Part shown: one piece after another, positions 1-64,000 of the stretch
How positions within the stretch are numbered: the first letter of the stretch is position 1
Layout of the letters: every line of letters starts with the position of its first letter
Source: Tolumonas lignilytica
GTDB lineage: Bacteria; Pseudomonadota; Gammaproteobacteria; Enterobacterales; Aeromonadaceae
NCBI RefSeq assembly: GCF_000527035.1
Contig: NZ_AZUK01000001.1
Span: 3,034,501 to 3,098,500, forward strand
DNA length: 64,000 nt
Direction: 5' to 3'
Notes under the pieces: model-generated
The model's database searches: none
What the model was told of the DNA's origin: nothing
What the model saw: the letters and a program-made list of their open reading frames with translations, nothing else
Made by a program: the position numbers and the translations under genes

Positions 1-415
1 TAATTGTTTCTGCCATTGAGTCATCGAACGCTAAAACGTAGCGGATCGAAGCGGCATTAACCCCTGGTATTTCCTGTGACAATAGCGATGGCGTGACGAT
101 AAAGCTTTTAATAAATGAGGGTTTTAATTTTGAATTTGATTCATCTAATTCAATTCTGAGTATTTCGGCTTTATCTGTTGAGCTTTGTATTTCCCCTACA
201 TCATCGAGTGCTATTAAAGCTAAAGGTGATACACCAAAAAAAGCAGCTATCGGGATCATTTTATCTTTCTTTGGCTCAGAGCCGCCTTGATCGAGCTCTT
301 TGCACCATAGAGTCACTGTCTGGTTGGAGACGCCAATAGCTCTTGCCAGATCCGCCTTAGACTTATCCTGCAAATTCAGTAATTCATTAATCTTTTGAGC
401 TGTTGATTTAGCCAT
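1..415 (-). CDS. CI/LexA-type phage repressor, C-terminus cut by window edge
   Basis: Reading leftward from an ATG at 415, the product starts MAKSTAQKINELLNL and has an N-terminal helix-turn-helix (KADLARAIGVSNQTVTLW, about residues 18-35). A linker follows, and near residue 130 comes FDDSMAET. This resembles the GDSM-type motif around the catalytic serine of S24 (LexA/CI) self-cleaving peptidases. The family represses lytic promoters as a dimer and is inactivated by RecA-stimulated autocleavage in SOS. It is divergent from the Cro-like gene at 565, which makes this the primary immunity switch. The catalytic lysine would lie outside the window. Confidence 0.85.
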   Translation of the reverse strand, partial: MAKSTAQKINELLNLQDKSKADLARAIGVSNQTVTLWCKELDQGGSEPKKDKMIPIAAFFGVSPLALIALDDVGEIQSSTDKAEILRIELDESNSKLKPSFIKSFIVTPSLLSQEIPGVNAASIRYVLAFDDSMAETI

Positions 416-481
416 TTAGTACCAGCCATTTTTAAAAGAGTACACATTTCGCAATCATACAAGCAGTGCTTTATTTTTCCA

Positions 482-530
482 CTTGATGAAAACTCAAGCG
501 CTACTTGACATAAATCCGCTTATGATCAAG
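482..530. promoter_or_regulatory. putative repressor/Cro operators
   Basis: Between the divergent repressor and Cro genes are two dyads sharing the half-site CTTGA/TCAAG. One is a 17-bp palindrome, CTTGA-N7-TCAAG, at 482-498. The other is wider, with CTTGA at 504-508 and TCAAG at 526-530, and it covers the promoter predicted at 505-533. Position and shared half-sites suggest repressor/Cro binding. No footprint can be inferred from sequence alone. Confidence 0.55.
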
Positions 531-533
531 AAT
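505..533 (+). promoter_or_regulatory. rightward early promoter (PR-like)
   Basis: A consensus -35 TTGACA at 505-510 is followed after 17 bp by AAGAAT (528-533), a 4/6 match to the -10 consensus. It is correctly placed to transcribe cro and the early operon and overlaps the second operator dyad. Confidence 0.55.
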
Positions 534-564
534 CTCTTTATTGAATCATAAAGAGGTAGTTGAT

Positions 565-783
565 ATGCAAAACCAAGACAAAACGCCACTAGAAAAAGCA
601 ATTAATTCTGCCGGGAGTCAGGTTCTTCTGGCTGAAATGCTTGGTGTAACACCGCAAGCCGTACAGCAATGGAAAAAAAGTAACAAAGTCCCAGCAGAGC
701 GAGTGATTTCAGTGGAGCGTATTACCGGCGTTAGCCGTCACGATATCCGTCCTGATATTTATCCACGCGAATCAGCCGCTTAA
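565..783 (+). CDS. Cro/YdaS-type DNA-binding regulator
   Basis: A 72-residue protein with a helix-turn-helix (LAEMLGVTPQAVQQWKK). The C-terminal half, VPAERVISVERITGVSRHDIRPDIYP, is the hallmark of the YdaS/Cro family of phage regulators. The ATG at 565 is preferred over an upstream TTG at 541 because AAGAGG (551-556) sits 8 bp before it. As the first gene rightward of the divergent repressor, its likely role is to bind the shared operators and promote lytic development. YdaS was once described as an antitoxin, but position supports a Cro role here. Confidence 0.85.
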   Translation: MQNQDKTPLEKAINSAGSQVLLAEMLGVTPQAVQQWKKSNKVPAERVISVERITGVSRHDIRPDIYPRESAA

Positions 784-850
784 CCACAACTTAAGGATAA
801 ACAATCCATTCACAAGCGCTTGTCAATTCAATGACATCTGAGAGGTATCT

Positions 851-1366
851 ATGAAGGGAGAAAATCAGCTATTTCCCGAGGGACTGTGTGAGGCAATCAA
901 TCAGTGGAAACGCGTCGCTACACGAAAAAATATTTTACTTTCCATTGAGGACGCATTCTTCCTCCTTAAGGCGCAGGGCAAGCAATTGCCTTTTGAGCTG
1001 GCAGCACAGGGTAGCGAAGCCAATCACCGCCGCATTGAGCGCAATCTGATGAGTTTTGAAGACGTCAGAACGTTGTCAGCAGAACGGCGTCTGTTTTTCC
1101 TGACGTTCTATCCCGCCGTGATCTTGGCAATGCCGCTTGAAATCAAAGCCAAGTTCTTTGAGACAACATTCGGATCATACGGGGTCACGTTTTATGAGCC
1201 AGTAAAAATTGACCCGTCGCAATTCAAACAGTTGGTTTGTTCGCTGAATGAGTCAATAGGGCGGCTGAATATTGATGTTATCAACGGGAACGATGGCATG
1301 GCGTACATAGCACAGATGCGTGATGCGTTGGAGCGGGCCTCATCGACTGGATACAGAGCAGCATGA
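851..1366 (+). CDS. early phage protein in CII/YdaT position
   Basis: A 171-residue soluble protein directly after cro, with a GAGAGG ribosome site. I do not recognise a domain with certainty. In Rac-type and related lambdoid prophages this slot holds YdaT or a CII-type regulator, and the predicted helical content (ERNLMSFEDVRTLSAERRLFFL) is compatible with either. The stop overlaps the next possible start as ATGA at 1363-1366. Function unassigned; an early regulatory role is inferred from position only. Confidence 0.6.
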   Translation: MKGENQLFPEGLCEAINQWKRVATRKNILLSIEDAFFLLKAQGKQLPFELAAQGSEANHRRIERNLMSFEDVRTLSAERRLFFLTFYPAVILAMPLEIKAKFFETTFGSYGVTFYEPVKIDPSQFKQLVCSLNESIGRLNIDVINGNDGMAYIAQMRDALERASSTGYRAA

Positions 1367-1455
1367 AGCAGGAAATAAAAAGCCCGAGCGTTGCGGGAAC
1401 AACCTCAGGCGGCGAATCGTTCAACAACCACGAAGAAGGATTAAAAAGATGGTAG
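1363..1455 (+). CDS. possible 30-residue peptide
   Basis: An ATG at 1363 overlaps the preceding stop (ATGA) and opens a 30-codon frame ending TAG at 1455. It bridges to the next gene at 1449 with a 7-bp overlap. Such chained overlaps are typical of this operon, but the ribosome site is weak and no family is recognised. It may instead be a translational link. Confidence 0.3.
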   Translation: MKQEIKSPSVAGTTSGGESFNNHEEGLKRW

Positions 1456-1628
1456 CAGTCGGAGACATTTTAGGCAAATTCAGTTCGCGTAAAGCGGCTG
1501 AACAAGAGGCGGCTCGTCTTGGTTACACGAAGACCAAAGCGGGCTGGATGGGTTCAAAGCCTGGCGCACAGATCATCTATCTGCCAGCAACTAAACGTTA
1601 TCAAGTGCAGATGGTGGTGCCAGCATGA
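1449..1628 (+). CDS. small hypothetical early phage protein
   Basis: A 59-residue basic protein (GDILGKFSSRKAAEQEAARL and a C-terminal RYQVQMVVPA). The ATG at 1449 is chosen because AAGGA at 1436-1440 precedes it with 8-bp spacing; an upstream GTG at 1320 would lie inside the previous gene. It overlaps the antirepressor start by 4 bases. No family recognised. Confidence 0.65.
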   Translation: MVAVGDILGKFSSRKAAEQEAARLGYTKTKAGWMGSKPGAQIIYLPATKRYQVQMVVPA

Positions 1629-2398
1629 ACATTATTCCATTTAACTTCGAGTCAAAAGAAATTCGCGTTGTTGAGATCAATAATGATCCTTGGTTTGTTG
1701 CAAAAGATGTTGCTGTTGCGCTTGGGTATACAAATACAAACGATGCAATTTCACGCCACTGCAAGGGGGTCGTGAAACGCTACCCCCTTATGACACCAGG
1801 CGGAACGCAGGAAGCTCGTATTATTTCTGAATCTGACGTGCTAAGGCTTATTGTTGGAAGCGCACTTCCAGAAGCAGTTCAGTTTGAAAACTGGGTATTT
1901 GAAACAGTTCTTCCATCTATCCGCAAGAACGGTGGTTACATCGCTGGTCAGGAAACTGATGATCCTGAATTAATCATGGCCAAGGCGCTACAGGTAGCTC
2001 AGAACGTCATCTATAGGAAAACGCTGGAGCTGAAGCAGGCTAAAGAGATCATCGCTATTCAGTCCCCAAAGGCTGAGTTTGCTGATCGCATTGCAAGCGC
2101 CGAAAAAGGAACCCTTATCGGTAATTTCGCTAAGGCGGTTGGATTGGGCCCGAAATCAATTTTCAAAGTATTGCGCGATCAACGAGTGTTAATGAAGGGA
2201 GGTAATCGTCACAACCTGCCATTCCAGGAATACATAGAGCGTGGCTACTTTGAAGTCACAGAGCGGCCGTATGAAGTTAATGACGAAACCCGCATTGCAT
2301 TTACGCCGCTGATCACAGGTAAAGGCCAACAGTGGATCACTCAAAAACTGATCGCGTCTGGCCACCTGAAAGCTATTTCGACGGGGGTTCCGGCATGA
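1625..2398 (+). CDS. BRO-N/KilAC phage antirepressor
   Basis: A 257-residue protein. Residues about 1-105 form a BRO-N (Bro family) DNA-binding domain (NDPWFVAKDVAVALGYTN ... FENWVFETVLPSIRKNGGY). Residues about 145-250 form a KilAC/ANT domain (KAVGLGPKSIFKVLRDQRVL ... TPLITGKGQQWITQKL). Proteins with this architecture relieve repression by binding phage repressors or act as early regulators. It sits in the early operon between regulators and replication genes, with ATGA overlaps on both sides. A second antirepressor of a different family is at 36283. Confidence 0.88.
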   Translation: MNIIPFNFESKEIRVVEINNDPWFVAKDVAVALGYTNTNDAISRHCKGVVKRYPLMTPGGTQEARIISESDVLRLIVGSALPEAVQFENWVFETVLPSIRKNGGYIAGQETDDPELIMAKALQVAQNVIYRKTLELKQAKEIIAIQSPKAEFADRIASAEKGTLIGNFAKAVGLGPKSIFKVLRDQRVLMKGGNRHNLPFQEYIERGYFEVTERPYEVNDETRIAFTPLITGKGQQWITQKLIASGHLKAISTGVPA

Positions 2399-3411
2399 GC
2401 ACTGCAGAAGTAATCGCATTCCCAACACCTCAAATTCAACCGGCAGAGCCACCAAAGGAGGTTCGCGTGGCTGATTGTGATGATGGCTATACAAAAACGG
2501 CAAATGAAATTCAGAAGATGAAATGCAAGATCCGCTTATCTGGGCGTGAGCACAACATCCTCGAAGCGGTCATCTATTCGACATATGGATGGAACAAGAA
2601 ACAGGACAGGCTAACCAATACTTACTTGGCGAATATGTGTGATATGGACCCGTCAGACGTCAACAAAGCACTGATCGAACTAGGTAAGCGCAACGTGATA
2701 ACCATTCAGAAGATTGGTGTAATGAAGCTTGTCGGCATTAATAAAACAGTAAGCGATTGGGTGTTGGATAAGCAACCAAAACCAAAAAAACAAGATTCAA
2801 ATGAAAATGGTGAAATCACCCAGAATTTAGGCGAAATCGCCCAAAGTGATAGGCGGAACCGCCTTTCAGATCGGGCGAAACTACCCAACACCCAATACAG
2901 TCTTACCCAAGACAATAAAGAACTAAAAGATCCTTCGTCCGAGAATCCTGGCGGATTCACAAACGTTGATTCAAATGAGATTGTTCCTATTGAGCAAGAT
3001 TTAAAACCTAATCCCGTTAAAAACCGACCCGATGCGGCAGTGCAAACCCCGAAAGGCGACAAGTGGGGAACCGCTGAAGACCTGCAAGCGGCTGAGTACC
3101 TGTTCAAGAAAATTCAAATTATTCGGCCAACTGCGAAAACCCCGAATTGGCCTGAGTGGGCCAACACTATCCGAATCATGCGAGAGGCCGACGGAAGGAC
3201 TCATCGTGAAATCTGTGAGCTGTTTAAATTTGCCAATCAAGACGCATTCTGGTCATCAAACATCCTGAGCCCGGCAAAACTGCGCGACAAGTGGGACACG
3301 CTCTGCATTCAGAGAGAAACTAATCCAGCTAAAAATCATAAAGCATCTTCCGATGAATGGGCTGCTGCTGCCAAGGATACATCTTGGGGCAAAAACCTGG
3401 GGGGTTGGTAA
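2395..3411 (+). CDS. phage replication protein O-like
   Basis: A 338-residue protein starting at the ATG at 2395, which overlaps the previous stop. Residues about 25-125 match the replication protein O N-terminal winged-helix domain (GYTKTANEIQ, LSGREHNILEAVIYSTYGWNKKQDRL). In lambda-like phages O binds iterons in its own gene and recruits P and DnaB. The middle is a low-complexity linker (residues about 130-225), and the C-terminal part is helical (PNWPEWANTIRIMREADGRTH). The gene is followed immediately by a P-like gene. No clear iteron array was seen by eye within it. Confidence 0.82.
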   Translation: MSTAEVIAFPTPQIQPAEPPKEVRVADCDDGYTKTANEIQKMKCKIRLSGREHNILEAVIYSTYGWNKKQDRLTNTYLANMCDMDPSDVNKALIELGKRNVITIQKIGVMKLVGINKTVSDWVLDKQPKPKKQDSNENGEITQNLGEIAQSDRRNRLSDRAKLPNTQYSLTQDNKELKDPSSENPGGFTNVDSNEIVPIEQDLKPNPVKNRPDAAVQTPKGDKWGTAEDLQAAEYLFKKIQIIRPTAKTPNWPEWANTIRIMREADGRTHREICELFKFANQDAFWSSNILSPAKLRDKWDTLCIQRETNPAKNHKASSDEWAAAAKDTSWGKNLGGW

Positions 3412-3413
3412 GC

Positions 3414-4076
3414 ATGACTATGCAATCACTACAGAAAATCGCAGCAGGGATTACGCCTGACAATCTGCCAGCCATTCCAGCAGAGCGTAAGCCAGTTTTT
3501 ATCTCTGATCGGGATACCGAAGTTGTAAACGAGATATTTGAACGCTTGCAGGCAATATTCCCAGCATGGAAACACGCATTTCCAAAACCAGAGCATCTGG
3601 CAGCTGCAAAATCTGAATGGACCAAAGCGCTGGTTGAAGCGGGTTGCGTGAGTGATGCGCACTTGACGCATGGGTTCCGTATTGCAAGAGAACAGGATAT
3701 CCCATTCTTTCCGGCGCCAGGTCAATTTATTAAGTGGTGTCAGCCAACACCAGAAACACTTGGGATGCCAACTATTGAGCAGGCATTACATGAGATTAGC
3801 CGTCATCGTGCATCACATCCAGCAGTGATTCTAGCCGCAAGAGCGACTCGGTTTGAACGAGAAACGCTATCAGCATCTGAATATCAGCCAGTATTTGAGC
3901 GGTTCTATGAAGTGTTGGTTCGCAGGGTTATGGCAGGAGAAGATCTGTCAGTTGAAATCCCTAAGGCACTCCCTAAACAAAAAGATATTCAAATAAGCCC
4001 TGAGGAGCGTCAGCGTATAGCAGAAAAATGGGGCCCCAAAATACGTGAACTATTTAAACATGGCGGTGCGGTATGA
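3414..4076 (+). CDS. replication protein P-like (DnaB loader)
   Basis: A 220-residue protein with the P-family layout: IFERLQAIFPAWKHAF, then SEWTKALVEAGCVSDAHLTHGFR, then FFPAPGQFIKWCQPTP. Lambda P recruits and loads the host DnaB helicase at the O-bound origin. The start at 3414 lies 2 bp after the O stop behind a G-rich ribosome site. Position after O supports the call. Confidence 0.8.
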   Translation: MTMQSLQKIAAGITPDNLPAIPAERKPVFISDRDTEVVNEIFERLQAIFPAWKHAFPKPEHLAAAKSEWTKALVEAGCVSDAHLTHGFRIAREQDIPFFPAPGQFIKWCQPTPETLGMPTIEQALHEISRHRASHPAVILAARATRFERETLSASEYQPVFERFYEVLVRRVMAGEDLSVEIPKALPKQKDIQISPEERQRIAEKWGPKIRELFKHGGAV

Positions 4077-4231
4077 ACTTCTCAAAACTTTCCAACGATG
4101 AGTTACATGAACTGCTTGCAGCAAGAACACAACATGCTCGGAACATCGATGCAGAACGCGCAGTGCTGGAGGACGAGATCGCCGAAATTCAGACGGTGCT
4201 GAGTGATCGCAAGGAACAGGTGGCAGCATGA
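4073..4231 (+). CDS. small coiled-coil early protein
   Basis: A 52-codon gene chained by ATGA overlaps to both neighbours (start inside the P stop, stop inside the HNH start). The product, MNFSKLSNDELHELLAARTQ then VLEDEIAEIQTVLSDRKEQ, is strongly helical and probably a coiled coil. No family recognised. Confidence 0.65.
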   Translation: MNFSKLSNDELHELLAARTQHARNIDAERAVLEDEIAEIQTVLSDRKEQVAA

Positions 4232-4656
4232 GTTTGAAGCTATCAAAAAAACAACGTGAAGAGTTGCGCATGAAATTTGGCGGTCGTTGCGCCTATTGTG
4301 GTTGTCAGCTTCCAGAAAAAGGATGGCATGCCGATCATGTTAAAGCGGTTTATAGAGAACTTGAGATTGATCGTGAGGCAGGGAAGCAAGGTCAGTTTAA
4401 GCTGAAACAAACTGGAGAAGTATTCAAGCCAGAACATGATTGCCTTGAAAACCTGTTTCCTGCATGCGCTCCATGCAATTTATTTAAATCGACATTTAGC
4501 ATTAATGGATTTAGAGCTGAGATCGGAAGGCAAACAGAACGAGCGCGTGACTATTCAGTTAATTTCAGAACCGCAGAGCGATTTGGTCTGGTTCAGGTAG
4601 TAAGCAAGCCGGTTGTGTTCTGGTTTGAGCAATACCAGGCTGAGGTGACAGCATGA
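4228..4656 (+). CDS. HNH endonuclease
   Basis: A 142-residue protein with a zinc-type HNH nuclease core: CAYCGC at about 22-27, the catalytic WHADHV at about 33-38, and NLFPACAPCN at about 75-84. This is a beta-beta-alpha metal nuclease. In phages these act in DNA metabolism, packaging or as homing-type nucleases. It sits between small replication-region genes, with ATGA overlaps at both ends, so it is an integral operon member. Substrate unknown. Confidence 0.85.
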   Translation: MSLKLSKKQREELRMKFGGRCAYCGCQLPEKGWHADHVKAVYRELEIDREAGKQGQFKLKQTGEVFKPEHDCLENLFPACAPCNLFKSTFSINGFRAEIGRQTERARDYSVNFRTAERFGLVQVVSKPVVFWFEQYQAEVTA

Positions 4657-4991
4657 CAGCCAGAATTGACATATCACCAGTTGATATAGAACGTTTGGTC
4701 AAACAGCAGGTAACAGGGAAGATGCTTGCCGTGAAATATCGATGTAATCCAAAGACAATTTGCCGGAAGCTGAAAGATACAGGCGATCAGCGAGTCATTG
4801 ATGCACTGAGGAAAAACTCTGTCAGCCGTAAATTCAAAAAGAACCAATCGGGATGCCGAAAAGCCGCCGAAATGGTTTTAATGGGGGAGAAGATGGCCGT
4901 TATTGAGCTGGTCACTGGATGCTCAACGCAGACAATTTCAAGACTCAGGAGTGAGCTGTCAGAGATATTGCAATATGTATCATTAGGATAA
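4653..4991 (+). CDS. helix-turn-helix early protein
   Basis: A 112-residue basic protein with two apparent helix-turn-helix segments: VTGKMLAVKYRCNPKTICRKL (about 21-41) and KMAVIELVTGCSTQTISRLRSEL (about 79-101). The second resembles FlhC/transposase-like HTHs. It is the last gene of the early run before the cargo block. A pair of ATTAGGATA repeats follows its 3' end and could be its own operator (inference). Confidence 0.6.
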   Translation: MTARIDISPVDIERLVKQQVTGKMLAVKYRCNPKTICRKLKDTGDQRVIDALRKNSVSRKFKKNQSGCRKAAEMVLMGEKMAVIELVTGCSTQTISRLRSELSEILQYVSLG

Positions 4992-5008
4992 AATGACCTA
5001 TTAGGATA
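4982..5008. repeat. pair of 9-bp direct repeats before the DprA-like gene
   Basis: ATTAGGATA occurs at 4982-4990 and again at 5000-5008, 18 bp start to start. The first copy overlaps the end of the HTH gene. The spacing of nearly two helical turns and the position ahead of the next gene suggest an operator or a duplication. The 79-bp gap has no convincing promoter. Confidence 0.4.
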
Positions 5009-5070
5009 GTTCGTGATATTGTTATTAGTATGAGTTCATATATTGGCGATTAAAAAGGTTTTATTACGAA

Positions 5071-5970
5071 ATGAACCAACTGGATTTTATGTCGGCAATC
5101 GAGTCAGACCCGTTTGATAGAGCTATAGCTCCATTTACTGAAATGGCGGCTTATGAGGCTTTATGGGCTGAACAAGGTGCGACATTTAAAACTATTGCTG
5201 ATAAGTTTCGTGGTAACTCAAATCTACTACCATCTGATTTAGTTGATCCTTCTAAAATTGAAGAATTTAAAGCGATTCTTAGATCCATTTTTGGGAAATA
5301 TAGTGTAAAAAATGTTGGCGTTCGCGTCCATGGCGCAGCTGAATACCCTGCAAAACTAAGAGATGCAAGACATCCAATTGAGTTGCTTTATTATCAGGGT
5401 TGGTGGGATTTGGTTAATACCAGATCTGTTGCTGTCGTTGGATCTAGAAAAGTTTCAGAAGAAGGACGCAGAAGAACAGTTAGGTTGGTTAAGAACCTTG
5501 TCAAGGATGAGTTTACAATAATATCAGGGCTTGCAGAAGGTGTTGATTCTGCTGCTCATACAGCAGCGCTTGCTCTTGGTGGGAAGACTATTGCTGTAAT
5601 TGGCACTCCATTATCGCATTTTTATCCGAAACAAAATAAAAACCTTCAAGAAAGAATAAGGGAAGATTTTTTGTTGATTAGTCAGGTACCTTTTAAGCGG
5701 TATCTCGATCAGGATTATCGTAGTAACCGGATTTTCTTCCCTGAACGTAATGTAACAATGTCTGCACTTAGTGAGGCAACAATTATTGTGGAAGCCAGCG
5801 ACACATCAGGAACATTGACGCAGGCAAGAGCGGCTCTTCACCAAGGTAGAAAGTTATTTATACTGGAATCCTGCTTCCATAATCCAGATATCTCATGGCC
5901 TAAAAAATATGCTGAACTAGGTGCTATTCGTGTTTCTGACTATGAAGACATCAAGAGGGTTTTGGGATGA
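5071..5970 (+). CDS. DprA-like Rossmann protein paired with a PRTase
   Basis: A 299-residue protein with the DprA/Smf (LOG-like Rossmann) core: HGAAEYPAKL (about 88-96), VVGSRKVS (122-129), SGLAEGVDSAAH (152-163), FPERN (223-227) and EASDTSGTLTQA (241-252). Canonical DprA binds single-stranded DNA and loads RecA during transformation. This protein has a different ~80-residue N-terminus and stops right after the Rossmann domain, lacking the C-terminal winged helix of chromosomal DprA. It overlaps the next gene by 4 bp (ATGA), so the two are co-translated. A prophage has no evident need for competence, so a role in nucleic-acid or nucleotide sensing, plausibly defence, is inferred. Confidence 0.85.
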   Translation: MNQLDFMSAIESDPFDRAIAPFTEMAAYEALWAEQGATFKTIADKFRGNSNLLPSDLVDPSKIEEFKAILRSIFGKYSVKNVGVRVHGAAEYPAKLRDARHPIELLYYQGWWDLVNTRSVAVVGSRKVSEEGRRRTVRLVKNLVKDEFTIISGLAEGVDSAAHTAALALGGKTIAVIGTPLSHFYPKQNKNLQERIREDFLLISQVPFKRYLDQDYRSNRIFFPERNVTMSALSEATIIVEASDTSGTLTQARAALHQGRKLFILESCFHNPDISWPKKYAELGAIRVSDYEDIKRVLG

Positions 5971-6614
5971 AATTCAAATGGTCTCAAATTGATGAGCTGC
6001 TATTACCAGACCACTATTATCTTAGCCTAGATGATGAATGTTTCTTCCTTGGTGAATATACCGCAAGGCAGGGAGCAAATTATAGCGATACAAATCAGTT
6101 GATCATTAATCTCAAAAAGGGTGTTGATCGTAAGGGTAGAACTGAATACAAATACAAGATATCTGCTATTGATGAAGTGGCACAATATCTGGCTAATAAC
6201 ATTAATGCAAAAGGATGGACATTAGTTCCAGTGCCCCCGTCAAAATCAAAAGATGACCCAATGTATGACGATCGCCTAGTACAAATCTTGGCGAAGGCAA
6301 AAATGTTAAACAGTGATATAGATTACAGGGAATTAGTTGTTCAGATTGGATCATACCAAGCTGCGCACTTGACTAATGGGAATCGACCACGTCCTGATGC
6401 GTTGGCTGATAGGTATCAAATAGACAATTCGTTAATGGGTGGCCTTAGAGACATAATCATATTTGATGATGTTTTAACTGCGGGCAGTCATTTTGCTGCA
6501 ATGAAGAGATTTATTTCTGACCATGTCCCAGATAAACGGATTGTAGGCTTGTTTGTAGCCAGAACAACGAGAGATTCTGATGACCCATTTGAGGATTTTG
6601 AGGTGATAGCTTAA
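5967..6614 (+). CDS. phosphoribosyltransferase-like partner of DprA-like protein
   Basis: A 215-residue protein. IIIFDDVLTAGSHFAAMKR (163-181) is a type I phosphoribosyltransferase PRPP-binding loop (DDVxTxG). LVPVPPSKSKDDP (about 87-97) is like the VPVP segment of ComF-type PRTases. The N-terminal ~80 residues are unassigned. ComF and DprA are both natural-competence proteins in free-living bacteria; here their relatives form a two-gene unit on a prophage with a 4-bp overlap. The acidic pair and loop look intact, so PRPP or nucleotide binding is likely. The substrate is unknown. Confidence 0.82.
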   Translation: MKFKWSQIDELLLPDHYYLSLDDECFFLGEYTARQGANYSDTNQLIINLKKGVDRKGRTEYKYKISAIDEVAQYLANNINAKGWTLVPVPPSKSKDDPMYDDRLVQILAKAKMLNSDIDYRELVVQIGSYQAAHLTNGNRPRPDALADRYQIDNSLMGGLRDIIIFDDVLTAGSHFAAMKRFISDHVPDKRIVGLFVARTTRDSDDPFEDFEVIA

Positions 6615-6629
6615 TTATTACAGCATGGG

Positions 6630-7901
6630 TCAGATAACCACTGGTAAATCATCCCAACGTGTCGTATAAGCCGGTGACAAGTTACCACGCTTCATAGCCC
6701 ACTCCTGCTTCACCCCCTGACCTGCAAACCAGATATTGCCTTTTCCGCTGTGGTTTATCTTGTCGATTACCGTCATAAGTTCTTTGCTGTCTGTCCGACT
6801 ACTGATCTCATCAAACAAGCTCATCTGATAAATGCCCGGCTCGAAAAAATCAGCCAGCATGATCCCAGCTTTCATGTATCTGTAACCTGGCTTCCAAATA
6901 CCACGCAGCATTCTTATGGCGTAGAGAATTATGTCTCTGCTGTCATCTGTTGGAATTGGCATTCTTGCGGTGGCAGAGTTTGAGTAATAGGGCTCAGTTT
7001 TTGAGAATGGATTGGTTCGCAGGAATACGGTAACCGACTGCGCATATTGTTTTTCTAACCTGAGTTTTTCTGCTGCCCGGACAGCATAATTGCAGATCGC
7101 TTCGCGTATATGCTGAAACTGTTTGATACGTTGACCAAACGAGCGTGAGCAGACTATCTGTTTTTTGGTTGGCGACACATCATCAAGTTCAAGACATGAT
7201 TCGCCATTCAACTCATGGATAGTTCGCTCAAGCACAACGGAAAACTGTTTACGGATCAGCTTTGGATTTGCATTTGCCAATTGCAAAGCCGTTTTAATAC
7301 CCATCATCTGCAGTTGCTTCGTTAACTTTCGGCCAACACCCCACACTTCCTCTATTGGTGTTATGGATAACAATTTACGCTGCCGGTCACGTGAAGTCAG
7401 GTCAACAACTCCGCCGGTTGCCGGATATATCTTTGCAGCATGGTTAGCCAGCTTTGCCAGTGTCTTGGTTGGTGCAATTCCAACGCAAACAGTAATGCCT
7501 GTCCACTGGACAACTGTTTGTCTTACCTGTTTGCCGAAATCAACCAATGACATCGCATTTGAAACGCCGGTTAAATCCAAAAAGGATTCGTCTATTGAGT
7601 AAACCTCAACTCTTGGTGCCAGCATTTCAAGAACAGACATGACGCGGTTTGAAATATCTGCATATAGAGCATAGTTGGATGAGAACACCTGCACACCGTA
7701 GTAGGTGAGTTGATCTTGTATCTGGAAAAGCGGAACGCCCATCTTGATACCGATCTCTTTAGCTTCCCTGGAACGAGCCACCACGCAGCCATCGTTATTT
7801 GATAGCACAACGATGGGGGTGTTTTTTAAGTCAGGTCGGAATAGTTTTTCGCATGATGCGTAAAAATTATTGCAGTCAACCAAGGCAAAGGTCTTAGACA
7901 T
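6630..7901 (-). CDS. umuC: UmuC-type Y-family DNA polymerase (Pol V catalytic subunit)
   Basis: A 423-residue protein, full length for UmuC. It has the N-terminal metal-binding DCNNFYASCEKLFRP (from residue 9), the catalytic YSIDESFLDLTG (about 100-111) and helix-hairpin-helix VWGVGRKLTKQL. A clamp-binding motif QMSLFD lies near residue 356. The family performs error-prone translesion synthesis with UmuD'2. It overlaps umuD by 8 bp and is convergent with the DprA/PRTase pair, 15 bp from its end. A prophage copy raises host mutagenesis and survival after SOS. Confidence 0.95.
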   Translation of the reverse strand: MSKTFALVDCNNFYASCEKLFRPDLKNTPIVVLSNNDGCVVARSREAKEIGIKMGVPLFQIQDQLTYYGVQVFSSNYALYADISNRVMSVLEMLAPRVEVYSIDESFLDLTGVSNAMSLVDFGKQVRQTVVQWTGITVCVGIAPTKTLAKLANHAAKIYPATGGVVDLTSRDRQRKLLSITPIEEVWGVGRKLTKQLQMMGIKTALQLANANPKLIRKQFSVVLERTIHELNGESCLELDDVSPTKKQIVCSRSFGQRIKQFQHIREAICNYAVRAAEKLRLEKQYAQSVTVFLRTNPFSKTEPYYSNSATARMPIPTDDSRDIILYAIRMLRGIWKPGYRYMKAGIMLADFFEPGIYQMSLFDEISSRTDSKELMTVIDKINHSGKGNIWFAGQGVKQEWAMKRGNLSPAYTTRWDDLPVVI

Positions 7902-8331
7902 GGCGATTCAGCATATTCTTAATGACGTTAGTGACAACACCGAAAATATCAAGTTCCAAACCATCAGTTATCTCGATTAGTTGATATTTTGGGTTATGCG
8001 GTATTAATCGGTATGTCGGCTTAGTACAAAGCTCTTTAACTGTCATTTCTCCATTGAGGCAGGCAATAACAATGTGACCGTGCTCTGCAGTGATCGACCG
8101 GTCAACAACCAAAATGTCGCCAGGATATATGCCAACACCAATCATGGATAAACCTGAAGCACGAACAAGAAAGGTTGCTGATGGATGGCGAATGCACAAC
8201 TCGTTTAAATCCAGCGTCTTCTCGATGTAGTCCTGCGCTGGTGATGGAAAGCCCGCTTGAACAGATTCAAGAAACAGCGGAAGTGGGAAGTGTGTTGCTG
8301 GGTCTAATTGACCTAATAGTTGTGTTTGCAT
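7894..8331 (-). CDS. umuD: UmuD-type SOS mutagenesis protein
   Basis: A 145-residue S24 peptidase-like protein. It has a predicted autocleavage site Ala26-Gly27 (SVQAGFPSP), nucleophile Ser62 (ASGLSM) and general-base Lys99 (MTVKEL). RecA-stimulated cleavage gives UmuD', which joins UmuC to make Pol V. The gene begins 19 bp from a near-consensus LexA box (8350-8365) and is translated ahead of umuC. Confidence 0.94.
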   Translation of the reverse strand: MQTQLLGQLDPATHFPLPLFLESVQAGFPSPAQDYIEKTLDLNELCIRHPSATFLVRASGLSMIGVGIYPGDILVVDRSITAEHGHIVIACLNGEMTVKELCTKPTYRLIPHNPKYQLIEITDGLELDIFGVVTNVIKNMLNRHV

Positions 8332-8339
8332 ACGGACAA

Positions 8340-8376
8340 TTACAAATATGTGTACATATATACAGTATATTTGTAA
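8340..8376 (-). promoter_or_regulatory. LexA (SOS) box nested in a larger palindrome
   Basis: GTGTACATATATACAG at 8350-8365 matches the LexA consensus CTGT-N8-ACAG except for its first base. It is flanked exactly by a 10-bp perfect inverted repeat, TTACAAATAT (8340-8349) and ATATTTGTAA (8367-8376). Position upstream of umuD implies SOS control. The outer dyad could be a second regulator's site. Confidence 0.8.
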
Positions 8377-8443
8377 CGTTTGGGTTGTCTATAGATGGAA
8401 AATAAAAACTCCATGAAGAGGCTGATTAGGAATTAAATAGAAA

Positions 8444-8554
8444 TCAGGAATCAGCGAGCTCTACAAAATCATCATACTGACGAGATAAAACCAGATACTC
8501 ATCCCTTAGAAGCTGGACGTGTTCAAGCTTTAGTAAAAAAGCAGAATGAAGTAG
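8444..8554 (-). pseudogene. start-less open frame, probable gene remnant
   Basis: On the minus strand a 36-codon open frame ends at a TGA (8444-8446) and reads LLHSAFLLKLEHVQ ... RDEYLVLSRQYDDF ... LADS, which has a protein-like helical composition. There is an in-frame stop just upstream (8555-8557) and no plausible start. The best reading is the 3' remnant of a phage gene left by recombination when the cargo was inserted. Weak evidence. Confidence 0.3.
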
Positions 8555-8589
8555 TCAACTCAAACTGTGGCCAATTTTATTTGATCATT

Positions 8590-8685
8590 TCACTTTGCTG
8601 TTCTCCACACTGCGTATGCTACGGTATTCTCAACATCGATTTGTTCTTGTTGATCTATTGGGAGAGAGCCGATGTTGAGAGACAT
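8590..8685 (-). CDS. possible 31-residue peptide
   Basis: An ATG at 8685 opens a short frame reading MSLNIGSLPIDQQEQIDVEN and ending VAYAVWRTAK, stop at 8590. The sequence looks protein-like and would be the only gene in the 8405-8764 gap. No clear ribosome site is seen and an 11-bp inverted repeat overlaps it. No family recognised. Confidence 0.3.
   Translation of the reverse strand: MSLNIGSLPIDQQEQIDVENTVAYAVWRTAK
8628..8680. repeat. 11-bp perfect inverted repeat
   Basis: TCTCAACATCG (8628-8638) and CGATGTTGAGA (8670-8680) are perfect inverted copies separated by 31 bp. There is no T-run, so it is not a simple terminator. It could be an RNA structure or a recombination remnant between the UmuDC operon and the lipoprotein genes. 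The rest of 8405-8627 shows only the start-less frame listed separately. Confidence 0.5.
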
Positions 8686-8717
8686 TTTAATTGCATTAAT
8701 AATTTGATTTGTGAGGT

Positions 8718-8750
8718 AAAAAACAGGAAAGAAGCTCCTCCCTGTTTTAT
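8718..8750 (-). terminator. intrinsic terminator of the lipoprotein gene
   Basis: On the minus strand AAAACAGG ... CCTGTTTTTT forms an 8-bp stem (8741-8748 with 8720-8727) ending in a T-run, 15 bp beyond the stop of the 8765-9598 gene. Confidence 0.75.
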
Positions 8751-8764
8751 TGTGCTGGTGGTTG

Positions 8765-9598
8765 TTATCGCAGTTGAACAGCAACCGGTTTGTTCACGGG
8801 TTGTTTAGCATTCATGCCAACTTTCTTGTATTTAACTACAACGGTCTTCCCTGTTTTGCTATCCACACGTCGTGTGATTGATTCGTGGGTATCTGCAAAA
8901 CCTGCAAAAGGATGGACCCACCCGTCACAATAAACCCATGGTGCAGATGACATTTCTTCTAGTTTCAAATGACCTGAGCTAAATGATGGCAGGCCAATGC
9001 CATACGCGGCATACTTCCCAGTAGGCAATGATGGGTCAATGCGATTAATTAACTCTTGAGAAACAAGAGTTGAAAATTTCACTTTTGCCACTGATTTATC
9101 TTTATCAGACACAGCTAATTCGCCGTTATCCATAATAAAGGTTGCACCATTTAGCCGAGCAGCATCTTGTTTTGTGGCGTATTTGAACGCCTTTTCCAAC
9201 GAAGCCTGAGAAGCTGGATCATCGCTAGGATCGATCTTCATTAAAACCAAATATCCATAGTCAGGGTGTTTATAGTTATCCTGCCCCAGCAACATAAGGT
9301 TCGCGACACCGAAAGCCAGATTTCCGACAGTGAGTGCTCCTGTAGCCATCGCATCAACAGATGTTTTACCAGCAATGATAGCAGCATTGGTGGTTGCCGC
9401 CGCCGCTGACATATCCGCCTTGGTGGCATCTTCATCCCTATTGGTAGAGCTGTTCCCAGCCAGTAGCTCCATGTTTGATGATAAACTCAGTGTTTTATCT
9501 CCAGTAAAAGGCATGTTGCCGGTTGGCATTTCATGTTTAGCTGCACACCCACTCAATATAATGGTGAAAATTGCCGCGGCAGCACATAAATTTTTCAT
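8765..9598 (-). CDS. prophage-encoded lipoprotein
   Basis: A 277-residue protein with a lipoprotein signal peptide (MKNLCAAAAIFTIILSGCAAK; lipobox LSGC with Cys18). A small-residue-rich hydrophobic stretch follows (AAAATTNAAIIAGKTSVDAMATGALTV, about 64-90) and then a soluble domain. It should be anchored to the outer membrane or inner-membrane periplasmic face. It is followed by its own terminator and preceded on the same strand by another exported protein, the usual layout of lysogenic-conversion (moron) genes. No family recognised; surface exclusion or stress roles are speculative. Confidence 0.75.
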   Translation of the reverse strand: MKNLCAAAAIFTIILSGCAAKHEMPTGNMPFTGDKTLSLSSNMELLAGNSSTNRDEDATKADMSAAAATTNAAIIAGKTSVDAMATGALTVGNLAFGVANLMLLGQDNYKHPDYGYLVLMKIDPSDDPASQASLEKAFKYATKQDAARLNGATFIMDNGELAVSDKDKSVAKVKFSTLVSQELINRIDPSLPTGKYAAYGIGLPSFSSGHLKLEEMSSAPWVYCDGWVHPFAGFADTHESITRRVDSKTGKTVVVKYKKVGMNAKQPVNKPVAVQLR

Positions 9599-9637
9599 AT
9601 ATAAACCTTTGTATTTTTTGTAAGAAGAAGCTGGAAA

Positions 9638-10369
9638 TCAGCACTGAGGCGCTGGATATGTCCATTGGTTATTAAATGAATCGAACTCCGGCCGGACCTG
9701 AACGTGAATTTTGCATCCGTTTTCATAGGTTACAACGCAGTTTCCATTGGTGCATTGAGATGAGCAGCGAATGGTTGGAGTGTTTGGTCGGCAATTTCTT
9801 TCTGATACTTGGGATGGCGTTGATGTGGATTGTGATGGAATTTTCTTTTTGACGTTAACTGCGCCAGGAATGCTAAAAACTCTATATAAAACACATTTAC
9901 CTTTAAAGTGCTCTTGGCAATTATTTTGCGCAACACTTAAATCCGCTTCTGGGTTAGTTGATCCATATTGAGCAAAAAAGTCACCATCCTTTTTGTCCTC
10001 CTGTTCTATAATTACAAACCCAGGGTCCGTGATTGTCCACTGCAACTTGCAGTCTGGCATGCCACAACTGTGCATTGCACTTTGCACGGCTTTATCACTG
10101 CTTTTAGTTGACCAGCCAAGACCTACATCGGTTTTATTTACTGCTCGAGATATCGCAACAATGTTGTGTAATATACAGTCATGGGTAGTTTTTCCATTGT
10201 TGCACAATTTAAGCGCTTCACTATCTGCGCTTTTCTGTGATTTTCTTACAGCCCAACCGAAAGCGTCTCCGCTACCAAATGCAATTGATGTATAAACCTT
10301 CTCTGCATGGACTTGTGATGACGCAAGAAGGGTGAAAATGGCGAATAGTAAACCAGTTAGTTTTTTCAT
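9638..10369 (-). CDS. exported cysteine-rich protein (DUF4189-like)
   Basis: A 243-residue protein with a Sec signal peptide (MKKLTGLLFAIFTLLASSQVHA). A domain of about 110 residues follows with repeated AFG..AFGWAVRKSQKSADSEALKLC-type and CILHNIVAISRA segments, resembling DUF4189-type exported proteins. The last ~50 residues carry paired cysteines (CSSQCTNGNC ... NGCKIHV). Start chosen at 10369, where AGGA lies 5-6 bp upstream; a longer frame to 10438 has no signal peptide at its start. It forms a unit with the lipoprotein downstream. Function unknown. Confidence 0.7.
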   Translation of the reverse strand: MKKLTGLLFAIFTLLASSQVHAEKVYTSIAFGSGDAFGWAVRKSQKSADSEALKLCNNGKTTHDCILHNIVAISRAVNKTDVGLGWSTKSSDKAVQSAMHSCGMPDCKLQWTITDPGFVIIEQEDKKDGDFFAQYGSTNPEADLSVAQNNCQEHFKGKCVLYRVFSIPGAVNVKKKIPSQSTSTPSQVSERNCRPNTPTIRCSSQCTNGNCVVTYENGCKIHVQVRPEFDSFNNQWTYPAPQC

Positions 10370-10510
10370 GTTTTTCCTATGTTTAATTGTTTTAAACTTC
10401 CATTTTTGCATTTTGCGAAAGATTACACTACTTAGCATTTGCGTTGCGAATGCAAGATGTTAAGTTAATCATGAACTGACAAAGCTCATTCGCATTTTGC
10501 AAATAAACTG

Positions 10511-10539
10511 CTGTATATCCGATCACCTTTTGATATAAT
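10511..10539 (+). promoter_or_regulatory. extended -10 promoter for the resumed nin region
   Basis: TGATATAAT (10531-10539) is a perfect extended -10 (TGn-TATAAT); the -35 region CTGTAT at 10511-10516 is weak. It lies 120 bp ahead of the first nin gene and just beyond the cargo block, so it could restart transcription there. Confidence 0.6.
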
Positions 10540-10658
10540 GCAAAGCACAGGGTGACTCCTGTCTATCGCTTCAAACTGTATCCATGCGTGAGCATCGAAA
10601 CAGACAATTCGACTTCATGCGTCTGCTGATTCGGCTATAACGAATCGGGAGAATTGGC

Positions 10659-10841
10659 ATGCCTGAAACATCAAGTTCACGGCTCGCTCAAGAGCTGCGC
10701 AATCTAATCCTGTCTCTGTCTGATGAAGCGGTTATTTCGCTCATGAGTCATGCCTGTGAATCAAAAATACAGCACCTGTTTTTAGCCAAAACCCAATCAC
10801 CAGGTTTGGTCGGGATGCCTGTTGTCGGCGGTGTCCAGTAA
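10659..10841 (+). CDS. small nin-region protein
   Basis: A 60-residue protein (helical N-terminus SSRLAQELRNLILSLSDEAVISLMSH) behind GGGAGA. Its stop overlaps the next start (TAATG). The upstream leader holds a GATTCG/CGAATC hairpin (about 10629-10647). No family recognised. Confidence 0.65.
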   Translation: MPETSSSRLAQELRNLILSLSDEAVISLMSHACESKIQHLFLAKTQSPGLVGMPVVGGVQ

Positions 10842-11290
10842 TGGCTGAACTGACTCACGTTATCCAATCAAGAAACGACCTTCCATGCGCATACAACGCT
10901 ATGGCACGGTTGTCTATTGATGGGCCGCATGAGGTATCCATTAAACCAGTCAAAAAAACCAGAACCCTAAATCAGAACGCAGTCTTTCACATGTGGATGA
11001 ATGAACTGTCAGCGTTCCTGATCGCCGCAGGTCGCAAATTTGCCACTCCAGAGTGGAGCAAAGATGCGATGAAGCATTCATTCCTTGGTTATATCGAAAC
11101 TGATCGCGTTGATGTTGTTACCGGAGCGGTAATGACGGTCCGAGAACTTCAGCACACAAGCCGATTAAACACCGGGGCTATGTATCACTTCATGGAACAG
11201 GTAGAAGCATGGTGCGCCAGCATCGGATGCCTGCTAACCATCCCCAACAATTCCGAATACATGAAATTAAAAATGGAGCAGAACCAATGA
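10841..11290 (+). CDS. ninB: NinB-family recombination protein
   Basis: A 149-residue protein with the NinB signature: VKKTRTLNQNAVFHMWMNELSAFL (about 38-61), a central EWSKDAMKHSFLGY and RELQHTSRLNTGAMYHFMEQVEAWC. In lambda, NinB (Orf) binds single-stranded DNA and modulates Red/RecA-type recombination. It is chained to its neighbours by 1- and 4-bp overlaps. Confidence 0.82.
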   Translation: MAELTHVIQSRNDLPCAYNAMARLSIDGPHEVSIKPVKKTRTLNQNAVFHMWMNELSAFLIAAGRKFATPEWSKDAMKHSFLGYIETDRVDVVTGAVMTVRELQHTSRLNTGAMYHFMEQVEAWCASIGCLLTIPNNSEYMKLKMEQNQ

Positions 11291-11451
11291 GTTTACTTTC
11301 AGCCATCCAGTCAGCATTCGGCGTTGCTCCGCATATCCAGGCAGCAATGCAGCAGCTATTCCAAGTGCAGCCGGCACCAATTAAACACTCGCGCATTACC
11401 GGCATTGCTAAATCCCGCCGCGCAGCCAAGCAGCGGAGAAACCGCAAATGA
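11287..11451 (+). CDS. small basic nin-region protein
   Basis: 54 residues, starting inside the NinB stop (ATGA) and ending inside the next start (ATGA). The C-terminus is very basic (GIAKSRRAAKQRRNRK), suggesting nucleic-acid binding. No family recognised. Confidence 0.65.
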   Translation: MSLLSAIQSAFGVAPHIQAAMQQLFQVQPAPIKHSRITGIAKSRRAAKQRRNRK

Positions 11452-11702
11452 CCAGTGCGTATTTAAAACATCTGATGACCGAACGAACTGACTCTGCAGT
11501 TCGTGAAATGGTTGTTTCGGTGATGTGTGATGAAAAGCCACGGTCAATCCCAGCAATCAGCCGGGCAATTAGGGAGATGAATGGACACGAACTGCCGGAT
11601 AAAGAAATCCGCACGGCACTGAACAACCCTCGGGAGATCGGCTGGAACGTGATGCGGATTTGGGGCGATGTGGCCACTGAATATAAGTTGGTGAAGGCAT
11701 GA
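11448..11702 (+). CDS. small nin-region protein, possible winged helix
   Basis: 84 residues. The pattern REMVVSVMCDEKPRSIPAISRAIREMNG followed by LPDKEIRTAL and a basic/hydrophobic tail is compatible with a winged-helix fold. ATGA overlaps on both sides. No family recognised. Confidence 0.65.
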   Translation: MTSAYLKHLMTERTDSAVREMVVSVMCDEKPRSIPAISRAIREMNGHELPDKEIRTALNNPREIGWNVMRIWGDVATEYKLVKA

Positions 11703-11755
11703 TTAAAATCATCGTGCTTGTTGTTGTCTTTGTGATCATGCTGGAGATTTTATGA
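11699..11755 (+). CDS. 18-residue membrane peptide
   Basis: An 18-codon frame starting in the previous stop (ATGA) and stopping in the NinG start (ATGA). The product MIKIIVLVVVFVIMLEIL is one hydrophobic helix. The exact ATGA chaining at both ends, the rule for this operon, argues that it is translated. Confidence 0.55.
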   Translation: MIKIIVLVVVFVIMLEIL

Positions 11756-12384
11756 ATGAATTAAAGCCACGCATCTGTCCAGAGTGCTGGAAAGAATTCA
11801 CTCCGCGAAACTCTATGCAAAAGTGCGATTCAATATCCTGCGCCATAGCGTATGCAAAGAAAAAACAGGAGCAGAAAGACAAACGTGAAGCTGTAGCTGC
11901 TACCAGGGAAAAGAGGCGAAATTTGCGTGAACGGAAGATTGCTCTAAAAAAAAGAAGTGACTGGGTTGCTGATGTTCAACGTGAATTTAATAAATTCATA
12001 CGACTTCGCGATGCCGATATGCCGTGCATTAGTTGTGGTGAAAAAAACCCTCCAATGCTTCATGGCGGACAATGGGATTGCGGACATTTTTTGTCAGTGG
12101 GACACGCTCCTGAATTGCGGTTTGAAGAACTTAATGCACATAAGCAATGCAAGTCATGTAACGGTGGCGCTGGTCACTACGCACATAAAAACAAAACAGT
12201 TAGTCAGAAATATCGCGAAAACCTGATTCAAAAAATCGGGCTACCCAAAGTCGAATGGTTAGAGGGTCCGCACGAACCAAAGAAATACACCATAGACCAG
12301 TTGAAAGAATTATTGGTGCTTTACAGATCAAAGCAACGAGAAATAAACAAGCAATTGCGCGCACAGATAGAGCAAGGAGAATGA
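11752..12384 (+). CDS. ninG: NinG/Rap recombination endonuclease
   Basis: A 210-residue protein with the NinG pattern: CPECWKEFTPRNSMQKCDSISCAIAYA (9-35), a basic helix (about 40-70), then PCISCGEKNPPMLHGGQWDCGHFLSVG and CKSCNGGAGHY zinc/HNH-like motifs. Lambda NinG (Rap) is a structure-specific nuclease targeting recombination intermediates. It starts inside the 18-residue peptide's stop. Confidence 0.9.
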   Translation: MNELKPRICPECWKEFTPRNSMQKCDSISCAIAYAKKKQEQKDKREAVAATREKRRNLRERKIALKKRSDWVADVQREFNKFIRLRDADMPCISCGEKNPPMLHGGQWDCGHFLSVGHAPELRFEELNAHKQCKSCNGGAGHYAHKNKTVSQKYRENLIQKIGLPKVEWLEGPHEPKKYTIDQLKELLVLYRSKQREINKQLRAQIEQGE

Positions 12385-12385
12385 T

Positions 12386-12613
12386 ATGGGTTTATTTGCG
12401 CAACATTCAATTCATGAGATTCACAACGCTATCGCAGCCACCGCCATTTCAAATGTTTCATCTAACTGTATTTATGGAAAGCATAACGATCAGTTAATGA
12501 GTTATGAACAATTCATTCGTAACCAGCCATACGCAAATGCTGCGGCTCAACAAAATATCCACCAAAACCTAATTATAGATGGTGAGTGCGAAGAGGTTGA
12601 TCGTGATGATTAA
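12386..12613 (+). CDS. small nin-region protein
   Basis: 75 residues, preceded by AGGAGA one base after the NinG stop. It has a polar Asn/Gln-rich C-terminal half and an acidic end (GECEEVDRDD). It overlaps the next gene by 8 bp. No family recognised. Confidence 0.6.
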   Translation: MGLFAQHSIHEIHNAIAATAISNVSSNCIYGKHNDQLMSYEQFIRNQPYANAAAQQNIHQNLIIDGECEEVDRDD

Positions 12614-12779
12614 TCCAAGCTATGGCGTAAAAGTTATTAGGCCGGAACTAATGATAGAAGTAATCACAACTCCTGGATTGTCATATAGCCAGCTTTTGCT
12701 GATTGAGCGCGCAAAACTAATTATGTTGTGGATTATTTGGTTTTTGTCGATTTTAGCAATAAATAGTTTATCAAGATAA
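12606..12779 (+). CDS. small membrane protein before Q
   Basis: 57 residues, with one C-terminal transmembrane helix (LIMLWIIWFLSILAIN, about 38-53). The ATG at 12606 lies within the end of the previous gene. No family recognised. Confidence 0.6.
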   Translation: MINPSYGVKVIRPELMIEVITTPGLSYSQLLLIERAKLIMLWIIWFLSILAINSLSR

Positions 12780-12789
12780 GGCGGATAAA

Positions 12790-13470
12790 ATGTCTTTAGA
12801 AACATATCTTCTGCTTCACCAGGCAAAAACCGTGGCCACTGATTCTCGTGGAAGTTCTCATGGAATTGGACGGGATGAGATCCTTCATGCTGGGGCTGTT
12901 GCTGCGCTGAAATATCCGATTGGTCATCATTTGTTTTTAGCTGAAAACGGTGATGAGAAATCACTATTGGCACTGATCCAGTTTGCTAACGAACATTTGC
13001 CAGAACTAACAGAAGAAGTGGTTGCTGTGGCGATGGGTAAGCCAACGACTGAACAGTGGAACCGATTGGTTAGAGCGCATCCTAGGTATGAACGTGAGAG
13101 AAAACGTGCTGATAAAATAAAGTCACAAGCAAAGTTCGTGCTGCGGAAAGGCGATGAGGGGGAAGCTGAAAGACTAACCAAGATAGCTGAAAAGGTGAAA
13201 TCTGATGCCGTTGCGCATTGCCGGAAAGACATTCTATCTACTGGTAGCTGCCCATCATGCAGAGGCGATGGAATTGCTGTTAGACGAAAAACAACCTGCG
13301 TAACTTGCCGGGGGACAGGAAAAATAATTCCGGATGACGCATCAATAAAACGGATTCATGGCGATGAGGTTTACGCAAAATTCAGAAAAGTAGTCGAGTC
13401 GATGTTATTCGATAAATCTGACTGGGTGCGCATGTATTATCGTCAAATTAATTGCGAAAAATGCGAGTAG
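12790..13470 (+). CDS. Q: Q-type late antiterminator
   Basis: A 226-residue protein with a paired CxxCxGxG zinc motif (CPSCRGDG and CVTCRGTG, about 154-176) in a helical protein, as in phage 82/21-type Q antiterminators. Q binds near the late promoter and the paused polymerase and lets it read through downstream terminators. The late-type promoter and two intrinsic terminators immediately downstream fit this role. Confidence 0.85.
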   Translation: MSLETYLLLHQAKTVATDSRGSSHGIGRDEILHAGAVAALKYPIGHHLFLAENGDEKSLLALIQFANEHLPELTEEVVAVAMGKPTTEQWNRLVRAHPRYERERKRADKIKSQAKFVLRKGDEGEAERLTKIAEKVKSDAVAHCRKDILSTGSCPSCRGDGIAVRRKTTCVTCRGTGKIIPDDASIKRIHGDEVYAKFRKVVESMLFDKSDWVRMYYRQINCEKCE

Positions 13471-13474
13471 GTTA

Positions 13475-13503
13475 TTGCGGTATTTTTAAGCAGTTGGTAA
13501 GAT
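13475..13503 (+). promoter_or_regulatory. late promoter (PR'-like)
   Basis: TTGCGG (13475-13480), a 17-bp spacer, then TAAGAT (13498-13503), directly after the Q gene and just before tandem terminators. This is the standard arrangement of a Q-dependent late promoter. Confidence 0.7.
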
Positions 13504-13514
13504 TTACTAAACAT

Positions 13515-13547
13515 GGGCGCTCTCTGATTGAAGCGCCTTTTTATTTT
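13515..13547 (+). terminator. late leader terminator 1 (tR'-like)
   Basis: The stem GGCGCT (13516-13521)/AGCGCC (13532-13537) is followed by TTTTTATTTT. It lies about 10 bp past the expected late transcript start, so it would block late genes unless Q acts. Confidence 0.85.
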
Positions 13548-13551
13548 AATG

Positions 13552-13573
13552 ACCCGCCAAGTGCGGGTTTTTT
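13552..13573 (+). terminator. late leader terminator 2
   Basis: The stem ACCCGC (13552-13557)/GCGGGT (13563-13568) is followed by a six-T run, in tandem with the preceding terminator. Confidence 0.8.
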
Positions 13574-13587
13574 ATTGCCTGAAATAT

Positions 13588-13845
13588 ATGCCTGAACGAA
13601 TAACCACCACCGCTGCATATGGGGTTAGCGGATTCTTGGCTACGTCATGGGTGTGGCTAAAATCCGTTAATTGGAATGAGGTGGCGGTTATTCTCGGGAT
13701 AATTCTCGGCCTTGTTACCTACTTCACCAATCTCTATTTCCAAAGGCGCCAAACAAAAGCCATTGAACAGGCCGCGAAATACGGCGTCTTGATTAAATCA
13801 AAGAATTCAACTCCGCAAAGACAAGAGGCTTATCGCGATGAATAA
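13588..13845 (+). CDS. holin-like membrane protein
   Basis: 85 residues with two hydrophobic segments (TAAYGVSGFLATSWVWL and VAVILGIILGLVTYFTNLYF) and a basic C-terminus. The size and topology are those of class II holins, which form the lesion that controls lysis timing. It is the first gene after the late promoter and lies two genes before the endolysin. Start at 13588 chosen because it gives a compact two-helix protein; a longer frame starts inside the terminator. Confidence 0.75.
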   Translation: MPERITTTAAYGVSGFLATSWVWLKSVNWNEVAVILGIILGLVTYFTNLYFQRRQTKAIEQAAKYGVLIKSKNSTPQRQEAYRDE

Positions 13846-14158
13846 GCTCTTACTCCAGATCGAACAATTCCTATCTCAATTAACCACCAAACAACCAGTT
13901 ACTAAGGATGAACCGAAAATGACTGACCAGTTACCAGTTCAAGATCAATCTACCACCACTGTTGATAATGTAATTACCGAAGCTCAAACCGTAATTGCTG
14001 CGGCCGAACCCGTTGTTCAGGCCGTTTCCGCTATTATCCCACAAGCTGCTGTTGCCGATCCATTCCTGCGCGCTCTCGGTCTGGTTTTAAGCGAGCTTGG
14101 CCATGATTCAGAAGGCATCATTGGTGCGGCATCCGCTCTGGCAAAATTGTTTAAGTAG
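13838..14158 (+). CDS. lysis-region protein of unknown function
   Basis: 106 residues overlapping the holin-like gene by 8 bp. It is polar at the N-terminus (KQPVTKDEPKMTDQLPVQDQ) and then amphipathic/hydrophobic (VIAAAEPVVQAVSAIIPQAA ... IIGAASALAKLF). It might be a lysis accessory or a membrane-associated protein. No family recognised; no Rz/Rz1 pair was identified. Confidence 0.6.
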   Translation: MNKLLLQIEQFLSQLTTKQPVTKDEPKMTDQLPVQDQSTTTVDNVITEAQTVIAAAEPVVQAVSAIIPQAAVADPFLRALGLVLSELGHDSEGIIGAASALAKLFK

Positions 14159-14172
14159 CCCCGGAGGCGGTA

Positions 14173-14676
14173 ATGCCAGAAATCACGCCGCAAAAAGCTG
14201 GAGGCGCTAATATCTGCGCCTTCTTGGATATGATTGCTCATAGTGAATTAGGTCATGCGCTGCTTGATTCTTCAGATAATGGTTATAACGTCATCGTAGG
14301 AAGCACGGCAAGCCATCCGATATTGTTTGATGATTATAATGATCACCCAAACCGTCTGATTGGCCCACCAATAATTCCTGTCGCATCTACTGCTGCTGGG
14401 CGTTATCAATTGCTTCATCGCTACTTTGAAGCATACAAAGTTCAACTAAACCTGCCAGATTTCGGGCCACTGTCTCAGGATGTGATCGCTATCCAGCAAA
14501 TCAAAGAGCGCCACGCGATCGACTTAATTAATAACGGTCATATCGCACAAGCGATTTATGCTTGCTCGAATATCTGGGCAAGTTTGCCCGGTAATAACTA
14601 CGGCCAGCACCAGAATCAAGCGGCCGCCTTGATTTCAGCATATCAGGCGGCTGGCGGAAAATTAGCTGCAGCATAA
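14173..14676 (+). CDS. R: lambda R-type endolysin (lytic transglycosylase)
   Basis: A 167-residue protein collinear with lambda R endolysin: FLDMIAHSELG with the catalytic-position Glu near residue 25, NGYNVIVG, FDDYNDHPNRL, AAGRYQLLHRYFEAYK, LSQDVIAIQQIKERHA and CSNIWASLPGNNYGQ. The family cleaves peptidoglycan glycan strands to anhydro products. There is no signal peptide, so release depends on the holin. Preceded by GGAGG. Confidence 0.95.
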   Translation: MPEITPQKAGGANICAFLDMIAHSELGHALLDSSDNGYNVIVGSTASHPILFDDYNDHPNRLIGPPIIPVASTAAGRYQLLHRYFEAYKVQLNLPDFGPLSQDVIAIQQIKERHAIDLINNGHIAQAIYACSNIWASLPGNNYGQHQNQAAALISAYQAAGGKLAAA

Positions 14677-14685
14677 GGATGTCTC

Positions 14686-14916
14686 ATGTCGTTATCTCAG
14701 GCTGATGTAATAGCATATCTCCAGATAGCGGGGGATATTATCGGTTGCGCTGCGGTAGTTGCCGCATCACTGCCTCACCCATCTGAAAAAGCTAATCTCA
14801 TCATCAAAATCCTGCGGGGTTTCTTGGATGTCGTAGCTGCTAACGTTGGTCATGCAGCTAATTCCGCGCAACCAGTAACCCAGCCAACTCAGAATCAAGA
14901 TCAATCACAGCAATAG
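14686..14916 (+). CDS. small hydrophobic late protein
   Basis: 76 residues, with a hydrophobic N-terminal part (VIAYLQIAGDIIGCAAVVAASL), a second helix (LIIKILRGFLDVVAANVG) and a Gln/Pro-rich tail (QPVTQPTQNQDQSQQ). It follows the endolysin by 9 bp. It could be a lysis regulator; no family recognised. Confidence 0.6.
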   Translation: MSLSQADVIAYLQIAGDIIGCAAVVAASLPHPSEKANLIIKILRGFLDVVAANVGHAANSAQPVTQPTQNQDQSQQ

Positions 14917-15044
14917 GTGGTGATCCTTCTTGGCAGCCGGAAAGACGGAAGTGAATGAGCAACGCTGGCAAGCATCGCGAAGTTTGCGCTCAATATCCGG
15001 AGGTCTTATGCAAGAAGAAGATTGGGGTGTCTCGTAATAATTTT

Positions 15045-15120
15045 GCTGTCGTAGCTCAATAGGGAGAGCAGCTGACCTGTAATCAGTTGGTTGTAGGTTA
15101 AATCCCTACCGACAGCACCA
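15045..15120 (+). tRNA. tRNA-Thr(TGT)
   Basis: A 76-nt cloverleaf with CCA encoded. Acceptor GCTGTCG/CGACAGC, D stem GCTC/GAGC, anticodon stem GCTGA/TCAGT with loop CCTGTAA, T stem GTAGG/CCTAC. Anticodon TGT (15078-15080) reads ACA. Position 33 is C instead of the near-universal U and the T-loop is TTAAATC (no C56), so function or folding may be altered. Confidence 0.85.
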
Positions 15121-15124
15121 ATTC

Positions 15125-15225
15125 GCTCCGGTTGCTAATGATGGCCTAAGGGTGGAGCTTATACCTCCATAAGCAATCACCAGATAAGTGATTTAACACT
15201 GGTTCGATTCCAGTCCGGAGCACCA
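15125..15225 (+). tRNA. long-variable-arm tRNA with TAT anticodon
   Basis: A 101-nt cloverleaf with encoded CCA. Acceptor GCTCCGG/CCGGAGC, perfect anticodon stem TGGAG/CTCCA with loop CTTATAC (anticodon TAT, 15160-15162, codon AUA), perfect T arm ACTGG-TTCGATT-CCAGT. A 28-nt variable region contains the 6-bp stem AATCAC/GTGATT. The D stem is weak (C-G, T-A) with GG in the loop. Long variable arms belong to Leu, Ser and Tyr tRNAs, not Ile; the discriminator base is A. Amino-acid identity is therefore uncertain. Confidence 0.75.
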
Positions 15226-15230
15226 ATTCA

Positions 15231-15307
15231 GGGTAGTAAGCATAAGTGGTACATGCGAACAGCTGTTAACCGTTAGACAGAAGGTTCGAATCCTTCACTG
15301 CCCGCCA
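15231..15307 (+). tRNA. tRNA-Asn(GTT)
   Basis: A 77-nt cloverleaf with encoded GCCA. Acceptor GGGTAGT/ACTGCCC (one T-G), D stem GCAT/ATGC, anticodon loop CTGTTAA (anticodon GTT, 15265-15267), T arm GAAGG-TTCGAAT-CCTTC. The anticodon stem AACAG/CCGTT has one A-C mismatch. Confidence 0.85.
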
Positions 15308-15469
15308 CATTCGACCGTTGCCTCTTGGTTCATTCACCTACGCAGGGGTTATCACTTTCAGATATCAGCAAACAATCGCCGGTCCCGGCAAATCATCATT
15401 TGTGTCTAATCGGCATTGCGTGTCGCGTGGTGGTGACGCTGGTATCTGATTCAAAAAACGGAGTGCTGT
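15308..15469. other. gap after tRNA array
   Basis: 162 bp with no gene, hairpin terminator or clear promoter seen. It ends in a GGAG ribosome site for the next gene. The 14917-15044 stretch before the tRNAs is similar, holding only short unsupported frames. Confidence 0.5.
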
Positions 15470-15679
15470 ATGTTTATACAGGTTAATAAGCAACTGCTAC
15501 GCAACCAGCAGTATGACGACGCACTCCGGCAAGCTTGCGACAAACTCAGCTCGCAAGGCATCAAGAATTTCATTCATTACGTTGAACCGTGCAGAGTAGT
15601 TGAGTTATTCGATCCACCACAACGACTCAAGGCGCAAATCGACCCAATGCGGGGTGGTATCTGGTTAATAAGGAGCTGA
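15470..15679 (+). CDS. small late protein
   Basis: 69 residues (MFIQVNKQLLRNQQYDDALR ... VEPCRVVELFDPPQ ... GGIWLIRS). It is the first of a run of small genes between the tRNAs and the terminase. Ribosome site ACGGAG. No family recognised. Confidence 0.6.
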   Translation: MFIQVNKQLLRNQQYDDALRQACDKLSSQGIKNFIHYVEPCRVVELFDPPQRLKAQIDPMRGGIWLIRS

Positions 15680-15680
15680 T

Positions 15681-15893
15681 ATGGGATTACTGGCTGTATT
15701 AGCTGCTGTCACGCTGATCGTGTTTATCCAGAACCTGGGTATATACGAAATAAACCGGCGCAGCAATAGACTGTCGTTTATCAAAGAGGCCTTTATGGAT
15801 GAGATCGTCAAATCAACTCAAGAAGCCGGATTTATTTGCGTCATCATCATTTTGTTTTACGCCTTCCAATATTTCGCAGACAAAACCCAATGA
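15681..15893 (+). CDS. small membrane protein with two helices
   Basis: 70 residues with two hydrophobic segments, LLAVLAAVTLIVFIQNLGI (3-21) and AGFICVIIILFYAFQYF (49-65), separated by a charged linker. Starts 1 bp after the previous stop. It might be a second holin/antiholin or a superinfection factor. No family recognised. Confidence 0.6.
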   Translation: MGLLAVLAAVTLIVFIQNLGIYEINRRSNRLSFIKEAFMDEIVKSTQEAGFICVIIILFYAFQYFADKTQ

Positions 15894-16123
15894 AGAAAGA
15901 ATTCGAAGTCTATGTTGCTGATGTCATCAAATGCGTCAGTGGTAAGAACGTCAAAGACATCGAGCATCTCGCGGCTGAAGAAACCAAGCGGAGGTTTATC
16001 CGGGCCGGGATCAAATTCGATGACCGGGAAGGGCTATATCCAATCGGTCACAGTCACGTTACCAAATCCGGAACCTACCAAGGTCATCCGATTATCAAAA
16101 TTGTTCAATACTTGGATGAATAA
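15890..16123 (+). CDS. small late protein
   Basis: 77 residues, starting in the previous stop (ATGA). Basic and helical at first (VKDIEHLAAEETKRRFIRAG), then a short beta-like C-terminus. No family recognised. Confidence 0.6.
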   Translation: MKKEFEVYVADVIKCVSGKNVKDIEHLAAEETKRRFIRAGIKFDDREGLYPIGHSHVTKSGTYQGHPIIKIVQYLDE

Positions 16124-16124
16124 C

Positions 16125-16391
16125 ATGGCATCTAAAAACACACCTAAAGCAGCATCTGTTTCTGATGATGAACGCCGCTGGCGCGCCCAGTCTGATGTGA
16201 GGACTTTGCAAGAAGCGGAGAAGATCCGCAGTGATAAGTCTCGGATGACTGAGGCACAGAAAGAGGCGAAATCACAACTCGACGCTATGGCTCAAATCGC
16301 CAAGGCCGCACCGGCCGCCAAGGCTCCAGTAAAGAAACCCGCATCAAACTCCATGGATGATTTCATTAAACAACGTGAATCCAGGAAATAA
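16125..16391 (+). CDS. small Ala/Lys-rich protein with scaffold-like tail
   Basis: 88 residues, highly charged and helical (DERRWRAQSDVRTLQEAEKIRSDKSRMTEAQKEAKSQL), then an Ala/Pro/Lys linker and the C-terminus SMDDFIKQRESRK. That tail resembles the scaffold protein's C-terminus at 23798's left neighbour (SLDEFMEQRAKK). The ATG at 16125 is used. Function unknown; an assembly role is inferred only from the tail. Confidence 0.65.
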   Translation: MASKNTPKAASVSDDERRWRAQSDVRTLQEAEKIRSDKSRMTEAQKEAKSQLDAMAQIAKAAPAAKAPVKKPASNSMDDFIKQRESRK

Positions 16392-16402
16392 GGATCGGAA
16401 AC

Positions 16403-16513
16403 ATGGCCGAACAACTCAACAAGAAGTCAGATAAATCCCCTGACAAAGAAAAGAAACCTGAATCCATGGAACAGTTTGCGGCTCGTCGTGAGCGCGAAGC
16501 CAAGAAACGTTAA
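16403..16513 (+). CDS. 36-residue basic protein with scaffold-like tail
   Basis: 36 codons behind AGGATCGGAA. The product is almost entirely charged (KKSDKSPDKEKKPESMEQF ... REREAKKR). Its ending SMEQFAARRER matches the tail of the preceding gene and of the scaffold. Too short for family assignment. Confidence 0.6.
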   Translation: MAEQLNKKSDKSPDKEKKPESMEQFAARREREAKKR

Positions 16514-16532
16514 CAACAAAGAGGAAATGTAA

Positions 16533-17000
16533 ATGGGTATTTACGATGGTAACGGCAACGCAAAAGCAGCCGCATATCCACTATCTGGTTCTGAGAACAT
16601 CCCGGCATCTACCGGCCTATCTGGCGGCGCTCAACCGCAGGATGAAGTTATCACACCAGACCAGCTCAATGGCTTCGGTCGCGCTAACGTAGCGATTGCG
16701 TATGCTGCGTCAATTACGCCTGATGTGTCGAAGCTGAATAAAGGCCTCGGTGTCGTTGCAACACTGACCGGCAACGTCACGCTGGCCAACCCAACCAATC
16801 TGGTAGCAGGCTCAAGCGCGAAGTGGGATATGGTGTTCACCCAAGATGGTACCGGATCGCGCACTCTGTCTTTCGGTACGGCTTACAAGAAAGTCGGCGG
16901 CGCAGTGGCGCTGTCTACCGCAGCGGGTTCTGTGGATGTAGTTCACTTCGTGTCTGATGGTACAACCGTGTACGTCACTATCGATAAGGCGTTTTCCTAA
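16533..17000 (+). CDS. probable virion surface/decoration protein
   Basis: 155 residues, Gly/Ala/Thr/Val-rich and predicted all-beta (GLGVVATLTGNVTLANPTNL ... FTQDGTGSRTLSFGTAYKK ... VVHFVSDGTTVYVTIDKAFS). A strong AGAGGAAATG ribosome site suggests high expression. Composition and position before the terminase suggest a structural protein, perhaps capsid decoration or fibre. No family recognised. Confidence 0.6.
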   Translation: MGIYDGNGNAKAAAYPLSGSENIPASTGLSGGAQPQDEVITPDQLNGFGRANVAIAYAASITPDVSKLNKGLGVVATLTGNVTLANPTNLVAGSSAKWDMVFTQDGTGSRTLSFGTAYKKVGGAVALSTAAGSVDVVHFVSDGTTVYVTIDKAFS

Positions 17001-17079
17001 TGTGATTGCCCTGCTTATGTGGGGCATCTTTTAAATGAGCTTTACATAAAAACTCATCTCAAAGATTTAAGGTTTAAAA

Positions 17080-17736
17080 ATGGCAGAACCAAAGCAAGAA
17101 AAAAAACAGGTTGATTGGGAAAGCCTAGAAACTGAATACAGAGCAGGGATTCTAAATAACTGCGAATTGGGTAAAAAGTATGGCGTTAGCGAAGGCGCCA
17201 TCCGAAAGAAAGCTAAAGCGCTTGATTGGGTTAAAGATATATCAGGGAAGATACAAGCAAGAGCCCAAGAGTTGGTACGAAAACGTGAAGTACGAGAAAA
17301 AGTACGAGAAGAGGAAAGTTCGAACCAACGCGTACTTATTGAGGCTACGGCCGAGGTTATTGCTGATGTTCAACTCAACCAGCGCAAGGATATTACCCGA
17401 ACTCGCGGATTGGTAATGAAGATGCTTGCAGAGTTAGAGGCCGAAACAGATAACATTGATTTGTTCGAACAGCTCGGCGAAATGATGCGCCGTGAGAACG
17501 ATAAGGGCATCGATAAGCTCAACGATCTCTATCACAAGGTGATCAGTCTTGCCGGAAGGAGTAAGACAATAAAAGACTTGTCCGACTCTTTGAAAACGCT
17601 GGTTGCTCTCGAACGCCAAGCCTTCAATATCCCTGATGACCCAAGCAAAGTTGAATTGTCTGGACCGAATGGTCAGCCACTAAATTCTGAAAAAATGTCT
17701 GCCGAAGAGGCATACAAAGCACTGCTGAATAAATAA
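17080..17736 (+). CDS. terminase small subunit
   Basis: A 218-residue protein. The N-terminal helix-turn-helix (YRAGILNNCELGKKYGVSEGAIRKKAKALDW, about 21-51) is followed by long charged helices and a C-terminal tail. This fits phage small terminases, which recognise the packaging site and regulate the large subunit. Its stop overlaps the large-subunit start by 1 bp. Plausibly the packaging site lies in or near this gene, as in P22. Confidence 0.8.
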   Translation: MAEPKQEKKQVDWESLETEYRAGILNNCELGKKYGVSEGAIRKKAKALDWVKDISGKIQARAQELVRKREVREKVREEESSNQRVLIEATAEVIADVQLNQRKDITRTRGLVMKMLAELEAETDNIDLFEQLGEMMRRENDKGIDKLNDLYHKVISLAGRSKTIKDLSDSLKTLVALERQAFNIPDDPSKVELSGPNGQPLNSEKMSAEEAYKALLNK

Positions 17737-19274
17737 TGCCGTTACCAGATTGGTTTGATTTCCGTCACCCTGATTACAACCGGGTGTATAAGTTGCGATC
17801 TGAGCGTTTGGAGTTGATGCGCAATACTCCTGGCATGGCGAATGGCTTAAAGGATTATTACGCAGAGAATCCGTCTGATTTCATTAATGACTGGGGCATG
17901 ACATTCGACCCGCGTAACGCCGAGATCGGATTACCCAACACCATTCCATTTCTTCTGTTCCCAAAGCAAGCGCAGTTTATTGATTGGTTGATCGCCAGGT
18001 GGAAAAGCCGAGAGGATGGGCTTGTCGAAAAATCGCGTGATATGGGGTTGTCCTGGTTATGCGTGGCTGCTGCGGCATGGATGTGGCTATTCAAGCCTGG
18101 AACAGTTGTTGGTTTTGGGTCACGCAAAGAAGAATACGTCGATAAGCTTGGTGATCCGAAATCTCTATTCTGGAAATGCCGCCAGTTCATCAATTTGTTG
18201 CCGGAAGAGTTTCGCCCTGTTGGGTACGATGAAAAGAAACATGCGCCACATATGCGGATCATTAATCCCGAAACAGGCTCAACAATCATCGGTGAGGCTG
18301 GGGATAATATCGGACGTGGTAACCGCACATCGATTTATCTGAAAGACGAATCTGCGTTCTACGACCGACCAGAAACGATTGATGCGGCACTATCTCAGAC
18401 GTCTAACTGCAAGATTGATATCTCAACACCAAACGGTAACGGGAATCCGTTCTACAAAAAGCGCCACTCTGGGAAAATTCCGGTATTCACGTTTCACTGG
18501 CGCGATGATCCGCGCAAAGACGATGCGTGGTATCAGAAACAAATAAACTCTCTTGACCCCATTATTGTCGCCCAGGAAATTGACATTGATTACAACTCAT
18601 CACGAGGCGATGTCTGGATCACGGGCGACTTAGTCACCGCGGCTCAAGGTAACGGCCCTGCTGATGTTGAAGCGGTTGGTGGTTGGGTTGTTGGTGTCGA
18701 TGCTGCGCACATGGGGGACGATGAGTCAGTGATCCACAAGCGCAAAGGGCGACTGAATTTACCGCAGGTATTTCGCAGGGGAGCTGATGGTCAGCAATTG
18801 GCCGGCGCCGTTGAGGAAGAGTGTCGGCAGATAGAAGATTCTGGTGGCTGGATCCACTCAATCATCATTGAATTGGATGGCCCAGGGGTTTCCGCATACG
18901 ACTTTCTAAAAAAAGGGAAGTACGCAGCTCTGGTTCTTGGTGTTCACACTGGCACTAGGCTTAAAGACGACCGGAATTACAATCTCAAAGCGAGACTGTG
19001 GCGAACGGCGCGGGATTACCTGAAAGACTATCCAGTCTGCCTGCCAAACGATTCAGAGCTTAAGTCACAGCTATCATCATACAGATACGGTTATCGTGAC
19101 GGCATGCTGCTAATGCAAAGCAAAAAAGAGTACAAGTCTGAAACAGGGAAATCTCCTGACCGGGCAGACGCATTTGTGCTTACATTTGCTGCGCCAGAAA
19201 AACCCATGAAGAAACCAGAAGAATACAAGCCAAATATCCTGCCTAAGGGCATGAACGGAGGGTGGATGAGATGA
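17736..19274 (+). CDS. terminase large subunit
   Basis: A 512-residue packaging ATPase/nuclease. A Walker A-like KSRDMGLSW (about 96-104), Walker B TSIYLKDESAFYD (about 200-212) and coupling motif ISTPNGNGNPF form the ATPase. The RNase-H-like nuclease half has Asp motifs GVDAAHMGDDES (about 320-331), IIELDGPG and a final DRADAFVLTFA. It translocates DNA into the prohead through the portal and cuts it when full. Full length for the family. Confidence 0.93.
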   Translation: MPLPDWFDFRHPDYNRVYKLRSERLELMRNTPGMANGLKDYYAENPSDFINDWGMTFDPRNAEIGLPNTIPFLLFPKQAQFIDWLIARWKSREDGLVEKSRDMGLSWLCVAAAAWMWLFKPGTVVGFGSRKEEYVDKLGDPKSLFWKCRQFINLLPEEFRPVGYDEKKHAPHMRIINPETGSTIIGEAGDNIGRGNRTSIYLKDESAFYDRPETIDAALSQTSNCKIDISTPNGNGNPFYKKRHSGKIPVFTFHWRDDPRKDDAWYQKQINSLDPIIVAQEIDIDYNSSRGDVWITGDLVTAAQGNGPADVEAVGGWVVGVDAAHMGDDESVIHKRKGRLNLPQVFRRGADGQQLAGAVEEECRQIEDSGGWIHSIIIELDGPGVSAYDFLKKGKYAALVLGVHTGTRLKDDRNYNLKARLWRTARDYLKDYPVCLPNDSELKSQLSSYRYGYRDGMLLMQSKKEYKSETGKSPDRADAFVLTFAAPEKPMKKPEEYKPNILPKGMNGGWMR

Positions 19275-19441
19275 GTAAATTTTCAGACGCATACAAACTA
19301 AAAGTACAACGCCAAACGTTGTTGGATAGTATCGATGCGGAAGTGGGATGCAAAAGCACTAATGAAATGCTGGTTGAATTACTTAAATCGGTGCGTGAAG
19401 CAAAAAACAATCTAACTGAAGTTAGCGAGTCATCACATTGA
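19271..19441 (+). CDS. small protein after terminase
   Basis: 56 residues starting inside the terminase stop (ATGA). Helical (YKLKVQRQTLLDSIDAEVGC ... TNEMLVELLKSVREAKNNL), with no family recognised. Separated from the portal gene by a promoter and terminator. Confidence 0.6.
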   Translation: MSKFSDAYKLKVQRQTLLDSIDAEVGCKSTNEMLVELLKSVREAKNNLTEVSESSH

Positions 19442-19456
19442 TGCACTGTATAAATA

Positions 19457-19484
19457 TTGACTACTTTTCGGTAGTTGGTAGAAT
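19457..19484 (+). promoter_or_regulatory. possible promoter before the portal gene
   Basis: TTGACT (19457-19462), a 16-bp spacer and TAGAAT (19479-19484), in a 119-bp gap inside the late operon. It is followed by an intrinsic terminator, so a transcript from it would be short unless antiterminated. Confidence 0.5.
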
Positions 19485-19512
19485 TCTCCAATAATACGAA
19501 TTCCTGTCTGTA

Positions 19513-19537
19513 ACCCGCCATTGAGCGGGTTTTTGCG
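19513..19537 (+). terminator. hairpin terminator inside the late operon
   Basis: The stem ACCCGC (19513-19518)/GCGGGT (19525-19530) is followed by TTTT. It lies between terminase and portal genes, so passage needs Q-modified polymerase. Confidence 0.75.
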
Positions 19538-19560
19538 TTTCTGGCCCTCAGAAAATCTCT

Positions 19561-21735
19561 ATGACCCGAAAAAAAAGCAAAGACTCTGTGAGCGAAAATC
19601 TCACGGAGGATCAGGTTATTGTCAAAGAAGCCAAAGAACGGTTTAAGCGTGCGATGGAGTGGGAGTCTGACTTCCGTAAACTCTTTATCGAAGACGTTAA
19701 ATTCGGCATGGCTGACCCTGACAACCAATGGGCATGGCCTGATGCTATCCGCAGGAACCGTGAGATTGACGATAAGCCGTGTTTGACTATTAACAAAGCT
19801 AAGCAGCACTGCCTGCAAATCGTCAATGACAACAGACAACATTCCCCGCAAATCAAAATTCACCCTGTCGGTGATGGTGCTGATCTCGAATCAGCTAAAA
19901 TACTAGACGGGGTTGTACGTCACATCGAATACCGATCGGCAGCCCAAGGCGCATATAACACTGCTCAAGAATTTTCTGTCTTTGGTGGTATTGGGTTCTG
20001 GCGCGTCATTACTGAGTACATTTCCGATGACTCATTTGATCAAGATATTCGTATCAGTCGTGTCCGTGACCCAATGTCTGTATTACTCGATCCAGACATT
20101 AAAGAGGTTGATGGTTCAGATGCTAATTTCGCCTTTGTTTTCTCCGATCTAACGAAAGAGGAATACAAATACAAATACGGCGACAAGGCAGCAGAAAAAG
20201 CCACTGACTATGTGCTTGATATGAATTTCGGCTGGAATACGCCAGATCACATCCGTGTAGCTGAATATTTCCGCATAAATCTCTCAAAAGGCATGATTGC
20301 CGCTGTCAGTTCTGATGACATTGAAGCCATTCCAGGCGCAACCACTAACGTATTCAAACAATGGGAACTAGATACTGATACCTGGGATGTCATCGTTAAC
20401 CTGCCTAACACCAAAACCCGCCAAGTCGATCGCCGAGAAATTCAGTATTTCAAAATTGCTGGCGAAGAAATCATTGAGCGCACCATTATTCCCTGCGATT
20501 ACATCCCGATCATTCGTGTTGTCGGTGAAGAGATGGTTATCGAAGGTAAGCTTGAGCGAAAAGGACATATTCGCAGCATTAAAGACGCGCAAAGGATGTA
20601 CAACTACTGGACATCATCAGCGGTTGAGCATGTGGCGCTGCAAAACAAGGTGCCGTATATCGGGCCAACCAAAGCCTTTGAGGGGAATGAAAACTACTGG
20701 TCTGCCGCTAATACCGACAATCTGGCATATCTTCCATACAACCACACTGACGAAGCTGGAAACCCAATTCCACGCCCTGAGCGACAACAGCCACCACAAA
20801 CATCACAAGCTTACATGCAAGGCATGCAGGTAGCCGCCAATGAAATGATGATGGTGACTGGCCAATATCAGGCTGTGATGGGTCAGCAATCGAATGAAAC
20901 CTCTGGTATCGCCATTCAAAACCGCCAGCGTCAAGGCGATAACGCCACTTATCACTACATAGACCATCTTTCATCTGCCATTCGATTTACCGGACGCATC
21001 CTTGTTTCCATGATCCCGCGCGTGTACGACACCCCTCGTATCCTTCGCATTTTGGGTGAGGATGGGGTAGAGGATTTCGTGCATGTGGATCCAATGGCAC
21101 AGCAGGCCCTGCAGAAACAACAAATGCAGCAGCAAGAAGAAATAAAACACATTTTGAATCCGAAAATCGGAACTTATGACGTCGCTGTCGATACCGGACC
21201 GGCATATTCAACTCGCCGCCAAGAAGCCTTTGCGGCTATGACGCAAATCATGGGGAAGAACGGGGAATTGATGAAAGCCGCGGGCGATCTGATGTTCAAG
21301 GCTGCTGACTTCCCGATGGCGCAGGATATTGCTGAACGCCTCAATCGCATGGTTCCTCCGCAACTGAAGGGGGAAGGGCCAGACCCACAAGTTCAGGCTC
21401 TCCAGCAGCAGCTACAGCAGGCACAACTCGCTAACCAGAAACTTATGGAAGCGATGGATAAATACAAGACTGAGCGTGAATCTGGAATGCTGCGAGCGAA
21501 TGCCGATGCCTATCGAGCTGAAACTGATCGCGCTGTGGCTATGCACAATGCCGAAATGGACAGGAAGCAGTTTATCCATGATGTCGCTACATCCATGCTT
21601 CAGATGCAAAACCAGCAAAATGCTGGTGCAGTTCAGGGTGGTCAGGACGCATCAATCATCAGCCAGCAAGCACCGAATCAAGTGATGACGCAGCCACCCC
21701 AACAACAAATTCCAAATCAGCAACCCAATCAATAA
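19561..21735 (+). CDS. P22-type portal protein
   Basis: A 724-residue protein, almost exactly the length of P22 gp1. Family-like segments include NQWAWPDAIRRNREIDDKPCL (about 58-78), EFSVFGGIGFWRV and RDPMSVLLDPDIKEVDGSDA. The C-terminal ~120 residues are a long helix rich in Gln and Ala (LQQQLQQAQLANQKLMEAMD), like the P22 barrel helix. Dodecameric portals sit at one capsid vertex, conduct DNA and signal headful packaging. Confidence 0.93.
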   Translation: MTRKKSKDSVSENLTEDQVIVKEAKERFKRAMEWESDFRKLFIEDVKFGMADPDNQWAWPDAIRRNREIDDKPCLTINKAKQHCLQIVNDNRQHSPQIKIHPVGDGADLESAKILDGVVRHIEYRSAAQGAYNTAQEFSVFGGIGFWRVITEYISDDSFDQDIRISRVRDPMSVLLDPDIKEVDGSDANFAFVFSDLTKEEYKYKYGDKAAEKATDYVLDMNFGWNTPDHIRVAEYFRINLSKGMIAAVSSDDIEAIPGATTNVFKQWELDTDTWDVIVNLPNTKTRQVDRREIQYFKIAGEEIIERTIIPCDYIPIIRVVGEEMVIEGKLERKGHIRSIKDAQRMYNYWTSSAVEHVALQNKVPYIGPTKAFEGNENYWSAANTDNLAYLPYNHTDEAGNPIPRPERQQPPQTSQAYMQGMQVAANEMMMVTGQYQAVMGQQSNETSGIAIQNRQRQGDNATYHYIDHLSSAIRFTGRILVSMIPRVYDTPRILRILGEDGVEDFVHVDPMAQQALQKQQMQQQEEIKHILNPKIGTYDVAVDTGPAYSTRRQEAFAAMTQIMGKNGELMKAAGDLMFKAADFPMAQDIAERLNRMVPPQLKGEGPDPQVQALQQQLQQAQLANQKLMEAMDKYKTERESGMLRANADAYRAETDRAVAMHNAEMDRKQFIHDVATSMLQMQNQQNAGAVQGGQDASIISQQAPNQVMTQPPQQQIPNQQPNQ

Positions 21736-21812
21736 CTAATTCCTAACCACGTTACTCGGTTCTGCCCCGCAGCGCTGAGGGGCGATCTATTGTCTTAACC
21801 GGAGATAACACA

Positions 21813-22856
21813 ATGCAATTCCAAGGTATCGCAAGCGATAACCCCACGGTTGAAAACATCGTCATCACGAAACTCATTTTTGAATCTTATCAAGATGGCA
21901 TTACTGCAACTGCAGGTGGCGGTCAGTCTAACGCTTATCAGATGCTGTATGAAACAAACCGCATCACAACCGTTGCTAATATCGGCGACTCAGTAAAACT
22001 GCCTGCGGCACAGGCCGGTTTGACCATGTTCGTCATCAACCATGGTGCTAACGCAATGCAGGTATATGGCACAGGCACAGACACCATTGATGATGTCGCT
22101 GCGGCATCTGGTGTTAGTCAGATGGCTGGCTCAAATGTGATGTACACCTGCACAACAAATGGTCTGTGGTACTCCAATGGGATCGGTACAGGCTATTCAG
22201 GACAACTGCCAACCACCAGTTACACCAATGGTATTACGGCACGCGCAGGTGGCGGTCAATCATCAGCTATACAGTTAACTACCAACATTAACCGTGTTAC
22301 CACCGTAGCCACTGCGGGAGATTCGGTAAAACTGCCCGCATCCGCGCCAGGTCTGCAAATTATAGTGGTTAACTCCGGTGCGAACTCGATGCAAGTATTC
22401 GGCGCTGGTACAGATACGATCAATGGCGTTGCTACCGCTACCGGCATCAGCCAGATGCCAAACTCTGTCTATAACTACGTTTGCACGGTTGCCGGTACGT
22501 GGGTTTGTGAAAGTGTCGGGCAAGGATTTTCAGGTAACTACCCAACAGTATCAACTGCCAGCGCATTAACGGCAAAAGCTGGCGGCGGTCAAGCAGGTGC
22601 AACACTTGCTTCATCATCTATCAACCGATTCTCAACTGTGGCCACTGCAGGTGACTCTGGGATTTTGCCCGCATCAGCTCCGGGCATGCAGATCACCGTC
22701 ATCAATGCTGGTGCGGCTTCAATGAACCTATTCCCGGCAACCGGCGAACAAATCAACTCCGCTGGTGCGAACACCGCTTACGCCATCGCAGCAGGTAAAA
22801 CTGCCCTGCTTTCCTGTGCAATCACAGGTCAATGGCATGCCGTGCTATCAGCTTAA
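21813..22856 (+). CDS. virion protein with three tandem repeats
   Basis: A 347-residue protein made of three ~105-residue repeats after a ~28-residue leader. Each starts with a GITARAGGGQS-type motif, has TTVATAGDSVKLPASAPG in the middle and ends in a CTxxGxW strand; the third is the most diverged. The repeats are all-beta and Gly/Ala/Thr rich. It sits between portal and scaffold, where P22 has no gene, and has its own strong terminator. A capsid decoration or fibre-type role is inferred. Confidence 0.7.
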   Translation: MQFQGIASDNPTVENIVITKLIFESYQDGITATAGGGQSNAYQMLYETNRITTVANIGDSVKLPAAQAGLTMFVINHGANAMQVYGTGTDTIDDVAAASGVSQMAGSNVMYTCTTNGLWYSNGIGTGYSGQLPTTSYTNGITARAGGGQSSAIQLTTNINRVTTVATAGDSVKLPASAPGLQIIVVNSGANSMQVFGAGTDTINGVATATGISQMPNSVYNYVCTVAGTWVCESVGQGFSGNYPTVSTASALTAKAGGGQAGATLASSSINRFSTVATAGDSGILPASAPGMQITVINAGAASMNLFPATGEQINSAGANTAYAIAAGKTALLSCAITGQWHAVLSA

Positions 22857-22878
22857 TTAAAGCCAAATTCACCAACTT

Positions 22879-22905
22879 AAGGCGCCCCTAAAAAGGCGCC
22901 TTTTT
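22879..22905 (+). terminator. intrinsic terminator after the triple-repeat gene
   Basis: AAGGCGCC/GGCGCCTT stem with an 8-nt loop and a run of five T, 22 bp after the stop. Confidence 0.85.
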
Positions 22906-22960
22906 CGTTCCTGCGTAGCGGTGCGCCATCACCGTGTAAATCTCTTGAGGCTAATCACTC

Positions 22961-23785
22961 ATGGAAGTTAACGAACTGCAACAAGCCGCGATCCCTGCGG
23001 GCGAACAGTCATCTGCAAGCGAAGTGGAGTTACAGCCGAGCAATCTCATCAGTTCAGAAACCGGCGCTGAACAAAACACTGCAAGCGGTCAGCAAGCTGA
23101 TCAAGGTAATGGCGAATCAGGCGGTCAAGGTCAGCAGCAACAGACCAAGAAAACTCCCTGGTACCAACACCGGATCAACGAGTTAACCCGCAAGCAGAAA
23201 GAGGAATCAGAACGAGCAACTCGAGCGGAGTCAGAAAGGCAGCGCCTTGAAGCGCAGTTGGCATCATACCAGAACCAGCAACCACAGCAGGGTCAGCAAC
23301 AGTCTGCAACACAACAGCCTGTCCAGCAGTCTCAGCAAGATGTTGATCGCTTGGTTCAGGAGCGAGTCCAGCAGCAACTCAAGCAGCAATCTTTCAACGA
23401 TCGGTGCAATCAGATCTATCAGGACGGCATCAAAGAGTTTCCAGACTTTGGTGAATCAATCAAGTCATTCGCTGACTTGGGCGGCCTGCCGGACGGATTT
23501 GTTGAAGCGGCCATTTCGTTGGATGGAGGACATCGCGTCCTACACCACCTTTCTCAAAACCTCGAACTCGCCTTCGAACTGAAAAACCTCTCACCAATCC
23601 AGTTGGGCGCACGAATGAGTCAGCTATCCAGCGACCTCAAAAAGCCCACAACCAAGCCAGTTTCTAGCGCTCCTTCTCCAGTTAAACCCATCGATGGCGG
23701 CAGCAGCCGAGGTGATATCGACCTTAGCAAAGCGTCATTGGATGAGTTTATGGAGCAGCGAGCAAAAAAACCTATCAAACGATGA
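22961..23785 (+). CDS. scaffolding protein
   Basis: A 274-residue, Gln-rich, charged and mostly helical protein. The N-terminal part is disordered and acidic (about 1-60), a coiled-coil (KEESERATRAESERQRLEAQL) is central, and the basic C-terminus ends SLDEFMEQRAKKPIKR. This matches P22 gp8-type scaffolds (303 residues), whose basic C-terminal helices bind coat and direct prohead assembly. It lies between portal and coat, as in P22. Confidence 0.85.
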   Translation: MEVNELQQAAIPAGEQSSASEVELQPSNLISSETGAEQNTASGQQADQGNGESGGQGQQQQTKKTPWYQHRINELTRKQKEESERATRAESERQRLEAQLASYQNQQPQQGQQQSATQQPVQQSQQDVDRLVQERVQQQLKQQSFNDRCNQIYQDGIKEFPDFGESIKSFADLGGLPDGFVEAAISLDGGHRVLHHLSQNLELAFELKNLSPIQLGARMSQLSSDLKKPTTKPVSSAPSPVKPIDGGSSRGDIDLSKASLDEFMEQRAKKPIKR

Positions 23786-23797
23786 GGATTTTGCTAA

Positions 23798-25048
23798 ATG
23801 TCTAACTCTATTTTAACGATCCAGATGATCACCCGCGAAGCGTTGCGGTTGTTCAAAAACTCCAATGCGTTGCTGAAAAACGTAGACCGTCAGTATGACG
23901 AAGATTTTGCCCGTAAAGGCGCGAAAATCGGTTCTTCTCTGCGTATCCGGCTGCCTAATGATTTCACTGTTCGCCGTGGCGCTGCTGCTTCAGTGCAGGG
24001 CACCAATGAACAACAGGTCGGTCTGGTGGTGGCAAATCAAATCGGTGTGGACATCCAGTTCAGCTCAGCAGAACGAGCGCTGTCTTTGGATGACTACTCA
24101 GAACGCATCCTGAAACCAGCCATCAACAGCATTGCTGGGATCATGGCGGCCGACATTATGGGTGCTGTTGATGGTCTGGTGCCATCCACCACGCTGTACA
24201 CTGACACGCAAACACCAGTGTCAAACTTCGTGGCCCGTCAGGACGGTAACGGTAATATCCTGCAGGCGGATATTAACGCTTTCCTGAAAGCGAATGCCGT
24301 ACTGAACCAACGCTCTGCACCGGGAAACCGTAAAATCATTCTGGATCCACTAACAGAAGGTCGCATGGTTGGCTCTCTGGCTGGTCTGTTGAACCCATCC
24401 GCTGACATTTCTGAGCAGTATCTGACTGGCCAGATGAAGCGTGGCTTAGGCTTCGACTGGATGATGGATCAGACTGTTATTGCTCACACCACTGGCGCTT
24501 ATAGCTCAGCGCCAACCGTTAGTGGTGCCGGACAAACAGGCAACACATTAGTTGTTTCTGCCTTGTCAGGCCCATTGAATGCAGGCGATGTGTTCACCAT
24601 GCCAGGCGTGTACGCCGTTAACCGCGTCACCAAGCAGACACTGCCTGATTTGATGCAGTTCACCGTTACTGCTAACGCGGCAGCGGGTGCTACGGCGATC
24701 AGCATCTACCCAGCACTTACTCCACCAGTGAGCGGCGCAGCGGTGCAGTATCAGACTGTTTCTGCATCTCCAGCCAACGGCGCGCAGATCAACGTGCTGA
24801 CCAACTCCGGATCTCAGTACCGTTGCAACTTGGCGTATGTACCAGAAGCAATCACGCTGGTCACTGCCGATCTGGAATTACCACAGGGCGTTCATGAAGC
24901 CTATCGTGAAACCTACGATAACACATCAATGCGTATCGTGACTGCATACAACGTGGCGACTGACCAGTTTATTACTCGTCTGGACGTGTTGTACGGTTAC
25001 AAGATCCTGCGTCCTGAGTGGTGCGTCCGCGTCGCTGACGCTATCTAA
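23798..25048 (+). CDS. P22 gp5-like major coat protein
   Basis: A 416-residue protein (P22 coat is 430) with the family N-terminus (LTIQMITREALRLFKNSNALL, DEDFARKGAKIGSSLRIRLP). A middle insertion (about residues 230-330) includes GDVFTMPGVYAVNRVTKQTL, like the I-domain segment of P22 coat. The C-terminus FITRLDVLYGYKILRPEWCVRV is typical. It forms the capsid shell. A GAGGATTTT ribosome site and terminator downstream fit high expression. Confidence 0.92.
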   Translation: MSNSILTIQMITREALRLFKNSNALLKNVDRQYDEDFARKGAKIGSSLRIRLPNDFTVRRGAAASVQGTNEQQVGLVVANQIGVDIQFSSAERALSLDDYSERILKPAINSIAGIMAADIMGAVDGLVPSTTLYTDTQTPVSNFVARQDGNGNILQADINAFLKANAVLNQRSAPGNRKIILDPLTEGRMVGSLAGLLNPSADISEQYLTGQMKRGLGFDWMMDQTVIAHTTGAYSSAPTVSGAGQTGNTLVVSALSGPLNAGDVFTMPGVYAVNRVTKQTLPDLMQFTVTANAAAGATAISIYPALTPPVSGAAVQYQTVSASPANGAQINVLTNSGSQYRCNLAYVPEAITLVTADLELPQGVHEAYRETYDNTSMRIVTAYNVATDQFITRLDVLYGYKILRPEWCVRVADAI

Positions 25049-25052
25049 GAGT

Positions 25053-25078
25053 AGGGGCTTTAGCCCCTTTCTTGTTTT
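25053..25078 (+). terminator. terminator after coat gene
   Basis: AGGGGCT (25053-25059)/AGCCCCT (25062-25068) stem with a tight loop, then TTTCTTGTTTTT. Confidence 0.7.
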
Positions 25079-25092
25079 TGGTGGTTTAGTCA

Positions 25093-25485
25093 ATGAGCAC
25101 GAATAACTTGATTGAAGATCAATACAACGGCCCGTTTCGTCATTCGTCCGGCACTCAGTATGTCCATCAAGAGTATCCGAAGTGGATTCATTCTTTGACT
25201 GGTGAATCTCGCATCGTCGATAGCGAAGATGACTATCTTGCTTTGGATGGGGATTGGTTTGATTCGAAAGAAGAGGCGAAAAATGCTGTAAATAAAAACA
25301 GTATTTTAACTTCTGGTGACGATGAACAATCAGAAAAGCCTAAGCGTGGCCGCAAATCCAAGGAAGAAAAGGAAGTTGATGAGCTACTGGTGAAGGTAGA
25401 GCTCTACGGCCTGCCAATTCAGGAAGATTGGACGCTGGATAAGATCCGCGAAGAAGTAGCTAAAGCCGAAGCTGAGCAGGAGTAA
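25093..25485 (+). CDS. small head-operon protein with HeH/SAP-like C-terminus
   Basis: 130 residues. The N-terminal half is aromatic and polar (YNGPFRHSSGTQYVHQEYPK), a Lys-rich linker (KPKRGRKSKEEKE) follows, and the end (VDELLVKVELYGLPIQEDWTLDKIREEVAKAE) resembles a helix-extended-loop-helix fold seen in phage capsid-associated proteins. Function unassigned. Confidence 0.65.
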   Translation: MSTNNLIEDQYNGPFRHSSGTQYVHQEYPKWIHSLTGESRIVDSEDDYLALDGDWFDSKEEAKNAVNKNSILTSGDDEQSEKPKRGRKSKEEKEVDELLVKVELYGLPIQEDWTLDKIREEVAKAEAEQE

Positions 25486-25487
25486 TT

Positions 25488-25844
25488 ATGTCATTACAAA
25501 ATATTCAGCCTTTGCGTCAGAACGGAAACACTTACGCGCTATCAGTAACTAACTCGGCGCATGCAGCGGTGACTATTACTGCGAATGATGCTGATCAACC
25601 TGGGTATGTTGAACTATTGAATCTCGGAACGGTCGCTGTGGCTATGACATTTGCACCCGCGGGTTCCAGCGCAATCACAACACCAGTATTCCCGACTGAT
25701 GGAAGTCCGCAACAGGTCATCGTATTGCCACCAAACATGACAGCGCCGATCACAAAAAGCGCACCAGGTGCGTCGTTTATTGTGTCAGCTATTGCGGCAG
25801 CGGCAGGCCCCGCGCTGGTCTATGTAACTCCAGTAGCGCCATAA
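25488..25844 (+). CDS. small all-beta virion protein
   Basis: 118 residues, predicted beta-rich (TYALSVTNSAHAAVTITAND ... VELLNLGTVAVAMTFAPAGSS ... FIVSAIAAAAGPALVYVTPV). It starts 2 bp after the previous stop behind AGGAG. Position after coat suggests decoration or head completion. No family recognised. Confidence 0.6.
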   Translation: MSLQNIQPLRQNGNTYALSVTNSAHAAVTITANDADQPGYVELLNLGTVAVAMTFAPAGSSAITTPVFPTDGSPQQVIVLPPNMTAPITKSAPGASFIVSAIAAAAGPALVYVTPVAP

Positions 25845-25853
25845 GGTAACACC

Positions 25854-26570
25854 ATGTCGCAAAATGTCGGAACAGATGCCAACTTCCTGATCAACATGGC
25901 GGCCAAGCAGTTGGGGGTACTTGGGGATGGTCAAACATTATCCGGCCCCATTATTCAGGACTGCTTTGCGCTGCTGAACATGATGCTGAACCAGTTCAGC
26001 GAAGAGTCACTGACGGTTTACCAGATGCTCGATCTGAAATTCACCGCGACCGGGGCGCAGACGTATTCAGTGGGAAGTGGTGGCGATGTTCCGCTGGCGT
26101 ATCCACCTGTTTCGATTGTTGGCGCTGAATCCACACTGAATAACGTGGTAACGCCACTGCGCATTGTACAGGCCAAGGAAGATTTTCGGCGTATCGCACT
26201 GCCTGGAATGCAGGGTTTCCCCAAAATGGTATTTCTCGATACTGGATACCCACTGGCGACGCTGTACGTTTGGCCTATCCCAACAAGCGCTTACACCATC
26301 ACGCTGCAGGTTATGCAGCCATTCACTGAGTTTCAGTATCTGACTGATGCGGTAAATTTGCGCCCATCCTACAAGTCACTGCTGATGTTCAATCTGGCTT
26401 GCTGGATCGCCCCCATTTTCGGTATTGACCCTCCGGCAACTGTAGTGGCGCAGGCGCTTAATTCAAAACGAGTGGTATCCAGAGCAAATGCTCAAGTGCC
26501 ATTGCTGCAAGTGGATCAATCGCTGCTGAGTGGTGGCCACTACAACATTTACGCTGATAGATCTAACTGA
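25854..26570 (+). CDS. gp4-like head-tail adaptor
   Basis: A 238-residue protein whose N-terminal ~90 residues resemble P22 gp4-like adaptors (LINMAAKQLGVLGDGQTLSGPIIQDCFALLNMMLNQF ... TYSVGSGGDVPLAYPPVSI). It sits directly upstream of the gp10-like gene, as in P22. gp4 rings the portal and starts closure of the packaged head. It is longer than P22 gp4 (166). The stop overlaps the next start. Confidence 0.82.
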   Translation: MSQNVGTDANFLINMAAKQLGVLGDGQTLSGPIIQDCFALLNMMLNQFSEESLTVYQMLDLKFTATGAQTYSVGSGGDVPLAYPPVSIVGAESTLNNVVTPLRIVQAKEDFRRIALPGMQGFPKMVFLDTGYPLATLYVWPIPTSAYTITLQVMQPFTEFQYLTDAVNLRPSYKSLLMFNLACWIAPIFGIDPPATVVAQALNSKRVVSRANAQVPLLQVDQSLLSGGHYNIYADRSN

Positions 26571-28009
26571 TGACTACTCGTTTAACGCTCACGGGTGGGT
26601 TTTACGAAGCCCGGTCATACATTGCTGATGCTCAGCGCTGTCTTAATCTCTATCCTGAGATCAATGACCAAAACAGTGAAAGTCAGGTCACGCATTATCC
26701 AACGCCGGGAAAAACTTTGATCAATTCTGTCGGAGCTGGCCCAATACGCATGATTTATCAGGCGACGACCGGTAATGTGTTTGTTGTGTCAGGTAATAAG
26801 TTGTTTGTAGTAGATGGATTGTTTAATGCAACCTTACTGCAAACAATGACCACCTTTTCAGGTCAGTGTTACGCAAAAGATAACGGGAATTACTGCATCG
26901 TCGTTGATGGTTCAGTGCAGGGATATCGGATAAAACTATCCGACAACACATCATCAATAATTAATTCATCTACTGATTCGGCATGGAAGCCGGCGCAAAA
27001 CATTGCCTACATGGACGGTTATTTCATTTGCAATGTTACTGGAACATCTCAGTGGTTCTTATCTGATGTTCAAGCTGAAACATTCACTAACGATCTGTAT
27101 TTTGCCAGTAAAGAAGGGTACAGCGATAAGCTATCTACTATTGCCGCACTACACAGAGAAGTTTGGCTGATTGGTGAGCAGACTTGCGAAGTGTTCTATA
27201 ATGCAGGCAATTCTGATTTTCCATTCTCCCGCATGCCTGGGGTATTTATTCAGCATGGCTGTGCAGCGCCCGAGTCTGTGGCGCAGATGGATTTATCCTT
27301 ATTCTTGCTGTCCAAAGATCAGCAAGGGCAGTATATCGTTCATAGAATTGTTGGCTATCAAGCTGTTCGAATTTCAACTCATGCCGTTGAAGAAGTTATT
27401 AGTCAATACGCCGTAGTATCTGATGCTATTGGGTTCTGCTACCAACAAGAAGGACATCATTTCTATGTGCTCACGTTCCCGTCTGCTGATGCAACGTGGG
27501 TTTACGATTTACAAACAGGGAAGTGGCATGAGCGCGGATACATGGACAACCAAGGTGTTATTCACCGAGACATTTCCAACTGTCACTGCGTAGTGAATGG
27601 TGTGAATCATGTTGGGGATTATTCAAATGGCAATATTTACCGGTTAGACATCAACAATTACACCGATAACGGCCAGCCAATCATGCGTCTGCGCAGTTTT
27701 CCAACTTTGGAGATGGAAGATAAGCGCGTTCTGTATGGAAAGATGACATTCGATATGCAGGTGGGTATCGGTCAGGCGTCAGGAAATTTCGAAGATCCGC
27801 AAATATTTGCCAGATGGTCAGATGATAGAGGGGTAACCTGGGGTACACCAGTGCCAATATCACTTGGCAAGATAGGTAATTATAAATGTCGTCCAGTTCT
27901 CTGGCGATCTGGCATTGCCCGTGGTCGCGTATTTGAAGTGTCATGGTCATTCCCGTGCTTCACAGCGCTAAATGGTGCATGGCTTGATTACAAAGTAGTC
28001 CCTCGCTAA
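26570..28009 (+). CDS. gp10-like packaged-DNA stabilization protein
   Basis: 479 residues (P22 gp10 is 472). Family segments: FYEARSYIADAQRCLNLYPEIN (12-33), TPGKTLINSVGAGPIRMIY, EVWLIGEQTCEVFYNAGNSDFPFSRMPG and LRSFPTLEMEDKRVLYGKM. It forms the tail hub beneath gp4, which binds tailspikes and the needle. It overlaps both neighbours by 1 bp. Confidence 0.92.
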   Translation: MTTRLTLTGGFYEARSYIADAQRCLNLYPEINDQNSESQVTHYPTPGKTLINSVGAGPIRMIYQATTGNVFVVSGNKLFVVDGLFNATLLQTMTTFSGQCYAKDNGNYCIVVDGSVQGYRIKLSDNTSSIINSSTDSAWKPAQNIAYMDGYFICNVTGTSQWFLSDVQAETFTNDLYFASKEGYSDKLSTIAALHREVWLIGEQTCEVFYNAGNSDFPFSRMPGVFIQHGCAAPESVAQMDLSLFLLSKDQQGQYIVHRIVGYQAVRISTHAVEEVISQYAVVSDAIGFCYQQEGHHFYVLTFPSADATWVYDLQTGKWHERGYMDNQGVIHRDISNCHCVVNGVNHVGDYSNGNIYRLDINNYTDNGQPIMRLRSFPTLEMEDKRVLYGKMTFDMQVGIGQASGNFEDPQIFARWSDDRGVTWGTPVPISLGKIGNYKCRPVLWRSGIARGRVFEVSWSFPCFTALNGAWLDYKVVPR

Positions 28010-28794
28010 TGGCACAGAATTTCAACTTCCCTCAGATTTCTACTCCATTGGTTGATCCGCAGAGTGGCAGGATGACGCCTGAGTGGATGATGTTCTTTAT
28101 CAGTATATTCAATATTGTGGGTGGTGGTGATGCACCTCAAATTGACATTGCAGACTTGTATAGCCTATTTGCCCCAGCAAACATCACCAAGCAAACAGAC
28201 CATCAAATTGATAATTTTCTTGCTGACACAGCATCGAGAAGAATTCAGGTATTACCCCAGCAGATTGATAGCGGATCAGATGCTAATCAGGCGATTAATG
28301 GCGAGATAAGACGCCTACTTAGTCGCGTTTCGGATTTAGAGAAATTGCTTGGCACGCAGAAATCGACCACGACACCTGCACAATCCGTGATCGGAAACTT
28401 TCTAACATCAAGCATTCCATCTGGTTCGGCTGTTTCGCTGACGACAAACACCGTTGTAAACGTAACCTCGCTGGTATTGCCGGCGGGGGATTATGACCTG
28501 TCGGCTACCGTTGATTTTTCATCAACCGGCGCATCGCCTACCTATTTTCAGGCCGGAGTGTCACTAACCACGGCGACAATGCCGGGTCAGACTGGTGGCT
28601 CTGGACTGGGAACAGACCCCGCAGCCGGGACTCCGTTCTCCACTTCACTGGTTAATGGTGTGTTTTCCCAGGTGGTACCGACAACGAGACTAAACCTAAC
28701 CACACTAACAACTGTTTATCTCGTCGCCAAATCAATATTTTCTGTCGGCTCAATATCAGCCTACGGAACCCTCAGAGCAAGACGCTTCTCTTAA
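28009..28794 (+). CDS. tail protein in the gp26 (needle) position
   Basis: 261 residues. The N-terminus (NFNFPQISTPLVDPQSGRMTPEWMMFFISIFN) is a motif common at the start of podophage tail/fibre proteins. A short coiled coil (INGEIRRLLSRVSDLEKLLG, about 95-114) follows and then a beta-rich C-terminal domain. In P22 this slot encodes the gp26 needle that plugs the tail. The coil here is much shorter than gp26's, so a plug or fibre role is inferred. Confidence 0.6.
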   Translation: MAQNFNFPQISTPLVDPQSGRMTPEWMMFFISIFNIVGGGDAPQIDIADLYSLFAPANITKQTDHQIDNFLADTASRRIQVLPQQIDSGSDANQAINGEIRRLLSRVSDLEKLLGTQKSTTTPAQSVIGNFLTSSIPSGSAVSLTTNTVVNVTSLVLPAGDYDLSATVDFSSTGASPTYFQAGVSLTTATMPGQTGGSGLGTDPAAGTPFSTSLVNGVFSQVVPTTRLNLTTLTTVYLVAKSIFSVGSISAYGTLRARRFS

Positions 28795-28803
28795 GGAAAT
28801 ACC

Positions 28804-29145
28804 ATGGCTTTAACCTTTCAAAAGCTGTTTCAGCCGACACAGCTTGGCACGTCTGCGGCCACTATTTACACCATGCCAGCAGCTCCTGTGACTAGCTTTC
28901 TGCGCAATGCACGGCTGATGCTGGTTAATACATCTGCATCAGCCGTGTCGGTGACACTGTATTCCGTTCCTTCCGGCGGCACTGCATCAGCAACCAATGA
29001 ATTCTTACCGGCGGTATCTGTTAGTCCTAATGCGCAATTGCAGGTTGATGTTCCTGAACTATCAGCTGGTGACTTTATCCAAGGTCTCGCCTCTACTGGA
29101 TCAGTAATTTCAGTACACGCCATGGATGGAGTGATTTATTCATAA
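28804..29145 (+). CDS. small beta-rich virion protein
   Basis: 113 residues, beta-rich (NARLMLVNTSASAVSVTLYSV ... PNAQLQVDVPELSAGDFIQG). It starts 9 bp after the previous gene, behind AAGGAAATACC. Similar in style to the 25488 protein. No family recognised. Confidence 0.6.
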   Translation: MALTFQKLFQPTQLGTSAATIYTMPAAPVTSFLRNARLMLVNTSASAVSVTLYSVPSGGTASATNEFLPAVSVSPNAQLQVDVPELSAGDFIQGLASTGSVISVHAMDGVIYS

Positions 29146-29565
29146 ATGGAAATAACAACGGATTATCATTGGATCCGTTCTGTTATCTGTCACCCGCGTA
29201 ACTGGCCTCGATTAGCCGAAGACACTACCAACCAAGAAGCATTCCAGCCAAACCCAAACAGCATTTATTTCAAGCATGAACATTACGGGTTCGTCGAGGC
29301 CCGTCATGTGCTTTCGCGTACCTGCGAACTGCATATCTGCATGCTTCCTGGTGCTACTGGTGTGACTGAGTTTGGCTGCTTGGTTCTGGAATACCTCTCA
29401 TCCAAAGGCATCAAGTCAGTGTTTTCAAGCATTCCTTCGGATAACCGCGCGGCCATTGCATACGCAAAACGGGTCGGCATGACAGAAACAGGTCGGATCA
29501 AAAAATCCATGCTTCGGCGTGGCGAGATGATTGATTTAGTGATCATGGGGAAAACGTATGAGTAG
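29146..29565 (+). CDS. GNAT-like protein in the P22 gp14 position
   Basis: 139 residues with a GNAT N-acetyltransferase-like C-terminal half (GCLVLEYLSSKGIKSVFSSIPSDNRAAIAYAKRVGMTETGRIK, about 85-127). The N-terminal substrate-side part is short. P22 gp14 occupies the same slot and is needed for head maturation. Whether catalysis is retained is unclear. It starts immediately after the previous stop and overlaps the next gene by 8 bp. Confidence 0.7.
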   Translation: MEITTDYHWIRSVICHPRNWPRLAEDTTNQEAFQPNPNSIYFKHEHYGFVEARHVLSRTCELHICMLPGATGVTEFGCLVLEYLSSKGIKSVFSSIPSDNRAAIAYAKRVGMTETGRIKKSMLRRGEMIDLVIMGKTYE

Positions 29566-30319
29566 TGTAGTTGGTGACGTCGCGTCAATAGCTGGTGGCA
29601 TCCTTGGAATGGATTCCGCTCAGTCTGCAGCTCAGACGCAATCAGATGCGGCGACTGCAGCCGCGAATGCCACAATGTCGATGTACAATCAGAATCGACA
29701 GGATTTATCGCCATATCGGACGTTGGGGCAGAATTCAATCAACCCGCTTTTGTCTGCCATGGGATATAACACTGATTCATCAGGGAATATCACTGGAACC
29801 AACTCGAATAATATTCTGCAGCAGAAATTCAGTTTTGATGGTTCAAACTTATCAAATAACCCTGGCTATCAATTCAATTTGCAGCAGGGATTGAATGGTG
29901 TTAACGCATCAGCTGCCGCTCGAGGTCTTGGCGTATCAGGGGCCAACATTAAAGGCGCCGAGTCATACGCAGAAGGGCTATCCAATCAGTATTACAACGA
30001 TTACTACAATCAAGCAAAAAACACCTTCGACACTAATTACAACTCAGCTGCCAATAACGTTAATCGGTTATATAACCTGGTGAACATGGGTCAAAACTCA
30101 TCAGCACAGACAGCACAATTAGGCTCGAACGCACAAAGTACAGCGAACAACTATCTTACTTCTGGTGCGGCTGCCACTGCTGCTGGGACGGTTGGTTCAA
30201 CCAACTCACTGACCAGCGCCATCAATAATGCGGTTAATTACGGCAATCAGGCTAACCAAGTCAATAACGCATATAACACGTCCAGCAACAGCAACAACCT
30301 TCTCGCTGCAATTTTCTAA
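29558..30319 (+). CDS. gp7-like DNA ejection protein
   Basis: A 253-residue protein, Ala/Asn/Gln/Ser-rich, with a hydrophobic N-terminus (VVGDVASIAGGILGM). The middle resembles gp7-like ejection proteins (NPGYQFNLQQGLNGVNASAAARGLGVSGANIKGAESYAEGLSNQYYNDYYNQ). P22 gp7, gp20 and gp16 leave the virion and help DNA cross the envelope. Gene order supports the call. Confidence 0.85.
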   Translation: MSSVVGDVASIAGGILGMDSAQSAAQTQSDAATAAANATMSMYNQNRQDLSPYRTLGQNSINPLLSAMGYNTDSSGNITGTNSNNILQQKFSFDGSNLSNNPGYQFNLQQGLNGVNASAAARGLGVSGANIKGAESYAEGLSNQYYNDYYNQAKNTFDTNYNSAANNVNRLYNLVNMGQNSSAQTAQLGSNAQSTANNYLTSGAAATAAGTVGSTNSLTSAINNAVNYGNQANQVNNAYNTSSNSNNLLAAIF

Positions 30320-30331
30320 AAGGTCATGATC

Positions 30332-31852
30332 ATGGCTATTAATCCAGATATCAGTCTTGGCGTACAACCAGTTCAACTTCAAAACCCTCTGACGCTCGCC
30401 ATGCAAGGGCAAAGCCTGAGAAATTCGGCGATACAGGGGAACATGCTTACCCAGGCCGTGCAGTCAAATCAGGCTGTCGGTCAGGCCATCCAGCACAACA
30501 CCGATCAAAACGGCAATGTGAATTATGGTGGGGTACAAAAAGAGCTCTCTACAAACCCATTTGCACAGTACAACTTACAGCAAGCGACGGGGAATAACAT
30601 TACACAGCAAAATCAGCAGACTGCGAATCAGCAGGCGCAATTTGATTTAGCTAACAAGCAGTTGACCTATTATAAGGATCAGTTGGCTCCATTTGCTTCA
30701 AATCCAAATTCAACGCGGGCAGACCTTATCGGGGCAATGGCGACCGCAGTGAAAGAAAAAATGATGACGTATAATCAAATGGAAGCTGAGTTGGCAGATC
30801 CGTCATTCCCTAGCTCTGACGGCCAAGCAGTTCAAAGCTACGCTGCTCAGCATCTAAATACTGCAACGGGCGCCCTAGAGTCGCTGCGTAATATTTCCCC
30901 GGGTGGATTGATGATTAACACCGGCGATAAGACCATTATCGCTAACGGCAATAACCCACTTCTTACCAACAAGCCATATGCCAGTCCAGAAGCGACGTAT
31001 CAGCAACAAGTAACACCAGCGCAACTCAATACTCCAATACAGGTTGTTGGACCTAACGGTCAGATGCAATGGACGACTCAAGGTCACGTTATTCAGCAAG
31101 CTAATCAGGCTGATAATCCATGGAATGGGGTAACTGGAAAAGCCTCACAACCAACCACAGCACAAACACAACCTGCCTCAGCCTCGCTCCCGCCGGGCTT
31201 TGCCGAAGCAACCACAACACTAGCTAAAGGTGGTGCCGACGCAGCTCAACAATTAACAAATTCAGTTCAGGACGCGCCAACGCGCATCACATTACTGAAT
31301 AAAGCGCTCGATGAACTGCGTAGCGGTGATGTTAAGACGGGTATCGGTACGGAAAATGTGCGAAATGTTACCGCTGCGATCAGCAACGCAGCTCCCGGCT
31401 TGGCGCAGGCAATTGGCATCGACCCAACAAAGATTCAGAGTCAGGATGAACTTAATAAGCTGCTTACTCAGTACGCCTCTCGAAAATCCGCTGAGTTTGG
31501 AACGGGAACGGACGCAAAATTGGCCGCCGCATTAACGGGTAATGCGAATATGCATGTCAGCTCATTGGCGAATGATGACATTCTGCGTTACACGATTGGT
31601 ATTGAGAAAATGAACCAAGCTAAAAATGCAGCTTGGCAACAATATGCAGCACAAGGTGGCCCAGCTGCGGCGGCTAATTTCAATAATTGGTCAACAAACT
31701 GGAATGCTCAGAATGATCCTCGCATCTTTATGATGGATGAGATGACACCACAACAGCAGCAACGCATGATCTCAAATCTAAGTAAGCCTGACTTCGATAA
31801 GCTGAAACAGCAATACAACTCCGCTTATCAGCAGGGATTGGTGGGCCATTAA
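30332..31852 (+). CDS. gp20-like DNA ejection protein
   Basis: A 506-residue, Gln/Ala/Asn-rich protein following the gp7-like gene; P22 gp20 is 471 residues. Ejection proteins of this class are low in complexity and enter the host with the DNA. The start at 30332 is chosen over 30326 because AAAAGG ends 8 bp before it. C-terminal part is helical (GIEKMNQAKNAAWQQYAAQ ... MTPQQQQRMISNLSKPDFDK). Confidence 0.8.
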   Translation: MAINPDISLGVQPVQLQNPLTLAMQGQSLRNSAIQGNMLTQAVQSNQAVGQAIQHNTDQNGNVNYGGVQKELSTNPFAQYNLQQATGNNITQQNQQTANQQAQFDLANKQLTYYKDQLAPFASNPNSTRADLIGAMATAVKEKMMTYNQMEAELADPSFPSSDGQAVQSYAAQHLNTATGALESLRNISPGGLMINTGDKTIIANGNNPLLTNKPYASPEATYQQQVTPAQLNTPIQVVGPNGQMQWTTQGHVIQQANQADNPWNGVTGKASQPTTAQTQPASASLPPGFAEATTTLAKGGADAAQQLTNSVQDAPTRITLLNKALDELRSGDVKTGIGTENVRNVTAAISNAAPGLAQAIGIDPTKIQSQDELNKLLTQYASRKSAEFGTGTDAKLAAALTGNANMHVSSLANDDILRYTIGIEKMNQAKNAAWQQYAAQGGPAAAANFNNWSTNWNAQNDPRIFMMDEMTPQQQQRMISNLSKPDFDKLKQQYNSAYQQGLVGH

Positions 31853-31853
31853 T

Positions 31854-34394
31854 ATGTCAAATCAAGAATTGCCAGATCTGAGTTCATATGACTCACTAAT
31901 AAACCAGGCAGCGCAGAAATATGATGTGGACCCTTTGCTTATTAAGTCTGTTATTGCTACTGAATCATCAGGTAAATCAGATGCAATAGGAAAGCCTACA
32001 TCAGCTGGTCAGGCTGTTGGACTCATGCAATTGATGCCATCAATTCAGAAAGCGTATGGCGTCACAGACCCAAAAGATCCAAGCCAGAATATCAATGCTG
32101 GTGTGGCGTTACTTGCCGACAACTTAAAGCAATACGGAAATCCACAAGCTGCGGTATTGGCATTCAACGGTGGATCAGATCAGAGCAATTGGAACCCTGA
32201 TTATGCTAACTCAGTGATCCAGAAATATCGTCAATACCAGCAGCAACAACCACAGCAACAAACTCAATTACTGACAACGCAAGAGAATGCTCCTGATGTG
32301 TTTACTCAACGGTTCGGAGATCACCCGCAAAATGAACAAGATCCATTTTCAAGAAAGTTTTTAAGTAATAATCAAAGCCAAGCCGACGAATCAGACCCAT
32401 TTACTCAGCGGTTTTTAAGCAAGCAACAGCCTCAATATCAGCAAACACTGGAGCAAAAAGCTAACTCTGACGTACCGACTGATGAGAACCTTGCTGCATC
32501 AACGGAACTAGCTAACCAGCGAGCTGAGAAAGCAAAAATACAATCAACTCAAGAGGCAAGTAAGCCAGCAGATGTTTCAAATAATCTTGGCATTGATATA
32601 TCGATACCAAGCAACTCACCATTTGGAAAACCAAGTCCATTACAGCCAATAAAGGATGCTGCAAATGGATTAGAGGAGGCAGCGACATCAGCCATTACGG
32701 GCGCAACAACTGGTCAAGCTGCTGGTGCGGTGGGTGCTGCTCAGGCGATCATGGAATCCATTGGAAATGGAACATTCGGAACGCAGCAAGCTGCTGATGA
32801 AGCAGAAAAACTATCACAACAATATCAACAGGCAGCAACATATCAACCACAATCCGAACAAGGGCAGAAATATACCGAGATGCTCGGTGACACCTTTTCT
32901 AAGTTTGCGCCACTACTTCCTGAATCATCTTTAATGTCTGATATTGGTGAGATGGCAGGTAACGCAGGAAATTCTGCAAAATTTGCAGCAACAAAAACCT
33001 CAAACACCATGTCATCAGTTAAAGATCTATGGAAACCAGAGCAGGAATGGGAAGGAAGTCAAAGCTCACAGCCAGCCAAATCTTCATTTGGCGGGGAGTC
33101 GTCAAAAAGCGCTGGGGCAGCGGAGGCAACCCCAGAGTCTATTGTTAGGTCTACTGTATCCAACTCATCACCAGAATTGCAGGCAGAAGTTGAAGATGCA
33201 ATATCATCAAAGCATGGTGTTAATGATATTGATCAGGGCGCGTTAAATAGACAAGCAGTGGCTGATAAATTTGGGATAAATCTCACCGCTGGACAAGCAT
33301 CTCGGGATGCTCAGTTATTCTCAGATGAGAAAAACTTGCGTGGTGAACATGCTGAGTTTGCTCAACGATTTGCCGATCAACAACAATCGCTATCTAATTC
33401 ACTTCAAAAAATAAAAGCAGAAGCAGCGCCAGATGTTTATGCGTCAACTCCAGTTGAACATGGAGACAATATGATTGACGCTTATCAGCAGCTGATTGAT
33501 AAGAAAAACGAAGAGATTGATGGTAAATATCAGGCATTGAGAGATGCGGCAGGCGGATCTTTCCCTGTCGATACCGGCGCGCTATACGACAACATTACCG
33601 AGGCACTTGGCAAGCAATTACTCACGCATGACGCCCCTCAGTCACAGCTCAATGCGATAGAAGAAATGGCGGCATCTGGTCAAATGTCATTTGAGCAATA
33701 TCTTAACCTGCGTCGCAACTTGGGCAATGTTGCAAGAACGGCACAGGACGGAAATACACGCCACGCAGCAAGCATCATGATTGATCAACTGGAAAATATT
33801 CCCCTTAATGACGATGTCGCCAAACTTAAACCATTAGCCGATGATGCTCGTTCTACTGCAAGGGCGTTCTATCAGATGCAGGAAGCAGATCCAGCATTGA
33901 AAGCAGTAGTTCAAGGGAAAGCATCACCAGATCGTTTTATAAATAAATACATTATCAACGCAGATACTAACAAGGTTCAGCAGATGATGAATAATTTGCA
34001 GGACTATCCGCTTGCTCAGCAAACCGCAGCTGCTGGATTGATGGATTATTTATCGCCAAAGGGTACAAGAGAAATTACTCAAGATGCATTGAATCGAGGG
34101 ATTCAAAATGTTCAATCAAAAATCCCTATCGTTATGCCGCAAGAGCAAGCTAACAACCTAAGGGATCTTGGTAGTGTTGCAGAATGGATGCAGAAGCAAC
34201 CACCAGGATCATATGTAAACAATTCAAACACCAACACATCGGCAATGAGATACGCAACCAATGCTGCAATGAAGGCGGTGGGTCAAAATCCAGTTATCAA
34301 TATTGCATCCGATGCTCTATCGGCAATAAAAACGAAAAGAATGTTGGATAAGCATCTTAAGCCTGGGGCTGGAATTCGCTATAGCGAAAGATGA
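31854..34394 (+). CDS. gp16-position ejection protein with N-terminal transglycosylase
   Basis: An 846-residue protein. Residues about 10-125 form a soluble lytic transglycosylase (SLT) domain: YDVDPLLIKSVIATESSGKS with the catalytic-position Glu, AVGLMQLMP, NINAGVALLADNLKQYG and AVLAFNGG. A Gln-rich linker follows, with repeated DPFxxRFLS segments (about 145-190). A long helical region resembles gp16-type ejection proteins. P22 gp16 (609 residues) lacks such a domain. The enzyme would open peptidoglycan during DNA entry. Confidence 0.85.
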   Translation: MSNQELPDLSSYDSLINQAAQKYDVDPLLIKSVIATESSGKSDAIGKPTSAGQAVGLMQLMPSIQKAYGVTDPKDPSQNINAGVALLADNLKQYGNPQAAVLAFNGGSDQSNWNPDYANSVIQKYRQYQQQQPQQQTQLLTTQENAPDVFTQRFGDHPQNEQDPFSRKFLSNNQSQADESDPFTQRFLSKQQPQYQQTLEQKANSDVPTDENLAASTELANQRAEKAKIQSTQEASKPADVSNNLGIDISIPSNSPFGKPSPLQPIKDAANGLEEAATSAITGATTGQAAGAVGAAQAIMESIGNGTFGTQQAADEAEKLSQQYQQAATYQPQSEQGQKYTEMLGDTFSKFAPLLPESSLMSDIGEMAGNAGNSAKFAATKTSNTMSSVKDLWKPEQEWEGSQSSQPAKSSFGGESSKSAGAAEATPESIVRSTVSNSSPELQAEVEDAISSKHGVNDIDQGALNRQAVADKFGINLTAGQASRDAQLFSDEKNLRGEHAEFAQRFADQQQSLSNSLQKIKAEAAPDVYASTPVEHGDNMIDAYQQLIDKKNEEIDGKYQALRDAAGGSFPVDTGALYDNITEALGKQLLTHDAPQSQLNAIEEMAASGQMSFEQYLNLRRNLGNVARTAQDGNTRHAASIMIDQLENIPLNDDVAKLKPLADDARSTARAFYQMQEADPALKAVVQGKASPDRFINKYIINADTNKVQQMMNNLQDYPLAQQTAAAGLMDYLSPKGTREITQDALNRGIQNVQSKIPIVMPQEQANNLRDLGSVAEWMQKQPPGSYVNNSNTNTSAMRYATNAAMKAVGQNPVINIASDALSAIKTKRMLDKHLKPGAGIRYSER

Positions 34395-34730
34395 TCACCG
34401 CTTAATCCATATGGTTGCGGCAATTATTACCGATCCAATTATTATTGCCGCCGCTATAGATAGACCGTTTATTGTGATGTAAGCCACTGTCGCCGTTATG
34501 CACGATACGACGATTATTTTGCGGAAGTTTCTTGATATAAACTCAACAATATATGGAATGCATGATATGAATAAGCTTATTGCTACAGAGCAAGATATTG
34601 CCATGCATATGTTTTTTTCTGTATTTTGATATGTAGCCAATAAGTAAAATATCCAAACTCCCATGATAATTGGTAGGTGGATAAACCAAAGGGAAAGAGG
34701 GCCGCCTTTTGAGAAAATCATATCAATCAC
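34395..34730 (-). CDS. small multi-pass membrane protein (moron)
   Basis: 111 residues with three to four hydrophobic helices (LWFIHLPIIMGVWIFYLLA, MAISCSVAISLFISCIPYIV, IIVVSCITATVAYITI, AAAIIIGSVIIAATIWI). It is on the strand opposite to the late operon, directly abutting the ejection gene's stop. This suggests expression in the lysogen. Superinfection exclusion is a reasonable guess only. No family recognised. Confidence 0.65.
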   Translation of the reverse strand: MIDMIFSKGGPLSLWFIHLPIIMGVWIFYLLATYQNTEKNICMAISCSVAISLFISCIPYIVEFISRNFRKIIVVSCITATVAYITINGLSIAAAIIIGSVIIAATIWIKR

Positions 34731-34759
34731 CTCTAATTTTAGATTGAAATGCTGTTAAC

Positions 34760-35269
34760 TTATTGAAAATTATTTAGATTCCCATCAATCACATTTTGAG
34801 AATACGTCATCACATCGGTTATTCCTGACAAATTTAGCCTAACAACTGTAAAAACACTGTTTCCTATAGGTACTGCAACTGCAAAAATCTTTGCATCATG
34901 AACGAGTCTATACATTTGATTAAAGTCATTGATTATCATTGATGATCTTCCGTCACTATCAACTAGGCATACTCCTGTTATTGAGGTTGCAGCTAGATCG
35001 GTATTCAAAAGAAGCGGTGTTTCATCTCCATTTCTGCATGTTGTTTTGGCTCTAATTGAAAATGCGCATTTTTTATTAGATGAATAACATCGATAAAACA
35101 ACCCTGTTTCATAATTATCAACGCTAGTTCCAGCCACAACATCTCCATTTTCAACTAATAGCACTCTCCACAATCCAAATGTTTTTCCATTTGAATTAGA
35201 TTGATTGGCCGATGAAGAAGCAAAGGATAAAAACACCACAACCAGCAAAATCCATCTCATATCTCGCAC
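34760..35269 (-). CDS. exported protein (moron)
   Basis: 169 residues with a Sec signal peptide (MRWILLVVVFLSFASSSAN); cleavage would leave a ~145-residue periplasmic protein. Four cysteines (RCYSSNKKC, TTCRNG, GVCLVD) may pair. The start could be ATG 35269 or 35260. It is upstream of and co-directional with the membrane protein, forming a likely two-gene lysogenic unit. No family recognised. Confidence 0.65.
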   Translation of the reverse strand: MRDMRWILLVVVFLSFASSSANQSNSNGKTFGLWRVLLVENGDVVAGTSVDNYETGLFYRCYSSNKKCAFSIRAKTTCRNGDETPLLLNTDLAATSITGVCLVDSDGRSSMIINDFNQMYRLVHDAKIFAVAVPIGNSVFTVVRLNLSGITDVMTYSQNVIDGNLNNFQ

Positions 35270-35410
35270 TCCACAATTCTAATGGTTTAATAATGAGTCC
35301 GGTTTGGTGGTTTGGCAATAAAGTATTGTAAATTAAGCTAGACCAACAAGACCCGCTCCGGCAGGTTTTTTGTTGGACGAGTGGGGCGATACCGACATTC
35401 CGGTATCGAT

Positions 35411-35529
35411 GGACAGATTTGTCCATCACTAACCATGAAGATATTCGGAGTTAACTACCGAGATCTCGGTAGTTTGATTTTTTAGCAGAGCACGTTAAAG
35501 GGCTTTGGTGATTCCGGACAAATTTGTCC
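35411..35529. promoter_or_regulatory. two near-identical 14-bp palindromes
   Basis: GGACAGATTTGTCC (35411-35424) and GGACAAATTTGTCC (35516-35529) lie 105 bp apart, on either side of a terminator, between the moron genes and the Mnt-like gene. The second is a perfect palindrome and the first differs by one base. The first sits within a wider ATGGACA/TGTCCAT dyad. Paired palindromes of this kind suggest a repressor operator, perhaps for looping. The regulator is not known. Confidence 0.55.
35454..35483. terminator. perfect palindrome with T-run
   Basis: A 20-bp perfect palindrome (35454-35473, ACTACCGAG and its complement) is followed by TTGATTTTTT, giving a rightward terminator. The perfect symmetry leaves a very tight loop, so cruciform or protein binding is also possible. 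Confidence 0.6.
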
Positions 35530-35549
35530 AGTTAATGGAAATGATTTTA

Positions 35550-35906
35550 TTATTCTATCTTGCTTTTATTTGGTGGGCTGTTGTTTTGATCATCATGAGT
35601 GACATCATTACCTTCGCTTATTTCAGCAACAGATTTACTGATTCCCTCAAGCGCCCTAATTGCTTCATCAAGAGTCCTTATGAATTGATGGCTATGGTAA
35701 ATCTTATACCCATCAGGAACTGTTATCTCAACTCGGCCAGATCTATCTTCAGCTTCATTTTGTAGCAAAACTCTTTCAAAGCTTTGCTGCAGTCGATATA
35801 CGATCTCCGCGTTCATTGTTCGACCGGATTCTTTGGCGGCAGCATGTATAGCCTCATGAAGACTTTTTGGGAGTCTTAGGGCTGTTTTCTGGATTTCATC
35901 ATTCAT
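35550..35906 (-). CDS. mnt: Mnt-like ribbon-helix-helix repressor
   Basis: A 118-residue Arc/Mnt-family protein. The ribbon strand and helices are at about 6-45 (TALRLPKSLHEAIHAAAKESGRTMNAEIVYRL). A C-terminal helix (RTLDEAIRALEGISKSVAEI) probably mediates tetramerisation as in Mnt, followed by an acidic tail. It is divergent from an Arc-like gene and an antirepressor, exactly the P22 immI plan. There Mnt represses ant to keep lysogeny. It is longer than P22 Mnt (83 residues). Confidence 0.82.
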   Translation of the reverse strand: MNDEIQKTALRLPKSLHEAIHAAAKESGRTMNAEIVYRLQQSFERVLLQNEAEDRSGRVEITVPDGYKIYHSHQFIRTLDEAIRALEGISKSVAEISEGNDVTHDDQNNSPPNKSKIE

Positions 35907-35951
35907 AGCAATAATGATATCACTGTGAATTCATTTTTATCAAAAAAATGT

Positions 35952-36005
35952 TTGACTCCACAGTGAAGTCAGATCTATTCTTGTTGTGACTTCACGGTAA
36001 AGTCA
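35952..36005 (+). promoter_or_regulatory. ant promoter with two 19-bp operators
   Basis: Two 19-bp dyads of the form TGACT-N9-AAGTCA-type occur at 35953-35971 and 35987-36005 and differ at four positions. The first covers the -35 TTGACT (35952-35957), with a -10-like TATTCT at 35976-35981. The second lies just before the arc-like ribosome site. They are probably bound by the Mnt-like and/or Arc-like protein. Confidence 0.7.
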
Positions 36006-36018
36006 AAGAGAGGTGAGC

Positions 36019-36195
36019 ATGATCGTTTCAAGGAATGTAAAACCAAAAACAGTACGTTTTCCAAAGGACATTGAAGATTTTTTTATTCAGGAGGCTTTTG
36101 ACGAAGGGAGAAGCTTTAACAGCGAGGTAATGCGAGTGCTTAAAAATGAAATGGAGGCTCGAATTGAAAAGAAAAAGCAGAAGCACGCAGCGTAG
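36019..36195 (+). CDS. arc: Arc-like ribbon-helix-helix repressor
   Basis: 58 residues with the Arc fold: strand KPKTVRFPKDI, helix A DFFIQEAFDEGRS, helix B FNSEVMRVLKNEMEARI. Arc limits ant transcription after induction. The ATG at 36019 is favoured because GAGAGG precedes it by 5-6 bp; a GTG at 36013 is inside that site. First gene of the ant operon. Confidence 0.82.
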   Translation: MIVSRNVKPKTVRFPKDIEDFFIQEAFDEGRSFNSEVMRVLKNEMEARIEKKKQKHAA

Positions 36196-36282
36196 AAATG
36201 TTGAAGTCCTAACTGCTTGCGACAGTCAGGACTTCGGTGAAGTTGTAATCCCTAACCCATCGAATGATTGAGGATAAACATC

Positions 36283-37143
36283 ATGGTTAGTATAACCAAA
36301 GTAACAAACAATTCCAGTACAGGTATTGTTGTGGATTCAGAATCAGGATCAATCTCTAACAATGCTATTGTTGTGCCATTTCACGGCACTGAATTACTGC
36401 TAGCGCCATTCAATGGTGAGCCATATGTTCCGATGAAACCGGTGGTTGAAGGAATGGGGTTAGCTTGGTCGGTACAACACCGTAAGATTCAGGCTAAGTT
36501 CGGGTCAACCATCACCGAAATGGTGATAGTTGCCGAGGATGGTAAGAATCGTGAAATGTCATGCCTCGCGTTACGGAAACTTACAGCTTGGCTGTATTCC
36601 GTAAACCCAAACAAAGTAGCACCTGAAATTAAAGCAAAGGTGATCCAGTACCAGGAAGAGTGCGACGAAGTTCTCTGGCAATACTGGACAAAGGGCTCTG
36701 TCACCAAAGAATCGGTAGTCAAAGCGCAGAAACCAATCCGCGAACACGCATCAAAAAGCTACCTGCCGGAGTTTCGCAAAGCCAAGGCCATGAAGATGTC
36801 CATGGAGGCGATGGATCTGTGCCTGAAATACACAAACCTGTCGCCAGAATCGAAACAAACTTGTGTCGCCATGGTAGTGAATGACATTGCTGGGTTTGAA
36901 GCCATTCCGCTTCCGCGTATCGAAGAGCATTACCACACAGCAAAAGAAGTGGGCGACATGCTCGGTTGTTCTGCTAACAAGATCGGCAAGGTGGCGAACG
37001 AGCACGGACTGAAAACTGACGAATACGGCAAGTTCTTTCTGGATAAGTCACCGTTCTCTGCAAAACAGGTTGAAGCGTTCCGCTATAACGCCAATGGTGT
37101 GTCAGCCCTGAAACACATTATCGTCGGGGAGGATGCAGCATGA
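36283..37143 (+). CDS. ant: P22-type antirepressor
   Basis: A 286-residue protein. Residues about 25-150 match the P22 antirepressor N-terminal domain (HGTELLLAPFNGEPYVPMKPVVEGMGLAWSVQHRKI ... CLALRKLTAWLYSVNPNKVAPEIKAKVIQYQEECDEVLWQYW). A C-terminal DNA-binding-like region contains AKEVGDMLGCSANKIGKVANEHGLK. Ant inactivates CI-type repressors non-covalently, triggering induction. The start at 36283 follows GAGGATAAACATC. It overlaps the next gene by 4 bp. Confidence 0.9.
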   Translation: MVSITKVTNNSSTGIVVDSESGSISNNAIVVPFHGTELLLAPFNGEPYVPMKPVVEGMGLAWSVQHRKIQAKFGSTITEMVIVAEDGKNREMSCLALRKLTAWLYSVNPNKVAPEIKAKVIQYQEECDEVLWQYWTKGSVTKESVVKAQKPIREHASKSYLPEFRKAKAMKMSMEAMDLCLKYTNLSPESKQTCVAMVVNDIAGFEAIPLPRIEEHYHTAKEVGDMLGCSANKIGKVANEHGLKTDEYGKFFLDKSPFSAKQVEAFRYNANGVSALKHIIVGEDAA

Positions 37144-37331
37144 CCACATCGACACTTGCTCGAACAGATTTACAGCGAATCGACGCTGCACTTGAAGATA
37201 TTGCATTCATTGCGTCGATACTGGCTAATGCGGCAGATCATTGGCCTGATCCAAAAGCATTAAAGTGGGCGGCAAATGAAATTCATGGTAACGTCAGCCG
37301 ATTGCATCAAGTCAGAAACAAGATGAGATAA
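37140..37331 (+). CDS. small protein after ant
   Basis: 63 residues, helical (RTDLQRIDAALEDIAFIASILANAADHW ... WAANEIHGNVSRLHQVRNK). It starts inside the ant stop (ATGA) and is followed by a strong terminator, so it belongs to the arc-ant operon. No family recognised. Confidence 0.6.
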   Translation: MTTSTLARTDLQRIDAALEDIAFIASILANAADHWPDPKALKWAANEIHGNVSRLHQVRNKMR

Positions 37332-37338
37332 CGAAAAG

Positions 37339-37364
37339 GCCCCGATAAGTCGGGGCTTATTTTA
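37339..37364 (+). terminator. terminator of the arc-ant operon
   Basis: GCCCCGA (37339-37345)/TCGGGGC (37350-37356) stem with a 4-nt loop and TTATTTTATT. Confidence 0.85.
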
Positions 37365-37444
37365 TTCAGCCGTTCCAAATCCGGATGAAATCGACTGGTA
37401 ATAATTGAGTAAAAACCACTCAGTTGGTAATATCCACTAATCAT

Positions 37445-37516
37445 AGGCATCCTTTCGGGTGCCTTTTTTATTTCCGTAAAACGAGCCCTGGCAGAGATGT
37501 CGGGGCTTTTTATTTT
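37445..37516 (+). terminator. two further hairpin terminators before the tailspike
   Basis: AGGCATCC/GGGTGCCT followed by TTTTTT (37445-37469), then AGCCC/GGGCT followed by TTTTTATTTT (37484-37516). With the preceding one they make three terminators in the 262-bp gap 37332-37593, insulating the tailspike gene. Confidence 0.7.
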
Positions 37517-37593
37517 CCGCCTGATCCAGCACGAAAATTAACTATCACGCCTTTGGTGTGAGGCATTTTCACGTCTGCAATTTGGAGTGATCC

Positions 37594-39369
37594 ATGACCT
37601 TATCTATTTTGCCGCAGGGTAAATCAACGTTTTTTTATCCGAATGGAAGTCCTCTAGCCAACGGTTCAGTTGGGTTTTACCAGCCTGGAACACTCACTCC
37701 ATTAACGACATACGCCGATAATGCCGGAGTAACCCCAAATGCGAACCCGCTATCTTTAGATGCTAATGGACAAGCGGTTGTGTGGGCCACGGGCACATTC
37801 AGGCAGATAGTTAAAGATGTAAACGGCAATACGATCTGGGATCAGATTATTTCAGATCCAACTGTAGCATTAAAAAGCGATCTTTCTGCACCATCCGGCG
37901 CAGGTCTTAGCGGAATAAATCTGTTAATGGCGTATCAAGTTGGCACTATCGGGGCAACACTTGTTCCAGTTCCCAACGGAGATAACACAGGTACAACAGA
38001 CTGCTCGTCAGCATTTAACTCAGCATTACAAGCAAAGGCTTTATCTGGTGGTGGTGTTTTAAAACCAATCCCAGGCACATATAAAATCAACGGAAGCGTC
38101 CTGATCCCATCCAACATTGTGCTTGATTTGACAGGAGTTACGCTTACCGGAAATGGCAGCAATACAATACTTAAATCTGGCGCGATTATTTCTGGCGTAC
38201 TTACAGATATTACAACTGAGTGGGGTACATCTGACACTGGAAATGGAACTCACGCAGTATTCGGTTCTACAATATTAAACGGAACTTTGACTAACGCCGC
38301 CTTGGGGGTGCGCGGGCATCGTTTAAATTTTGGTTGCTCTTTAAATGGGGTTTTCTTCGCTAATACCTTAACTCAATCCTGGGACACGACACATAGTTGG
38401 GGTTTAGAAATAACTAAATGCACAGTGTATGCCCCTGCAGTATGTAGAGATTTTGTTGATTGGACGGAAATACACAACAACAGCTTTGAGGGTTCTGGTT
38501 CCACCAATAATACTGTAGGTCTTACAATTGGCGGGACGTGGGGTGGTTCTTATTCTGCGAATATCCACTCTAACGGCTTCCATCACCTCACAACAGCTAT
38601 CACATTCGCATGCGAAGCTGCGAATACGATTATTGAATCTAACCACTTTGAAGACTGCATGTACCATGTTACCGGCGGCTCACTGCAAGTCAGTAAATTG
38701 AGAATTAAAAACAACTGGATGAAGGCGAATTTAGCAACACCAGCTAACACAGTAATACCTATAGATTTTCAAAATATAGTATTTTCTGAAATAGGTCCAA
38801 ATAACTTCATTACAGATGGTTCTAGTGGGTATTCCGCACTGGTGATAATGAATACAACAAACTGCATCGGTAATAAAATATATGTAGATTACAGTGTGGC
38901 GTCTTTACCAGATCTAACCATGTACCAAATCGGTGTTGCTAATACTATCGAACTGGTGGGAGGTTCAAATAATTCAAGCGTGGCCCAACCATTTAAAGAG
39001 ACGTGGGCTGGATCATCCGGGCTTACTAGCGAAAAGTACCATTCTCGGTACAACGCCGTAGCAAACTCAATACCATTTTGTACAACCACATACTCTGGTA
39101 CAACGATAACAATAGATACATTCATCCCTTGCACTGCGTACGGCACAACACAGTTATGCGCATTTAATTTAAAAATAAACGGTTCTACAACGTACATAAT
39201 GGCGGGGACATTAGCCAGATTTACGGTTTCTTACACTGTTAATATCGGTTTTTTTGGTGGTGAAACTGGGCTGACAATGACCTTATCAAATAACGGCGGA
39301 TTTTTACGCTTAACGATAATTGGAGCACCGAGTGGCGGTAACGTTACCGGGTGGATCAAGGAGTTATAA
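37594..39369 (+). CDS. tailspike / tail fibre
   Basis: A 591-residue protein. Residues 1-100 look like a podophage head-binding domain (STFFYPNGSPLANGSVGFYQPGTLTPLTTYAD ... GTFRQIVKDVNGNTIWDQII). Residues about 125-450 have the FNSALQAKALSGGGVLKPIPGTYKINGSVLIPSNIVLDL start and repeated short strands of a parallel beta-helix, as in pectate-lyase-like tailspikes. A beta-rich C-terminal domain follows. It would bind or cleave host surface polysaccharide. P22 tailspike (666 residues) occupies the same end of the genome. Confidence 0.88.
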   Translation: MTLSILPQGKSTFFYPNGSPLANGSVGFYQPGTLTPLTTYADNAGVTPNANPLSLDANGQAVVWATGTFRQIVKDVNGNTIWDQIISDPTVALKSDLSAPSGAGLSGINLLMAYQVGTIGATLVPVPNGDNTGTTDCSSAFNSALQAKALSGGGVLKPIPGTYKINGSVLIPSNIVLDLTGVTLTGNGSNTILKSGAIISGVLTDITTEWGTSDTGNGTHAVFGSTILNGTLTNAALGVRGHRLNFGCSLNGVFFANTLTQSWDTTHSWGLEITKCTVYAPAVCRDFVDWTEIHNNSFEGSGSTNNTVGLTIGGTWGGSYSANIHSNGFHHLTTAITFACEAANTIIESNHFEDCMYHVTGGSLQVSKLRIKNNWMKANLATPANTVIPIDFQNIVFSEIGPNNFITDGSSGYSALVIMNTTNCIGNKIYVDYSVASLPDLTMYQIGVANTIELVGGSNNSSVAQPFKETWAGSSGLTSEKYHSRYNAVANSIPFCTTTYSGTTITIDTFIPCTAYGTTQLCAFNLKINGSTTYIMAGTLARFTVSYTVNIGFFGGETGLTMTLSNNGGFLRLTIIGAPSGGNVTGWIKEL

Positions 39370-39633
39370 ATGGCTTTATCTATCACTTTGAACAAAAAAG
39401 ATAACTTTGGCAGAGAAGCATCATTTGCCTCAGCTTACTTATGTATAGAGTCAGTTACAGGAAGTAAAAGCAATCTTACTGTCTCATTGGTAGCTAGAGA
39501 CAAGAAAGATGGTGTATTTATTGAGTCTAATCAGATAAATGTGCCGATAGATTTAGAGGGTGATAACTTTATAAAGCAAAGTTATCTTTATATAAAAAGC
39601 ATGCCAGATTATTCATCAGCTAGTGATTGCTGA
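39370..39633 (+). CDS. small protein after the tailspike
   Basis: 87 residues starting at the base after the tailspike stop. Predicted beta-rich (SNLTVSLVARDKKDGVFIESNQINVPIDL). Genes in this position can be fibre chaperones or second fibre subunits. No family recognised. Confidence 0.6.
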   Translation: MALSITLNKKDNFGREASFASAYLCIESVTGSKSNLTVSLVARDKKDGVFIESNQINVPIDLEGDNFIKQSYLYIKSMPDYSSASDC

Positions 39634-39642
39634 CACACCTTT

Positions 39643-39669
39643 AACCCGCTTCGGCGGGTTTGTTTTTTT
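39643..39669 (+). terminator. terminator at prophage right end
   Basis: AACCCGC (39643-39649)/GCGGGTT (39654-39660) with a 4-nt loop, then TGTTTTTTT. Confidence 0.85.
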
Positions 39670-39690
39670 GCTTGGTGATTTAATTTTAGG

Positions 39691-39765
39691 ATTCGCCATA
39701 CTGTGGCGAATTTGTGTCGTAACTTGTGCCACACGGCAGATATATTATGCCGCAGAATGACACAA
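39691..39765. promoter_or_regulatory. repeat cluster beside att, possible integrase arm sites
   Basis: Three nested dyads lie within 135 bp of the att core: ATTCGCC/GGCGAAT (39691-39711), TTGTGTC/GACACAA (39712-39718 and 39759-39765) and CGGCA/TGCCG (39735-39752). Lambda-type integrases bind arm sites in this region, so these are candidates. Confidence 0.4.
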
Positions 39766-39824
39766 AATTAGAAGTTGGCGTGATTAATTGCTTATATATC
39801 AAATAGTTAAAAAATACACTGGTG

Positions 39825-39870
39825 ATTCGTAATGCGAAGGTCGCAGGTTCGACTCCTGTCTCCGGCACCA
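39825..39870 (+). other. attR in the 3' half of tRNA-Thr(CGT)
   Basis: The 46 bp beginning ATTCGTAATGCGAAGG and ending CGGCACCA matches the anticodon-to-CCA part of tRNA-Thr(CGT) (thrW type): anticodon-loop TTCGTAA, T arm GCAGG-TTCGACT-CCTGT, acceptor half CTCCGGC. No 5' half precedes it, so this is an att duplicate, not a whole gene. Phage features end here and host genes begin. The gap 39871-40162 holds no feature beyond the next gene's GGAGG. Confidence 0.88.
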
Positions 39871-40162
39871 GTAAAAATTTTATTAATTACTATTATCATT
39901 CCTGATATTCATAAACCCCCATTCTTGTTTCAACTGATAAATATCTATTCACCTCATAAAAACTTCTGGCTATGTTGTTTTGGAAGGAAAGTCTCGGAAC
40001 TAGCTAATGTCTGAGTAGGGATAAAATCTTCAAAAATTTGATTAAAGAAAGTAGTTTTTGATCTGTAGCAATCTCGGTATCTCTATCGGTTTAGCAACCC
40101 GATAAAATTCTGCTTTACTTTTAATTGATCCAGTCAAAATTTTATAAAATGCCGGAGGCTAT

Positions 40163-40936
40163 ATGCGAAGAATCGTATTGTTCCTGGTGTCTGTCTGCTT
40201 GGTTGGGATATTTAGTGGATGTGCTTCAATGGATCAGAGCACAAAGCAGAGACAGGTATCTTCGGTGCTAGCTTATCTTTATCCTGATTCAGATAATTTA
40301 CCCGTAAAATCAAACTCGATTGCTGTTTTGAAAGTACCATTCCGTGTTGGAATTGCATTTGTGCCAGATAATACGAATGCTGAATTCCGTTTATCCGAAA
40401 GCGACCGACAAAAACTAGCTACCAAAGTACGAAATTCATTTATAAATTATCCATTTGTCAGTGACTTGGTTACGGTACCTTCTGTGTACTTAAAATCTGG
40501 AGGTGGATTTAACAATCTTGACCAAGTGGCATCAATGCTTCGGTTGGATGTAATTGCGTTGATCTCTTTTGACCAGATTCAAAACTCAGGTGCGACTAAA
40601 CAATCATTACTTTATTGGACAGGTGTTGGTGCTTATTTAATCCAAGGTGATCAATATAATATTTTAACTGCAGTTGAAACATCTGTGTTTGATATTAAAA
40701 GCAGACAATTATTGCTTCGTGCAGGAGGGATTTCTAACGTAGATGGTTCAGCAAGTATGATTTCTTTTCCGAAACAAGCCAGAGAAGCCAGAGTCAGAGG
40801 TTTTGATCAGGCCATTGATGACATGATCAATAAACTACATACTGAAGTTGATTCATTTAGGCTTCATGCGCCTGCCGATCCGAATATTAAATTGATTTTA
40901 CCTCCTGGCTATAATGCCAATGAAGTGCATAAATGA
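40163..40936 (+). CDS. rhombotarget-type lipoprotein
   Basis: 257 residues with a lipoprotein signal (MRRIVLFLVSVCLVGIFSGCAS; Cys20). The body resembles the family named rhombotarget lipoprotein: SVLAYLYPD, FRVGIAFVPDN, NYPFVSDLVTVPSVYLKSGGGFNNLDQVASMLRLDVIALISFDQ, YWTGVGAYLIQGDQYNILTAVETSVFDI. The family is known from gammaproteobacteria; its function is not established. First host gene right of the att site. Confidence 0.75.
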   Translation: MRRIVLFLVSVCLVGIFSGCASMDQSTKQRQVSSVLAYLYPDSDNLPVKSNSIAVLKVPFRVGIAFVPDNTNAEFRLSESDRQKLATKVRNSFINYPFVSDLVTVPSVYLKSGGGFNNLDQVASMLRLDVIALISFDQIQNSGATKQSLLYWTGVGAYLIQGDQYNILTAVETSVFDIKSRQLLLRAGGISNVDGSASMISFPKQAREARVRGFDQAIDDMINKLHTEVDSFRLHAPADPNIKLILPPGYNANEVHK

Positions 40937-41109
40937 CATTAAATCAGCACAATATGAACCGATTCAAGATGGGCTATTGTTTGTTTCGGTCGTTTGACCT
41001 GATTGTGTCACCGCAGCCATAGGATAAAATCAGATTTACAAATATTAACCAAAATTGGTTTGATCCTTGCTGAATCAGTCAATCATTTGACGTTGTATAT
41101 GTTATCGCT

Positions 41110-41730
41110 ATGACCCAAATACGTTTTTATTTCTATTGGATATGTCTGTTCTGGATCCCTTTTGTGCATGCAGATTTTGATGAAGACGATCGCGCCGTGG
41201 ATTTGTATCAGATTACTCTTCCTGCCTCTCAGGAGGAAAAGATGTTGTTTCATGATTTATGGTGCAATGATGAATCGGTTTGTTATGGTGAAGGCAAGTT
41301 TGATAAATATGTTTTGTCTGAGATGAAAAATCTGAGATTGAATGTGAATGTGTTCAATCAAAACGGAAATCTGACTAGTTACCAGAAGAAGCAAAAATTA
41401 TACGCATTGCATCGGGCCGTTTATTTTGCAAAGCAAATCAATGTTGCCGTAGGTGGTTCGCTGTTTGATTTAATTCGGCGCTGCTCGGCGCCCAACAGTA
41501 TCAATAATTCTTATGCCCAGCTTGATTTTGATACTGTCCATGATATGAAAACGATGAAAATCAGCTTCTTTCCGGTATTCAAAAACACCACAACAGGGGA
41601 GGCTGAGTATATGGAATTCACCTTCATCCGCAATGGTGACAAAATTTTACCCAAACGCGATCTGTTTTCCCCAGATATCCTGCAGCAGAAAGATTTTTTC
41701 CGAAATTACGGTATTCGTTGCTGGTCTTAA
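41110..41730 (+). CDS. exported protein of unknown function
   Basis: 206 residues with a signal peptide (IRFYFYWICLFWIPFVHA). The mature part has Cys pairs (LWCNDESVCYG, RRCSAP, IRCWS) that could form periplasmic disulphides. Ribosome site is weak. No family recognised. Confidence 0.65.
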   Translation: MTQIRFYFYWICLFWIPFVHADFDEDDRAVDLYQITLPASQEEKMLFHDLWCNDESVCYGEGKFDKYVLSEMKNLRLNVNVFNQNGNLTSYQKKQKLYALHRAVYFAKQINVAVGGSLFDLIRRCSAPNSINNSYAQLDFDTVHDMKTMKISFFPVFKNTTTGEAEYMEFTFIRNGDKILPKRDLFSPDILQQKDFFRNYGIRCWS

Positions 41731-41790
41731 AATTGACTGCCGGGGCTATTGGTATTAGCGTTGAGCCCTTTGTGTTACTGAGAGATTTAT

Positions 41791-42264
41791 ATGAATAAAC
41801 TTAGTTTTGACCGTCTTTCTGCGTTAAGTGCCGAAGCTCAGCAATCTCCGCGTCAGCGGATGAATCATAATATGCATACTGAGCTGGCTGCTCCTATCCA
41901 ACGCTTGGCGATTGCAATGGAACCGGGCACATATATTCGTCCTCACCGACATACCCAGACTTGGGAACTTCTGACGTCATTACGTGGCCGGTTTGTTGTG
42001 TTGAACTTTGATGACACAGGAATGGTGATTCAGCGTGCTGTGTTAGGTGAAGATGTCTCTGTCATCGAAACACCGGTCGGAGGTTGGCATGCTGTGTTAT
42101 CTCTGGATCCGGGCGCTGTTATTTTTGAGGTCAAACATGGCCCTTATGTTCCGTTCAAGGAAGAGGATTTTGCTCCCTGGTCGCCTGCTGCAGATAACGA
42201 ACAATATAAAGATCTGATGGCTTGGTTCCGTCATGCAGAAGTCGGGCAACGTTGGCCTGGTTAA
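41791..42264 (+). CDS. WbuC-family cupin
   Basis: 157 residues with a cupin metal site (YIRPHRHTQTWELLTSLRGRFVVLNF, about 49-74) and the WbuC layout (MEPGTYIRPHRH, ETPVGGWHAVLSLDPGAVIFEVKHGPY). WbuC proteins occur near polysaccharide loci but their reaction is unclear. A terminator lies 126 bp downstream. Confidence 0.82.
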   Translation: MNKLSFDRLSALSAEAQQSPRQRMNHNMHTELAAPIQRLAIAMEPGTYIRPHRHTQTWELLTSLRGRFVVLNFDDTGMVIQRAVLGEDVSVIETPVGGWHAVLSLDPGAVIFEVKHGPYVPFKEEDFAPWSPAADNEQYKDLMAWFRHAEVGQRWPG

Positions 42265-42389
42265 TTTTTTTTGTGCTGACACGATTTGTCACATTTTCAC
42301 ATAGTTCAGTGAAATCTCGTTTATAGACTGAATTTCGATAGATTAAAGACTGATATCTGAAAATAGTCGTATTTGAGCAAATGGTAGTA

Positions 42390-42430
42390 ACACCTCGTTT
42401 TTTCGTGAGGAAAAGCTGAGGTGTTTTTTC
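42390..42430 (+). terminator. terminator between cupin and mdt operon
   Basis: AACACCTC (42390-42397)/GAGGTGTT (42419-42426) stem ending in six T. Confidence 0.75.
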
Positions 42431-42535
42431 ATTTGTATTTGTAGATATCGTCATAAATCAAAAAGAGAAATCGACTATGTTTTTTATAGGTTGATTATAA
42501 AAAATTAATTCAAACACTCTCTTTGGAATGCAGCT

Positions 42536-43771
42536 ATGTCTGAAATACAAACCCAGGCGTCATCTTCCAAGTTAAAAATCTATTTTGGGTTAATAGTCAT
42601 CATTGCCGGAATTGGTGGATGGCTCTATTTCAGACAGGTAGGCCAATCGACGAATGCTGTTGCCCGGCGAAGCCCTCCCGTTTCCGTTTCGGTCGCCAAG
42701 GCGGAGAAACAGGATGTTCCGATCCAGTTGTCGGCATTAGGAACGGTTAACTCCACCTATACTGTGACCCTGCACAGCCGGGTAGATGGTCAGCTGAACA
42801 AAATTCATTTCGACGAAGGTCAGACAGTAAAACAAGGGCAATTACTGGCGGAACTGGATCCGCGCCCGTATCAGGCGGCACTGACGCAAACGCAGGGACA
42901 ATTGCTGCGTGATCAGGCCTTACTGCGGAATGCAGAAATTGATCTGGCGCGTTATCGTCGGTTGTGGGCGCAAAATTCGGTGGCCAAACAACAGGTGGAT
43001 ACACAAGAAGCCTTAGTTAATCAGTACCGTGGTACGGTGAAACTGGATCAGGGGTTGGTTGCAAATGCCCAATTGCAACTGAGCTATAGTCGAATATCCT
43101 CGCCTATCAGTGGGCGGGTGGGGTTACGCCAAGTTGATCCGGGTAACATTGTGCATAGCAGTGATAGTTCCGGTCTGGTGACAATTACACAAACACAACC
43201 AATCAACGTGCTGTTCAGTATTCCGGAAACTAATCTGAGTCAGTTATTGCAGGCGACCCGACAGAACCCACAGTTGGTTGTTGAAGCTTGGGATCGCGAC
43301 TATCACACAAAGCTAGCAACCGGACATCTGCTGGCGATCGACAATCAGCTGAATACCAACACAGGGACGGTCAGCCTGAAGGCGCAGTTTGCCAATGATG
43401 ATCAGCAGTTATTTCCCAATCAGTTTGTGAATATCCGTCTGTTACTTACGACGCGAAAAAACGCGGTAACGGTGCCGGATGTTGCGGTGCAGACCGCTCG
43501 GCAGGGTAGTTATGTCTATCTGCTGAATACTGATAATTCAATCAGCATGACCCCTGTCTCCGTCGGGGCTGGCTATGGTGATCGGGTTATTGTTGAAAAG
43601 GGGGTGCAACCCGGACAACAAGTGGTTGTTGATGGTCTGGATCGGTTACGCAATGGTAGTAAAGTCGTTGTGCGGGGTGAACAGGGCAAAACGGGCGGCA
43701 GCGGCCAATCGGGTCAGTCCGGCAGGAGTAAGGGCGGAGCGGGTCAGCGTGCTCCATCAAATGCACAGTAA
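42536..43771 (+). CDS. mdtA: MdtA-type RND membrane fusion protein
   Basis: A 411-residue periplasmic adaptor with an N-terminal membrane anchor ([19 protein letters not shown], 14-32). It has the lipoyl/barrel pattern of MdtA ([49 protein letters not shown]) and [22 protein letters not shown]. The tail is Gly/Ser-rich. It links the MdtBC pump to the outer-membrane channel. A 14-bp gap separates it from mdtB. Confidence 0.92.
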
Positions 43772-43785
43772 AGAAGAGCGACGCT

Positions 43786-46700
43786 ATGAATCCTTCCTGT
43801 CTGTTCATACAACGCCCGGTTGCCACAACGCTACTGATGCTGGCGATTTTGTTAGCTGGGCTGACTGCCTGGCGTTCGCTACCGGTTTCGGCACTGCCTG
43901 AAATTGATTATCCCACCATTCAGGTGGTGACACTCTATCCCGGTGCCAGCCCCGACGTGATCACGTCATCCATTACCGCGCCACTGGAACGTCAATTCGG
44001 GCAGATGCCGGGGCTGTCACAGATGTCGTCTTCCAGTTCTGGGGGCGCATCGGTGATCACGTTGCAATTCAGTCTGGATTTGAGTCTGGATGTGGCTGAA
44101 CAAGAGGTTCAGGCCGCCATCAATGCCGCCAGTAATCTGTTACCCTCCGATCTGCCTAATCCGCCTGTCTATAACAAGGTAAATCCGGCGGACACACCGA
44201 TCATGACGATTGCGGTGACCTCTGCAACCATGCCGATGACCAAGCTGGAGGACATGGTCGACACTCGCATGGCTCAGAAAATTTCGCAGGTCCCTGATGT
44301 CGGTTTGGTCAGTATCGGTGGTGGTCAGCGACCAGCGGTGCGTATTCAGATCAATCCCAAGGTCCTTGCCGCGAAAGGGATGACACTGGAGGATGTGCGA
44401 ACTGCCATCAGCAGTGCCAATGTGAATCAGGCCAAGGGCAGTTTTGACGGAAAAAAACAGGCTTCAACAATTGATGGAAATGATCAGCTAAAATCGGCAG
44501 ATGAGTATCGGAATTTGATCCTCTCTTATCGCTCGGGGGCGCCAATCCGTCTGTCAGATGTGGCCGCTGTAGTGGATTCAGCGGAAAATATCCGGTTATC
44601 GGCCTGGGCGGGTGTGACACCGGCGGTGATCCTGAATATTCAGCGTCAGCCGGGCGCGAACGTGATCCAGGTGAGTGATCGCATCAAGGCATTATTGCCG
44701 CAACTGACCCATGATCTGCCCGGTTCGGTCGACGTAAAAATCATGAGTGATCGCACCGTCACCATTCGCTCCTCAGTTCAGGATGTCGAATTTGAGCTGA
44801 TGATGTCAGTGGCACTGGTGGTTATGGTGATATTCCTGTTTTTGCGCAATTTGGCCGCGACCATTATTCCTGCCGTCGCGGTTCCGCTATCCCTGATTGG
44901 TACTTTCTTTGTCATGTATCTGATTGGTTTTTCGATCAATAACCTGACGCTGATGGCGTTAACCATTGCGACCGGTTTCGTGGTCGATGATGCCATTGTG
45001 ATGATTGAGAATATTGCGCGTTATATTGAGGAGGGCGAACAACCCTTTGCGGCGGCATTAAAAGGCTCGCGGCAAATCGGTTTTACCATTATTTCGCTGA
45101 CCTTTTCGCTGATTGCGGTGCTGATCCCGCTGCTGTTCATGGGCGATGTGGTGGGTCGCCTGTTCCGCGAATTTGCGATCACACTGGCGGTTTCAATCCT
45201 GCTATCAGCGTTCATTTCGCTGACGCTGACGCCGATGATGTGTGCACGGTTACTCAAGTATATTCCGGAAGAAAAGCAAAGCCGTTTTTATCACAAGAGT
45301 GGGCAATTCATCGAGCGTATCATTGCAGGTTATGCCCAATGGCTACGCTGGGTGCTGGAGCGGCAGGGGCTGTTTTTGCTGGTAGCCGCAGGCACACTGG
45401 TGCTGACCGCTGTGTTGTATCTGGTTGTGCCAAAGGGCTTTTTCCCATTGCAGGATACCGGCGCCATTCAGGGGATCAGCGAAGCCCGGCAATCGGTATC
45501 TTTTGGGGAGATGGCAAGGCAGCAGGAAAAGCTAGCGAGTCTGCTATTACAAGATCCTGCTATTGAAAGTCTGACCGCGTTTATTGGCGTTGATGGTAAC
45601 AACGCGTCGCTTAATAATGGCCGTTTACAGATCACGCTCAAGCCCAAAGAATTGCGGGATGATATCAGTACGGTGTTAACCCGCTTGCAAAATTTAGCGA
45701 AGGCAGCGCCGGAGACAACACTCTATCTGCAACCGGTACAGGATCTAACCATTGACTCCCGGCTGAGCCGCACGCAGTATCAGTTTACGCTGCAGGACAG
45801 CAATGCAGATGAATTGACGCAATGGACATCCTCGTTGGTGGATAAGCTGCGGCAACGACCGGAATTAGCTGATGTGGCTTCCGATCTGCAAGACAAAGGG
45901 CTGCAGGCCTACGTCAATATCAACCGTGATACGGCTTCGCGTCTGGGAATTTCGATATCGGCGATTGATAATGCGCTCTACGATGCCTTTGGGCAGAGGC
46001 TGATTTCGACTATTTTTACCCAGACCAACCAGTATCGCGTGGTGCTTGAAGTCGATCCTGCACATCAACAAAGCCCGCTGGCACTCAAAGAGATTTACGT
46101 TCCAACCGCCTCAGGAACGCCGGTATCTCTGGATACGGTGGCTTCGATAGAATCACGGAACAGCCCGCTGACGATTAACCACCTTGGACAGTTCCCGACG
46201 GCCACCATATCGTTCAATCTGGCTGCCGGGGTGGCGCTGGGGAAAGCGGTGGATGCCATTAACCAGACGGAGCAACAGATCAATCTGCCAGCCAGTATCA
46301 ATACGCGTTTTCAGGGGGCAGCGTTGGCATTTCAGGCTTCGCTGAGCAATTCACTTTGGCTGATTCTGGCTGCTGTTATCACTATGTATATCGTGCTTGG
46401 CGTGTTGTATGAGAGTTATATTCATCCCGTCACCATTCTGTCAACGTTACCTTCTGGCGGTATTGGCGCTTTACTGGCACTGATGCTTTCCGGTACCGAT
46501 CTGAATGTACTGGCGATCATTGGCATCATCCTGCTGATTGGTATCGTGAAAAAAAATGCGATCATGATGATCGATTTTGCACTGGAAGCAGAGCGTGAAC
46601 AGCATATGAGCCCGCGCGATGCTATCTATCAGGCCTGTCTGTTGCGGTTCCGGCCAATTATTATGACCACAATGTCGGCATTGTTGGGGGCATTACCCCT

Positions 46701-46887
46701 GATGTTGGGTAGTGGCATGGGGTCAGAATTGCGCCATCCGCTGGGCATTACCATGGTGGGTGGCCTGATTTTTAGTCAGGCTCTGACGCTGTTTACGACT
46801 CCAGTTATCTATCTTGCCTTTGATCGACTGGCCCGTCGGTTGGGGTATAAGCAGCCGGTTTCGCTGGAACAAGAGGCGCAGTCATGA
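43786..46887 (+). CDS. mdtB: MdtB-type RND multidrug transporter subunit
   Basis: A 1033-residue inner-membrane RND pump with 12 expected helices. It starts [21 protein letters not shown], has the TM4 proton-relay motif [20 protein letters not shown] (about 397-416) and the second-half [15 protein letters not shown]. MdtB and MdtC form a 2:1 heterotrimer exporting bile salts, novobiocin and similar compounds. It overlaps mdtC by 4 bp. Confidence 0.94.
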
Positions 46888-49800
46888 ATTTCGCCGCGTT
46901 GTTTATTCGTCGTCCTGTTGCGACGACATTATTAACACTGGCGATTTTATTATCCGGGGCGCTGGCATTTTATCTGTTGCCGGTTTCACCGCTACCGCAG
47001 GTCGATTTTCCGACTATTTCCGTGTCTGCTCGTTTACCCGGCGCTAGCCCGGAAACGATGGCGGCAACGGTGGCAACACCGCTGGAACGTGCATTAGGTC
47101 GAATTGCCGGTGTCAGCGAAATTACGTCGTCGAGTTCGTTGGGTTCTACCCGGGTCACGCTGCAGTTTGATTTGCAGCGCGATATTAACGGTGCCGCGCG
47201 GGATGTTCAGGCCGCGATCAATGCCGCGCGCTCCATGTTGCCGACCATGCCTTCCAATCCGACTTACCGCAAGGTCAACCCGGCAGATGCGCCGATCATG
47301 ATCCTGGCTCTGACCTCCGATATGCTGTCGCGAAGCGAGATGTATGATGCTGCAGATTCGATCCTAAGCCAGAAACTGGCACAGGTGGAAGGCATTGGCG
47401 ATGTCAATATTGGTGGTGGTGCACAGCCTGCCGTGCGAGTAGAACTCAATCCGCTACAACTGAATCATTATGGTGTGAGTCTGGAAACTGTTCGTAGTGT
47501 CATTACCACAACGAATGCAAACCGACCGAAAGGTACCGTCGAGAACAACCGTGATCACTGGCAGATACAGGCAAATGATCAAGCCAAAACGGCCAGAGAG
47601 TATATGCCACTGATTGTCAGTTATAAAAATGGCGCCGCGATTAGAATGTCAGATATCGCGCAGGTCACCGATTCGTCTGTTGACCTGCGCAATGCCGGTC
47701 TGGTTGGAAAACAACCCGCCGTAATGATCATTTTATTCCGGCAACCCGGTGCCAATATCATTGCAACAGAAAACCGCATCAATGCACTGCTGCCATCCCT
47801 GCAAGCATCTATTCCCGCCGCCATCAAATTACAGGTGGTGATGAGTCGCAGCCCAACTATCCGGGCTTCACTCAATGAGGTGGAACGTTCGCTGATCGTT
47901 TCTGTGAGTCTGGTTATTCTGGTGGTTTACCTTTTCCTGCGCAGTGGTCGTGCGACCTTGATCCCTGCGGTGACAGTACCGGTGTCACTGATTGGTACTT
48001 TTGCTGTCATGTATCTGCTCGATTTTTCTCTGAATAATCTGAGCCTGATGGCGCTGACGATTGCGACCGGATTTGTTGTGGATGACACAATCGTGGTATT
48101 GGAAAACGTATCACGCTATATCGAACAGGGCTTCAGACCATTTGACGCGGCAGTGAAAGGGGTCAAAGAGGTCATGTTCACTGTGCTGTCGATGAGCTTA
48201 TCGCTGATCGCGGTATTTATACCGATCCTGTTGATGGGTGGCATTATCGGCCGCTTGTTTCGCGAATTTGCCATTACCTTGTCGGTATCGATTCTGGTGT
48301 CTTTGCTGGTTTCGGTGACGACGGCTCCCATGCTGTGTGCCCGTCATCTGAAACCGTTGTCTACGTTGAAACACAATACATTATTGAACACCTGTGAGCA
48401 GATATTTACGCATTTACATTCCGGCTACAGGAAGACGCTGGGCTGGGCATTGCGGCATCCACGGTTCATGCTGCTTTTGCTGGCCATAACCGTGACATTG
48501 AATGTCATCTTGTATATTACGGTGCCGAAAGGCTTTTTCCCGCAGCAGGATACCGGCAGTCTTAATGGTACGATCCGTGCCGATCAGAGTATTTCGTTTC
48601 AGGCCATGCAGACCAAACTGCAATATTTTATCAATGCCGTCAGTCAGGATCCGGCAGTGGATAAAGTGATTGGTTTCACCGGCGGCGGGCAAAGAAATAC
48701 CGCCAATATGTTTATCAGCCTGAAACCATTGCCGCAGCGGACGGAAAGTGCCGATCAGGTTATCGCCCGTTTACGAAAGAAGCTGGCGAGTGAGCCGGGA
48801 GCGACGCTGTATTTGCAGGCCGTGCAGGATATTCGCATGGGCGGGCGTTCCAGCAGCGCGCAATATCAGTACACGCTGCAAGGGGATGATCTGACGGAAC
48901 TCAGGTCTTGGACCATTAAGGCTCAGCAGGCGATCATGAAACTGCCGATGCTGGCGGATGTGAATTCCGATCAGGAAGTGAAGGGATTACAGACCTCGCT
49001 GGTATTTGACCGGGACACCATGTCGCGCCTGGGGATTACCCAGCAGCAAGTCGATGCCATTTTATATGACGCATTTGGTCAGCGACAGGTTTCCACCATC
49101 TATAACCCGCTGAATCAATATCATGTGGTGATGGAGGTCGCGCCAGCATTCTGGCAGAGCCCGGCCGCGTTAGAGAATATTTTTATTCAGACATCAGCCG
49201 GTCATGCTATTCCGCTATCTGCGATCGCCCATTGGGGGCCGACCAATACTGCCTTGTCAGTCAATCATCAGGGGCAGTTTGCCGCAACAACCCTCTCTTT
49301 CAACTTGTTACCAGGCAGCTCGTTATCTGATGCAACGATGGCTATTGAAAAAACACTGAGTAATATTGGTATGCCTGACACCATTCATGGCAGTTTTCAG
49401 GGGAATGCCAAGCTGTTTCAGTCTTCGCTAGATAACCAGCCGTTGTTGATTCTGGCGGCGCTGATTGCGGTGTATATCGTTCTGGGGATGCTATATGAAA
49501 GTGCGGTTCATCCAATCACAATTCTGTCTACGTTGCCATCAGCAGGGGTCGGCGCCTTGCTGGCATTGCTTGCCAGCGGCAATGAGCTGAATATCATCGG
49601 GTTGATCGGTATTTTGCTGTTGATCGGCATCGTAAAGAAAAATGCCATCATGATGATTGATTTTGCATTAAGTGCAGAACGGGAACAAAACCTGTCAGCA
49701 GAACAGGCCATTTATCAGGCTTGCCTGTTGCGATTTCGCCCCATCATGATGACCACGCTGGCCGCCCTGTTTGGCGCGTTGCCACTCGCCTTAGGGCATG

Positions 49801-49991
49801 GCAATGGCGCAGAAATGCGTATTCCACTGGGTATTTCGATCGTTGGTGGCCTGATTTTCAGCCAGTTACTGACACTGTATACGACCCCGATTGTTTATCT
49901 GTATCTGGACCGACTCCGGCAATGGGGGTTCAGTTGGCAGAAAAAATCGCCGCCGGAATCAAACAGCATGAGGATAGAAACAGATGAATAA
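46884..49991 (+). CDS. mdtC: MdtC-type RND multidrug transporter subunit
   Basis: A 1035-residue RND pump paralogous to mdtB, with [20 protein letters not shown] in TM4 and [20 protein letters not shown] near the end. In the B/C pair the C subunit is thought to be the drug-binding one. It overlaps mdtB (ATGA) and the outer-membrane factor gene (8 bp). Confidence 0.94.
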
Positions 49992-51357
49992 ACGTTTGGC
50001 TGTTAACCTGTTGCTGGGATTGCTGCTGAGTGGTTGTGCGGTCGGGCCTGATTACGTCAAACCCACTCTGAAGCTACCCGCCAGTTTTAAAGAGGATGGC
50101 CGTTGGAAGATTGCCCAACCGAAGGATGAATATCCGCGCGGGGCGTGGTGGCACATCTATCAAGATCCGCAGCTTGATCAGTTGATGGCGACATTAAACC
50201 GGCAGAGCCCGACGATAGCGCAGGCAGAAGCACAATATCGGAGTGCGCAGGCTTTACTGAAAGAGGCGGATGCGGGTTTGTATCCGTCACTTTCCGCCTC
50301 AACATCCCGAAGCCGCACTGTTTCATCGCCCGGTACAGCTGCCAATACAGTTTATCTGGGCAGTCTCAATGCTAGCTGGGAAATGGATCTCTGGGGTAGC
50401 ATCCGCAGAACAATAGAAGCTGATCGGGCGAAACAGGAAGCCAGTGCCGCACAACTTGCGGCGATTAGACTCAGCAGCCAAGCCCAACTGGCCAGTGCCT
50501 ATCTACAGCTGGTTGTTGCCGATCAGCAAATCAACCGGTTGCAACAAAGTCTGCATCTTTTAGAACAAACCTTGACGCTGACTCGAAATCAGTTCGCCGC
50601 TGGGATCATCTCTGATGCCAATGTGGCTCAGGCGGAAAGTGCCGTCGAAAGTGCGCGGGCACAACTGACGGATAAGCAGTTAACCAGATCACAGTTGGAA
50701 CATGCTATTGCGGCTAGCCTTGGTGAAACACCAGCAGAACTATCGCTTAGTAGCAACCATCCGCAGCCTTACTTGCCGGAGATTCCTGCCGGTGTTCCGT
50801 CACAGCTACTGGAACGGCGCCCCGACATCGCGAGTGCTGAGCGTAGCGTTGCGGCGGCCAATGCGCAGATCGGAGTAGCCGAAGCCGCATTTTTCCCAAC
50901 GCTGACGCTCTCTGCCAGCGGTGGTTATCGCAGTAATGATTTTAGTCAGTGGGCTACCTTGCCAAACCGTATCTGGTCGATTGGCCCGCAGGCAGCATTA
51001 ACCCTGTTTGATGGTGGGCTGCGTAAAGCTCAGAAAGAGGCTGCGATAGCCAATTATGATGCCAGCGTTGCCAGTTACCGTTCTACCGTATTGGCTGCAT
51101 TTCAGGCAGTAGAAGACGATCTGGCGGCTCAACGGTTGTTATCACAGGAAGCAGAACAGCAGCAGCGTGCTTTTCAGGCTGCCAGTCGGGCAGAGCAAAT
51201 AGCCCTCAACGAATACAGGGCTGGTACGGTCAGTTATCTGAATGTGCTAACCGCACAAAATAGCCGTATCACGGCAGAAAACACGCTCTGGAATGTGAAA
51301 AACCGGCAATACGTCAGCAGCGTATCCTTGATCGCTTCGCTGGGAGGGGGTTGGTGA
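49984..51357 (+). CDS. NodT/OprM-type outer-membrane efflux lipoprotein
   Basis: 457 residues with a lipobox ([15 protein letters not shown]; Cys18) and two OEP repeats ([67 protein letters not shown]). It forms the trimeric exit duct for the MdtABC pump. E. coli mdtABC lacks such a gene and uses TolC, so this is a self-contained tripartite system. Confidence 0.92.
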
Positions 51358-51368
51358 TCAAACCCAGT

Positions 51369-52262
51369 TTATTTTAATTCTCGTACCCTGAATTCTGATT
51401 CAATCAACTCTGTTGATAGTTGTTCAGATGCCAGTGAATCAGAACTCACGCAGAGTCCTCCACAGATAGCGGCGTATTTCATGCAGTCTGCCAATGATGC
51501 GCCGCGTGCATGTCCGTATAAAAAACCGGAAAAGAACGCATCACCAGCACCATTGGTATCAATAACGTCATAGTTGGAAATGATGCCGGTTTCTACAAAT
51601 TCTCCCTTGGCATTCAATGCACAAGCGCCTTTTTTCCCGTTGGTACAAACGACAAGCTGTTTTCCAGAGGCTATTTGGTGCCGCATAAAACGGAGGGGAT
51701 CAGCCATACGTTCTGCACTCAAAAACAAATAATCAGCACCGGCAACAAAATCTTGGTGGTATTCACTGACCCCATCATAGTCGTGAAGATCGCACCAAAT
51801 TTTCTTTCCATGCTTTTTCCCGATGGGAATGATCTTCCGCGCATAGTTTAAGATATTGACGACAAGATAATCTGTTTCCATGACGACTTGCTCAAGTGCC
51901 TGAAAATCCATATCAGGTTCAAAGGTGTTATATCCTGTGTAAATAGAAATTCGCGAACCGGATTTGTCCATCAGATTAACGTGTGTTTCTGTACCTCTCG
52001 GGTCGTCAAAGAACAATGTCTGCATTGGCAATGCCGAGAAATATCTGCGAACTTTTTCTCCTGCCGCATCAGTTCCAACTTGCGCATGCAAGAGAACCTG
52101 AAAGCCAAGATGACAGAGGTTGGCAGCCTTCCCTGTGCCTGTCGACCCAATTTGTTCCCGCATGCCGGAGCTAAAAAGCGTTTCAGATTTTCCCTGTGGC
52201 AGCTCTTGCAAATAGATCACGGTATCAAGCGAAACACCACCGAAGACGCTAACTTTCTTCAT
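51369..52262 (-). CDS. PfkB-family carbohydrate kinase
   Basis: 297 residues with the N-terminal sugar-binding part (VFGGVSLDTVIYLQELPQGK, GSTGTGKAANLCHLGFQVLLHAQVG) and PfkB signature 2 DTNGAGDAFFSGFLYG (about 240-255) with the catalytic Asp. Substrate is not evident. The start at 52262 is chosen for its GAGGAG ribosome site; a longer frame to 52301 exists. It is convergent with the efflux operon, 11 bp apart. Confidence 0.85.
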   Translation of the reverse strand: MKKVSVFGGVSLDTVIYLQELPQGKSETLFSSGMREQIGSTGTGKAANLCHLGFQVLLHAQVGTDAAGEKVRRYFSALPMQTLFFDDPRGTETHVNLMDKSGSRISIYTGYNTFEPDMDFQALEQVVMETDYLVVNILNYARKIIPIGKKHGKKIWCDLHDYDGVSEYHQDFVAGADYLFLSAERMADPLRFMRHQIASGKQLVVCTNGKKGACALNAKGEFVETGIISNYDVIDTNGAGDAFFSGFLYGHARGASLADCMKYAAICGGLCVSSDSLASEQLSTELIESEFRVRELK

Positions 52263-52402
52263 ATTTGCTCCTCGAATCTGATGACATCTCATGACAGACA
52301 AGTATTGACGATCTGTTCTGGAAGAGTGTCTTTGTGCTTGAGAACAGATAAATAAAGAGGAACTTGGTGTTCCCCTTTATAGGCTGTCAAAAGTCGGAAT
52401 GA

Positions 52403-53041
52403 CTATTTCATTTCAATGATAAATTGTTCGCGAGGGCGTCGAACTTTCTTTAAGTTAACCAGCCAGTCGCCTTCTGCAGCACGATATCCCAGAGGGAGTA
52501 ATATCACTGAGCGCAAGCCCAGCTTGCTAAGGCCGAGGATCTCGTCAACTTTAGCCGGGTCAAAACCCTCCATTGGTGTGCAGTCCACTTTCAGCTCAGC
52601 CGCAGCAACCAGCGCTGTTCCCAGACCGATATAAGCTTGTCGTGCCGCATGTTGGTAGTTGGTTTCGGCATCGCGTTGCGGGTAATTGTGGAGGAGCATC
52701 TGACGATAGTTTTCCCAACCTTCATTGATGAAGCCGCGTTCCTCATTGACCAGATCAAACATCATGTTAATTCGTTCCGCGGTGTAATTATCCCAGGCGG
52801 CAAACACCAGCAGATGTGAGCAATCGGTGATTTGGCTTTGATCCCATGCGTTTGGTTTAATTTGCGCCTTTAATTCTGGATTGGTAACCACAATAACCTG
52901 ATAAGGCTGCAGGCCGCTGGAGGTTGCGCTGAGACGGATCGCCTCCAGAATGAAATCGACTTTTTCGGCTGATACTGCCTGGTTTGAATCCAGTTTTTTG
53001 GCGGCATAACGCCATTCTAGTTTTTCCAATAAAGTAGTCAT
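52403..53041 (-). CDS. NfsB-like nitroreductase family protein
   Basis: A 212-residue flavoprotein of the nitroreductase family: LEWRYAAKKLDSNQAVS, AIRLSATSSGLQPYQVIVVTN (about 32-52), ARQAYIGLGTALVAAAELKVDCTPMEGFDPAKVDEILGL and VILLPLGYRAAEGDWL. These FMN enzymes reduce nitroaromatics, quinones or other acceptors with NAD(P)H. The start at 53041 gives the usual family length; the frame upstream to 53170 looks non-coding. Confidence 0.88.
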   Translation of the reverse strand: MTTLLEKLEWRYAAKKLDSNQAVSAEKVDFILEAIRLSATSSGLQPYQVIVVTNPELKAQIKPNAWDQSQITDCSHLLVFAAWDNYTAERINMMFDLVNEERGFINEGWENYRQMLLHNYPQRDAETNYQHAARQAYIGLGTALVAAAELKVDCTPMEGFDPAKVDEILGLSKLGLRSVILLPLGYRAAEGDWLVNLKKVRRPREQFIIEMK

Positions 53042-53280
53042 TTTCTCTTTCCATTGTTTACAAGGGGGAGAGCAGCCTCGGGCGGAAAACGCTGAGACTG
53101 CAAAGCGATAACGCAGAAAGCAACAACAGATGACTTTCAGATCACAACTTAAGATATGCCAAAGATACATTTATCGCGAGGAAATTAGGCTACTTCATCA
53201 GAGAAACTAAAATAGTTCACCATATCCATTCAATGCTCGGTAATATTATTGGGAATTTTTAACAGCCAAAGGACGTCATC

Positions 53281-54072
53281 ATGAAAAAACAAGCACTTAC
53301 CATCGCATTATGCTTGTTCACTTCATCCGTATTCGCTACTAGCTGTCCGCAACACTATTTCAGCGGGCAGGAACCCGGCTTAACAATCCCGTTGCAACAA
53401 AACAGAGAAATTTGTTATACCGTTTTTGCTACGGGTTATTCCGATGCAACCCGGACGGCTTTCTATTCAGCAGAGCATTTGATTAAAAAGAACGTTCTGG
53501 CCGCGAAGAAATTAAAGCGGGAAGATTCATTCCATGAAGATCCTAACCTGCCGGATTCGGCACAAGCCAAATTAACTGATTATAAAGGTAGTGGCTTTGA
53601 TCGCGGCCATCTGGCACCGAATGCCGATATGCCAACCAAACAAGCCCAATATGAATCATTTTCTCTGGCAAATATGGTGCCCCAACTGCATGTGAACAAT
53701 GCAGGGATCTGGAGCGAAATAGAATCAACCGTCAGGAATATGGCGACGACATATGGTGACGTCTATGTGGTCACAGGTGGGCTATATAATGCGTCGACCC
53801 AAACAATTAAAAATCGTATACCGGTTCCCAATGCGTTATTTAAAGCGGTTTATGTTCCTAAAATGAAAGAGGCCGGTGTCTTTATTTCCGACAATAACAG
53901 CAGTGGCAGCTATAAAGTTATTTCTGTTAATCAGCTGAAAAAGCTATCGGGTATTGATGTGTTCCCTAGTTTGCCCAACCAGAAAAAAGAACTGGCAATG
54001 GAATTGCCGGAAGTGAAGCAAAAAGATCATAAACCGGCCAAATTCACATTGAAAAACTTACTTGGTAAATGA
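53281..54072 (+). CDS. secreted DNA/RNA non-specific endonuclease
   Basis: 263 residues with a signal peptide (MKKQALTIALCLFTSSVFA). The nuclease domain has the catalytic DRGHLAP (about 108-114) and a metal-binding Asn region (LANMVPQLHVNNAGIW), as in Serratia-type beta-beta-alpha-metal nucleases. It should be periplasmic or extracellular and degrade DNA and RNA for defence or nutrition. Confidence 0.9.
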   Translation: MKKQALTIALCLFTSSVFATSCPQHYFSGQEPGLTIPLQQNREICYTVFATGYSDATRTAFYSAEHLIKKNVLAAKKLKREDSFHEDPNLPDSAQAKLTDYKGSGFDRGHLAPNADMPTKQAQYESFSLANMVPQLHVNNAGIWSEIESTVRNMATTYGDVYVVTGGLYNASTQTIKNRIPVPNALFKAVYVPKMKEAGVFISDNNSSGSYKVISVNQLKKLSGIDVFPSLPNQKKELAMELPEVKQKDHKPAKFTLKNLLGK

Positions 54073-54074
54073 GC

Positions 54075-56528
54075 TTAATGGCTGAGAGCCCAATGGATAA
54101 AGTCTTCCGACGGTATCGGTTTGCTGTAATAGTAACCCTGAGCTTCATCGCAATGATAAAGTCGCAGATATTTAACCAAGTGTTCTTCTTCAACACCTTC
54201 TGCAATGGTGCGAAGCCCTAAGCTTTTCGACATTTGAATAACAGCTCTGACAATGCTGGTGTCACTTGAATTTTTATCCATTTCACGGATAAACGATTGA
54301 TCGATTTTCACTTTGTCTACGGCAAAACGCTTTAAATAGGACAGGCTGGAATAGCCTGTCCCGAAATCGTCAAGTGATAATTTAATACCAAGCGCTTTTA
54401 GTCGTTGTACGGTTTGTAATACCTTTTCGGTATCGCCAATAAGAATGGATTCTGTCAATTCGAGTTCAAGATATTGCGGTTCTAATCCGGATTCACTCAG
54501 TGCTGAAATAACCGTTTCTTCCAAATTTCCCCGCTGAAACTGAATGGCAGAAAGGTTCACCGCGACCACGAGATCGGATAATCCCATTTCTTGCCAGACA
54601 ATAGCCTGACGGCAGGCTTCACGTAATGCCCATTCACCAATAGGCACAATCAGGCCGCTTTCTTCGGCAATAGCAATGAATTTGCCCGGCGGTAACAGCC
54701 CCCATTTCGGATGCTGCCAGCGGATCAATGCTTCTGCACCAATGACCGCACCACTTGCCAGTTCTATTTGTGGCTGATAGTGCAAAACAAACTCGTTGTG
54801 TTCCAGCGCTAGTCGCAGGCCATTCCGAAGTTCGATTTGCTCCATAGCGTAACTGTTCATCTGGCTATCAAAAAAGCGATAGGTGTTACCTTTCGCCTCT
54901 TTGGCTGAATACATTGCCGAATCAGCTTTACGTAATAAGGTGTCAAAATCAGTGCCATCATCAGGGTAAACGGTGACGCCGATAGAGCTGGTAATGAAGA
55001 GGGAGTGACCATCTACGTTAACGGGTTTGACGATCTCATCCAGAATTTTGGTACAGACTACAGAAATAGAATCGTCGGGTGTTATTTGTGAGAGAATAAT
55101 CAGAAATTCATCTCCTCCAAATCGGCTGACAGTGTCTGAACCTCGAATGATATTCAGTAAGCGGTGAGAAACGGCATCCAGCAAAATGTCGCCACTTGCA
55201 TGTCCTAAACTGTCATTGACGGATTTAAAGTTATCCAGATCCATAAAAAGGAATGCAACCTTTTGTCCTTTCCGTTTTGCACTTACCATCGCTTGTTCAG
55301 CCCGATCGCGAACTAAAAGCCGATTGGGTAACCCGGTTAAGGCATCATGGTGGGATAGAAAATCAATTACCCGTTCTGATTTCTTTTTCTCGGTAATATC
55401 AGACAACATCCGTAAAACACATTGTTGCCCCCCAATATCAATCAGTTCAGCCGATATCAATAAAGAGCCAGTTTCACCAGATTTCTTTTTGAACATCAAT
55501 TCATAGTTTTTTATTTGTTTGTGCTCATTGAGTGAAGAAAACAACTGCTTTTTTTCTTCAGGATACAGCCATGAGTTCAGTTCAAAAGAGGTATGTTCAA
55601 TGACCTCATCGCGGGTATAACCGAAGAGTTGTAAAAAGGCTTCATTGACATCAATGAACTTTCCCGAAGGGTAATGACTGATTGCGATGGCAAGGGGGTT
55701 TTCATAGAAAACCGTAGAAAAACGAGCTTCACTCTCCATGAGTGCCAGCTCCCTTTTTTTACGGGCAGTTATATTATGGGCTATACCAAAAATGCCTGAA
55801 ACTTGGCCATTATGGTCCATCATCGGACCTTTGGTAACGTGAAAGGTCATTGATTCATTTGAGAGTGTGGTTAATGACTCTTCATGTGTTTGGATCTGAC
55901 CGGAATTCATGATCGATTTATCGATAGCCGTGATTTGTGCGGCAATGTCTTCAGGAAAAATGAACGCATCATCATGACCTATGATGTCAGTCAACGGTTT
56001 ACCAACAAAGGTTGATGCAGCCTGATTAGCCAGTAGGTAGATACCGTTGAGGTCTTTGACAAAAATAGCATCGGTTGAGCCTGTTACGACGGCGCTCAGC
56101 AGTCGCTGTTGCTTGGTTAGTTCTTCCTCGGCCAGTTTACGCGCCATACGGTCGTTGGCTTCGCGTAAACAGCGATGTAACGATGGTACTAATCGTTTCA
56201 AGTTATCTTTCAGCAAGAAATCCCACACGCCAAGCCTTAGCAATTCAAAGGCTTTTTCCTCTCCGATGCTGCCTGATACGAGGATGACCGGGGTATTGGG
56301 TAAACGAGAACAAATCAATGCTAAATTATTTTCAAAGCTGAGCTTGGGGACACTGTAATCCGATAAAATAATATCCCAGTGACCAGTTTCCAATGCGTGC
56401 TGTAACTCATCAATGGTATCGATTCTAACGCAGAGAGCATTGACGCCTTCAACCCGCAGATGCCGTTCAATGAGCCGAAAATCAGAGTGGGAATCTTCGA
56501 TAACAAGAATGGAGAGCGAGTCAGTCAT
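54075..56528 (-). CDS. REC-PAS-PAS-GGDEF-EAL cyclic-di-GMP protein
   Basis: 817 residues. N-terminal receiver (about 5-120; ILVIEDSHSDFRLIERHL, phospho-acceptor region ILSDYSV), two PAS domains (about 140-260 and 265-385), then GGDEF (about 395-555; RFGGDEF, with a product-inhibition site RGSD five residues upstream) and EAL (about 570-810; AEALIRW, LDDFGTGYSSL). Both output motifs look intact, so it may make and degrade cyclic-di-GMP. It overlaps the upstream response regulator gene by 4 bp. Confidence 0.92.
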   Translation of the reverse strand: MTDSLSILVIEDSHSDFRLIERHLRVEGVNALCVRIDTIDELQHALETGHWDIILSDYSVPKLSFENNLALICSRLPNTPVILVSGSIGEEKAFELLRLGVWDFLLKDNLKRLVPSLHRCLREANDRMARKLAEEELTKQQRLLSAVVTGSTDAIFVKDLNGIYLLANQAASTFVGKPLTDIIGHDDAFIFPEDIAAQITAIDKSIMNSGQIQTHEESLTTLSNESMTFHVTKGPMMDHNGQVSGIFGIAHNITARKKRELALMESEARFSTVFYENPLAIAISHYPSGKFIDVNEAFLQLFGYTRDEVIEHTSFELNSWLYPEEKKQLFSSLNEHKQIKNYELMFKKKSGETGSLLISAELIDIGGQQCVLRMLSDITEKKKSERVIDFLSHHDALTGLPNRLLVRDRAEQAMVSAKRKGQKVAFLFMDLDNFKSVNDSLGHASGDILLDAVSHRLLNIIRGSDTVSRFGGDEFLIILSQITPDDSISVVCTKILDEIVKPVNVDGHSLFITSSIGVTVYPDDGTDFDTLLRKADSAMYSAKEAKGNTYRFFDSQMNSYAMEQIELRNGLRLALEHNEFVLHYQPQIELASGAVIGAEALIRWQHPKWGLLPPGKFIAIAEESGLIVPIGEWALREACRQAIVWQEMGLSDLVVAVNLSAIQFQRGNLEETVISALSESGLEPQYLELELTESILIGDTEKVLQTVQRLKALGIKLSLDDFGTGYSSLSYLKRFAVDKVKIDQSFIREMDKNSSDTSIVRAVIQMSKSLGLRTIAEGVEEEHLVKYLRLYHCDEAQGYYYSKPIPSEDFIHWALSH

Positions 56529-56968
56529 GGGAGTTGATTCCTTGAAGGCGCGGGTTTATTGGTCAGCATCCAATAAATACCGAGACGAGCGACGGTTTCT
56601 GCAAATTCACTGAAATCCAGCGGTTTATTGACGAAGCTATTTGCCCCATTCTCATAACTTTTCAGTCGATCGCGTTCATCATCGGATGATGTCAGGATCA
56701 CTATGGGTAATAATTTGGTCTGTGGATCAAGGCGTAATTTAGCTAATACGTCTAAGCCGTTGACCCGAGGCAGGTTGATGTCGAGCAACACTACGGTAGG
56801 TAAGGGCATTCCTTGCAGATGAGCAAATTCATTTTCCTGAAAAAGATAATCTAACGCTTGCTGACCATCTCTGACGACATCAATCTGATTGGCCAGATTC
56901 ATTTTCTTCAGCGAACGCAATATCAGTTTTTCATCTTGAGGATTATCTTCAACCAGTAATAAACTCAT
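56525..56968 (-). CDS. single-domain response regulator
   Basis: A 147-residue CheY-like receiver of the Rcp1 type (LLVEDNPQDEKLILRSLKKM, phospho-acceptor LLDINLPRVNG near residue 67, VILTSSDDERD, and a conserved late Lys in FVNKPLDF). It has no output domain. It is overlapped on both sides by kinase and GGDEF-EAL genes, so it probably shuttles phosphate between them. Confidence 0.93.
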   Translation of the reverse strand: MSLLLVEDNPQDEKLILRSLKKMNLANQIDVVRDGQQALDYLFQENEFAHLQGMPLPTVVLLDINLPRVNGLDVLAKLRLDPQTKLLPIVILTSSDDERDRLKSYENGANSFVNKPLDFSEFAETVARLGIYWMLTNKPAPSRNQLP

Positions 56969-59706
56969 GCTTTGTCCCCATCTTCCACGTTGTGCTCTTG
57001 TGGTAGTGTAAAACAGAATGTTGCACCTTCACCGGGTTGGGCCGTCGCGGTGATTTGTCCTCCGTGACGATGAATGATCCGTTGCACCGTGGCTAACCCG
57101 ATCCCCATGCCTGGAAATTCATCTTGCCGGTGTAAGCGTTGGAAAGGTTTAAACAGGCGGTCTGCATGCGCCATATCAAATCCGTCACCGTTATCAGAAA
57201 TACAAAAACCGGGTTGGTTTTCTATTGCGCCGGCGTAAACCCTGATCGTGGCATCGCTTTTTTTCGCTGTATATTTCCAGGCATTACTGAGTAAATTACG
57301 CATGACTGCTTCCAGCATGCGCTCATCACCGTAGGCTTGCAATCCATCTGCTATTTGCTGTTGGACGTTTCGCGTTGGTTCAGAACGAGATAACTCAGCT
57401 AAAATACGTGCTGCCATCAGGGTAAGATCAACATGATCACGACGTAATTCTCCGCGGGTGCTGCGAGACAGAATCAAAATGCCATCAATCAATTCTCCCA
57501 TCCGCTGGCTGGCCATGTTTATTTCATTCAGATAATCCAGTGCTTCTTCATTGAGCTGTGGGCCGTAATCTTCGGTTAAAGCCTGCGAAAAACCACTCAT
57601 GGCGCGTAGCGGGGCGCGTAAATCATGTGAAACCGCATAGGCAAAAGCATCTAACTCTTGATTGGCTGCTTTTAACTCCGTGGTGCGTTGTTCCACCCTG
57701 AGTTCCAATTCAGAATTCAGCTTCCGAATTTCTTCTTCGGCATGTTTACGATCCGTAATATCAGTGAAAATACAGGCAAATCGCCCTTTTTGAGGGGAGT
57801 ACAGCGAGTTTTCGTAATATCGATTATTGACGGCCACTAATCCTTCCAAATGCACTGGTTGGCCGGTAAATGCAGTCTTTTTATAGGCATCAAGCCAATA
57901 AGGTTCCAGCCCTGGAAATAACTCCAAAATAGTGTGCCCAACCACCTCTTCACGTTTTAACCCGATTATTTTGGAGTGTGCTGGATTCACATCCAGAAAA
58001 CGCCAGTCGATAGGTTGCCCTGTTGTATCAACAACGGCCTCGGCGAGAAAAAAGCCTTCCAGCATTGTTTCAAACAATTGTCGATAACGTGCTTCACTCT
58101 GGCGTAGTTCCTCTACGCTACGTTGTCGGATGGACAGCAAATTAGCGACATGGATGATAATCTCCTGACTGGAAAATGGCTTGGTCAGATAGGCTTGTAT
58201 GCCCATTTGAAACATTTTTATTCGTATATCATCGTCTTCACGGGCCGTTAGCAAAACAATGGGAACATCTGCCATATCCTCTTGTTGTCGTAGTGTCGCA
58301 ATCATTTGTTCACCACTCATTTTGGGCATCATCAAATCGGAAATAATTAAATCCGGCTTGAGTGATAAGGCTTTCTGAAGCCCTTCTTCGCCATTAAATG
58401 AGCTTGCTACCTGATATGTTTCCGACAGCAAGGAGACAAGATAAGCATTCATGTCCGGGTTGTCTTCAACAACCAATATCAGAGTTCGCTGTCTATTTTG
58501 AGAGCTATTGAATTCTTGTTCGTTCGAGGTAGCTGTGTGTTCTTGCTTCAGTTCATCAATGACCTGAAGTTGCAACGCAGCGTCAACATGGCTGGATTCC
58601 GTGTTGATGATAGATCCTTCCGGGGCAACTAATGGCAGGATCACCTGGAAGGTGGTTCCTCCGCCATCGGCGTCGAGACATGCCACGTGACCTTTATGTA
58701 AGGCCACAAATTCTTTTACAATCGCCAGCCCTAAGCCTGTGCCACCATGCTGACGGTTTGTCTGGCCATCAATCTGTCGGAATCGTTCAAATATCGATTG
58801 TCTCATAGCAGGTGGAATAGACGGGCCGTTATCGGAAATGGCTATCACGGCATTGCCAGCTTGCGCCGATAAAGTAAGGGTAATGACGCCCTCATCAGGC
58901 ACAAACTTAAAGGCATTGGACAATAAATTCAGCAATACGCGCTGGATTTTTCCACCATCCAGTTGGGCAGTCATCTGTTCTGGCACAATGATTTTGAAGT
59001 CGAGTTTTCTGTCTGTAGCCACACTGTCGAAGAAAGAGGCCGTGACTCTGATAAGGTGAGCCAGATCGACAGATGCATAATGCGCCGTCATTTGTTTTGC
59101 TTCTAATTTCGCTACATCCAATAGATCTGAGACATGTCGATAAAGAAAACGGGCATTTCGTTCAATGACCTCAAGGGTATGGTGATGTTTGGGATTTAAA
59201 TCTGCATCCGCCAGCATGTTTTCAATAGGCTCAAGGATCAACGTCAGTGGTGTGCGCAACTCATGGCTGACATTGGAGAAGAATTGCGTTTTTAATTCAT
59301 CTAATTCAAGTGTTTGCTGATAAAGCTGATCAATTGTCAGGTTTGCAGCGTGCGATTGTTCCAGTGCTTTTTCGGTTTGAAGGTTGGCCTGCCGCAGCCG
59401 TTCCTGCGATTCACTGAATAAATAGCCCATGAATAAAAACAATATCATCGACCAGAGGGTACCGATCTTTTCAAGCTCAAAGGAAAAACGTACCGGAATA
59501 AAAAAATACCAGACAAACAATAATGAGAGGAGGGTAGCGGCCAGGCCTCCTTTTAATCCTGCAACGCGGGCACTGAAGAACACTGCAGGAAAGAAAAAAA
59601 ACCAGACAAAAGGCTCAATCCAGTGCCAAAGTAATAGCTGAGTGCAAAGTGCCAATATTGGGAATGTGGCAGCCAAAACATATTGTGTTTTGATGGAGTA
59701 TTGCAT
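56965..59706 (-). CDS. hybrid sensor kinase with two kinase cores
   Basis: 913 residues. An N-terminal four-helix membrane domain of DUF4118 type (LAATFPILALCTQLLLWHWI ... LFLFMGYLFSE, 10-98) is followed by HisKA (FFSNVSHELRTPLTL, His near 147) and HATPase (SDNGPSIPP, GGTGLGLAIV). A receiver follows (VVEDNPDMNAYL, IISDLMMPKMSG, about 410-530), then PAS, then a second HisKA (AYAVSHDLRAPLRAMSGF) and HATPase (ISDNGDGFDM, GMGIGLATVQ). Two complete kinase modules in one protein are unusual. First gene of a three-gene reverse-strand operon. Confidence 0.92.
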   Translation of the reverse strand: MQYSIKTQYVLAATFPILALCTQLLLWHWIEPFVWFFFFPAVFFSARVAGLKGGLAATLLSLLFVWYFFIPVRFSFELEKIGTLWSMILFLFMGYLFSESQERLRQANLQTEKALEQSHAANLTIDQLYQQTLELDELKTQFFSNVSHELRTPLTLILEPIENMLADADLNPKHHHTLEVIERNARFLYRHVSDLLDVAKLEAKQMTAHYASVDLAHLIRVTASFFDSVATDRKLDFKIIVPEQMTAQLDGGKIQRVLLNLLSNAFKFVPDEGVITLTLSAQAGNAVIAISDNGPSIPPAMRQSIFERFRQIDGQTNRQHGGTGLGLAIVKEFVALHKGHVACLDADGGGTTFQVILPLVAPEGSIINTESSHVDAALQLQVIDELKQEHTATSNEQEFNSSQNRQRTLILVVEDNPDMNAYLVSLLSETYQVASSFNGEEGLQKALSLKPDLIISDLMMPKMSGEQMIATLRQQEDMADVPIVLLTAREDDDIRIKMFQMGIQAYLTKPFSSQEIIIHVANLLSIRQRSVEELRQSEARYRQLFETMLEGFFLAEAVVDTTGQPIDWRFLDVNPAHSKIIGLKREEVVGHTILELFPGLEPYWLDAYKKTAFTGQPVHLEGLVAVNNRYYENSLYSPQKGRFACIFTDITDRKHAEEEIRKLNSELELRVEQRTTELKAANQELDAFAYAVSHDLRAPLRAMSGFSQALTEDYGPQLNEEALDYLNEINMASQRMGELIDGILILSRSTRGELRRDHVDLTLMAARILAELSRSEPTRNVQQQIADGLQAYGDERMLEAVMRNLLSNAWKYTAKKSDATIRVYAGAIENQPGFCISDNGDGFDMAHADRLFKPFQRLHRQDEFPGMGIGLATVQRIIHRHGGQITATAQPGEGATFCFTLPQEHNVEDGDKA

Positions 59707-59902
59707 CGCGATATAAACCCTCCGCAGGTCATTGGTCGTCTAAAACATAAGGACTCGATTTAGTATAGGCTATCGCACGGGGGGTAAAGGGGAAGCAAAT
59801 GGGACAGAGAATGAAATGTGGTTCACGAAGCTGGCAAGAATAAGAGGGGCGATAGGTATCCTGCCAGCTAGTCATCATGAGATATTTGAATAGAAAACTA
59901 TT

Positions 59903-60340
59903 TCACTCAGGCATCTTACGAAATGCAATGGCTATGCGATTCCAAGTATTGATCGTGCCAATCAGTAAGGTCAGATCAACCAATTCTTTGGCGGTGAAAT
60001 GCACTTTGAGCTGTTCCCAAATCTCATCGGGTGCATGCGTCTGGGCAATTAACGTCAGAGATTCCGTCCACTCCAACGCCGCGCGCTCACGCTCACTAAA
60101 AAAGGGCGTCTCACGCCAGACAACAACTGCTGCAAGCCGTCTTTCATCTTCACCTGTTTTCCGGGCATCACTCGTGTGCAAATCAACACAATAGGCACAA
60201 CCATTAATCTGTGATGCACGTAAACGTACCAATTCCATCAGTGATTTTGGCAGAGTTGAAGTACGAATGTATTTTTCTAAATTGACCATCGATTCTATGG
60301 CTTCAGGTGCTGATGAATAGAAATTAAGACGTTGTTCCAT
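59903..60340 (-). CDS. AhpD-like carboxymuconolactone decarboxylase family protein
   Basis: 145 residues with the family motif LVRLRASQINGCAYCVDLHTSDARK (about 38-62), including the redox CxxC and following His of AhpD-like peroxidases. It is divergent from a LysR regulator (105-bp gap), which probably controls it. Likely role: detoxification of peroxides or other electrophiles. Confidence 0.88.
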   Translation of the reverse strand: MEQRLNFYSSAPEAIESMVNLEKYIRTSTLPKSLMELVRLRASQINGCAYCVDLHTSDARKTGEDERRLAAVVVWRETPFFSERERAALEWTESLTLIAQTHAPDEIWEQLKVHFTAKELVDLTLLIGTINTWNRIAIAFRKMPE

Positions 60341-60445
60341 GGTGGATCTCCTGAGTGGTTTAGATAATGATCACGATAATTCATGGAACAATGGATGATA
60401 AGACACCAAAATTAAGAATAATTATCTCATTTATAGGACAATAAA

Positions 60446-61348
60446 ATGGATTTAAATGATTTGCGATATTTTGCGTTGGTAGTCCAGCATGGTGGTTTCA
60501 GTGCGGCAGAACGCCATACCAACATCAGTAAATCTAAATTAAGCCGCCGAATTGCATTAATGGAAAATGATCTGGGCGTGCGACTGTTGCAAAGGAACAC
60601 ACGCCGTTTTTCTCTGACAGAAACAGGGCGGATCTTTTATGAGCACTGTGCTGCCATGATGATAGAGGCTGAGGCGGCTCAACATGCCGTTGAGCAATTA
60701 CAGAGTGAACCTGCAGGCCATTTGCGAATGACATGTCCTACGGCAATGGCACAGTCTTATATTATTCAGCTGATAGCCAATTTTATGCGGTCTTATCCGA
60801 AAGTGTCTGTGGAGTTAGACTCTTCTGATCGTGTAGTGAATTTGATTGATGAACGTATTGATATTGCACTGCGGGCGTTAGATGCCGGTTTGCGAGAGCC
60901 GGGTTTGGTTGCCAAGCGCATAGCTTCGGGCCATATGATATTAGTTGCCAGCCCTGCTTACCTAAAAACGTGCGGCAATATTGACGATCCCCAGCTTCTT
61001 TCACAATTCGATACCATTGGCTCATTGCACGGTGGGGCGGAACAAACGTGGTCGCTAATCTCAAATGCGGAAGACAAAATAAAAGTGACACACCGACCGC
61101 GCTTAACCTGTTCTGATTTTATGGTGCAATATAACGCCGCACTCAGTGGTGTCGGAATAGCATTACTGCCTGAACGGATTGTTTCACCAGGAATTAAAAA
61201 GGGGGCGCTCGTACATATACTGGAAGAGTGGGGAACCCAAGAACAAGATATTCATATTGTCTATGCCAGTCGCAGAGGCATGTTACCGTCCGTGCGGGCA
61301 ATGATAGATTATCTGACGGAATATGTGCCTCAGGTCTTAACGGTATAG
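60446..61348 (+). CDS. LysR-family transcriptional regulator
   Basis: 300 residues. An N-terminal winged HTH (DLNDLRYFALVVQHGGFSAAERHTNISKSKLSRRIALMENDLGVRLLQRNTRRF, 2-56) is followed by a periplasmic-binding-protein-like effector domain. It is divergent from the AhpD-like gene, the usual arrangement for a LysR regulator and its target. Confidence 0.93.
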   Translation: MDLNDLRYFALVVQHGGFSAAERHTNISKSKLSRRIALMENDLGVRLLQRNTRRFSLTETGRIFYEHCAAMMIEAEAAQHAVEQLQSEPAGHLRMTCPTAMAQSYIIQLIANFMRSYPKVSVELDSSDRVVNLIDERIDIALRALDAGLREPGLVAKRIASGHMILVASPAYLKTCGNIDDPQLLSQFDTIGSLHGGAEQTWSLISNAEDKIKVTHRPRLTCSDFMVQYNAALSGVGIALLPERIVSPGIKKGALVHILEEWGTQEQDIHIVYASRRGMLPSVRAMIDYLTEYVPQVLTV

Positions 61349-61388
61349 ACGGGTATGGCTATTTATCATAGCCATATCGGAATAATCG

Positions 61389-61787
61389 TTAGTCAATTTT
61401 ATCTTCGCTGACCAGCCAGTCCATAATCAGCGTTGTTACTAGCGAGCTCTTACTTTTATCTGCCGATGTCAGCCAGGCTGTTTCTTCAATTTCGGAAGCA
61501 GGCTGAAGCGTGCCGTTATAACGGCTGTAGTAACACGTCATCTTAACCATAACGCCTTCTGGTTTTCCGTCGGCCTGAGCGTTAAATGTGCCTGCATATT
61601 CCATCGATTCAGGAATCAGATCGACAGACAGCTCTTCGTTAATTTCCCGCATTAATGCTTGCTGATCGCTTTCGCCAGCTTCGCGTTTTCCGCCGGGAGA
61701 ATAAAAAGGCATCTTTCCTTTTGAACGCGCACATAAAAGTTTTCGGTTCTCGATATATAACCAGGCTAATTTATCAATGCTATTCAT
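61389..61787 (-). CDS. NUDIX hydrolase
   Basis: 132 residues with an intact Nudix box GGKREAGESDQQALMREINEEL (about 34-55; shown in parts here: GGKREAGE and REINEEL). Nudix enzymes cleave nucleoside diphosphate-linked substrates. The start at 61787 aligns with family length; a longer frame runs into the tusE gene. Confidence 0.9.
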   Translation of the reverse strand: MNSIDKLAWLYIENRKLLCARSKGKMPFYSPGGKREAGESDQQALMREINEELSVDLIPESMEYAGTFNAQADGKPEGVMVKMTCYYSRYNGTLQPASEIEETAWLTSADKSKSSLVTTLIMDWLVSEDKID

Positions 61788-61818
61788 AGGTCTATTACTT
61801 TTCTTAATTATCAAGCAA

Positions 61819-62148
61819 TTAAATACATTTGGCTGGTTTAGGCAACCCGGCGATTTTGGTGGCCTGTTTAGCCGGGCCTTCTGGAAAAAGACGATATAAA
61901 TAGCGACTGTTGCCTTTATCCTCACCTAGTTTTTGCGCCATTGCCTTAACCAGGGCACGAATTGCCGGGGATGTTTTATATTCAGCATAGAAATCACGCA
62001 CAAAATGGATCACTTCCCAGTGCGCATCGGTCAGGGTGATATGCTCTTTCGCCGCAATCAATTCGGCGAGTTCTGGTTTCCAGTCACCTATGTTTTTGAG
62101 ATATCCGTGCGCATCGGTTTCGATTTCCATGTTGCCAAGAACCAACAT
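61819..62148 (-). CDS. tusE: TusE sulfur-relay protein
   Basis: 109 residues of the DsrC/TusE family ([33 protein letters not shown]), ending in the conserved LPKPAKCI tail whose penultimate Cys accepts sulfur. TusE passes sulfur from TusBCD to MnmA for 2-thiolation of tRNA wobble uridine. It directly abuts the yccS-like stop on the same strand. Confidence 0.95.
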
Positions 62149-64000
62149 TTATTTACTCCAAAAAAAAGCCTTTTCTGCACTATGACTCTGTATAAGGGGT
62201 CTTAATAAGCGAGACAGTTTTAAGATCTCTGTGGTCATAATACCGATATGATTCATCTCTTGCTGAATTAACCCTATACGTTGATCTGTGTTTTCATTTG
62301 AATCGGCATAGGGGATGGGAGTTAAGGATGCCAACTCAATAGGATTCTCGTTATTATTACCCGACAGGGCTGTAACAGATTCATCTAGCGCCTTAAAAAG
62401 AGATTCTGCGTATTGTATCAATTGTGGTTCAAACAAAGAACCATGCAATTCCTGATGGACGCCCAGTGCGGACACATAAGACAACAAACTGTGGTTTCTA
62501 TAAATCAGTGCAGCACACAACGTAATATAGCGTCGCTGTTGTTTGGGATCGGTTTGCATATTGAGCCATGCTTGCGCCAAGGCGCTATCGGAATGATGCG
62601 CCGCTATCCGTTTACGGTTAAATTGCTCATCTTGCTGTGATGTTTGTAATGATGAAATGATCGATTTCAGATATTCATAATTACAGCGAGTCGCATTAGC
62701 CAAGAGTTCCGGAATACGCTGATATTGCCATTCAGGCCATAACACGGTCACTGCGCCGAAAGACAGCACACTACCCAATAAGGTGTCGACAAATCGCGGC
62801 AGGATGATGCTTTTCTCCTCTACACCTAAAAGCCCAAAAGCCGTCATGGCAAACAAGGTAATAAAAATCACCGCCACACTATAGTTACTTCTCAGTTGGG
62901 CAAAAAAGAAAATGGCGGCGATAGCCATTAAAACCAACTGAATACCTGGCTGCGGCGAAAACCACAATAAGGGAAGGCTAAGAATAAGGCCGCTGCAAGT
63001 GCCCGCAATACGTTGGAAAAGGCGTTGGCGCGTTGCTGTATAACTCGATTGGCAAACAAAGAGACAGGTTAATAACACCCAAAAACCTTGTTTGATATTA
63101 AACAACTGTAAAAGCCCATAAGCCGCCACCAGACATAAACTCATACGACATGCATGACGGAATAATGGCGATTTGAAACTGAAATGAGCACAGAACTTTT
63201 GCCAGACAGACAGAGCACTTAGATTGGGGCTCGGTGCAATATTTTTGACAACCAATTTGGTTTCTTGGTTAACACTGTTATCAAGCGAAGCTAATAATTT
63301 AACAATTTCCAGCAGGTTTTTTTGCAGAAAACGCAGTGCATTGACAGTATGAGGTGAAAAAGGGGATTTTTCGTGACTGAATTGTAACTGATCGCCCAAT
63401 GCCTGAATTCCCCAAAGCAGACCGGGTGAGACCTGATATGGGTTATTGATAAGTGTGGCATAGCCCAGTTGCTGCACTGCACTTCCGAGTTGGCGCAGTA
63501 ATTCGCGAAAACCGTCTAACAACGGATTGCTATGCACATCCTCCTTTAGGCGATTATAAAGATAATGGCTGGAGGTGATCCGTTCATGGATCTGTTCAGT
63601 AATAGCTTGCAGTGTCGCAAGTTCTTGTAACTCGGAGTCGGGATGCTGAAGTCTTCTGGCTAGCATTTCCTGACAGGTGTTAATTGAATTCATGCAATCA
63701 ACATTCAGAATGGCCAATTTCTGATGAATAGCAGACTGTTCATCGGCATTACTCGGGAATAACCACGCTTTTTGCGTGCAATAACGCGCGAGTGAAAAAC
63801 AGGTCTGAGTGAGTTGTTCACGTAAAGGTTTGTTCGGCGTGATCCGCAGCCAGTTGAGAGAAATAAAGCCATACCACAATGCGCCGGTGCACAACCACAC
63901 TGGCTGGAACCAAATCGTCGGAGCCTGTGCTGCTCCCATCATGGAATAAACGGCAACCAACAAGCTACCAAAACTAATGCTGCTGTAGCGTTTACCTAAA
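62149..64000 (-). CDS. yccS: YccS-type inner-membrane protein, N-terminus beyond window
   Basis: At least 617 residues are visible and the frame stays open to base 64000, so the start is outside (E. coli YccS is ~720). It has hydrophobic clusters at the visible start (SLLVAVYSMMGA ... WLCTGALWYGFISLNWL) and in the middle (MSLCLVAAYGLLQLFN, QGFWVLLTCLFVCQ, GLILSLPLLWF, VLMAIAAIFFFAQL). The motif YTATRQRLFQRIAGT is characteristic of the YccS/YhfK/FUSC family. Function is poorly defined; an export role is presumed. Confidence 0.9.
   Translation of the reverse strand, partial: LGKRYSSISFGSLLVAVYSMMGAAQAPTIWFQPVWLCTGALWYGFISLNWLRITPNKPLREQLTQTCFSLARYCTQKAWLFPSNADEQSAIHQKLAILNVDCMNSINTCQEMLARRLQHPDSELQELATLQAITEQIHERITSSHYLYNRLKEDVHSNPLLDGFRELLRQLGSAVQQLGYATLINNPYQVSPGLLWGIQALGDQLQFSHEKSPFSPHTVNALRFLQKNLLEIVKLLASLDNSVNQETKLVVKNIAPSPNLSALSVWQKFCAHFSFKSPLFRHACRMSLCLVAAYGLLQLFNIKQGFWVLLTCLFVCQSSYTATRQRLFQRIAGTCSGLILSLPLLWFSPQPGIQLVLMAIAAIFFFAQLRSNYSVAVIFITLFAMTAFGLLGVEEKSIILPRFVDTLLGSVLSFGAVTVLWPEWQYQRIPELLANATRCNYEYLKSIISSLQTSQQDEQFNRKRIAAHHSDSALAQAWLNMQTDPKQQRRYITLCAALIYRNHSLLSYVSALGVHQELHGSLFEPQLIQYAESLFKALDESVTALSGNNNENPIELASLTPIPYADSNENTDQRIGLIQQEMNHIGIMTTEILKLSRLLRPLIQSHSAEKAFFWSK

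Follow-up and report, generated by a model that had tools for sequence, protein, structure and literature searches.

A prophage-borne DprA-like and phosphoribosyltransferase-like gene pair of Tolumonas lignilytica as a probable ShosTA-type module with a compact toxin

Pairs of genes for a DprA-like protein and a phosphoribosyltransferase (PRTase) have been described as antiphage systems, and the account given here follows the accessible portions of the papers cited. One such pair, DprA plus PRTase, from the P2 hotspot confers protection against T7 and lambda; its authors suggest that DprA senses DNA and that the PRTase is an abortive effector, and they refer to shosTA, syrTA, and rqlHI as systems in which a DprA homologue is the antitoxin (PMC9122126). 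According to a review that cites Pu et al. 2025, ShosT is toxic, acts as a PRTase and as a pyrophosphatase, and perturbs the purine pools, with DNA duplications, filamentation, and death as the result; ShosA is a DNA-binding antitoxin that counteracts ShosT, and T7 Gp0.7 is one trigger (PMC12593503). ShosTA is also among the systems switched on by phage single-strand-binding protein (PMC10732053), and the Pf phage PfAC02a carries a ShosTA, a DprA-like plus a PRTase gene, that was found by annotation (PMC11878078). In the related RqlHI system, as far as the available text goes, RqlH is a RecQ-like helicase with a C-terminal PRTase, and a PRTase residue of RqlH is required for its SOS-inducing toxicity.

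The solved ShosT structures (8zvb, 8zvc, 8zvd, 9w2p, and 9w2q) are a full-length match (977 bits) to a 424-aa protein of phage P2_4C9, here called the long type, and the solved ShosA 9vzo matches the partner of that protein with 736 bits. The phage-tested P2-hotspot pair is likely of the long type, because P2_4C9 carries it. In long ShosT, weak matches to HAD (residues 30 to 127) and to PRTase (residues 303 to 357) were found, both below the Pfam cut-offs. In six aligned proteins its first HAD motif is without the usual nucleophilic Asp. For the shorter, compact type considered below, the open-licence literature, a body that leaves most subscription papers and outside preprints beyond reach, yielded no dedicated work and no toxicity or plaque data.

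The locus compared here with these systems lies in a 64,000-nucleotide stretch of the T. lignilytica genome (the window) and has the following features:

5071..5970, + strand: DprA-like ShosA gene, 299 aa (open reading frame list; PADLOC and Pfam matches)
5967..6614, + strand: PRTase-like ShosT gene, compact, 215 aa (open reading frame list; PADLOC match)
5967..5970, + strand: ATGA stop/start overlap of the ShosA and ShosT genes (sequence reading)
6465..6485, + strand: DDVLTAG loop, ShosT residues 167 to 173 (sequence reading; row conservation)

The two open reading frames and the ATGA overlap described in an earlier, sequence-only reading of the window were borne out at these positions. Both proteins matched the PADLOC models for ShosTA. 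The same reading had suggested that DprA-PRTase pairs are listed in antiphage catalogues, and this was right, given PADLOC ShosTA and the P2-hotspot pair in the accessible part of its report (PMC9122126). Three sequence features of ShosTA as PADLOC catalogues it were found at the locus: a match to the ShosA model, a match to the ShosT model, and adjacent genes with the DprA-like gene first. A toxin of about 424 aa with an HAD-like half, the feature of the long type, was not found, as the window toxin has 215 aa; nor was the RecQ-like helicase fused to a PRTase that marks PsyrTA and RqlHI. Judged from its sequence, the pair falls under ShosTA in the PADLOC catalogue and does not belong to the long type with solved structures. 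We consider it probable, at roughly 0.75, that the pair is a prophage-borne toxin-antitoxin defence module of the ShosTA type and of a compact subtype. This reading takes in the full-length family matches, linkage, gene order, invariant residues, and position in a prophage early region observed for the pair. Against it stand the missing HAD-like half of the toxin and its weak resemblance to solved ShosT, the higher score of the antitoxin with a solved canonical DprA than with solved ShosA, and the breadth of the PADLOC ShosA model, all given below. The kind of defence is already known, and the single feature that merits further study is the compact architecture of the toxin.

The ShosA gene product matched Pfam DNA_processg_A with 194 bits (cut-off, 29.6) over residues 80 to 286 and the PADLOC ShosA model PDLC03961 with 328.5 bits (E = 9.7e-99) over residues 24 to 296; it also matched PADLOC PsyrA (95.8 bits). 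The protein stops 13 residues past the DNA_processg_A match, a tail too short to accommodate a C-terminal winged helix, whose absence had been read correctly from the sequence. Canonical DprA belongs to the same DNA_processg_A family, but window ShosA lacks its C-terminal domain and did not reach the equivalog cut-offs (163.3 against 191.15 for TIGR00732 and 139 against 495 for PRK10736). Elsewhere in the same genome (3.63 Mb, 9 contigs) there is a separate dprA, located in a 380-aa open frame and with 38% identity to window ShosA. The model PDLC03961 is not specific, as a 204-aa segment of this DprA scored 216.9 bits. The DprA-type residues R126 and E241 and the N-terminal residues E24, Y28, E29, and W32 were invariant in 87 of 87 alignment rows. 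These rows are the window plus 86 loci, kept at less than 72% mutual toxin identity from 108 loci with full-length toxin and antitoxin, and invariance was thus counted on selected, full-length rows.

The ShosT gene product matched the PADLOC ShosT model PDLC03962 with 159.7 bits (E = 2.5e-47) over residues 6 to 212. No Pfam family matched it up to E = 1, and the curated DprA/ComF-type models gave it a marginal ComF match only (E = 0.11). When a 7-row profile of compact toxins was compared with solved chains, the best E value was 0.16, the top chains were PRTases aligned over the PRPP loop, and no solved ShosT appeared up to E = 1. The DDVLTAG motif, which corresponds to the PRPP-binding loop of type I PRTases, is present as had been claimed: D167, D168, and G173 occur in 87 of the 87 selected rows and T171 in 80 of them, and K64, P90, S92, D101, and R103 are likewise invariant. 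The product is regarded as a PRTase because it has this loop, matches PADLOC ShosT, and heads a tail of weak profile matches in which the six tested were ComF/GntX-like. These six, lower-scoring matches of the 87-row toxin profile in the phylum, had GntX and ComF as best NCBIfam models, all below the curated cut-offs. Six ComF-like proteins scored 28 to 57 bits on PDLC03962. As PDLC03961 is unspecific and PDLC03962 separates better, the identification is carried by the toxin gene and by linkage.

Linkage was counted over 128 loci from toxin-alignment scans, the best 80 of 107 genome-contig loci plus 48 new ones of 49 viral loci, a set in which some viral contigs repeat genome loci. A ShosA-like open reading frame lay within 500 bases of the toxin gene and on the same strand in 122 of the 128, always upstream of the toxin, and mostly unlinked homologues were not what was seen. 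One further locus (L008), whose contig starts inside the toxin gene, was left out of this count. The six unpaired loci are one with a transposase-like open reading frame upstream of the toxin (L028), one with a DprA-like match 1.3 kb away (L077), one in which no DprA-like open reading frame was found (L080), two with the toxin at a contig edge (L117 and L125), and one in which the toxin scored 49 bits and a DprA-like match lay 854 bases away (L142). The exact ATGA overlap was present in 13 of the 122 linked pairs examined; tight coupling of that form is therefore not general.

The pair is sparsely distributed. Among 394 genomes of the order, a toxin search at E ≤ 0.001 gave six matches, namely the genome itself, G177, G369, G377, and two marginal ones (about 6.6e-4), so that a clear match was present in 4 of 394 genomes, own genome included. 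The antitoxin stood beside the toxin in all three of the other genomes with clear matches. The 87-row toxin profile gave 175 matches at E ≤ 0.001 among 398 genomes of the phylum and exceeded 41 bits in two only, the genome itself (266 bits) and G177 (270 bits). For the long-type toxin, the same 398 genomes held one strong match (G713, 499 bits), and the other 41 passing E 0.001 scored at most 26 bits. Pairs were found on one Escherichia coli plasmid, one Enterobacter plasmid, phages Mana and Riah, and viral contigs. In many of the fetched loci the module is borne by mobile elements, and pairs were found on large chromosomal contigs too.

The window pair shares several features with long ShosTA, represented by the phage P2_4C9 pair (L005; ShosA 9vzo and 8zva). 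In both, the DprA-like gene lies directly upstream of the PRTase-like gene, the antitoxin matches ShosA models, the toxin matches PDLC03962, and the Asp pair of the PRPP loop is present. However, the 424-aa long ShosT has an HAD-like first half that is absent from the 215-aa window toxin and its relatives, and compact antitoxins are about 28 to 30% identical to long ones and form a separate clade. The long-type model PDLC03012 gave 973 bits with P2_4C9 ShosT and no match to the window toxin up to E = 1. Compact and long toxin profiles aligned in the PRTase part alone, with a probability of 57.5 (E = 1e-4); the antitoxin profiles aligned with a probability of 99.8 over most of their length, including the N-terminal region. 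On PDLC03962, the four compact toxins tested scored 141 to 170 bits and two long ones 180 to 186, with 180 bits for the ShosT that has solved structures. In a 31-row antitoxin tree, a clade of 24 compact antitoxins (98/93) stood apart from a clade of five long ones (100/99), and the DprA of this genome and one Streptomyces DprA fell outside both; branches in this tree are long, its root is arbitrary, and these two DprA proteins are its sole outsiders. The rows nearest to window ShosA were from pairs of a viral contig, Lelliottia, and an E. coli plasmid. PsyrTA and RqlHI resemble the window pair in combining a DprA-like antitoxin with a PRTase-bearing toxin. In contrast to RqlH as described in the available text, the window toxin is a PRTase only, and PsyrT gave no match to it up to E = 1.

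One alternative is that the compact pair is a family of its own, with a DprA-derived antitoxin and a ComF-derived toxin of independent origin that the PADLOC models have merged with ShosTA. It would then have its own trigger and substrate, and its role would still be in defence or addiction. The two antitoxin clades, the weak similarity between compact and long toxins, and the missing HAD-like half are consistent with this possibility, as are the ComF/GntX-like weak matches, though these were below curated cut-offs. The window antitoxin also scored higher against the solved canonical DprA 3uqz (112.7 bits) than against the solved ShosA 9vzo (71.7 bits). However, PDLC03962 takes both toxin types with scores not far apart, the two antitoxin profiles align over most of their length, and the clades come from a tree of the long branches, arbitrary root, and few outsiders noted above. 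We therefore regard a separate family as possible but doubtful. If it were true, competence-type genes would have been recruited for defence against phages on more than one occasion, and a PRTase of 215 aa would be a complete effector on its own, with no HAD-like half.

Toxin-antitoxin pairs can stabilise mobile elements, and the frequency with which the module is borne by such elements would fit a pair that chiefly stabilises the prophage, with phage defence secondary or absent. This addiction role appears unlikely, because pairs also occur on large chromosomal contigs and because the P2-hotspot relative protects against phages in the accessible part of its report (PMC9122126). It is also conceivable that canonical dprA/comF-type genes were acquired by the phage for DNA uptake or recombination: the ShosA gene product has all core DprA motifs, and the pair lies in a phage early region with NinB and NinG recombination genes. 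However, the DprA equivalog cut-offs were not reached, a separate chromosomal dprA exists, and the compact clade, in which the nearest relatives of window ShosA are other pairs, leaves out the DprA of the same genome. Moreover, the two genes form a fixed unit here, unlike canonical DprA and ComF, and the unit is conserved across distant bacteria with the linkage counted above. Acquisition of competence genes was rejected on these grounds as highly improbable. The sequence-only reading had left a choice between defence and anti-defence for the two-component module. The PADLOC matches and the published P2-hotspot pair, as far as its report is available, favour defence, and anti-defence was discarded, nothing having been seen in its favour.

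Under the preferred reading, a ShosTA-type defence module, the toxicity, trigger, substrate, and protective effect of the window pair would be those suggested by analogy with long ShosTA and RqlHI. The DprA-like ShosA would bind DNA and either restrain ShosT or repair its effect, and infection by another phage might upset this restraint. An unchecked PRTase could then consume or misuse PRPP and nucleotides. The expected consequences are an imbalance of nucleotides and damage to DNA, and the cell would halt or die before the intruding phage multiplies. In this way the lineage of the resident prophage may be protected. The DprA-like partner had been proposed as a sensor of ligand or DNA; its published role, in the accessible text, is that of an antitoxin and DNA binder, and so not of a sensor only.

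The locus thus probably adds one member, in a lambdoid prophage, to a kind of defence whose mechanism is partly understood. If a PRTase of 215 aa is toxic by itself and is kept in check by ShosA, then basic activity would not require the HAD-like half seen in solved ShosT, and the compact branch would be a natural minimal version of ShosTA. Because PDLC03961 takes canonical DprA and PDLC03962 scores both toxins alike, ShosTA surveys may mix types: tallies obtained in this way can lump two toxin architectures together, and a search by the ShosA model alone retrieves canonical DprA as well.

A long-ShosT profile was run over 148 loci and the window. No long-type protein was found in the window, and the matches were in loci fetched for the long type, apart from one of 71 bits in L147 and a partial one of 65 bits in L051. 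On this result, the idea that a long HAD-PRTase generally accompanies the pair as a third component was rejected.

Some plasmids carry both types. Three Rhizobiaceae plasmids (L143:3020-6812, L148:3026-6812, and L152:2026-5798) have two complete modules of different subtype arranged tail to tail, with DprA followed by the long HAD-PRTase on one strand and the compact PRTase with its own DprA on the other; two sequences of another Rhizobium plasmid (H47/H63) suggest the same arrangement. Four Streptomycetaceae plasmids (L147:2914-6364, L149:2917-6374, L150:938-4158, and L151:2806-5874) encode a protein that shares about 25% identity with long ShosT. In 4 of the 4 fetched loci it adjoins a DprA gene and a ComF/PRTase gene, the three genes being on one strand in three loci and divergent in L150. 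These loci may be a three-gene variant that links both toxin types. A separate HAD-like open reading frame with a DLDQT motif that is intact by reading lies just upstream of the compact toxin in Chitinophaga (L077, about 4300 to 4800).

PHROG matches confirmed the prophage location claimed from the sequence; 20 neighbouring open reading frames were scanned, and 5 of them had no match. The genes that precede the pair encode a CII-like regulator, an antirepressor (Ant), O- and P-like replication proteins, and an HNH protein, and those that follow it are UmuD-like, NinB, NinG, Q-like, endolysin, terminase, portal, and tail spike genes. This places the pair in a lambdoid prophage, with the replication region on one side and the nin region on the other. 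No near-identical phage was found by megablast of window positions 1 to 14000 against 50,697 phage records. Directly upstream of ShosA, at 4653 to 4991, is a gene for a 112-aa protein with only a sub-threshold HTH match and no PHROG match; a search of the other 74 genomes of the family gave no relative. For an empty-site comparison, 75 genomes of the family were searched, the own genome among them: this gene turned up in 1 and NinB in 2, which left nothing to compare. Promoter-like sites numbered 8 against a shuffle mean of 11.7, and terminator-like sites 4 against 3.4.

On the − strand, opposite to ShosTA, window positions 6630 to 10438 encode UmuC-like and UmuD-like proteins and two possibly exported proteins. 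Of the SOS neighbours described earlier, the UmuD-like gene was supported by PHROG, and the adjacent gene at 6630 to 7901 is, by reading, a putative UmuC-type polymerase gene. Likewise, one exported neighbour, at 9638 to 10438, matched DUF4189 (39.1 bits; cut-off, 25), and the other, at 8765 to 9598, has a lipoprotein-like start by reading alone. An Rfam search of positions 4500 to 16000 at gathering scores gave two tRNAs at 15 kb as the only RNA elements. These are tRNA-Thr(TGT) at 15045 to 15120 and tRNA-Asn(GTT) at 15231 to 15307, which lie within the prophage between the lysis and terminase genes.
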